Shown: positions 1 through 31,101 of the stretch, piece by piece
Layout of the letters: each line of letters opens with the position of its first letter
How positions within the stretch are numbered: the stretch's first letter is position 1
From: a virus
Virus record (IMG/VR): IMGVR_UViG_3300030090_001208
Coordinates: 1 to 31,101 of that record
Reading direction: 5' to 3' (one strand)
DNA length: 31,101 nt
Notes under the pieces: generated by a model
What the model saw: only the letters and a program-made list of their open reading frames with translations
Told to the model about the DNA's origin: nothing
The model's database searches: none
Program-made: the position numbers and the translations under genes

Positions 1-1416
1 CTTGGCACTATGAAATCTCAGAGAGACGCAGAAGAAAAACGTATTACAGATTTCAGAAACCAATTATTAGGAGACTTGTCACTAGGAAGCACAGGACTAA
101 ATCAACTAGGCATTGCAGACGAAAGAGGAATGAACCAGTTAGAAAGAGAGCTTGCACAACTTGAAGCAAGAAAAACTGGATTTAGTTCATCTATCTTAGA
201 CCAAATGCTACCAGGTGGTTTTGGAACTTTTGATGCTCAAAAAGGAGTTTTAACAACAGGTCTTCAAGATTTAAGAGACAAAAGACAAGCAGAGCTTGAT
301 AGAATATCTGACTTTGAATCAGGTATACTTACTAATGTAGATGACTATTCAACTCGTTTAGGCGAAATGGGCATAGCAGACGCTGACAAGATACAGGCAC
401 TGCGAGACGAAATAGCAGACTTACAAAAAAGCTCTGGTAGATTTTCTAGTGAATTAGGCTTCGACTTTGGCGATGAGCTTGCAGAACTTAGTGGCGTATC
501 AAGAGATGTAAACAGGCTATCTGATAAACGAGATGCTGAGTTACAAAGAATATCGGACTTTGAAACAAACCTTCTTGATACAGCAAGAGGTATCGAATCA
601 GCAGCAGAAACTGGTAGCATTTACAACGCAAACAATCTTAATGCGATTGAAGACGCCATAAGAGATTTAAAAGCAGACAGGGCAGGGTTTACTTCTGAGC
701 TTGATTTTGATTTTGGTAATGTAGATGACCCACTAACCCAAGGCGAAACTGCATTGGCAAACTTACAAGCAGAAAGAAAGACGGCACTAGACGACATACT
801 GTCTAATGTAGAAGGTTTCGGACCTGCGTTAGAAGGTCTTGAACTGTCAGACGAAGCAGGCATTAGAGACGTACAGTCAAACCTAAGAGAACAAAGAGGT
901 GCTTTATCAGAGTTTACAGGTGGTAGAGTAGACGACATCAAAGCACAAATTGCTTTAGGTCTTACAAGTGTTGACGAAAAACTTACAGAGCTAAGTGACA
1001 AAAGAAATGAAATAGAAACTCAAGCACAGGCTCTAAGAGATAAAATACTTAACGCTCAGTATTATGGCACAGCAGATTTAGCAGACCCTAATGCAGAGCT
1101 AACAGCCATGCAAGACCAAGTAGACTTATTTAATGCACAGCAAGCGTTAGATGAAATAGATGCAATTAGCAAAGAATTAAATTCTCAGCAATACAGACTA
1201 GAACAAGATGAAAGAAACGTGGAGCTTAGAAAACAAAAGGAGAGAGATGACATATTATCCATGATGGAAGGTGGTGTAGCGCAATTCCCAGAATTTGCAT
1301 TACAAGACCCAGTTGCTTTACAGACTTATTTAGCAATGTTAAATGATGAAGATGAGTTTACAAATACTGGAGTACCTGCATCATCAGCGTTTAGTCAAAA
1401 TATTATAAGGGCATAA
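1..1416 (+). CDS. Repeat-rich coiled-coil phage protein (5' end cut by the window)
   Basis: I do not recognise a family. The first Met is at base 10, but the frame is open to base 1 (L-G-T precede it) and that Met already lies inside a repeat, so this is the C-terminal part of a longer gene. Numbering from that Met, a motif like KRxAELxRISDF recurs at residues 5, 91, 173, 255 and (weakly) 331, about 76-86 residues apart. Each unit also tends to contain an L-x-x-GIADxxxI segment and a GF(S/T)SxLxFDFG segment. The protein is almost all Ala/Asp/Glu/Leu/Arg helix, strongly coiled-coil, with no Cys cluster or membrane segment. It lies directly upstream of two other helical proteins and the giant protein, so a virion or tail-fibre-like structural role is inferred from position only. 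The stop is 3 nt before the next start. Confidence 0.75.
   Translation, partial: LGTMKSQRDAEEKRITDFRNQLLGDLSLGSTGLNQLGIADERGMNQLERELAQLEARKTGFSSSILDQMLPGGFGTFDAQKGVLTTGLQDLRDKRQAELDRISDFESGILTNVDDYSTRLGEMGIADADKIQALRDEIADLQKSSGRFSSELGFDFGDELAELSGVSRDVNRLSDKRDAELQRISDFETNLLDTARGIESAAETGSIYNANNLNAIEDAIRDLKADRAGFTSELDFDFGNVDDPLTQGETALANLQAERKTALDDILSNVEGFGPALEGLELSDEAGIRDVQSNLREQRGALSEFTGGRVDDIKAQIALGLTSVDEKLTELSDKRNEIETQAQALRDKILNAQYYGTADLADPNAELTAMQDQVDLFNAQQALDEIDAISKELNSQQYRLEQDERNVELRKQKERDDILSMMEGGVAQFPEFALQDPVALQTYLAMLNDEDEFTNTGVPASSAFSQNIIRA
22..1020 (+). repeat. Imperfect protein-level tandem repeats of about 80 codons
   Basis: Successive units begin near bases 22, 280, 526, 772 and 1000, each opening with a K/R-R-x-A-E-L-x-R-I-S-D-F-like motif. 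The second and third units are closest (KRQAELDRISDF versus KRDAELQRISDF). The repeat is visible in protein and much less so in DNA, so it is an old duplication rather than a recent DNA repeat. Confidence 0.6.
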
Positions 1417-1419
1417 ATT

Positions 1420-2916
1420 ATGGCAAGCTTCGGTTTACAGCTATTAGGCATGGGAATGTCAGGCATCGGAATGATGCAGGCAAACAAACGTGCCAAAGAA
1501 GCAAGACAACTTCAAGAATACATGTTCCGAGAACAGATGGGATTACAAAGAGCCAACCTTGGGTTGGCTCAAGATGCATTCCGTCAAAGCATGGAAGAGA
1601 ACCAATACTTACGACAGATAGAACAACTTAACAGACTTATGGCTCAAGAGGAACGACAGTTCCAATTAGACGAGCTAGAGAAAAACAAACAAATACTTCT
1701 TGAAGAAAGACGAGAAGCGATAGAAAGACAGATAAAAGAAGACAAAGAAGCAGCCAAGCTTGCCGCTTTTAGAATGGAAAGACTTCTTAAAAATGAAGAG
1801 CTATCAGTACAAGAAAGAGAATTTGCAATACAACAGCTAAAAGAAGCACAGCGTATAGCACAGGGAGAAGCAGACGAAGACAAGAGAAGATTTTTAGAAG
1901 CGCAGGAACTAAGAAAAATAGAACGTGACTTCCAGATGCAGGAATACCAAGAAGCTAAAGCTTTGGCTGAAGGTGAAAAAGCAGAGCAAATGGCTTTCCG
2001 TGACAGAATAATGAACAACATAGATGGTCTAAGAACTGCTCTAAGCGAAACTGCGACTAAGCTTGGGGACATTCCAGAAATAGAAAGACTTACTCAAGGA
2101 GACATAAACGCAGAGACAGCTAGACGAACAAAGGAATATCAAAGCGACATAGACAGAGCAGCCGAAGCAGTTGCGTCTGTCAACGAAGCAAATTTAATTA
2201 GAGGTGGCATAGACGCAAGTTCTACAGCAACTGATGCTCGTGGCGAAATAGCAAGAAGAATTGCAGACGAATATCAAAGCGCAAGAATGAGAGCAGGAGA
2301 TGATGCACTATCATACATAACTGGTCAGAACCAAGCACTCAACGCAAACCTAGATGCTATACTTGGCAGACGTGGTGCAATACTAGACGAGACTGCAAAA
2401 ATAGGTGGCGTAGGTATTGACCAAATGATGCAGATGCAAAATCTTCCATCAAGTCTGGGCATTTATAATATGGCAAGCTCTCTACCTACTGGCGTCTACG
2501 ATAGAAACACATTATCAGCAGGAAACTATCGTTCACCTGTAAATATGTCTTCTGCTATTTACTCAGGTCTATCACCTATTGCAAGCATGGCACAATACAG
2601 AAACATACCATCTTTATCGACAAACCAAGGGTTTAATGTTAAATCTGGAATATTTGCTCCAACACCAATAAGCACACCAAACGCAAGCACTTATATGGGC
2701 AATGCAAATAATATTGGTAGTAATTTATTAACCAGTGCAACAAGTGGTTATACAAACGCTATGACAAACTTAGCAAATGCAAGCTCTGGTTTTGGAACAG
2801 ACTTGGCTGAAGTAGGAGCAGATGCTTCGTCAACACAGTATGGTAAAGAGTTTGATGAGTTTCTTTTTGGTAAACTTGGTCAAGCAAAAGATTATTTAAG
2901 TAATATATTTAGGTAG
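1420..2916 (+). CDS. Putative internal virion (ejection) protein with N-terminal hydrophobic segment and long coiled coil
   Basis: This is a 498-aa protein. Residues 2-20 are Gly/Met-rich and hydrophobic, possibly a membrane-inserting helix. Residues about 22-200 are a continuous Gln/Glu/Arg-rich coiled coil, 200-330 are helical, and the last 150 are Ser/Asn/Thr-rich. A hydrophobic glycine-rich N terminus followed by a coiled coil recalls T7 gp14-type internal virion proteins. The comparison rests on architecture, and on the gene being followed by a 794-aa and then a giant gene, the same order as T7 gp14-gp15-gp16. I see no enzymatic motif. The start codon lies 3 nt after the previous stop, so translation is probably coupled. 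Role is inferred, not recognised by sequence identity. Confidence 0.6.
   Translation: MASFGLQLLGMGMSGIGMMQANKRAKEARQLQEYMFREQMGLQRANLGLAQDAFRQSMEENQYLRQIEQLNRLMAQEERQFQLDELEKNKQILLEERREAIERQIKEDKEAAKLAAFRMERLLKNEELSVQEREFAIQQLKEAQRIAQGEADEDKRRFLEAQELRKIERDFQMQEYQEAKALAEGEKAEQMAFRDRIMNNIDGLRTALSETATKLGDIPEIERLTQGDINAETARRTKEYQSDIDRAAEAVASVNEANLIRGGIDASSTATDARGEIARRIADEYQSARMRAGDDALSYITGQNQALNANLDAILGRRGAILDETAKIGGVGIDQMMQMQNLPSSLGIYNMASSLPTGVYDRNTLSAGNYRSPVNMSSAIYSGLSPIASMAQYRNIPSLSTNQGFNVKSGIFAPTPISTPNASTYMGNANNIGSNLLTSATSGYTNAMTNLANASSGFGTDLAEVGADASSTQYGKEFDEFLFGKLGQAKDYLSNIFR
1550..1570 (+). repeat. Intragenic 9-bp hairpin with 3-nt loop
   Basis: GAGCCAACC (1550-1558) and GGTTGGCTC (1562-1570) are perfect reverse complements around a TTG loop, inside the coiled-coil part of the 498-aa gene. 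It is GC-rich compared with its AT-rich surroundings. A stem of this length can arise by chance in 31 kb, so no function is claimed. Confidence 0.4.
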
Positions 2917-2921
2917 AAAGT

Positions 2922-5306
2922 ATGGTAGATTTTAGCGCAATAGCAAGTGGTTTTCGTCAACAAAGAAAAGACGACAGAGCAACAAGAAAAGACATAGCAG
3001 ATACTTTTGCACAGTTTAGGAAAGATAATCCTTATGCTACGTTAGACGAGCTAACAGATAGAATAAGTTCTTTAACTGGTGGAAGAAACTATCTCAGAGC
3101 AGGCTTGCCAGAAGTTAGTGTTTTAAATCAAATCGCAGACACTAACCTACAAAACAAGCAAAATAAAGAATACATGGATAACTTAAATAGAAGAAGCGAG
3201 ACTAATGAATTAGTAGACAGCTACAAAACCAAAGCCATGGAATTTTTAAAATCATCAATAGAATCGTCAGGAACTTTATTAAGTCCTGAAACTATTAATG
3301 AACAATTACAAAGATTAAAAAATGATTTTGCAAAATCAAACAACATAAACATTGGCATGGATAATGACCCATTTGGTTTATATGCTTCACTAGATACTAT
3401 ATTTACTCCAGAGAATGCACAAAAGTTTCAATTAAATTTTCAAAATCAAGCAAGAGACCAAGTTCTTCCTATGCTTAAAAACGCTATACAAAAAGATGGC
3501 GTTATATCAAAAGACGAAATAGCTAATATACTTAGACTTACAAAAATAGACAAGACAACATTGGTAAACGAATTTATTCCTGCTGTAGAGCAGGAATACC
3601 AAGAAGAACAAGGCACAAAGTTTTTAAACATGACTTCAAGTATGCATGCTGAAATAGATAATTTTCTTGCAGGAGAAGAAATGGATTGGAGAGATGGTAA
3701 GTCAGGAGATTTAGAAGCTTTGACACTATCCCATATGAAAGAGTATTTAAAAAATCTAGCAGTACCAATTCCATCAGAAGCAATGCTTAAAAGAGTAATT
3801 AAAAGAAGAGTAAATAATATAATAACAAATTGGGAAGATAAAAAAGTAGCATTTCAACAGGAAGGAGAAGAAAAACTTCTAAATTATCAAAAAGAAATTG
3901 CAGCAAAAATTGAAGAACAATTAAATAATCCAAAAAGCAATCTTTATAAAGCTTATGAAGCAGGCGACACTGAAGAAGTAGAAAATCTTATAGCACAAGA
4001 AATTAAAACACTGACATTAAGTGGAAACAAAAACGTACCATCACCATTAGAAAGATATTTTGGTAAAGAAAATATGAAAAATGTTTTAGCAAATATTCAA
4101 TCTAGCGTTAAATCAACAATGAACGTAACAGTTAAGGCAATTCAAGAAGACCAAAGAGATAACCTTAAAACAATAAACGAAAAAGCAATAGAAGCAAGTA
4201 AAAAAGCAGTTGCAAAACTTATAGAAGATACGAACAATAGCATTCTTATGACTTTTGGTAAGCCTGATAAACCAACACCAAACTCAAAGCTAGGCAATTT
4301 TGGTGTAACTGGCAATGTACCTACTGCCGTAATTAATTTAGCTAAAAAATATTATTTAGACCAAACATCGCAAGATATGATTATTAACGCATTGGAAGGA
4401 TACCCTGATAATGAAGGCACAACCTCAACTGACATTTATCAGTATATAGAGAAAAATTTATCTGGCTTGCTTAGACCAATAGATGGAGTGACAAGCGCAT
4501 TAGCACAAACAACTACAAGTAATCTTGGTGCTTTTGGTGATATAAAAACATTTACTGAATTTATTAACAAATACAACAAAGACTTTGAACCAATTCTATC
4601 TCAAATCCAAGACAACATAATTAACTTAGACTTGTCAGACCCACAAGGTGCAGACAAACTTAACCAATATAAGTTACAAATAAAAAGTGTCTTAGCAAGA
4701 GCAGAACAAGTAATGGAAAATGCAGAAAGAACTGAAGACACTTGGATATTAAATGCTCAACCTGACCAATGGAGAAGAGAAGACGCTAACAAAGCTTTTA
4801 AATCAATACAAGAAACATTAAACAAACTTGATGCAGAAGCGTCAGAAAAAATGGATAAATTAACGCCTCCAACAGTAGGAGGCACTGGTACTAATGATGA
4901 CGAAGTACAATCATTAATAGAAAAAACCAAAGACCAAAATTTACAATATTCTCAAGATGATGCTAAAGCCGATATGAAAAAGTTGTTTGACCAAAGAGCA
5001 ACGGACTTTTTTAATACTTTGATAAACGAAGGTCTAACGTCTCTTACTGGAAAATCAAAAAGTATTTACAGTTCAAGCATAGTAAATCATTTCCGTGGTG
5101 GTGGACCAGCATCAGCACTTGGAAATAAAAGAAGCGATATTAGTGTATCCACATTAGAAGACATAAATAACTTTTTAAGTGATGTAAGGAACGTAAGACT
5201 TATTGTTCAAGATAAGAGAAAAATGCAAGAATTTATAGATAACCCTAAAGAATTTTTAGAACAAGATATAGGAAGTTTAAAAGATATTTTAACGCAAAAT
5301 TTTTAA
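2922..5306 (+). CDS. Putative internal virion protein, all-helical, 794 aa
   Basis: This is a 794-aa, Lys/Asn/Glu-rich, almost entirely helical protein without signal peptide, membrane segment or catalytic motif that I can see. The N terminus (FRQQRKDDRATRKD, then a segment ending in SSLTGGRNYLRAGLPE at about residues 49-64) resembles, from memory, N termini of large proteins next to the ejection genes of marine podoviruses. I cannot verify this. Length is close to T7 gp15 (747 aa), and it sits between the gp14-like gene and the giant gene, so a gp15-like ejection-tube role is inferred. The start ATG follows the previous stop by 5 nt and is preceded by an AGG-type ribosome site. Its base composition is the most AT-rich of the virion block. 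Confidence 0.55.
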   Translation: MVDFSAIASGFRQQRKDDRATRKDIADTFAQFRKDNPYATLDELTDRISSLTGGRNYLRAGLPEVSVLNQIADTNLQNKQNKEYMDNLNRRSETNELVDSYKTKAMEFLKSSIESSGTLLSPETINEQLQRLKNDFAKSNNINIGMDNDPFGLYASLDTIFTPENAQKFQLNFQNQARDQVLPMLKNAIQKDGVISKDEIANILRLTKIDKTTLVNEFIPAVEQEYQEEQGTKFLNMTSSMHAEIDNFLAGEEMDWRDGKSGDLEALTLSHMKEYLKNLAVPIPSEAMLKRVIKRRVNNIITNWEDKKVAFQQEGEEKLLNYQKEIAAKIEEQLNNPKSNLYKAYEAGDTEEVENLIAQEIKTLTLSGNKNVPSPLERYFGKENMKNVLANIQSSVKSTMNVTVKAIQEDQRDNLKTINEKAIEASKKAVAKLIEDTNNSILMTFGKPDKPTPNSKLGNFGVTGNVPTAVINLAKKYYLDQTSQDMIINALEGYPDNEGTTSTDIYQYIEKNLSGLLRPIDGVTSALAQTTTSNLGAFGDIKTFTEFINKYNKDFEPILSQIQDNIINLDLSDPQGADKLNQYKLQIKSVLARAEQVMENAERTEDTWILNAQPDQWRREDANKAFKSIQETLNKLDAEASEKMDKLTPPTVGGTGTNDDEVQSLIEKTKDQNLQYSQDDAKADMKKLFDQRATDFFNTLINEGLTSLTGKSKSIYSSSIVNHFRGGGPASALGNKRSDISVSTLEDINNFLSDVRNVRLIVQDKRKMQEFIDNPKEFLEQDIGSLKDILTQNF

Positions 5307-5335
5307 TTAACCCATAACGGATACTGGAGTACCAA

Positions 5336-8300
5336 ATGGAAAAAAGTTACTTTGATGGCATTGACCTTAGTGCCGATTTAAAAGCACCTACTTTAGAGCA
5401 AGCAGATTATTCTCAATCTATTGACCCTAAAAAAATATTAGAAAATCCATCGTTTCTTAGAGATTTAAGAGACTATTACGAAGAACAAGAAGGAAGAGCA
5501 ATACATTGGTCAGACGACCAACTGATTGATGCCTTTTATGCTGACTCAACTTGGAGAGAATTTAATACAGTTTCTGCCATAGGTGGTGCATTTGAACCTT
5601 GGGGAATGGGAAAAGAGTCCAGAGAACGTGCAAAAAGAATTGAGTCCGTCTGGAAACAACTACCTATGTTCTGGCAGGAAGGTGGGAGAGGAGCCGCTAC
5701 TGCTCTCCCAGACATTCTAGGAGCAATGGCTTCAGACCCTCTTAACTTTGTACCAGTAGGAGCCGCATATAATGTAGCCAAAGCAGGGGTCATTGGAGGA
5801 AAGACATTACTTGGTGCAACTGCAAAAGGTGTTGGTTCTGCGGCTTTGGCAGAAGGTGGTATTTCTGGCGCACAAGAAGGTATAGTTAATCTATCAGGTC
5901 AGGTAAGAGACAAAGGACTTGGTCTGCGAGAGAATGTAAGTCTAGGTGAATTAGGAACAGCGACAGCCGCAGGAGCAGTCTTGGGTGGTGTAGCAGGTAG
6001 TGCTTTAGGTCTTCCTGCAGCTATATTTGGTGCAAGAAAAGGAAAACAAGTTGTAGATGGTTTACTTGCAAAAGGTCTTACAAGGGAAGAGATAGCACGT
6101 CTTGACCAAGAACAGCTTGTAAGTATTGCTGAAGCAGAAGGTTTAATAGCTCCTCCAGACGCAGCAGACGTACAGAGAGCAGCCAACGCTGCAGACGAAA
6201 AAGAAGTAGAAAAACCTACAATAGAAACTTTAATAGAAGAACAGCGTGAAATAGTAAGACGTCTCAAATCAGAAGGTGCAGATGCTGAAGAGATGGAAGA
6301 CGTATTAGTTCTTCTTGAACAGATAAGTGTATTCAAAGAGAAAACACAGCCGAATTTAGAAAGACAAATAGATGTATTAGAAAGAAAAGGTGATGAAGCA
6401 TCTTTAAACAAAGCAAGGAAAAAAAGAAAAGCATTAAATGATACTCTTTTGCGTATTTCTAATATTGAATCACAAGACTTATCTGAATTTGACGGAGACG
6501 CAAAAGCAGCTCTAAAGGCTATCATAGACAATCCATATGGCAAACCAGTTGTAGGAATTAAACCTGAAGAACCTAAACCTAAAGCGAAGGCAGCTGATGC
6601 AAATGTAGTAGATACAGACGTAGACGCACCAGATGCAGAAGCAGAAGTAGAAACTCCTGAAGATATAGACGCAGAAGTAGAAGCAATAAATAAAGCTGAT
6701 GAAGAAAGACTGAAATTTTTTAATGGTAGCTTTGAAGACGCTTTACGACTTGAAGAAGCAGGTATAGACCCTGCTTCAATAACAGGAACAGGACCTAAAG
6801 GTAAGGTAACAAAAAAACAAGTAGACGAAATAATTGCAAGTAGACAAAAAACTGAGCAAACTGACCCTGATATTCAAAAAGAGTTCGATGAAGATTTTGA
6901 TAGTTTTTTAACCATTAGTGGAAAATTTGAAACAGATGCTGAACTTGCCAAAGCAAGAGCAGAGTATGCTAGAGCATTTGAAAAGCTTCATAAATTAGAC
7001 GAAGGCACAATTCAACAACGTGACGAATTGGCAAAAGCCCTAGCACCTGAGAAAGACTGGATTGCAGACAATCAATTAACTCCAGATGAAATAAAACAAT
7101 TCAAAAAAATAAAAAGAAGAATACAGGCAGACATTTCTAAATCTCCAGAAGATTCAAATTTAAGGTTAGATGGAGTTTTAGATGCAAAAGCAAGAACTCA
7201 ATTTTTAAATTTTAGAGCTAACAAACAAGGCAAAGCTAGAACTACTGGCGAATCAATAGATAGAGCAGGGCAATTAACTACAGCAGGCAGAGAACCTGAG
7301 TCTGGTAAGATACAAGGCATACTTAAAAAAGGAGAGTTTACTGGCGAAGGAGGTGGTTCACCTGGCAGTTTAAAATTTGGTGGTAGAAAGTTTGCTAAGT
7401 ATGCAGAGAGAGAAGAAGCATTTAGAATTTCTAAAAAAGCAAGAAAAGACAGCATAAATAGACTTGTACGTTTCGTAGTTGGCGATAAAGGAATGACTGT
7501 TATTGATGCTGACAATAACCAAGTAAGAGTTGGTAAAGGCACAACAGTTATAGCAGACGGACATACAAGAAAAGTTTACAAAGACGATGAAACTGCTTTT
7601 AAAAGAACAGGATTAAAAGCTCCAAAAAATGATGAGCAAGAAAGAATGATTACTAAATCCACTAGAAAAGGATTTACTAATGAAGAAAAAATAGCTCAAG
7701 CAGCAAGAGTAGGAGACTTTGATAAGATAGCCGAAATCATGGCTATTATGAGAGCAGAAAGAGAAGGTAAAATACCACAAGACCAAGGTAAAACAACACC
7801 AAATAATGTAGACATACCTACTACCTCTGGCAGTAAAAGAGTTATTGTACAAAGTAAAACAAATCCTAATGACGTTAGGATTATTTCTAAGAAGCAACTT
7901 GCAGACGGCAAAGGTATTGAAGCAATCATTGGTCAAAAGGGTGGAGCTGCCTCAGACCCAAATAACTGGACTATTAAATATGCTCCTGCTGATACAAATG
8001 TTTATGGAAGAAAGTTAAAAGAGCTTTTTGACAGCCTACCAGACGAAGAAGGTAAACCAAAAGCAGGAGAAAAATTTGAGTCTGATACTGCAAAAGGAAC
8101 AGGCGAACCTATAGATTTAGAAGACGCATTAGAGTTAGAGTTAGAAATACTGCCAGAAGATTTAGAAGCAATAGACAATTATAATTTTCTTCAAAAGACT
8201 TTGTTTCCTAAAGGAGGTAAATTTGCAGACAAAGGCGAAACATTTTTTGTTGATGCAAATTCAAAAGGTACAAAAGTTGTTATAAAGTACGGAAGTTTAA

Positions 8301-11300
8301 AAGAAGCTATATTAAATGTAGGTATGCATGCAAGGTGGGCTTCAACAAGACAAGGTCATCAGTTAGTTATAGATACTCTAAAAAAATTACATGAAATAGA
8401 AAAAAGAGTTGTACCTCCAGAGGGTATAGTAGACACAAAAACATCAAGAAAAAAATCAATAGCAGACATAGAGAATGTATTTAAAGGATACAGTGCAGAA
8501 GAGATAGCTGCAGCTAAACGTCTAATTGAAAATCTAGGTGGCAATTTAGGATTAGGACCTAACATAACTTCATTACAAGGCAGAGGTCAGTTTTATAAAT
8601 TTAGAGCAGATACAAAAGACGTGTATGGTGGTTTTGTAGGAGACAGCAAAACAAAAAAACAGCCTTACTTTACAAGACCAAGTATAAACAGACCATTTAT
8701 TAATATACCTAATGAAGTTACAAGTCCAAAAGATATAAATATAAATAGTCCAATAAATGTAAAACTTTTACATGAGGTTGCTCATTGGGGTTATGACAAT
8801 ATTTTAACTACCGAAGACAAAATAAACTTCTTAACTATGATGTCTAAATACTACGAAGACGGCATGTTAAATGTAGAAAAAATAGACGAAGGTTCATACT
8901 CAAGCCCAAATAAACCAATGGAATCAGGTAAAGCACAAGCATTTATTGGTAACGCACTCGAAAGTCCTCAAGAATTTTTTGCAAATCAATTCTCTGTTTG
9001 GGCAGGAAGACAAGACGAGAAGCTTGTTATAAAAGACGAGGGCTTTTGGAAAAAAATGTTAGGCTATATCAAAGGAACATTTGATAGATATTTCTACGAT
9101 ACTCCTATTGACCCTGATTTAGAGCCTTTATTTTTAAAACTACTTCCAAACAAAGAAGAAATTGGAAAAAGAAGTATGGGCGTTACAGAGCCTAAGACTA
9201 AAGCAGGAAAAGCAATTAAAGAAAAACATACTCAATTCAAACTTATTAGAGATAAATTGCAAAGAATTGTAGATGAATATGACGAAGACGAAAGCAATCC
9301 TGATGCAATAATCAGAGGGTTTATTGAAGATGGTTGGTTCTTGGCTAACGTAGTTTACAACAAGAAAAGAAGTGGCGAGTTTAAAATGATGAGTAAGTAT
9401 TCTAAATTACTTATCAGAGAAAGACTAAAAGACATTAACACTATTATTAATCAAGCAAGTGGAGCAGGAGAAGGAATAAACTGGGTACAGTTGGCTTCAG
9501 AAATAGGTAATGGTGGAGAAGCAGGAAACATGGGTCTAAGTATTGTTAATCCTGCCAATAAAGAAAGAGCGGCAAAAAATCTAATTGAGTTATATAAAAA
9601 GGGATACACTGGAGAGTTTAAAGGTGGAGAAAGATTCGAAGTTATAGGAGATGACGGAGAAGTTATTGGTTATAACTATGGAAACATAAAAGAACTAGAC
9701 CGAACAGCTATGGAACGTATGTTTGATTATGCGTTAGAAAGTCTTGAAGCTCACTTCCAAAAAGTAGAAGACACAAATCTTGATATGGCAGGAAGCATAA
9801 TTGAAAAAGAACCTGCGATAGTCTCTAAAAAGAAAGCAGACGGAGGTGGTGAATCAAGAACATTAAAGAGAATAAAAAATAAATCCAATGCTGATTTTAC
9901 AGAAACTGTTGGTAACGCAAAGACAACTTTCAAATCAAAAAAGAATGTTAAAAATAAAAAGAACAGCAGTAAAGTAAATCCTGAGACTGCTCCAGAACTA
10001 GCATCTAAAAGTCTTTCTGCACTTGCAAAGTTATTTAAAAAACATCTTGGCACAGATTACGGCAGACAAATAGCAGAACAAATGATTAGAAAATCAAAAA
10101 CAAGGTCAATGCCTAAAGTGCAAAAGAACTACAAAGTTAGAAGAGAATTTGTAGATATGTATTTGCCAGACCTTAAACAACGTATGAATGAGGCTATAGA
10201 AGCAGGCGACAACGAAATTGCAAAAGAAATACAATTTGAAATAACAAGACGGAATGCAAAGAAAAAAGCAAAAGCCGAAGGTAAAAACACATCAGAATAC
10301 GTAGGTTATATTGGCAAGAGCGATAAGATAAACAGAATGATAGACGTTGAAAGAAACGATTTAACAGGCGTTCAAGTAGAAGACGGCATACCTGCCAACG
10401 CAAGACCAATGGTGAAAGAAATTCTTTCTTACGTTACTCATCGTGACCCAGAAAGAATGATAGCCGCTAGAACACTGATATACAGAGCGTTAAACTTAAT
10501 GGGTAAAGTATCAAGGTTAGACGATGGTCTTAATCCTATACTATCTAAGAATATATCTAGGTTAATTAATACAGACTATACAAGAAAAGGTTCAGAAGAT
10601 TTTGTCGATTACAAAGGAGGAGACTTTGCTGTACTCAGAAATTTATTTAGAACACTTGGTGTAGAATTAGATAGAAGTCCAGGCGATGAAACAGTAAGAC
10701 TTATGTCTTCTATAGCTATGAGAGCTACAATGTCTCCAGAAGATTTAGATGTAGTTCGTTTTGGCTTTAATAAAATGAACCCAGAAACTCAGTCTAAAAT
10801 TAGAAGCGACTTTGAAAGAGGCACTGGTGTAGTTCTTAAACAAGAAGGTGCGCCAGACGAAGTTATGGAAGAGTACATGTTAATTGATTGGCTGTCTGGT
10901 AAAGCACAACAATATCATGCAGGAGAACTAAGCCCATCAAAAATAGTTGATGAGTTAGACGCAGGAATAGATTCAAGACTTAATCCTAAGTATGGAGTGG
11001 CTGATTTATACAGAGTGATTACATCAACAATGAGCGACAATAGAGAACAAGTAGCTTACATGATGAATGGTCTTGTCAAAGATGACGTATTTAAAGATAA
11101 ATATTTTGGAATAACAACTCTTTACGGAGACATGTTTGTATCAAATAGAAGAGGAGGCATAGAATTTCCAATAGATGATGGAGTTGCCGTACATTCTTCT
11201 TATGCTTCAGACGTTGCTCAGTCTGCATGGCAACAATCTTCTAAGTCCAGAAGAGAAAAGATTATTAAATTTGTAGAGGGTGGTGTTGGACAAAATGATA

Positions 11301-14300
11301 TATCTGGCGACCCTATAGTATTTTATCATGGAACTCCTAATGGCAAAGCATTAGATGGAAGTCAGACATCTACTGTTATGACAAGAAGTAGTCCAGAGTC
11401 TTGGTATGGAAGAGGTATTTATCTTACAAGAAACCCAGTTGTTGCAGAACAATCTTATGCAACATCTCAAACATTCTCTGCTTTTAATAAACAGATAAGT
11501 GAACTTGATGTTTCTCAAGATGTTAAAGACGAGTTAGAAGACGTAGCTTTTGATTTAGCAAAAGTAAGAACTAGAATGTCTGTTCTTAAAAGAGAAAATG
11601 CAAAACTAACAGAGTCCGATGATATGTCAGACTTTATAAACACAATGTTAATACAAGACAACATTAGAAGTTTAATAGAAACAGAGAAAAGATTAGTAGG
11701 AAGTTTAGAAGAAGCAGGAATAGTTATTGAACCTTATGTAATGCCTGCGTATGTACAGTTAAGAAAACCTATAGACTTTAGAGAGTCAAGAAGATACGAC
11801 TTAAAAGAACCTATATTCCCTGCATTATACGAAGGAATATTTAACTTTGCACGTTCAAGAGGTTACGATGTTTCAGACATATCAGATGCTGTTAATATCA
11901 TGGAACGTGAGTTGGCAGAGTCAGAGTCAGTAACAGGAATGGAAGTCTATAATATTTTAGGTCTTGTTATGGAAAACTTTGTAAGAAACAGTTGGGGTGA
12001 AAGTACAGTAGGTCATACAAAAGATGCAATCACTGAGTTGTTAAGAGAAATGGGACACGATGGTATTGTAGCTAGTTATAGAAATACTGTAGAAGATGCG
12101 ACTGACGCAATGAGTGGAAGCTCTGTATACCACGAAGGTGTTATATTGTTTGACCCAAAACAAGTAAAACATGTAGCCGCAGAAAACTTTGATGATACAT
12201 CTGAGCAACTATTTAATATGGAAATGGGTGGTGGCATACCAGAAGGTACGAATGGCTCTATTATAATGGCAATGATAGATGAAACTACATCTAAAATAGA
12301 GGACATACCTACAGGTAAGTTTGGAGAACTGCTAGAAGTAGACGGAAAGTCCAGAACATTTACAGGTGTTGCGTCTTCTATGATTAAGAAAAGACCACTC
12401 AATGAAACAGAAGTAGAAGTGATTAGAAGTTCGTCTGCTCCTACATGGTTTCAATCGCAGTCAGACAGGATAAATAAGATAGGTGCTAGATGGCTTGGTC
12501 ATTGGTATAAAAATCATTTTACAGAAATCAGTAGTAAATTTGCAGGTAAGTTTATGCCTATTGCAGACCTAATGTCAAAGTTACCTGATACAGGTAACTT
12601 TGTTAGTCGTTGGTTTAGAAAGTCTACTGCAAGTAAATTACAAAAACAGCCAGAAAGTCATACAAGAATTGTAAAAGCTTTAAGAAGAAGCAATGACAGC
12701 AGACAATATAAAGCATTATCGTCACAGGAAAGAGAGATTGTTGATAAGATTAGGCAGACGCTAGACGCAGAAAGAGCCGCTCTAAAGGGTAACGGATTTC
12801 ATGTTGGATACAGAAGAAATTATTTACCACAAGTTTGGAATCAAAATGTAATTAGAAAAAATAAAGACGAGTTTATCCAACTTATGAGAGAATATTATGT
12901 AAGAGAACAAGCATCTCTAGGTAAGGAACTAAAAGGCTCAGACGATTTAGATTTTGCAAATCAAATATACTTAACGCTTGCTGAAGAAGCCGCAGAAGAT
13001 GGGGTAATGATACCTCATAAAACTGTTAAGGGTCTTACAATGAATGCAGGCTTTGAAAACATAGATATGTCAAGAGTTCTAAACATTGGCGATTATCCAG
13101 AGTCACTCAATGCATTAGAAAAGTTTTTAGAGAATGACCTTGATGCAATACTTGTTAAGTATCTTGAAGGTAGCACTAGACGTCTGGTTATGTCAGATGT
13201 TATGGGAGTTAATAGCCATGCATTACAGGATTACATACTGGCTTCTAATGAAGGTGCAGATGGTATAGCCAGACTTCTATCTACAGCAAAAGTATTTAAG
13301 AAGCATACAAAAGGCTTAACATCAGACGGATACATTGAAGAAGGTGTGCTTACAGATACAATAAGAATGCCTTTTGAAGGAAATGAATTTAGAGCTAAAG
13401 AATTTGCTCAAGAACTTATACAAGCTCATCAAATAAATGGAGCGTCTGCAGCCAAAAAGATGCTGTACGACTTAATGCCTAAGATGAGTTCTACATATAA
13501 GAGAAGAGCAGACGCTATCCTTGGTGCTTTAGATGATTTTGCTGGCAAGAAAAACAATATCACATACGAAAACGAAGAATTTATAGACAATGCTATGAGA
13601 GTAGCAATGAAAAAGCCTATGAAAAATAACAGTAAACCTTTGATGCAAGCATCTAAGTTTATACGAACTGTAAACAATGTTACACTACTTGGCTTTACTA
13701 CACTCACATCATTAGGTGATATTGTCTTGCCAGTTATAAGGTCTGGTTCTTTTACGAGTTGGGTAAAAGGTCTTTTTAAATTTACTTTAGACCCAGAATA
13801 TAGACGCATGTTAAATAATGTAGGTGTTGCAATGGAAAACATTGTGCATGAAAGAATGGTTCATATGTATGGTGCGCCAGACAATAAGCTTTCACACGCT
13901 TTCTTCAATGCTACATTACTTACACCTTGGACAGACTTGCAAAGAAAGATTGCAGGAGCTACAGGGTACGAGACGTTTAGAGCTATGCAGTCTCAAGCAG
14001 AAAAACATTTTAAAAGAGGAGTTCCTTACTCTCAACAAACAGGTAAGTACAAAACTGCTCATAGATTTTTAACAAGATATGGATTGAATGAGTATTTACC
14101 AGGTCAATCCAATGATGGTAGAGCGTTCTCAAGTGATTTTGCTAGGACAGATAATAAAGTTAGAGAAGCAATAATAAAATTTGCAGACGAAAGTATCTTC
14201 CAACCTAATCCAAATGACGTACCATTATGGGCGCAGACGCCTGTAGGACAACTTGTATTTCAGTTAAAGTCTTTCCCACTTATGATGTCAAGACTTGGTG

Positions 14301-14914
14301 GCTATGTACTTCAAGAAGCAAATCAAGGAAACTTCAAACCATTAATAGCCTTCGCAACTTTAGGACCTGCAATGGGTGGTGTTACTTTATCTGTAAAAGA
14401 TATTGTCCAATCTCGTGGTGGAGAAGAGCAACGTGACCCAGAAGTTAGAAAAAGAAACATTGCAAAAATACTTGGCTATGACTCAAAGACACATGGTGAT
14501 GACTATAATGACTTCTTAGGTTGGTATATAGAAGGCATGATGATAATGGGTGGCTTTGGATTATTGGGAGACGTAATGCATTCAGTTACTTCTCAGGTAG
14601 ACAATGGTGCATATGGTCAACAAAGAATATGGTCTACACTTCTCGGACCTTCTTATGGTCTAGGTAACGCAGCCATAACAGGTGCTTCTGGAATACAAGA
14701 TGCTCTTGTTGGTGGAGATAACAGCAATGCTAAAGAGAGGTCTGCAATGAGAGAACTGGCTACAAGACTACCGATACTTGGTGGAATGAGAAATGTCAGA
14801 GAAGGAATTGTAGACACAATAGCAGGAGAGCAGGGTGCAGGAAGTGCTAACAATGGTTGGGGTTCTGGCAAATGGTCTAGTAACTCAAGTAAAAACAATG
14901 GTTGGGGAGCATGA
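5336..14914 (+). CDS. Giant polyvalent virion protein with zincin-like and ADP-ribosyltransferase-like domains (3192 aa)
   Basis: The start ATG has GGAG 8 nt upstream. Visible regions: 113-235, a Gly/Ala-rich hydrophobic, possibly membrane-active segment; 235-460, charged coiled coil; 466-501, like the E3-binding domain of 2-oxoacid dehydrogenase E2 (AGID, then GTGPKGKVTKKQV); 1146-1150 HEVAH, with SPQEFFA (E1213) as likely third zinc ligand, a gluzincin-like protease site; about 1994-2280, ADP-ribosyltransferase-like, with YHGT (H1998), GRGIYL (Y2029), HDGIVA and VYHEGVILFDP (E2267), giving an H-Y-E triad; about 2490, YRRNYLPQVW, as in phage large polyvalent proteins; 3002-3022 and 3063-3081, hydrophobic segments; then a Gly/Asn/Trp-rich tail. 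Polyvalent proteins are known to be co-injected with phage DNA to act on host targets. Position after gp14/gp15-like genes suggests a gp16-like ejected protein, but I found no transglycosylase motif. Domain calls are by motif only; delivery is inferred. Confidence 0.8.
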   Translation: MEKSYFDGIDLSADLKAPTLEQADYSQSIDPKKILENPSFLRDLRDYYEEQEGRAIHWSDDQLIDAFYADSTWREFNTVSAIGGAFEPWGMGKESRERAKRIESVWKQLPMFWQEGGRGAATALPDILGAMASDPLNFVPVGAAYNVAKAGVIGGKTLLGATAKGVGSAALAEGGISGAQEGIVNLSGQVRDKGLGLRENVSLGELGTATAAGAVLGGVAGSALGLPAAIFGARKGKQVVDGLLAKGLTREEIARLDQEQLVSIAEAEGLIAPPDAADVQRAANAADEKEVEKPTIETLIEEQREIVRRLKSEGADAEEMEDVLVLLEQISVFKEKTQPNLERQIDVLERKGDEASLNKARKKRKALNDTLLRISNIESQDLSEFDGDAKAALKAIIDNPYGKPVVGIKPEEPKPKAKAADANVVDTDVDAPDAEAEVETPEDIDAEVEAINKADEERLKFFNGSFEDALRLEEAGIDPASITGTGPKGKVTKKQVDEIIASRQKTEQTDPDIQKEFDEDFDSFLTISGKFETDAELAKARAEYARAFEKLHKLDEGTIQQRDELAKALAPEKDWIADNQLTPDEIKQFKKIKRRIQADISKSPEDSNLRLDGVLDAKARTQFLNFRANKQGKARTTGESIDRAGQLTTAGREPESGKIQGILKKGEFTGEGGGSPGSLKFGGRKFAKYAEREEAFRISKKARKDSINRLVRFVVGDKGMTVIDADNNQVRVGKGTTVIADGHTRKVYKDDETAFKRTGLKAPKNDEQERMITKSTRKGFTNEEKIAQAARVGDFDKIAEIMAIMRAEREGKIPQDQGKTTPNNVDIPTTSGSKRVIVQSKTNPNDVRIISKKQLADGKGIEAIIGQKGGAASDPNNWTIKYAPADTNVYGRKLKELFDSLPDEEGKPKAGEKFESDTAKGTGEPIDLEDALELELEILPEDLEAIDNYNFLQKTLFPKGGKFADKGETFFVDANSKGTKVVIKYGSLKEAILNVGMHARWASTRQGHQLVIDTLKKLHEIEKRVVPPEGIVDTKTSRKKSIADIENVFKGYSAEEIAAAKRLIENLGGNLGLGPNITSLQGRGQFYKFRADTKDVYGGFVGDSKTKKQPYFTRPSINRPFINIPNEVTSPKDININSPINVKLLHEVAHWGYDNILTTEDKINFLTMMSKYYEDGMLNVEKIDEGSYSSPNKPMESGKAQAFIGNALESPQEFFANQFSVWAGRQDEKLVIKDEGFWKKMLGYIKGTFDRYFYDTPIDPDLEPLFLKLLPNKEEIGKRSMGVTEPKTKAGKAIKEKHTQFKLIRDKLQRIVDEYDEDESNPDAIIRGFIEDGWFLANVVYNKKRSGEFKMMSKYSKLLIRERLKDINTIINQASGAGEGINWVQLASEIGNGGEAGNMGLSIVNPANKERAAKNLIELYKKGYTGEFKGGERFEVIGDDGEVIGYNYGNIKELDRTAMERMFDYALESLEAHFQKVEDTNLDMAGSIIEKEPAIVSKKKADGGGESRTLKRIKNKSNADFTETVGNAKTTFKSKKNVKNKKNSSKVNPETAPELASKSLSALAKLFKKHLGTDYGRQIAEQMIRKSKTRSMPKVQKNYKVRREFVDMYLPDLKQRMNEAIEAGDNEIAKEIQFEITRRNAKKKAKAEGKNTSEYVGYIGKSDKINRMIDVERNDLTGVQVEDGIPANARPMVKEILSYVTHRDPERMIAARTLIYRALNLMGKVSRLDDGLNPILSKNISRLINTDYTRKGSEDFVDYKGGDFAVLRNLFRTLGVELDRSPGDETVRLMSSIAMRATMSPEDLDVVRFGFNKMNPETQSKIRSDFERGTGVVLKQEGAPDEVMEEYMLIDWLSGKAQQYHAGELSPSKIVDELDAGIDSRLNPKYGVADLYRVITSTMSDNREQVAYMMNGLVKDDVFKDKYFGITTLYGDMFVSNRRGGIEFPIDDGVAVHSSYASDVAQSAWQQSSKSRREKIIKFVEGGVGQNDISGDPIVFYHGTPNGKALDGSQTSTVMTRSSPESWYGRGIYLTRNPVVAEQSYATSQTFSAFNKQISELDVSQDVKDELEDVAFDLAKVRTRMSVLKRENAKLTESDDMSDFINTMLIQDNIRSLIETEKRLVGSLEEAGIVIEPYVMPAYVQLRKPIDFRESRRYDLKEPIFPALYEGIFNFARSRGYDVSDISDAVNIMERELAESESVTGMEVYNILGLVMENFVRNSWGESTVGHTKDAITELLREMGHDGIVASYRNTVEDATDAMSGSSVYHEGVILFDPKQVKHVAAENFDDTSEQLFNMEMGGGIPEGTNGSIIMAMIDETTSKIEDIPTGKFGELLEVDGKSRTFTGVASSMIKKRPLNETEVEVIRSSSAPTWFQSQSDRINKIGARWLGHWYKNHFTEISSKFAGKFMPIADLMSKLPDTGNFVSRWFRKSTASKLQKQPESHTRIVKALRRSNDSRQYKALSSQEREIVDKIRQTLDAERAALKGNGFHVGYRRNYLPQVWNQNVIRKNKDEFIQLMREYYVREQASLGKELKGSDDLDFANQIYLTLAEEAAEDGVMIPHKTVKGLTMNAGFENIDMSRVLNIGDYPESLNALEKFLENDLDAILVKYLEGSTRRLVMSDVMGVNSHALQDYILASNEGADGIARLLSTAKVFKKHTKGLTSDGYIEEGVLTDTIRMPFEGNEFRAKEFAQELIQAHQINGASAAKKMLYDLMPKMSSTYKRRADAILGALDDFAGKKNNITYENEEFIDNAMRVAMKKPMKNNSKPLMQASKFIRTVNNVTLLGFTTLTSLGDIVLPVIRSGSFTSWVKGLFKFTLDPEYRRMLNNVGVAMENIVHERMVHMYGAPDNKLSHAFFNATLLTPWTDLQRKIAGATGYETFRAMQSQAEKHFKRGVPYSQQTGKYKTAHRFLTRYGLNEYLPGQSNDGRAFSSDFARTDNKVREAIIKFADESIFQPNPNDVPLWAQTPVGQLVFQLKSFPLMMSRLGGYVLQEANQGNFKPLIAFATLGPAMGGVTLSVKDIVQSRGGEEQRDPEVRKRNIAKILGYDSKTHGDDYNDFLGWYIEGMMIMGGFGLLGDVMHSVTSQVDNGAYGQQRIWSTLLGPSYGLGNAAITGASGIQDALVGGDNSNAKERSAMRELATRLPILGGMRNVREGIVDTIAGEQGAGSANNGWGSGKWSSNSSKNNGWGA

Positions 14915-15240
14915 GTAAGAAGCTACAAAAAGGCAGTCAATACGAACAGTTTGATTTAGATGGTGATGGTGTGGTTACAGACAAAGAACTAGCACAGTCT
15001 GAGCATATGATACGTCTTGAGAACTCTGACAAGATGCAAGACCAACAGCGTATGCTTTGTTGGGTATCTTCTGTCTCGTCTATCATATTAATAGTATTGG
15101 TCATGTCTCCTGTTATACCAGACACAAGAGTTGAGATGGTTACTGCTTTACTTTCTACGTATGTTATAGCAAACTTAGGTATAGTTGCTACGTTTATGGG
15201 TACAACAGCTTTTACAAGGTCGAAAGAAAATGGTAAATGA
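14911..15240 (+). CDS. Small EF-hand protein with two membrane segments
   Basis: I chose the ATG at 14911 (109 aa), which overlaps the giant gene's stop as ATGA. A TTG nine bases earlier is in frame but less likely. Residues 15-26 (DLDGDGVVTDKE) are a canonical EF-hand calcium loop, with acidic residues at loop positions 1, 3, 5 and 12 and Gly at 6. Hydrophobic helices follow at about 48-69 and 76-98, joined by a short loop containing PDTR. I recall similar EF-hand plus two-helix proteins in marine phages, annotated as hypothetical or holin-like. With a better holin candidate downstream, this could be an accessory membrane or virion protein. Calcium binding is predicted from the loop only. 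It opens a chain of small overlapping genes. Confidence 0.7.
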   Translation: MSKKLQKGSQYEQFDLDGDGVVTDKELAQSEHMIRLENSDKMQDQQRMLCWVSSVSSIILIVLVMSPVIPDTRVEMVTALLSTYVIANLGIVATFMGTTAFTRSKENGK

Positions 15241-15437
15241 CATGGCTTTTAGTAGTATTTTTATCAGGAACTGTACAGGAGTCAGTCTATTTCAGTAATT
15301 TGGATACGTGCCTTAGAATTGCAGAAAAGATTAGAGCGCAAAACCTTGACCCATCGCTCGCAGGAGACAGCAGGATTTGGGTCAAAGCTTATTGCGTACC
15401 TAAATCCGTTCCACCAAAAGAAGGAGAAAAGAAATGA
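15237..15437 (+). CDS. Small exported or membrane-anchored phage protein
   Basis: This 66-aa ORF starts in an ATGA overlap with the EF-hand gene. Its N terminus is hydrophobic (MTWLLVVFLSG), like a short signal peptide or anchor. The remainder holds two Cys (residues 25 and 53), which could form a disulfide outside the cytoplasm. The C terminus is Lys/Glu/Pro-rich. No family is recognised. Place in the chain before the lysis genes would fit an envelope-directed role, such as a spanin-like or lysis-accessory protein, but there is no direct support for that. Confidence 0.55.
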   Translation: MTWLLVVFLSGTVQESVYFSNLDTCLRIAEKIRAQNLDPSLAGDSRIWVKAYCVPKSVPPKEGEKK

Positions 15438-15583
15438 CAAACAAAAGGGGTAGACCAAAGAAGACCACTGTATATACACCCAGAGTTGTAGGTGAAAAAA
15501 AGAAAACACTATGGGATATAGTAGAGTGGCTCAAAGGAACTGCTAAGAGAAAGAGTTTTTTCGATTGGCTATTGAGAAAGTAA
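15434..15583 (+). CDS. 49-aa basic protein with AT-hook-like motif
   Basis: The ATG at 15434 overlaps the preceding stop (ATGA) and the frame runs 49 codons to TAA at 15581. The N terminus has KRGRPKK, which matches the GRP core of an AT-hook minor-groove-binding motif. The C-terminal half is basic and aromatic (WDIVEWLKG, FFDWLLRK). Overlap with the preceding gene and the motif support a real gene. DNA binding is suggested only by the short motif. Confidence 0.5.
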   Translation: MTNKRGRPKKTTVYTPRVVGEKKKTLWDIVEWLKGTAKRKSFFDWLLRK

Positions 15584-15735
15584 TAGATATTAAACTAAGA
15601 ATAGATAGGTTCAGACGTGAAAACAAAGAAATTTTTTCTAAAAGAACGGACAAAGAAAAGTCTATTCTGGTGTATGATAAAGACCAACCATACTTAAAGA
15701 AGGAAGACAATGGCGAGAACAAAAAAGAAAAGTAA
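15565..15735 (+). CDS. Possible 56-aa charged protein (TTG start)
   Basis: An open frame runs from TTG at 15565 to TAA at 15733, overlapping the ends of both neighbours in the chain. The product is rich in Lys, Glu, Asp and Arg (IDIKLRIDRFRRENKEIF), helical, without membrane segment. There is no ATG and only a weak ribosome site, so the case rests on filling an otherwise empty 126-nt gap in a tightly packed gene chain. It may be a chance frame. Confidence 0.3.
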   Translation: MAIEKVIDIKLRIDRFRRENKEIFSKRTDKEKSILVYDKDQPYLKKEDNGENKKEK

Positions 15736-15877
15736 GAAAGACGCATGTTATCACAAGGTCAAAAGAAGTTATTCCGTCTGGCCCTCAGCGTATGCGTCTG
15801 GTGCTTTAGTAAAATGTAGAAAGGTTGGCGCAGCCAACTGGGGTAACAGTAAGAAGAAGAAAAAGAAAAGAGCATAA
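15710..15877 (+). CDS. Lys/Cys-rich 55-aa phage microprotein (YASGALVKC type)
   Basis: The ATG at 15710 opens 55 codons ending at TAA 15875-15877, sharing the last base with the next ATG (TAATG). The core CYHKVKRSYSVWPSAYASG, followed by ALVKCRKVGAANWG, is a pattern I recall from small proteins of marine phages, lying between Lys-rich ends; its two Cys are about 23 residues apart. Function is unknown. It is one of three consecutive basic Cys-containing proteins, so they may form a group of virion or DNA-associated accessory proteins. The frame is well supported by its coupling with the next gene. Confidence 0.55.
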   Translation: MARTKKKSKKDACYHKVKRSYSVWPSAYASGALVKCRKVGAANWGNSKKKKKKRA

Positions 15878-16095
15878 TGGCAGGTGAAAGTTTACATAAA
15901 TGGTTTAAAAGAAACAAAGGTAAGGGTTGGATAGACTGTAAAACTGGTAAGCCTTGTGGAAGGAAATCAGCAAAAAGTTCAAAAAGACCATACCCTGCTT
16001 GCAGACCAACCAAAGCACAATGTACGTCTGCGGCTAAAAAGAAGACGAGTTCAAAAAGAATTAGTTGGAAAAAGAAAAAGAAGAGGGCAGCGTAA
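15877..16095 (+). CDS. Lys/Cys-rich 72-aa phage microprotein (WIDCKTGKPCGRK type)
   Basis: Starts in a TAATG overlap with the previous gene. The motif WIDCKTGKPCGRK followed by RPYPACRPTKAQC gives four Cys in two pairs (C-x5-C and C-x6-C), a possible small metal-binding or disulfide fold, with a poly-Lys/Arg C terminus. Sequences of this pattern are familiar to me from marine tailed phages, where the function is unknown. The very basic tail could bind nucleic acid. The gene ends in another TAATG overlap, consistent with coupled translation along the chain. Confidence 0.6.
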   Translation: MAGESLHKWFKRNKGKGWIDCKTGKPCGRKSAKSSKRPYPACRPTKAQCTSAAKKKTSSKRISWKKKKKRAA

Positions 16096-16352
16096 TGGGT
16101 AAGAAAGCACCAAAACTTAACAAGAAAAAGATGCCATGTAACAAGCCGAGGAGACAAGTCTCTGGTGGCAAGAAGTTTGTAGTTAAAGCATGTGCTAATG
16201 GTGTAGAAAAGATTATACGTTTTGGCGATGCGAATATGAAGATTAAAAAGAATCAACCTGGCAGACGTAAGAACTTTAGAGCAAGGCATAGATGTGATAG
16301 CAAGCCACCATCTAAGCTAACTGCCAGATATTGGTCTTGCAAGAAGTGGTAG
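16095..16352 (+). CDS. Conserved-looking basic phage protein ending in ARYWSCKKW
   Basis: I chose the ATG at 16095 (85 aa), which overlaps the previous stop as TAATG; the frame extends further upstream, but only through the previous gene. The C-terminal half, with IIRFGDANM, then RRKNFRARHRCDS and TARYWSCKKW, is a pattern I recall from cyanophage and other marine phage genomes, where it is a conserved protein of unknown function. Cys residues at the N-terminal third and in the C-terminal RHRCD and WSCKKW segments may form a metal site. The fold and role are unknown. A structural or capsid-associated role is possible because it lies in the late region. Confidence 0.65.
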   Translation: MGKKAPKLNKKKMPCNKPRRQVSGGKKFVVKACANGVEKIIRFGDANMKIKKNQPGRRKNFRARHRCDSKPPSKLTARYWSCKKW

Positions 16353-16355
16353 GTC

Positions 16356-16499
16356 ATGCATAGTATAGGTAAAAAAGTACGTGTTATTGGAAACAAAACA
16401 AAAACTGGCAAGATGCAACACCCTAATTGCCCTTGTGTTATAAACAGAGCCGCTAACTATACAGTCAAACCGAACAAGAAAAAAACTAAACAGACATGA
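16356..16499 (+). CDS. 47-aa basic protein with CPC motif
   Basis: The ATG at 16356 lies 3 nt after the previous stop; 47 codons run to TGA 16497-16499, which overlaps the next ATG (ATGA). The product has a lysine-rich N terminus, a HPNCPC motif in the middle, and a KPNKKKTK tail. It continues the series of basic Cys-containing microproteins. No family is recognised; coupling to both neighbours is the main evidence that it is translated. Confidence 0.45.
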   Translation: MHSIGKKVRVIGNKTKTGKMQHPNCPCVINRAANYTVKPNKKKTKQT

Positions 16500-16693
16500 T
16501 AGAACAAACAATCAGTGATGTAGAAACTCTAACCAAGACAATAAACATTGGTGAGGGTGGTAGTGATGTCGAAGCAGGCATTCAATTCATCTACCATATG
16601 AGAGAACATCTAGTAGATATAGGCATAGCAACTGTATATGGATTGGCAGTATATGCAATGTTCCTATGGATTACAAAAAAAATTAAGGGGTAA
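16496..16693 (+). CDS. 65-aa single-TM protein upstream of the holin
   Basis: Starts in an ATGA overlap. The N-terminal 35 residues are acidic and polar; residues about 40-60 form one hydrophobic helix (IGIATVYGLAVYAMFLWIT), followed by a short basic KKIKG tail, so the C terminus is probably cytoplasmic. It ends 3 nt before the holin start. A small one-TM protein at this position could be a second holin, an antiholin or a structural membrane protein; the sequence does not decide. Confidence 0.55.
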   Translation: MIEQTISDVETLTKTINIGEGGSDVEAGIQFIYHMREHLVDIGIATVYGLAVYAMFLWITKKIKG

Positions 16694-16696
16694 AAA

Positions 16697-17101
16697 ATGT
16701 TACAAACTATTTTCGGACCTATAGCCTCCCTTGCAGGGACTTGGTTAGAAGGTAAAGTAAGTAAGTCAAAAGCAGAATCAGAAGTCAAAGTAGCTAGAGC
16801 CAAAGCCGAAGCGAAAGTTTACGAGACAGAAGCTACGTCTGCCATGCTTAATGAGAGGTCTTTGACAGACCAGATGGGCGAAAGTTGGAAAGACGAAGCG
16901 TGGTCACTTTGGTTTATAGCAGTATTAACCTGCTGTTTTCTGCCTTGGACACAAGAATATGTTAAAGAAGGCTTTATATTTTTAGACCAACACACACCAA
17001 ATTGGTTTCATAACATGTTGTATATAGTGATAGGCAGCAGTTTTGGATATAGGTTCGGTAAGCAAGGACTACAAATTATGAATAAAAGGAGTTCAAAATG
17101 A
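16697..17101 (+). CDS. Holin, GTA_holin_3TM-like
   Basis: 134 aa with a good ribosome site (AAGGGG) upstream. Residues 1-18 are hydrophobic/amphipathic, 20-45 are a Lys/Ala/Glu helix, then comes GESWKDEAW, followed by hydrophobic helices at about 69-84 and 103-118. This matches the layout of the 3-TM holin family named for gene transfer agent release (GTA_holin_3TM), in which an ESW-type motif precedes the second membrane helix. Holins form the membrane lesion that times lysis. Its stop overlaps the lysozyme start (ATGA), which supports the assignment. Family membership is by pattern, not by search. Confidence 0.75.
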   Translation: MLQTIFGPIASLAGTWLEGKVSKSKAESEVKVARAKAEAKVYETEATSAMLNERSLTDQMGESWKDEAWSLWFIAVLTCCFLPWTQEYVKEGFIFLDQHTPNWFHNMLYIVIGSSFGYRFGKQGLQIMNKRSSK

Positions 17102-17538
17102 ACATAAATTTATTACGTGAAGAATTAGCCAGAGACGAAGGCATAAAGTATGAAACATACCTAGACCATTTAGGTTTAAAAACATGTGGGGTGGGACACC
17201 TTTGCCGTGAAGACGAGCCAGAGTTTGATAATCCACTGGGTACATCAGTCTCTGAAGAAAGAGTGAATGAACTGTTTGAACAAGACATCAAGATAACCAT
17301 TGACGACTGTAAAAAAGTCTATGATGATTGGGACGACATGCCAGAGCAAGCGAAAAGAGTATGCGCAAATATGATGTTTAATCTCGGATTTCCTCGTTAC
17401 AGCAAATTCAAAAAGAAAATACAAGCTGTGAAAGACGAAGATTGGTTTGAAGCCAGCGTCCAGATGGAGCAGTCAAAATGGTTTCATCAAGTTCCGAACA
17501 GAGCGAAGCGTTTAATTGAGCGCATGAAGTCTATCTAA
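17098..17538 (+). CDS. Endolysin: T4-type lysozyme (glycoside hydrolase family 24)
   Basis: 146 aa. It cleaves the N-acetylmuramic acid to N-acetylglucosamine linkage of peptidoglycan. The catalytic set is clear near the N terminus: E14 in RDEG, D23 in YLDHLG and T29 in KTCGVGH. The E-x8-D-x5-T spacing equals T4 lysozyme E11-D20-T26. Later segments (MMFNLGF and ANRAK-like PNRAKRLIERM) also fit the family. There is no signal peptide, so it needs the holin for release. It is the last gene of the plus-strand late block, and its stop overlaps the end of the convergent methyltransferase gene by 8 bp. Confidence 0.92.
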   Translation: MNINLLREELARDEGIKYETYLDHLGLKTCGVGHLCREDEPEFDNPLGTSVSEERVNELFEQDIKITIDDCKKVYDDWDDMPEQAKRVCANMMFNLGFPRYSKFKKKIQAVKDEDWFEASVQMEQSKWFHQVPNRAKRLIERMKSI

Positions 17539-18619
17539 TACTTACGTCTGTGAACAACGGAGCGTCATTCATTACACGATTGTTGGCTATCTCTATATAA
17601 TCTTTATTAAGTTCAATAATCTTGGCGTTCCTACCAAGTCTGTCTGCCACAAGTCCAGTAGTCCCAGACCCTCCGAAAGGGTCTAGGACTGTTCCCTCCT
17701 CTGGACACCCTGCTTTTACGCATGGTTCTATTAGTTCTGTTGGGAATACAGCAAAGTGTGCTTCCCTATATGGCTTAGTAGTTACTGTCCATACAGACCT
17801 TTTGTTCTTTGTTTCGTATGATTTTTCAAGACCACTATGTGGTTGCAGACCAGTACCTTCATTGTGATACTTGCCGTCTGTTCTGTCTCTTGTACCCCAA
17901 TCAGTTGCTTTCTCTTTGATTGACTCATTATCATAGTAGTAATTCTTATTCTTGCTAAACAAAAATATATATTCGTGTGACTTTGTACATCTATCCTTCA
18001 CACTTTCTGGCATAGGGTTTGGCTTGTGCCATATGATGTCTTGTCTTAGATACCAACCATCGTCTTGCAGTGCAAACGCAACTCTCCAAGGTATACCAAT
18101 CAAGTCTTTCTGTTTTAGTCCGTCTATCTTGTTGGCTCTATGTGGACTTGACTCTGGAAAGTCTTGCCTTGTACTTGATACTGTCTGCTTTACCTGCTTT
18201 CCGTCTGCTCTATAATTGTAGTATGAGTCTCCAAGATTTAACCAGAGAGTTCCATCGTCTCTTAACACTCTGTGAACTTCACGAAATACTTGCACTAAAT
18301 TATTCACAAATTGTGATGGTGTTTCTTCTAATCCTAACTGCGAGTCTTTTCTTACTGCACCACACTTAGGACATGTGCTTCTGTATATTGCGTCACCGAC
18401 AACATTGCCTTGTTCATGCATGGCTTTATGTCCAGTAACAGTATCCTTAGATATTTTTGTAGTTCTCATGTGAGGACAGTTAGGGTCGCCACCTTCCCAT
18501 GTACCAGTTTGGTAATCCCTCAACCCCCAGTATGGGGGTGAGGTAACACAACAGTTCACAGATTTGCTAGGTAAAGTTTTTAAAACCTCTCTACAATCAC
18601 CAATGTGAATATCAATCAT
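17531..18619 (-). CDS. DNA methyltransferase, beta-class (N4-cytosine or N6-adenine), with putative zinc site
   Basis: 362 aa. The SAM-dependent amino-methyltransferase motifs are in circularly permuted (beta) order: catalytic motif IV TSPPYW at 26-31 near the N terminus and the SAM-binding motif I LDPFGGSGTTG at 312-322 near the C terminus. TSPPY fits N4-cytosine enzymes best, though N6-adenine enzymes of this order exist. An insertion after motif IV has C48-P-H50 and C83-P-K-C86, a likely zinc knuckle. No restriction endonuclease is adjacent, so it is probably an orphan enzyme for protection or regulation. It is the last gene of the leftward recombination operon, overlapping the preceding gene by 8 nt and the lysozyme gene tail-to-tail by 8 bp. 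Confidence 0.9.
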   Translation of the reverse strand: MIDIHIGDCREVLKTLPSKSVNCCVTSPPYWGLRDYQTGTWEGGDPNCPHMRTTKISKDTVTGHKAMHEQGNVVGDAIYRSTCPKCGAVRKDSQLGLEETPSQFVNNLVQVFREVHRVLRDDGTLWLNLGDSYYNYRADGKQVKQTVSSTRQDFPESSPHRANKIDGLKQKDLIGIPWRVAFALQDDGWYLRQDIIWHKPNPMPESVKDRCTKSHEYIFLFSKNKNYYYDNESIKEKATDWGTRDRTDGKYHNEGTGLQPHSGLEKSYETKNKRSVWTVTTKPYREAHFAVFPTELIEPCVKAGCPEEGTVLDPFGGSGTTGLVADRLGRNAKIIELNKDYIEIANNRVMNDAPLFTDVSIR

Positions 18620-18827
18620 AGTAAGGTTCTTTGTATTCAGACAAAGGGTGTTGAGTTTTCATTGTATAAAGTACACGTCTTGCTTGGTTCATGCTTAGTG
18701 TAAATCTGTTAGCCGTGTCTTGTATTGTGTGGTTTTTGTCGTTAGGTTTCTTCTTTCTGCTCTGCATTTCTCTATGCCATAGTTTTACTTGAGCAATAAA
18801 ATCATCTGTGTATCTCGGATTAGTCAT
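18612..18827 (-). CDS. 71-aa probable helix-turn-helix protein
   Basis: A small basic protein with a central segment (TIQDTANRFTLSMNQARRVLYTM) that reads as a helix-turn-helix: a short helix, a turn, then a recognition-like helix rich in Arg/Gln. It overlaps its neighbours on both sides by 8 nt, so translation is probably coupled with the DUF6378-like gene and the methyltransferase. Possibly a DNA-binding accessory or regulatory protein; no family is recognised with confidence. Confidence 0.6.
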   Translation of the reverse strand: MTNPRYTDDFIAQVKLWHREMQSRKKKPNDKNHTIQDTANRFTLSMNQARRVLYTMKTQHPLSEYKEPYYD

Positions 18828-19083
18828 CTGCTATCTCTCCATATAAAGCACCATACCCAATTATATCTATAACACTGTCTAAATGCTTGGGTGTTTCAAT
18901 TAGACGTGCCAACTTTACAGCAATCATGCACTTGTAAACATCTTGTGGTGCTACATCTTTCTCCAATAAAACAGACCACAACTTTGCTATTCTTTTATGG
19001 TTTGCCAATGCATCGCCATATATCTTGGCTCTGTCTTTGGCTATAAGCTTTCCTGCTTTTTGTAATATCTTATCTCGTTTCAT
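18820..19083 (-). CDS. DUF6378-like phage protein
   Basis: 87 aa, all helical. The pattern RAKIYGDALANH, then a W-S-V-L-L segment, a VYKCMIAVKLARL segment and a final HLDSVIDIIGYGAL fits the phage family I know as DUF6378 (R-x-x-x-YGD ... K-x-x-R ... H-x-D-S-x-x-D-x-x-GY). The conserved acidic/His residues suggest a small enzyme resembling all-alpha nucleotide pyrophosphohydrolases, but the function is not established. It is 2 nt from the nuclease gene and overlaps the next gene by 8 nt. The name is from memory of the motif. Confidence 0.65.
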   Translation of the reverse strand: MKRDKILQKAGKLIAKDRAKIYGDALANHKRIAKLWSVLLEKDVAPQDVYKCMIAVKLARLIETPKHLDSVIDIIGYGALYGEIADD

Positions 19084-19085
19084 GT

Positions 19086-19898
19086 TTATTTCTCTATAGG
19101 TTTATATACTTGGTAAGAGGAGCAAACTTTTGTTGCTTCCGAGTTTGTTTTCTTGCAAGTCCAAGTACCTTGATGGTTTGCTTCTGCAAACTGGCAAGTG
19201 TTACAAGCTACTGGAACTGGTGCATTGTGCCAACAAACAGATTTTTTAAAACAACCTCTGCATCTCCAATCTGTTTCGTCTGTCGCAAGTTTCTTTGCTT
19301 TGTTTTCAATAACGTCCTCTATTCTTTTCTTTATAAATGCTATCTCGAAGTCGTCCCATTTAACTATCTCAGCATGGTATTCGCTAGTGTTCTTACTGAT
19401 AGCAATAAAAAAACTTTCTTTAAAACCAGATAATGCCATCATCATTTGTAACTGTGAGAAATATTTAGGGTGAGAGATACGAACTCCGTCTTTCATAAAC
19501 TTTTTAAAGTTTGCATCGTTCATTGATTTTATTTCTAATACCCTTAGAACACCATCATCTGTCTCTATGTGTCCGTCCATGTGGCAAACTACATGACCAC
19601 CTAACTGTTCGTAAGTATACTGTCTGCCAGTAAGTCCGTCTTTTTCCCATACCCTTACATCAGCTTTATCTTTTATATCTTTAACAACTATGTCTTCTAG
19701 TATGTGACCAAGTTTAAATATTCTTTTTAACTTTGGTTCTGCCACATCATTGGGAAAACCTCTTAAAGAGAATGCTTGGTAAGCATCGCATTGAGTTCCT
19801 ATACCAGATGCACCTATATAATCTCTTGCTTTTTCTTTAGGCTCTTGTCTGTACCCATCATCAATGGCTTTAATTAAATCGTCTGCGCTTTTAATCAT
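19086..19898 (-). CDS. Cas4/RecB-like PD-(D/E)XK exonuclease with iron-sulfur-type cysteines
   Basis: I chose the ATG at 19898 (270 aa), with AGGAT upstream; a GTG ten codons earlier is possible. Active-site residues of the PD-(D/E)XK fold are visible: E68 in GHILEDIV, D108 in HMDGHIE, E122-x-K124 in LEIKS, and a Q motif at SQLQ (Q149). C37 near the N terminus plus C213-x2-C216-x5-C222 near the C terminus match the 4Fe-4S staple pattern of Cas4 and AddB. A second Cys set (C232, C235, C248, C259) may bind zinc. Such nucleases act as 5'-3' DNA exonucleases producing single strands for annealing. With the SSB-like and Sak4-like genes just upstream, it probably forms a phage recombination module. 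Confidence 0.85.
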   Translation of the reverse strand: MIKSADDLIKAIDDGYRQEPKEKARDYIGASGIGTQCDAYQAFSLRGFPNDVAEPKLKRIFKLGHILEDIVVKDIKDKADVRVWEKDGLTGRQYTYEQLGGHVVCHMDGHIETDDGVLRVLEIKSMNDANFKKFMKDGVRISHPKYFSQLQMMMALSGFKESFFIAISKNTSEYHAEIVKWDDFEIAFIKKRIEDVIENKAKKLATDETDWRCRGCFKKSVCWHNAPVPVACNTCQFAEANHQGTWTCKKTNSEATKVCSSYQVYKPIEK

Positions 19899-20050
19899 AA
19901 ATAATCCTATGGTGAGGGAGGCTGGCACCCCTGCAAACCTCCCTCGTAAAGAGTGCTTGTAGAAATTTTATTACATTTTGTTTAACAATAATTAAAGGAG
20001 ACCTTTCTTTAAGTTAAATGTTAAAGTTGACAAGCACTCCTATTCCATTA
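19899..20050 (-). promoter_or_regulatory. Intergenic region with two inverted repeats and a possible promoter
   Basis: This 152-nt gap is the largest break in the leftward recombination operon. GAGTGCTTGT (19951-19960) pairs perfectly with ACAAGCACTC (20030-20039), looping 69 nt of AT-rich DNA. GAGGGAGG (19914-19921) pairs with CCTCCCTC (19938-19945), 16 nt before the nuclease start. On the minus strand, TTGTCA followed 16 nt later by TAAAGA could be a weak promoter. Neither hairpin is followed by a T-tract in the minus direction, so a mRNA leader or operator is likelier than a terminator. Confidence 0.45.
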
Positions 20051-20500
20051 CTAGAATGGAATTTCGTCATCAAGGTCTTTGGCTTCACCATGTGGCTTAT
20101 AAACTTTGACCTCTGTCTGTGTTCTTTCTTTACCATCGTCACCAGTAAAAGGCTTGCCGTCTCCGACAACAACTGCTAACTCAAGATTTTTAAGAGACGC
20201 AACATCACCAGGCTTGTCTGGGTTAGGGTGCTGAGCCGCAATGAGCAAAGACTTTAGTTGTCTTTTACCTATATCAACTGCTTGTGGATTTTTATTTACA
20301 AGGTTGAAGTTTGCGTTGATGTCTCCAACTTCTTCAACTCCTTTAAAATTTACTTGCAAATATTTTCCACCAGTGGAACTATCTTTCATCACGGCATCTG
20401 TTATCTTAACATGATGCTCTCCTTTTGGTAGCCTAATATAGCCACTGCTTGACTCAACCTTAGTTAAATCAAGACTACTAAAACCATTCCAATCATTCAT
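20051..20500 (-). CDS. Single-stranded DNA-binding protein-like (DUF669 type)
   Basis: The ATG at 20500 (149 aa) has a strong AAGGAGG ribosome site; a GTG five codons upstream is less likely. The protein has beta-rich segments and ends DLDDEIPF, the acidic, Phe-terminated tip used by SSB proteins to recruit partners. The N-terminal pattern (LPKGEHHVKITDA, later KYLQVNFKGVE) fits phage DUF669 proteins, which often replace SSB near Sak4 ATPases. It would coat single strands made by the neighbouring nuclease. The gene overlaps the Sak4-like gene by 8 nt. SSB function is well supported by tail and context, although the OB fold is not proven from sequence. Confidence 0.78.
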   Translation of the reverse strand: MNDWNGFSSLDLTKVESSSGYIRLPKGEHHVKITDAVMKDSSTGGKYLQVNFKGVEEVGDINANFNLVNKNPQAVDIGKRQLKSLLIAAQHPNPDKPGDVASLKNLELAVVVGDGKPFTGDDGKERTQTEVKVYKPHGEAKDLDDEIPF

Positions 20501-21239
20501 TTTTACCTCCTTCACTCATTCTTGCTAATAGTTCAGTTACATCGTTTACTTCTTCAAAGGCACTCAACGTGTTAAGTGGGTCACGAACTTTACCATGCCA
20601 ACCACTTACCTCGTCTGTTACTATATACCTTTTGACTTTTGGTACACCTTTATCATTTGTTTCTGTCTTCCTTACACCACACATAACGTGGTCAAACAAG
20701 GCAGGAACATGTTTACTAACGGCAGTACCTTTAACTAGGGGCCAATATTGTGTTACATCGTTTGCGTCTTTTTCTTCTTTGGCAAGACACGTAATGTAAA
20801 CATGTATAGGTAAATCCCTAATCCATTTAAGAGAACCAAGCATTAGTCTGCTATAGTCTCCCCATAATGCGAACCCATTGCTAGAGTTCTCATGTTGCTT
20901 TTCGAGATGTTCAATTAGTCTTTCAGATAATTCTGTCAAGCTATCAATGGCTATCCATTTGTATCCTGCTTCCTTGAACTCTTTTGATTGCAACATTTTT
21001 ACTATACCAGTAAACGAATAGTCTCCGTTTTCTGGGTCATGGTTTCCGTCCCAAGAAGTGAACGGAAGATAATCAATATTAACATCTTCAACAGACTTTA
21101 ATCCTGCTTCACCAGATAATATTAATCCTTTCCCATATCTTTTTTGGAAGTAACGGCATTGGAATGTTTTACCAAATCCGTGGTGTGCATATAGTAATAG
21201 TTTAACTGCTCCACCTTTTTGTATGTCAGAGGTCTTCAT
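20493..21239 (-). CDS. Sak4-like RecA-type ATPase (phage single-strand annealing/recombination)
   Basis: I used the ATG at 21239 (248 aa), just after the previous stop; an in-frame GTG lies four codons upstream. A P-loop AHHGFGKT (18-25) and Walker B WIAIDS (D99) mark a RecA-fold ATPase. The length and the YAxxGxGKT pattern match the AAA_24/Sak4 group, ATP-dependent recombinases of phages that usually sit next to an SSB gene, as here. It would bind ssDNA and promote annealing with the SSB-like protein. It has no RecA C-terminal domain, so it is not host-type RecA. The gene is translationally coupled to its neighbours. Confidence 0.8.
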   Translation of the reverse strand: MKTSDIQKGGAVKLLLYAHHGFGKTFQCRYFQKRYGKGLILSGEAGLKSVEDVNIDYLPFTSWDGNHDPENGDYSFTGIVKMLQSKEFKEAGYKWIAIDSLTELSERLIEHLEKQHENSSNGFALWGDYSRLMLGSLKWIRDLPIHVYITCLAKEEKDANDVTQYWPLVKGTAVSKHVPALFDHVMCGVRKTETNDKGVPKVKRYIVTDEVSGWHGKVRDPLNTLSAFEEVNDVTELLARMSEGGKNE

Positions 21240-21243
21240 TACA

Positions 21244-21666
21244 TTAAACACTTTGCACCACCTTTACTCTTGCTTTATCAAGCTTTCTAGTTAATGCAGG
21301 CTTCAATGTATTCTGCTCTCCACTTGGAAGTTTTTTAAACTTCCTCTTATCAACAGATAAAGTTCTTGTAACGTACTCTGGCAAGTCGCCTTCGCCAAAA
21401 ATCTCTTCTAGCATTGGCTTGTCCCATGCCCATCGTTCACTTCTTGAACATGTTACTTGAAACCTCTCCGTTGTTTTCGACTGTTCTCCCTCTGTCTCTG
21501 GAAATGCCAAAGCAATCTCGTTCTGGAGTTGTTGTATCCTTTCAAGTTTTGCTGGCAAGTCTAACTCTAATGTGTAGAGTTCGTGACATAGGAGGTCTAG
21601 GTTGTCTGATGGGATTGAATCAGACTCTTTGGATTTACCAAAGCTATCCCAACTGTCTGAAGACAT
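21244..21666 (-). CDS. Leader gene of the recombination operon, unknown function (140 aa)
   Basis: No family is recognised. The first 25 residues are Ser/Asp-rich and probably disordered, then a Leu-rich helical hairpin (residues about 22-50), and a basic C-terminal half (KRKFKKLPSGEQ, then a KPALTRKLDKARVKV segment). Conserved-looking aromatic SERWAWDKPMLEEIFGEG lies between. It is first in the leftward operon with a good AAGGAG ribosome site (6-nt spacing) and 4 nt from the Sak4-like start, so it may be a recombination mediator or nuclease partner. This is inference from position only. Confidence 0.6.
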   Translation of the reverse strand: MSSDSWDSFGKSKESDSIPSDNLDLLCHELYTLELDLPAKLERIQQLQNEIALAFPETEGEQSKTTERFQVTCSRSERWAWDKPMLEEIFGEGDLPEYVTRTLSVDKRKFKKLPSGEQNTLKPALTRKLDKARVKVVQSV

Positions 21667-21773
21667 ATGCTTCTCCTTTTCTAGTTTTGCATCAGCGTTT
21701 ATCGAATGATGCTTTACATGAACAAGAATGTAATATATAACTTACACGAATGCAAGCATAAAAGGAGAAAAAA
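21667..21773. promoter_or_regulatory. Divergent promoter/operator region
   Basis: This 107-nt gap separates leftward recombination from rightward regulator/replication genes. On the plus strand, TTTACA (21713-21718) and TATAAC (21736-21741) are 17 nt apart, followed by AAAGGAG before the regulator ATG. On the minus strand, TTGCAT and TACATT are also 17 nt apart. An inverted repeat TTACAT/ATGTAA (21714-21719, 21728-21733) lies across both promoters. ATGCTT recurs at 21667 and 21709, and inverted as AAGCAT at 21754. This layout suits a Cro-like operator, but the binding sites are not proven. Confidence 0.6.
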
Positions 21774-21992
21774 ATGTATAAAATTAATTTTTCTAGGCTT
21801 ATCAATGACTTCGGAGGAGCATCATCAGTGGCTAGAAAGATAAATAAAGCTAGGACAATACCTTATCAATGGGTTAAGAAAGGTAAATGTTCAACAAAAG
21901 TTCTGGAGGAACTAAAAAATATTAACCCAACATGCAGTATAGACGATTATTTTGAGGAGGTACACAATGGGAAAGGAAAACGTAAAGCTTAA
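21774..21992 (+). CDS. Cro-like helix-turn-helix regulator
   Basis: 72 aa, with AAAGGAG upstream. Residues about 10-35 (FGGASSVARKINKARTIPYQW, split by a turn after KIN) have the layout of Cro/YdaS-type helix-turn-helix proteins, which typically read FGG-x-x-x-LA-x-x-L-x-x-x-x-x-VYxW. The remainder is a short helical region that could dimerise. It is the first rightward gene next to a divergent promoter region with inverted repeats, so autoregulation and control of the leftward operon are likely. It overlaps the Prim-Pol gene by 26 nt. It could be either the lytic or lysogenic switch protein; no larger CI-like repressor is visible in the window. Confidence 0.75.
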   Translation: MYKINFSRLINDFGGASSVARKINKARTIPYQWVKKGKCSTKVLEELKNINPTCSIDDYFEEVHNGKGKRKA

Positions 21993-23868
21993 TCATGCGT
22001 TAGAATATCTGGAGCGTGGTTGGTCTGTCATACCAATAAAGCCTGAAGGCAAACGACCTGCAATCAGATGGCTTGAATATCAGAAACGTCTGCCAACAGA
22101 AGATGAGGTCACTCAATGGTGGACGCAATGGGAAGACTACGACATTGCACTTGTAACTGGTGAAGTGAGTGGCGTTGTTGTTGTTGATTGTGATAATGAC
22201 AACGCATTCAAAGCCTCTCAAGAAGCAGAGATGATTACGCCTATTAAAGTTAAGACGAAGAGAGGCGTACATCTTTACTTCGAACACCCAAAAGACGGAA
22301 TACGTAGAGGTCCGAGAGCAGGTGTAAACAGCAGAGGTGCAGACTGGCCCCAAATTAATGGGTTAGACTTTAGAGGAGATGGCAGTTACGCACTACTACC
22401 ACCTTCAAAGAACTACGAATGGGATTATCCAACAGACGTATTCGATTATGATGAGATGAATGTCTGGAAAGATTGGAAGCCGTCACTCAAAGAACGTATT
22501 AATGATGGTGACTTTCATTTCTCAAAGCTCGACTTGAGTTCTGTTAAACCTTTTGACCCTAACGAAATGCTATCTGAGTGGGATAGAACTGCAAAGTACG
22601 TGACTGAAAAGTTTCCAACCACATTAAAGATACCATCTGGCATGAGCAATGGACGTAATGAACGTGTTATGAGGTACGTGTCTGAGTGCATACTGAATGG
22701 ATACTTTGGCTCTGAGCTTCGCCTTCGTGGCATTGCTTTTATGAATGAGTTCTTTGTAGATGCATTGGACGAAAGAGAATTTGAAGCGACTGTCAGTTCT
22801 ATGGAACAGTCAGAGAGAAGAAACCACCCAGAAAGATTTGATGAAGACGGAAACTTTATTGGTCAGCCATTGACTGAGGAGTTCAAAGACAGACCCAGAA
22901 AGCTTATCCAGATGAAAGACGCAGACCAACTGATGGAGGAGAGTAAAGGTAAGGTATATCTTATTGAACCTTGGCTACCTACAAATACAATCGTGCAAGT
23001 GTATGGATACAGTGGACATGGTAAGTCTATGTTTGTTCAGCATTGTATATCTGCTTTGTGTAGTGGTAGAAAATACTTTGGTTGTTTCGAACTCGGCAAA
23101 CCTGCGAGGGCGTTGTATCTGGATTTTGAAATGGGTATGTCAACAATAGCTAGACGTCTGATTGAAATGAGACAGATGCATGGAGACACGCAAGATAGGC
23201 TAAACATATGGACACCTTTCGTAGATAAAAAAGAAATAGACTTGAAGAGGAGGGAGGGACTTGAAGAGTTACAAGCGTGGATAACATTCTCAGACCCAGA
23301 CGTTGTGATAATAGACACAATCAGGTCAGCTTATCCTGGCTTGATGGAGAACTCGGCAGACGAATGGAGTCGAGTCAACCAGTTAGCTGTCAAACTCAGG
23401 AACTCAGGACTCGCTGTCATTATGATACACCATTCTAACAAGCCGTCTGAGGGTGGTCTGGGTAGAGAGGCAGGCTCAACCAACCAGTTGACTGTACTGG
23501 AGACACAAATAAAAGTAACTCAAGTATACAAAGACGAAGACACGGCAAAGCAAAATGCCGCTATCTGGGACGGAAGTTATGAGCGACCAGTGTTTCCTCT
23601 ACTGGAGGGCAAACTTCCGACAGACTATAGATTATATATGGTAATGGAAATAAAGTATGGGAAAGTCAGAGAGTGGACAGACATACATGACAGAGTGCAA
23701 TGGATTGGCTTTGGCTCGCACAATACAAAAGATGAAAGATGTGTTGTCGCAAGTCAATCAACTAAGCAAAGAGCGAAAGCTATGGCTCTTGATGGCACAG
23801 ACCCACTGAGTATAGCTGATACTTTGCAAAGACCTCTACGTCTTATAAATGAATGGCTAGAACTTTAG
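21967..23868 (+). CDS. Bifunctional primase-polymerase (AEP) fused to a RecA-fold helicase
   Basis: I chose the ATG at 21967 (633 aa), with GAGGAGG upstream; the frame extends 5 codons further. The N-terminal Prim-Pol domain (about 1-180) shows VVVVDCDN with metal ligands D74 and D76, a T-K-R-G-V-H102 nucleotide-binding motif and D134 in GLDFRGDGSYALLPP, as in archaeo-eukaryotic primases. The C-terminal part has Walker A GYSGHGKS (347-354) and Walker B DVVIIDT (D450), with IMIHHSNKP and a Gly-rich REAGSTNQ segment as in RepA/AAA_25 hexameric helicases. The fusion could prime, extend and unwind at the replication fork. No separate DNA polymerase lies in the window. Probably transcribed with the regulator. 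Confidence 0.88.
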   Translation: MGKENVKLNHALEYLERGWSVIPIKPEGKRPAIRWLEYQKRLPTEDEVTQWWTQWEDYDIALVTGEVSGVVVVDCDNDNAFKASQEAEMITPIKVKTKRGVHLYFEHPKDGIRRGPRAGVNSRGADWPQINGLDFRGDGSYALLPPSKNYEWDYPTDVFDYDEMNVWKDWKPSLKERINDGDFHFSKLDLSSVKPFDPNEMLSEWDRTAKYVTEKFPTTLKIPSGMSNGRNERVMRYVSECILNGYFGSELRLRGIAFMNEFFVDALDEREFEATVSSMEQSERRNHPERFDEDGNFIGQPLTEEFKDRPRKLIQMKDADQLMEESKGKVYLIEPWLPTNTIVQVYGYSGHGKSMFVQHCISALCSGRKYFGCFELGKPARALYLDFEMGMSTIARRLIEMRQMHGDTQDRLNIWTPFVDKKEIDLKRREGLEELQAWITFSDPDVVIIDTIRSAYPGLMENSADEWSRVNQLAVKLRNSGLAVIMIHHSNKPSEGGLGREAGSTNQLTVLETQIKVTQVYKDEDTAKQNAAIWDGSYERPVFPLLEGKLPTDYRLYMVMEIKYGKVREWTDIHDRVQWIGFGSHNTKDERCVVASQSTKQRAKAMALDGTDPLSIADTLQRPLRLINEWLEL

Positions 23869-23991
23869 TTTCTTTCCGTCAACATACACGGCAACTAACT
23901 TTGCGTTAGGAAAATGTACCCTCACCTTGTCCATAAGTTCTGCAATGTCTGGGTACTTTTTACGATTGTCTTCGGCTTGTTGTTGTGTCAT
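23857..23991 (-). CDS. 44-aa small protein, antisense to the Prim-Pol tail
   Basis: A minus-strand ORF from ATG at 23991 to TAG at 23857, overlapping the Prim-Pol stop by 12 bp. The product looks protein-like: a polar helix (QQQAEDNRKKYPDIAELMDKV), then a beta-type segment FPNAKLVAVYVDGKKLKF. I recognise no family. There is no strong ribosome site upstream, which is A/T-rich, and no minus-strand neighbour close by. It may be a real small gene with its own promoter inside the stem-loop region. Confidence 0.4.
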   Translation of the reverse strand: MTQQQAEDNRKKYPDIAELMDKVRVHFPNAKLVAVYVDGKKLKF

Positions 23992-23996
23992 TTATT

Positions 23997-24092
23997 TGTT
24001 ACAACTACTTAAACTTCGTCTCTTGTTCTTGTTTTCGTGGTGGGCTACGCCCAACCACGTAAGAACAAACGTAGTTGTAACATATTTTTTTT
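23997..24092 (+). terminator. Large branched stem-loop followed by T8 (terminator or structured RNA)
   Basis: Outer 12-bp stem TGTTACAACTAC (23997-24008) / GTAGTTGTAACA (24071-24082); middle 8-bp stem TTGTTCTT (24023-24030) / AAGAACAA (24061-24068); inner GC-rich 10-bp stem 24036-24045 / 24049-24059 with one bulged A and a TAC loop. Eight T's (24085-24092) follow, so in the plus direction it can act as an intrinsic terminator behind the Prim-Pol gene. At 86 nt and about 30 paired bases it is larger than a normal terminator. Confidence 0.6.
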
Positions 24093-24125
24093 GATTTGGC
24101 AATACCCCTATGTTATTTTTCTTTC

Positions 24126-24422
24126 ATGCCACGCAGAGTGAACGTAGACGAAGAAAATCTATCATGGCTTAAAGCTAATCACAGCAGGTTGAGTCATAAG
24201 GAGCTTGCGTCTAAATTTAATTGTTGCGTAGACACTATAAAACGGATACTTGTAAGACATAACTTACAAGATTTTGATGGAGCTAAGTACCAAGTCAAGC
24301 GAGCTTACGAAGAAAAGACGTGGCAAAGACCATGCATGGATTGTGGAGACACAAAGAAGCGACCAAAGAACTGGTATTACTGCATTGAATGCAGAGTGAA
24401 AAGGGGATACGAAGAGTTATGA
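24126..24422 (+). CDS. Helix-turn-helix plus zinc-ribbon DNA-binding protein
   Basis: The ATG at 24126 gives 98 aa; a TTG ten codons upstream is the alternative, and neither has a clear ribosome site. Residues about 6-45 (HKELASKFNCCVDTIKRILVRH) form a helix-turn-helix of the homing-endonuclease/resolvase type. The C-terminal part has two Cys pairs (PCMDC and YCIEC), a short zinc ribbon. A TTGATT-17-TATTTT promoter-like pair ends close to the ATG, which would make the message nearly leaderless. This is weak evidence. Likely a DNA-binding regulator or a nuclease accessory protein. Its stop overlaps the resolvase-like start (ATGA). Confidence 0.6.
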   Translation: MPRRVNVDEENLSWLKANHSRLSHKELASKFNCCVDTIKRILVRHNLQDFDGAKYQVKRAYEEKTWQRPCMDCGDTKKRPKNWYYCIECRVKRGYEEL

Positions 24423-24808
24423 GCAGACAGAAACGAAAAGGAGACGGCTTCGAGCGTGAGTTAGCAGCGTACTTCAACGAAGAAGCAGACATAAACACAG
24501 CATATCGTGCGCCATTGTCTGGTGGAGGCAAGGTAAATTCACATGGTGGAGCAGACTTAATCGGAGTGCCAGACTTGTTTGTCGAAGCCAAGCGTGTAGA
24601 GCGTCTGAACTTTATGGACGCAATCAGACAGGCAGAAAAAAATTCACAGGAAACAAATAGCCCAGAGACGCCTATCGTTATCAACAGACGAAACAGAATG
24701 ACGACTGAAGAAAGTCTATGCGTACTCAGACTGAAAGACTTTATGAAATATTACAACGCTTTCTTGGAACTAACTGGTAGACACAAAAGTAAAAATTTTG
24801 TAGCATAA
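24419..24808 (+). CDS. Holliday-junction-resolvase-like PD-(D/E)XK nuclease
   Basis: The ATG at 24419 overlaps the previous stop (ATGA), giving 129 aa. Catalytic pattern: E12 in GDGFERELAAYF, D46 in GGADLIG, and E56-x-K58 in DLFVEAKR. The basic N terminus, the YRAPLSGGG segment before the acidic motif, and the length fit archaeal Hjc-type or phage resolvase-like nucleases of the PD-(D/E)XK superfamily. It could resolve branched DNA formed in replication or recombination before packaging. An alternative is a VRR-NUC-type nuclease. Co-transcription with the zinc-ribbon protein suggests they may act together. Confidence 0.72.
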   Translation: MSRQKRKGDGFERELAAYFNEEADINTAYRAPLSGGGKVNSHGGADLIGVPDLFVEAKRVERLNFMDAIRQAEKNSQETNSPETPIVINRRNRMTTEESLCVLRLKDFMKYYNAFLELTGRHKSKNFVA

Positions 24809-24830
24809 ACGTGTAAACAAGGAGAAGTAT

Positions 24831-25010
24831 ATGGCTTATTCAACTAACAAAGGTCTTGTCTTCGGAACGCAGAAAATGAACGGCACAAAGAAGAATGCTT
24901 TTCAAGGTTTGCAATTTCGTAATCGTTCACAATTACCATCACAGTTTGGCTCAAGTCTTAACAAGAAAAAGGTCAACGTCTTTGGTGGCAGACTAAGAAA
25001 GCAGGTGTAA
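24831..25010 (+). CDS. 59-aa basic phage protein
   Basis: An ATG at 24831 with a strong AAGGAG ribosome site 6 nt upstream opens 59 codons to TAA. The sequence is Gly/Asn/Gln/Lys-rich with FG repeats (LVFGTQK, then FQGLQFRN, QFGSS, NVFGGR), no membrane segment and no Cys. No family is recognised. Ribosome site quality is the best evidence that it is expressed. Confidence 0.5.
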   Translation: MAYSTNKGLVFGTQKMNGTKKNAFQGLQFRNRSQLPSQFGSSLNKKKVNVFGGRLRKQV

Positions 25011-25011
25011 C

Positions 25012-25068
25012 ATGCCAGGACCTATGAAAAAAGGTAAAAAGAAAAAGAAGAAAATCGTCTACAAGTAA
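25012..25068 (+). CDS. Candidate 18-aa lysine-rich micro-ORF
   Basis: An ATG 1 nt after the previous stop opens MPGPMKKGKKKKKKIVYK. Half the residues are Lys. Position suggests translational coupling. Tiny MPxx-plus-polylysine ORFs do occur in phages, but low-complexity A-rich DNA also gives such frames by chance. Confidence 0.25.
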   Translation: MPGPMKKGKKKKKKIVYK

Positions 25069-25090
25069 GACGACTACCTCTCGCATCTAG

Positions 25091-25120
25091 TGTACACTCT
25101 CCCTTTAAGGAGAGTGTACA
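25091..25120 (+). promoter_or_regulatory. 12-bp perfect hairpin sequestering a ribosome-binding site
   Basis: TGTACACTCTCC (25091-25102) pairs with GGAGAGTGTACA (25109-25120) around a CTTTAA loop. AAGGAG (25107-25112) lies across the loop and 3' arm, 8 nt before the ATC at 25121. There is no T-tract after it, so it is not an ordinary terminator; folding would hide the ribosome site of the next gene. Confidence 0.6.
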
Positions 25121-25603
25121 ATCGAACCAATTAGTATAGCATTAGCCGCATACACGGCAATCAAGGCAGGCGTCTCGGCAGGACGTGAGATGCAAGACCT
25201 TGGAAAAGACATCGGAAAACTATTCGATGCCATAGACGTTCTACGCAATGACCACAACAAAAAGAAACGTGGTGTATTCGCAGGCTCAGAAAATGAAGAG
25301 GCGATGGACACGTTCATCAACAAGAAAAAAGCTGAAGACATGGAAAACGAACTGCGTCAGATAATCATGGAAACTAGGGGATATGAAGCTTGGCAAGAAT
25401 TGCTAAGATTACGTGTTGAAATTAGACGTAAGAGGAAGGAAGCCGAGCGAGAAAGAATACTCGCTCGACAAAAGTTTTGGGAAAACTTATGGTTGTACGG
25501 AGGTGTCTTTGTTATCCTTGTCGGCATCGCCCTCATCTTGTTTTTTGTCGGCACTGCTCTCGTTGCTAGTGGCACTCTCGACAGATGGTTCGGAAGAAGC
25601 TGA
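25121..25603 (+). CDS. Phage membrane-anchored coiled-coil protein, probable non-ATG (ATC) start
   Basis: The first in-frame ATG is at 25190 (137 aa). The frame is open from 25109, and the reading from ATC at 25121 begins IEPISIALAAYTAIKAGVS, which looks like the N terminus I recall for small marine-phage proteins (MxEPISxxLAxxxAIKxGV). There is no ATG, GTG or TTG in that stretch, yet AAGGAG lies 8 nt before the ATC. So I annotate 160 aa with an ATC start as the preferred reading. Starting at 25190 with an AGGA site is the fallback. Numbering from ATC, residues 25-115 are helical and charged, and 124-151 form a membrane helix before a short C terminus (DRWFGRS). The last 117 bp are antisense to the next gene. 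Function unknown. Confidence 0.6.
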   Translation: MEPISIALAAYTAIKAGVSAGREMQDLGKDIGKLFDAIDVLRNDHNKKKRGVFAGSENEEAMDTFINKKKAEDMENELRQIIMETRGYEAWQELLRLRVEIRRKRKEAERERILARQKFWENLWLYGGVFVILVGIALILFFVGTALVASGTLDRWFGRS

Positions 25604-25828
25604 CTTACGTGGTACGAGTCTAGCTAACGTCTCGAATATCCAACCACTGTAGTTGAGTGAACTCCTCAACAAGTCTAATACTTGCATACCATTTTGTATT
25701 GTACTGATGTTATCGGCAAACAATATTTCTGTACCGATAAGCTTTCCGTCTTTCTCAACAAGATAGATTTTGCCTACCTCTATCGTGTTGGGTCTGGTGT
25801 CTTCACCATTGGCTTGTTCTTCTGCCAT
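25487..25828 (-). CDS. 113-aa acidic protein following the integrase
   Basis: The ATG at 25828 directly abuts the integrase stop and has a strong AAAGGAGG ribosome site inside the integrase end. Residues 15-70 look folded (IEVGKIYLVEKDGKLIG, then a Leu-rich helix VLDLLRSSLNYSGWIFETL). From residue 75 the tail is Ser/Asp/Glu/Lys-rich and disordered. That tail is encoded opposite the membrane helix of the rightward gene. No family is recognised. Coupling to the integrase suggests a role in integration or lysogeny, such as an excisionase or accessory factor, but it has no clear DNA-binding motif. Confidence 0.65.
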   Translation of the reverse strand: MAEEQANGEDTRPNTIEVGKIYLVEKDGKLIGTEILFADNISTIQNGMQVLDLLRSSLNYSGWIFETLARLVPRKSASSEPSVESATSNESSADKKQDEGDADKDNKDTSVQP

Positions 25829-26827
25829 TTAATCCTCCTTTGGTTTGTTAATAAGGTTTACTGTATCATGTAAATGAGATGGTGCAAGATGCGAGTATCT
25901 CATTACCATGTCGAGAGAGGTGTGTCCAAGTAAATCAGCCACGGCTCTCAAGCTTGCGCCTTTCTGCACAAGATGTGATGCAAACGTATGTCTGCAATCA
26001 TGGGGGTTAAAGTCCTCAATGTCTGCCTTTGCGAGTGCTTCATTGAAGTACTTATAAAACTTGTATTTGTTCCATGAGTTGTACTCGTCTGACCTAAATA
26101 CAATTTCATCATTCGACTTGAACTCACGGAAACCATAGTCACTAATGTAAGTAACAAAATGCACTGGCACTTTACGTCTCAGTGTACGTCCACCCTTACG
26201 AGAGACGATAACAACACACGTTGTCTCAACGTCTCTTGCTCGCAGGTTGAATGCCTCACCAAGTCTAGCACCACTATAAAACAAGAACCTCAGTATCGGT
26301 TGCAGACATACACGTGCAGACACAATCATTCTGTCTCGCTCTCGCTCTGTCAGCCATCGTACTCGTGCATCATCAGACGTTGGTTGCTTCAGTTTATACG
26401 TTGGCACACTTCTACCCATGTCGTTGTTGTAGTTAATCATCGACTTGATAGACGTCATCTCTCTCGATACACTGTTGTCTTTGTTTCCACGTCCCTTGAA
26501 ATAATCCATGACTTCGGCTTGTCCCAACGAACAAAGAAACCTATGACCAAACTCATTCTCAAACAGACGTAGGTTCACAATATCAGTACTACCAGGCATC
26601 TTACTTCGGCTGCCCAGGTAAAGTTTTATTGCGTCTGCCACTGTCGTCTTCGCACCCAAGTCTGCTTTCTTACCTGCGTCACGGAATATTTCTCGCATTC
26701 TCTCCTTGGCTAACGTCTTTTGTCCGACAGTAAATCCAGTTGACCTACGAATACGATGGGTGTTACCCATCGTATCCTTGACAAACCCATGAGCATATAG
26801 ATGTCCGTTCCTCTCAACTAGCTTCAT
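25829..26827 (-). CDS. int: Tyrosine site-specific recombinase (phage integrase)
   Basis: 332 aa. Catalytic residues are visible: R188 in GARLGE, K210/K211 in the beta-hairpin SRKGGR, H276-x-x-R279 in PHDCRHTF, H302 in LLGHTS, and the nucleophile Y311 in MRYSHL. The N-terminal part (about 60-145) matches the SAM-like core-binding domain, preceded by a short arm-type-binding segment. It catalyses integration into and excision from the host chromosome, implying a temperate phage or a derived element. Its start shares a base with the stop of the 544-aa gene (TAATG), so it is at the end of a long leftward operon rather than alone. I could not recognise attP or a tRNA fragment. Confidence 0.93.
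   Translation of the reverse strand: MKLVERNGHLYAHGFVKDTMGNTHRIRRSTGFTVGQKTLAKERMREIFRDAGKKADLGAKTTVADAIKLYLGSRSKMPGSTDIVNLRLFENEFGHRFLCSLGQAEVMDYFKGRGNKDNSVSREMTSIKSMINYNNDMGRSVPTYKLKQPTSDDARVRWLTERERDRMIVSARVCLQPILRFLFYSGARLGEAFNLRARDVETTCVVIVSRKGGRTLRRKVPVHFVTYISDYGFREFKSNDEIVFRSDEYNSWNKYKFYKYFNEALAKADIEDFNPHDCRHTFASHLVQKGASLRAVADLLGHTSLDMVMRYSHLAPSHLHDTVNLINKPKED
26751..26775 (-). repeat. 11-bp perfect hairpin inside the start of the integrase gene
   Basis: ATACGATGGGT (26751-26761) and ACCCATCGTAT (26765-26775) are perfect reverse complements around a 3-nt loop. The palindrome lies at about codons 18-25 of the integrase gene. A stem this long with so short a loop is not expected by chance in 31 kb. 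It may be a DNA-binding palindrome or a mRNA hairpin. Confidence 0.55.
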
Positions 26828-28461
26828 TATTTACCTCCCATTAGTTTGTATTCCTTGGTAACTGTACCAAGTTTCTTGTCACCTCTACCATGTTCCTTAA
26901 CTCTTGTGGTAAAGCCTTCTCTCTTAACAGAACCATCGTCATTGTACAACGTGGGATACACTCTCGTATGTGCATCAACTTCGTGATACTTCTTTGGTGT
27001 ACCAACACCACCTTGACCATTGCTATCAGTTCTGTACAGATTGACACCTTCATCTTTCGGAAGGTTGACCTTTAGAACTACATGCTCGTCTGATGGTACA
27101 GTTTCTCCACGTATCAAAGTTCTCTTGCCTTTCGTCTGTCTCACCTCTTGAGTAACGTGTCTAGGATAGTTCCATATATTCAACAACGAGATAAGAAATC
27201 GTATATCTCCCATACAACCAAGCAATGAACTGTAATCTCCCCTGCTCTTCTGTATTTCGTTTCTCATTGGGTCTATCTCGTGTCCAATGCCAGGCTTCCA
27301 CATGACGTGTCTTCTCAACAAGTCCCAATCTTTCTTGTCTTTTCTCTTCTTGCTATTGTGATAAGACCATATGTTACCCCACAATGCTCTATCAACATTC
27401 AAGGCAGACGGCTTGCATTGCTCCAACGTAAGGTCGTGAGGATACAATATCTCTTGCATTCTCTTCATTAGGTTCTCCTCGCTCTCATACTTCTTGCCAT
27501 ACCTTTCAAGTTCGAATGGTGTCTGTCTGTACTCCTTGATAACCTCATCATCGAAAGGCTTTCCAAAGTTCACAACCATTCTCATGTCATGTATGTAAAC
27601 CTTATTGTTTACGTGCTTGACCATGTGTGGCTCTATGCCTTTGTCATATTCAGCATTGGCAAAGTACATAAAGCTATCGAATGTATAAACCTTGTCACCC
27701 AAATACATTCCGTCTACGTCTTCGGTCTTGCGTATCCAATAACCAACAGATGGATTAACAATAGAAGATGGCACGTCTCCATTGCATATACCCCACTTAT
27801 TGTGAAAGATTTTCTGTTGCCACCACTGTTTCGTTGGCTCGTTCCACTCAATGAAAAGGTTCTCTGATGGTGGCTCTGAGTTCCACAAGGCAAGCACGGC
27901 TTCATCAGCAGTAAAGTCTGCACCTCTCTGCACAATCTCTTGCATCAGACTCGCATGAACGATTGCTTTCTTGGCTTTCGTAAAGTCCATTTGGCATCGC
28001 CTTATGGCTTTCCTACTTTCCTCGTTCTGTTTGTATATCTGCAAGCCTTTGGTCGGTCTTTTTAAAGCATACGATACTTGCTCATGCAAGATTAGCTTGT
28101 TCATCTTGGCAACAATCTGTTTCACAACTCTCTCTTCAGCACTTATCTTGGCTTCTGCAAAACCTCTCGCTTTGTTGTAGGTTATTCTGCCGTCTTCAAT
28201 CTCGTCCATCATTATGTCTCTGAAAGATGGTGGCTCATGTGTCACTGGTGGCTCAATGTCAGACGACTTGAACTTAACACCAGTGGCTTTCTCTTGTATC
28301 ACCTCTTTCAAGAATGGCATAATGTCCGAGAACTTTGGCATATCAAACAAGCCTACCCTTGCGATAGGCTTTTGAGTTCTTCCTGTCATGTGAAGACCTT
28401 TCTTTGACCTCGGTGTGACAGACCATTTCTTGTTAGACCTATTCTTCTTACTTTGTTTCAT
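26827..28461 (-). CDS. 544-aa phage protein of unknown function
   Basis: I recognise no family with certainty. The N-terminal 30 residues are basic (KQSKKNRSNKKW); the middle is mixed helix/strand with many Trp (LFIEWNEPTKQWWQQK). A late segment WDLLRRHVMWKPG and the C-terminal KKYHEVDAHTRVYPT, then RVKEHGRGDKKLGTV, resemble C-terminal patterns (H-x-V/A-x-x-H ... H-x-RG) that I recall in large unannotated proteins of alphaproteobacterial phages. The two His-rich motifs could be a metal- or nucleic-acid-binding site. It sits between a CobT-like/unknown gene cluster and the integrase, with overlaps of 14 nt upstream and 1 nt downstream. Confidence 0.65.
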   Translation of the reverse strand: MKQSKKNRSNKKWSVTPRSKKGLHMTGRTQKPIARVGLFDMPKFSDIMPFLKEVIQEKATGVKFKSSDIEPPVTHEPPSFRDIMMDEIEDGRITYNKARGFAEAKISAEERVVKQIVAKMNKLILHEQVSYALKRPTKGLQIYKQNEESRKAIRRCQMDFTKAKKAIVHASLMQEIVQRGADFTADEAVLALWNSEPPSENLFIEWNEPTKQWWQQKIFHNKWGICNGDVPSSIVNPSVGYWIRKTEDVDGMYLGDKVYTFDSFMYFANAEYDKGIEPHMVKHVNNKVYIHDMRMVVNFGKPFDDEVIKEYRQTPFELERYGKKYESEENLMKRMQEILYPHDLTLEQCKPSALNVDRALWGNIWSYHNSKKRKDKKDWDLLRRHVMWKPGIGHEIDPMRNEIQKSRGDYSSLLGCMGDIRFLISLLNIWNYPRHVTQEVRQTKGKRTLIRGETVPSDEHVVLKVNLPKDEGVNLYRTDSNGQGGVGTPKKYHEVDAHTRVYPTLYNDDGSVKREGFTTRVKEHGRGDKKLGTVTKEYKLMGGK

Positions 28462-28678
28462 TACTTCCTCCTATTACTGCGTAGAAATCTTTCTCGGTGT
28501 CAGGCGAGACTTCTTCCGTACTCGCCAGACTTGTTACCATCACAACAGAGTCGTTGTAAGACCTAGACTTTTTCATCTGTTCTTTCGCCAACCTCTCTGC
28601 GTCCTCGTATCTTGGTGTGTATACCAAAATCTTTTCGTAAGATGTTATTTCCATCTTCACTATCCAACCTTTACTCAT
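28448..28678 (-). CDS. 76-aa small phage protein
   Basis: I chose the ATG at 28678, which has AAGGAGAA upstream; the frame extends 47 codons further, but only through the neighbouring gene. The product begins SKGWIVKMEITSYEKILVYT, a strand-rich segment, then a helix (YEDAERLAKEQMKKSR), then a beta-like VVMVTSL and an acidic end. This alternation resembles a small ferredoxin-like or dodecin-like fold, but nothing specific is recognised. It overlaps both neighbours by 8-14 nt. Confidence 0.55.
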   Translation of the reverse strand: MSKGWIVKMEITSYEKILVYTPRYEDAERLAKEQMKKSRSYNDSVVMVTSLASTEEVSPDTEKDFYAVIGGSNETK

Positions 28679-28862
28679 GTCTGTTCTCCTTTTCTCTTTT
28701 GTTTTTAAGTCCGTGATACATAGTCCAAAGTCTTCGGTCTGTAGGGTGTACGTCTCCAGTAATCCTCCACCATTCTTCAGAGTTGCTCCAACCTTTGTAG
28801 TACTTACCCTCAATGTCATCGATGCGACCTTGAATTTCTTCGAGTGTTAGTTTCTTACTCAT
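28671..28862 (-). CDS. 63-aa charged small protein
   Basis: A short protein with an initial helix (LTLEEIQGRIDDIEG), a Trp-rich middle (GWSNSEEWWRI) and a basic end (LKNKREKENRHE). It overlaps its neighbours by 8 nt on each side, which supports coupled translation in the leftward operon. No family is recognised. Confidence 0.55.
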   Translation of the reverse strand: MSKKLTLEEIQGRIDDIEGKYYKGWSNSEEWWRITGDVHPTDRRLWTMYHGLKNKREKENRHE

Positions 28863-29361
28863 CGCTTAACTCCCTTGATGCTGCTGCCTCTACGTCTGCA
28901 AACGTGTCGAACTCTTCACTAATTGGTCTAAAAAACACGTCTACTTTGTAGCCAGTTTTGCTGTTTTCAATTTGCTCTTTGTACTCATGTGTATAACCAA
29001 CCACATAAGACTTTCTTTCTGAATGGTTGGACTTGAACCCAAGCACACATAGTTTCTTCTCACTACATGGCTTGTTTACATACAACCAATCGCCAATGAT
29101 ACGGAACATACCTTTCTTCGTATAGTCAATATCCTTGATTTCTTTTACCCAATAGGGTGGCTTTGAGCCACCCCTTGACGGATACTTGGCAATGCTACCC
29201 TTGATAGGTGTGCCTTTCGAAACTGCTTCGTACTTCTTCAGTTCATCGCCAGTAACAACACCATCTTCCTTTGCTTTGCGTGATACAACGAGAAGAAAAT
29301 CTTTCTTCTCGTCTACGTCTAGCACATTGTAGAGTTTCAATAGCTTATCAATCACACTCAT
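28855..29361 (-). CDS. 168-aa phage protein, unknown function
   Basis: The first 45 residues are helical and acidic, followed by a basic loop (SIAKYPSRGGSKPPYWVKE) and a strand-rich second half (MFRIIGDWLYVNK, then KSYVVGYTHEYKEQI and KVDVFFRPI) that suggests a small beta-barrel or OB/SH3-like fold. No catalytic motif is visible. Its start shares a base with the preceding stop (TAATG) and its end overlaps the next gene by 8 nt. A perfect 8-bp hairpin lies in the middle of the gene (29155-29173), short enough to be chance. Confidence 0.6.
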   Translation of the reverse strand: MSVIDKLLKLYNVLDVDEKKDFLLVVSRKAKEDGVVTGDELKKYEAVSKGTPIKGSIAKYPSRGGSKPPYWVKEIKDIDYTKKGMFRIIGDWLYVNKPCSEKKLCVLGFKSNHSERKSYVVGYTHEYKEQIENSKTGYKVDVFFRPISEEFDTFADVEAAASRELSDE

Positions 29362-29927
29362 TACGCATCTCCCCTTGGCAACTCACCTTTCTCACACATA
29401 TAGAAGTGAGAGAACTTGCCATCTTCACTCATGTGAGAACATGAAAGTATCATCGACCTTAACATCTCCTTGTTCTTGTCTTTGACACCACTCGCAGAAT
29501 TGTATATCAAGTCCATGCCTTCAAGCACGTCTCCAACATATCGATACAAAACATCGACCATCTCTGTCATCAATGCCTCGTCTGCGAATGCCATAGGTGG
29601 ACAAATGTGAGGTTGGAAAGCATAGTTACCTGCAATCTCACGTAAATGCTCGTCTATCTTTGGCTTTGAAAAGACAGATGGGGTCTTGACATAAGGAAAG
29701 TTTTTGCGATATTCTTCACGTGAGGTTGAAGTTTGAGTACTTGTTCTTTTCCTTGTACTCTTCCTCGATTGTGTGTACTGAAACAGAGAGGGTGTAGGTG
29801 TAGAATTAGTTTTCTCATTTGTTCCTCCCAAAGCAGAAGCCTGCTCCCTCTCGATTACACCTAAGTCTTCTAGCTTTTTCTTCGCTATCTTACTCGTTGC
29901 TTTAGATTTTTCTTGCTTTAAAGTCAT
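29361..29927 (-). CDS. 188-aa phage protein with disordered N terminus
   Basis: Residues 1-75 are Lys/Ser/Thr-rich and probably disordered (SRKSTRKRTSTQTSTSREE). Residues 85-188 are helical and more hydrophobic, with Cys, Met and His (HICPPMAFADEALMTEMVD, later LSCSHMSEDGKFSHFYMCEKG). The C-terminal C/H pattern could bind a metal. No family is recognised. The start overlaps the 63-aa gene by 26 nt, and the stop shares a base with the next start (TAATG). Confidence 0.55.
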   Translation of the reverse strand: MTLKQEKSKATSKIAKKKLEDLGVIEREQASALGGTNEKTNSTPTPSLFQYTQSRKSTRKRTSTQTSTSREEYRKNFPYVKTPSVFSKPKIDEHLREIAGNYAFQPHICPPMAFADEALMTEMVDVLYRYVGDVLEGMDLIYNSASGVKDKNKEMLRSMILSCSHMSEDGKFSHFYMCEKGELPRGDA

Positions 29928-30093
29928 TGTCGACCTCCTTACATATTGTTGAAATTTTATCGTAATTATCTGATTTGATTTTTGCGTAGTTCACTCGCTT
30001 TGCAACCTCAAACCAAAACCTAAATTGCATTCCTCTTGTGGGATACAAAGGCAACCAATGATTATGTATGGTAAATGCTTTCTTAACTCCCAT
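29902..30093 (-). CDS. 63-aa small phage protein
   Basis: A compact sequence with aromatic residues (HNHWLPLYPTRGMQFRFWF) and a Lys/Asp-rich C-terminal helix. It starts at the base where the VWA gene stops (TAATG), so translation is coupled. No family is recognised, and there is no membrane segment or Cys cluster apart from a single Cys. Confidence 0.55.
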   Translation of the reverse strand: MGVKKAFTIHNHWLPLYPTRGMQFRFWFEVAKRVNYAKIKSDNYDKISTICKEVDNDFKARKI

Positions 30094-31101
30094 TATGCAA
30101 TCCTCTTGTGGATACCAACCTTTGTACCCAACAGTATCTGAGACAACTCACCCATTGCACTCTTGGCAAGTTCTCCCACATTCTCTACTACAACGTGATT
30201 GCTGTAGTAATCTTTCACGGCACTGTCTCTGATGCCAATACCAACAACGTCCGTGTCTTTGTCTGCTTCAATCTTCTTCACAGTGTCTACGAGATGTCTT
30301 CTCAATGACACATCGTAGTGTGTGCTACACGCAGGCTGACCATCAGACAATACGATTAACACTTTGCGTTGCTCGTTCCTCTCTTTAAGTCTGTCGTATG
30401 CATACTGCACACTCTCGCCATCGACATTGTTGCCACCACTACACTGCGATATACATGAGATAGCACCCTTGGCTTCAAACAATCTCTCCTTGAAATGCTT
30501 GAATATCCACATATCAATGCTCTCCCAACGTGTATGTCTAAGTCTGTCTTCATAGCTTGTACTCCTTGGTGGAACGCCAGGCACACTGCCACTACCAGTG
30601 TTGAACCCAAGTATCTCGTATGCGATACCAGTTCTATCAACACATTCAGCAATCGCCATCGCACATTGTTGAGCAACAAATACTTTCTCGCCACTCATAG
30701 AACCACTCAAGTCAACAAGCATGGTCAACGCAGTATCCATCTCACGTCTATCAGACTTCATCTTGAATACATTTGGCTTGCCATTGAAAGCAGACGGAAA
30801 CCTGCGACTATCCAATCGTCCGTCTTCCTTGCCAAAGTCCCAATCTCTCTGCGACTTAGCGAACAATGCTCTCTCGATGGAACGTCTCATCATATTCACA
30901 TCGCCTTGCATCATGGTTAAGTGCCTATCATATTGAGATGCCTTGCCCTCTTTCAATCTCAAGTGACCATACGCATTTCTGTACTTGTTAGGAGCATCAG
31001 TTCTGTGATGCCATTTGTCGTGAGCAGTACTCTGTGCTGAGTATGCATTGCCACTACGCAAGTCTTTGTGGTCTGCTGAGTTCTGCCTACCAACTTCCTT
31101 G
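30093..31101 (-). CDS. CobT-like von Willebrand factor A (VWA) domain protein (5' end cut by the window)
   Basis: The frame is open to the right edge, so the start lies outside; numbering here is from an in-frame TTG at 31061. The segment RRSIERALFAKSQRDWDFGKEDGRLDSRRF, split across 60-87, matches the region before the VWA domain in CobT. MIDAS metal-site motifs follow: DLSGS (D117, S119, S121), NVDGES (about 212-217) and VLSDGQP (D240). In bacteria CobT works with the AAA+ ATPase CobS to insert cobalt into a corrin; phage CobT-like VWA proteins more generally pair with MoxR/CobS-type ATPases in remodelling. A CobS-like gene is expected just beyond the window. Whether it acts in metal insertion or another remodelling step here is unknown. 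Confidence 0.82.
   Translation of the reverse strand, partial: KEVGRQNSADHKDLRSGNAYSAQSTAHDKWHHRTDAPNKYRNAYGHLRLKEGKASQYDRHLTMMQGDVNMMRRSIERALFAKSQRDWDFGKEDGRLDSRRFPSAFNGKPNVFKMKSDRREMDTALTMLVDLSGSMSGEKVFVAQQCAMAIAECVDRTGIAYEILGFNTGSGSVPGVPPRSTSYEDRLRHTRWESIDMWIFKHFKERLFEAKGAISCISQCSGGNNVDGESVQYAYDRLKERNEQRKVLIVLSDGQPACSTHYDVSLRRHLVDTVKKIEADKDTDVVGIGIRDSAVKDYYSNHVVVENVGELAKSAMGELSQILLGTKVGIHKRIA

Follow-up and report, generated by a model that had tools for sequence, protein, structure and literature searches.

One of the closest described systems is gp16 (internal virion protein D) of phage T7, in which the membrane regions TMH I (residues 243-410) and TMH II (residues 1119-1290) lie on either side of gp16-C (residues 411-1118), which is thought to project into the host cytoplasm (PMC8954989). 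T7 gp16 has a transglycosylase domain, whereas P22-type gp16 proteins do without it (PMC8954989). Thus, the transglycosylase does not define gp16-type proteins. Polyvalent proteins combining an ADP-ribosyltransferase (ART) and a metallopeptidase (MPTase) are already known and include fusions to N4-type virion RNA polymerases (PMC5512222). The published polyvalent ARTs are of the H-Y-D type, and the polyvalent MPTases contain a helix with the HExxH motif, followed by a helix carrying the Glu that serves as third ligand (PMC5512222). Moreover, Roseobacter phage CRP-810 has founded a marine phage family that comprises 252 genomes, belongs mostly to temperate phages and includes a prophage in SAR11 (PMC11288001).

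Here, we describe a giant gene on a 31.1-kb virus contig from IMG/VR (31,101 nucleotides; the window, by which we mean the whole stretch of DNA that was analysed). The gene product is probably an ejection protein of the gp16 (inner-membrane) type from a temperate phage of the CRP-810 family, with an effector block of about 2,100 aa placed between a TMH I-like segment and gp16-C. The gene and its two upstream neighbours are located as follows:

1420-2916, plus strand: upstream gene of 498 aa at the gp14 position, assigned by position; Gly-rich hydrophobic N terminus
2922-5306, plus strand: upstream gene of 794 aa at the gp15 position, assigned by position; co-exchanged with the giant gene
5336-14914, plus strand: giant gene for a predicted gp16-type ejection protein with a polyvalent effector block; 3192 aa, intact ORF

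As stated in the original prediction, the giant gene is one reading frame of 9.6 kb, which starts with ATG and runs open to its stop codon without interruption. Judged by its gene content, the window is a member of the CRP-810-type marine phage family; the genes that fit this family encode a Prim-Pol/AAA primase, an integrase, an N6/N4 methylase and a lysozyme (Pfam). The window and CRP-810 have in common the general order of giant gene, lysis genes and replication genes, and in both phages the giant gene sits late, between genes of the capsid/tail region and the holin/lysozyme genes. The two large upstream genes directly precede it in a late same-strand run. They had been described as ordered like T7 gp14-gp15, which holds for their position. 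However, profile comparison with the T7 and pelagiphage gp14/gp15 proteins detected no homology for either gene, and Pfam gave no gp14/gp15 match. The idea that they are gp14/gp15 homologues was therefore dropped. Further along the window, about 1 kb without a convincing gene (15437-16496) lies between the downstream neighbours of the giant gene and the lysis genes; the related contig L002 carries a gene of 246 aa at this place, which the window does not have. The N6/N4 DNA methylase gene (17531-18619, minus strand) adjoins the lysozyme gene, and a gene for a CobT-type VWA domain, a cobalamin biosynthesis protein family, is located near the contig end (30093-31061).

A nucleotide search of phages with the window returned zero matches, and the scan of a genome collection found no relative. 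At the protein level, a tblastn search of annotated phages uncovered exactly one near-full-length relative, which is encoded by CRP-810 (36% identity over most of the length). In addition, 17 pelagiphage records match the giant protein within aa 3-201 (tblastn), the matched proteins being named "internal virion protein D" or being unnamed equivalents. Scanning viral contigs with an alignment of the C-terminus yielded 69 loci. Besides the window, they include 27 homologues of full length (3148-3381 aa), all of them encoded by one ORF, and wherever the gene is complete in this set it is almost always a single ORF. The exceptions are L021 and CRP-810, in each of which the gene is split over three frames. 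CRP-810 is the only cultured relative; as deposited, its giant gene (11571-21211) consists of three overlapping frames, gp34-gp36, and the second frame break falls at a 28-bp tandem repeat, which may reflect an error or a true mutation. The three-frame record thus documents either errors or a tolerance of splitting, and it counts against the reading that we prefer. For close pairs, every dN/dS value that could be estimated for the giant gene lies below 0.5, and all domains are well below 1. Thus, purifying selection acts on the whole length of the protein, including its middle.

The ends of the giant protein resemble the chassis of an ejection protein. The following features are relevant:

5378-6115, plus strand: N-terminal gp16-type module, aa 15-260 (tblastn and hhalign to pelagiphage internal virion protein D)
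5663-6040, plus strand: Gly/Ala-rich hydrophobic segment, aa 110-235, like TMH I of T7 gp16 (family-mean hydropathy; column-shuffle test)
12650-14326, plus strand: gp16-C-like module, aa 2439-2997 (hhalign to the T7 gp16 family; tblastn)
14333-14710, plus strand: C-terminal hydrophobic segments, aa 3000-3125, at the place of TMH II of T7 gp16 (family-mean hydropathy peaks)

The family alignment of aa 15-260 matches pelagiphage internal virion protein D with a probability of 99.7% (hhalign, E 5e-27). The hydropathy peaks that are conserved in the family lie at aa 129-140/210-228 and 3007-3116. Hence the membrane-active-like ends of the original prediction were recovered as Gly/Ala-rich hydrophobic segments near both termini. 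A column-shuffle test of the N-terminal segment against T7 TMH I gave a z of 5.6 (0/300 shuffles), with the TMH II control being mildly raised, and the sequence DPLNFVP of the giant protein corresponds to DPLSYVP in T7 TMH I; the hhalign comparison of the two segments was not significant. The likeness of aa 110-235 to TMH I is thus suggestive. For the C-terminal hydrophobic segments, the column-shuffle test detected no sequence match to T7 TMH II. The module between them, aa 2439-2997, aligns with six T7-type gp16 proteins onto T7 residues 600-1129 (hhalign 96.3%, E 2e-9), compared with 0.2% for the reversed-sequence control. For this comparison, the family alignment had been enlarged with the sequences of KPP25, phiR18, TL-2011b and phiA008, and the value without these sequences is 77% (E 2e-5). 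The C-terminal 845 aa match structural proteins of the Pseudomonas phages KPP25/phiR18 and genes of TL-2011b and phiA008 (tblastn), and relatives of the giant protein match PHROGs 684 and 6958, both annotated as "virion structural protein". Pfam searches of 15 family members gave no match to a transglycosylase domain or to an RNA polymerase family (N4-like virion RNAP or T7-type module). Taken together, the ends support the reading as an ejection protein, from which presence of the giant protein in the virion is predicted.

Between the ends, two regions resemble zinc peptidases:

8258-9250, plus strand: zincin-like metallopeptidase region 1, aa 975-1305 (AlphaFold2; Foldseek)
8771-8785, plus strand: HEVAH zinc-binding motif, aa 1146-1150 (E1147 in 38/47 and H1150 in 37/47 relatives)
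8972-8974, plus strand: putative third zinc ligand E1213 in EFFANQF (37/47 relatives)
10388-11017, plus strand: second zincin-like region, aa 1685-1894, with a centre decayed in the window (HE[IV][AG]H ... EEWFAE in many relatives)

HEVAH is the sole HExxH motif of the giant protein, about 0.03 being expected from its composition, and most relatives retain the pattern HExxHW ... E-[FL]-FA. One clade has neither HExxH nor the third Glu (HAVAQW ... KIWADQF), and this joint loss suggests that both form one site. In the AlphaFold2 model of aa 975-1305 (pLDDT 73.9, pTM 0.74), HEVAH and E1213 lie in two successive helices, 166-181 and 237-252, respectively. A Foldseek comparison of this model with three viral "large polyvalent protein" models yielded E values of 2.9e-10 to 3.8e-5. 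A fold search of the PDB listed zincins, including anthrax lethal factor, at the top, all with E>1 and hence not significant. The Pfam profile MPTase-PolyVal (PF18818) did not match the window protein at E<=10, and the published MPTase-bearing protein of Roseovarius Plymouth podovirus 1 (RPP1) is likewise unmatched, which implies that the profile does not cover all MPTase clades. A zincin fold at aa 975-1305 is therefore likely. The zincin-type motif that had been proposed is borne out by its conservation, the matching Glu and the likeness to polyvalent models, but not by a fold match in the PDB.

It is very improbable that this region is a cell-wall or periplasmic hydrolase, which replaces the missing transglycosylase of gp16 and aids in tunnelling through the envelope instead of acting against host proteins. 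Such a role could be suspected because the N-terminus shows no transglycosylase domain in Pfam, whereas T7 gp16 has one (PMC8954989). However, P22-type gp16 makes do without this domain, so a replacement is unneeded (PMC8954989); moreover, the peptidase region resembles models of polyvalent proteins and not cell-wall enzymes, and the phage encodes a separate lysozyme elsewhere.

The second zinc centre had been overlooked in the original prediction. It corresponds to aa ~1785-1860 of the window protein and is decayed across the clade of the window, being intact in L037, L052, L055, L065 and other relatives. Among the 45 homologues that could be scored at both centres, 21 have centre 1 only, 15 have both and nine have centre 2 only; none has neither. 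This may hint at a shared function, which is not a statistical test: a tree of the C-terminus accounts for the distribution with a single loss for centre 1 and two changes for centre 2. With about three losses only, we do not claim statistically that one protease centre is always needed. The retention of at least one centre in 45/45 scorable relatives would also fit an ejection protein whose enzymes serve the virion itself, in which case the peptidase would process the giant protein or neighbouring proteins while the virion assembles or ejects, the ART would be a minor or decaying passenger, and no host takeover would take place. There are precedents for such a role: DdrB of phage P1 presumably cleaves itself through its MPTase prior to packaging, and the N4 virion RNA polymerase requires its MPTase region for encapsidation (PMC5512222). 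We nevertheless regard this explanation as unlikely, mainly due to the properties of the ART domain, which has the following features:

11297-12190, plus strand: ART-PolyVal domain, aa 1988-2285, with a helical insert of about 80 aa (PF18760 in two halves)
11327-11329, plus strand: ART His H1998 (57/58 relatives)
11420-11422, plus strand: ART Tyr Y2029 (58/58 relatives)
12059-12061, plus strand: ART Asp D2242 in GHDG (62/63 relatives)

The PF18760 profile matches in two halves, with profile positions 1-61 at aa 1988-2054 and positions 53-138 of 140 at aa 2135-2285. The total of 39.7 bits is above the curated cut-off of 31.2. Both halves became visible once neighbouring matches were summed, as the first Pfam search had caught the front of the profile only. 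The insert of about 80 aa that splits the domain is helical in the predicted model. ART-PolyVal was matched in 10/15 relatives (Pfam), and the same two-half match was seen in two relatives; in CRP-810 the second half alone was found, below the cut-off. No match was obtained in 14 control genomes at E 0.001. ART-PolyVal belongs to the Tox-ART-HYD2 clade, for which the catalytic H-Y-D residues are expected in strands 1, 2 and 5. In the predicted model (pTM 0.49), H1998 and Y2029 are part of strands, and D2242 immediately precedes one; in a fold search of the PDB with this model, which covers the ART and the second zincin region, the matches were dominated by helical segments and thus uninformative. 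An H-Y-E layout had been assigned to this part of the protein. The ART itself was confirmed, but an H-Y-E triad can be ruled out, since E2267 is kept in 17/64 relatives and D2242 is near-invariant. CRP-810 has a Lys in place of E2267 and retains GYDG, and the prototype ART of RPP1 has GGYDG at the place of D2242. Thus, the ART domain is real as a sequence family and of the H-Y-D type, its enzymatic activity being predicted. Neither can it be regarded as decaying, because the H-Y-D residues are near-invariant and dN/dS of the ART region (0.03-0.14 in close pairs) is as low as that of the structural C-terminus (0.05-0.11). This speaks against a protein whose enzymes serve the virion alone. No role of ART domains in assembly is known. 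An ejection protein that carries effectors into the host remains the preferred reading.

Profile searches of the PDB, for which alignments of the N-terminus, the zincin region, the ART and the C-terminus were used, found nothing significant, and the single-sequence search of the PDB returned marginal matches only, to the E3-binding region. This region is a short stretch in an acidic linker:

6752-6817, plus strand: short E3-binding/PSBD-like helical module, aa 473-494, in an acidic Ala/Pro-rich linker (Pfam PF02817)

The PF02817 match covers 22/36 profile positions and exceeds the cut-off of 23.7 by 0.3 bits (24.0 bits). An NCBIfam search gave a weak E2-type match over the linker and the PSBD-like stretch. 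The stretch may serve as a small module that binds protein or DNA. The E3-binding-like module named among the effector-type domains is thus present above the cut-off, but it is marginal, was matched in 2/15 relatives and shows no evidence of being an effector.

Comparison with a closely related contig, L003, revealed that the giant gene is exchanged together with its upstream neighbour. The junctions are as follows:

2400-3045, no strand: left recombination junction versus L003, identity falling from ~93% to ~50% (best changepoint 3045)
14900-14914, no strand: right recombination junction versus L003 at the end of the giant gene, 79% before and 96% after (log-likelihood gain 103; changepoint 14900)

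In the flanks, the identity between the window and L003 is ~89-97% at 1-2400 and reaches 91-100% beyond 14900. Within the gp15-position gene and the giant gene, it is mostly 62-86% where the sequences can be aligned at all, and the left junction lies around the start of the gp15-position gene. The pattern is reversed between L003 and L006, with nearly all of the cassette at 86-98% and the downstream flank mostly at 80-92%. L003 therefore has its backbone in common with the window and its cassette in common with L006. These opposite patterns show that the giant gene and its neighbour at the gp15 position are transferred jointly between the backbones of near-identical phages. Such a co-exchange would be expected if the two products work together, like gp15 and gp16 of T7 (PMC8954989). 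It speaks against a large intracellular polyvalent protein that is made late or by the prophage, stays unpackaged and acts in the producing cell, for instance in superinfection exclusion. The window has an integrase, and most CRP-810-type phages are temperate (PMC11288001), which would suit this explanation. However, both ends of the giant protein are homologous to internal virion proteins, and its gene occupies a late structural position between the tail-region genes and the holin/lysozyme genes. Hence, a purely intracellular role appears quite improbable.

An injected ejection protein accounts best for these observations. From the homology to ejection proteins, the giant protein is predicted to be transferred into the host with the DNA. 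According to this model, aa 15-260 with the TMH I-like segment and the gp16-C-like and hydrophobic part (aa 2439-3125) would form the DNA-delivery chassis. The effector block of about 2,100 aa would contribute two zinc metallopeptidases, the second of them decayed, and an ADP-ribosyltransferase of the H-Y-D type. The protein may be packed in the head, leave it with its gp14/gp15-like partners and thread the envelope; with a T7-like topology, the effector block would come to lie on the cytoplasmic side of the new host, beside gp16-C. There, the ART might modify host proteins early in infection, as T4 Alt does, with both activity and targets being presumed. The peptidase could release functional fragments from the giant protein or act on host proteins by cleavage. 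More tentatively, and with less confidence than in the chassis itself, we propose that the gp16 chassis carries an exchangeable effector cassette, with the zinc protease and the ART inserted where the first membrane segment borders on gp16-C, that the docking ejectosome presents the effectors to the cytoplasm ahead of all phage gene expression, and that the gp15/gp16 pair is swapped jointly among near-identical phages to change delivery or the specificity of the effectors. The ART-PolyVal domain and the zincin-like region with HExxH and Glu are two distinct conflict-type domains in one polypeptide, and the gene lies beside late virion genes, which are both features used to recognise polyvalent proteins (Iyer et al. 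2017). The fusion of ejection and effector functions put forward originally is thus supported by the homology of both ends, the PHROG matches and ART-PolyVal, but not by an H-Y-E triad, a zincin match in the PDB or the E3-binding-like stretch as an effector.

Polyvalent phage proteins are presumed to enter the host by injection, mostly by an unexplained route; here, a carrier can be named, which is predicted to be a gp16-type ejection protein. As the position of T7 gp16 in the infected cell has been modelled, the final location of the effector is directly testable. If the model is true, a widespread family of marine phages, which includes prophages of SAR11 and Roseobacter relatives, would use one molecule both to build the DNA channel and to act on the host. 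Moreover, near-identical genomes between which the two genes were cleanly exchanged provide a natural experiment on the traits that the cassette determines.

Among the known systems, T7 gp16 is similar to the giant protein in being the product of the last and largest gene of the ejection set, in the homology of gp16-C and in having hydrophobic segments in the same places. The differences are the size, 609-1337 aa for T7 gp16 and its homologues in a published survey (PMC8954989) versus 3192 aa, the missing transglycosylase and the effector block of about 2,100 aa that separates gp16-C from the first membrane segment. The internal virion proteins D of the pelagiphages HTVC019P, Eistla, HTVC121P and HTVC142P have a homologous N-terminal part of about 200 aa. 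However, they are ~1265-1283 aa long, their C-termini are not detectably related to the giant protein, and no effector domain was found by Pfam in the protein of HTVC019P. Gp52 of HTVC033P (1393 aa; L081, 8848-13029) is also homologous at the N-terminus, and this gp16-position pelagiphage protein contains LPD38 (E 1.3e-23), an unexplained domain of polyvalent proteins that is thereby connected with ejection proteins. It differs in that no ART was found in gp52, and LPD38 was not detected in the window protein (Pfam). A protein of 2050 aa from Aeromonas phage phiA008 (L010, 3985-10137), which has a related C-terminal module, starts with a staphylococcal-nuclease-like (SNase) domain. Together, LPD38 in gp52 and SNase in phiA008 suggest that other gp16-like proteins may also collect such domains. 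A literature search, covering mostly papers outside subscription journals, found no gp16-type protein with ART or zincin domains.

Gp34-gp36 of CRP-810 belong to the same protein family and the same phage family; they differ in being recorded as three frames, of which the N-terminal piece alone is annotated, as "internal virion protein D", and the accessible part of PMC11288001 contains no description of their effector domains. Alt of phage T4 is comparable as a packaged ADP-ribosyltransferase that is injected with the DNA (PMC5512222), but it belongs to the R-S-E clade and is a small separate protein outside the ejection conduit. The N4-like virion RNA polymerase of RPP1 is also a giant virion-type protein that joins ART and HExxH domains (PMC5512222). 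In this case, however, the chassis is an RNA polymerase and not gp16, and the window protein has no match to an RNA polymerase domain. Four features thus appear to be new in the case described here: a gp16 protein as chassis, its size, the pairing of zinc centres and the exchange of two genes as one unit.
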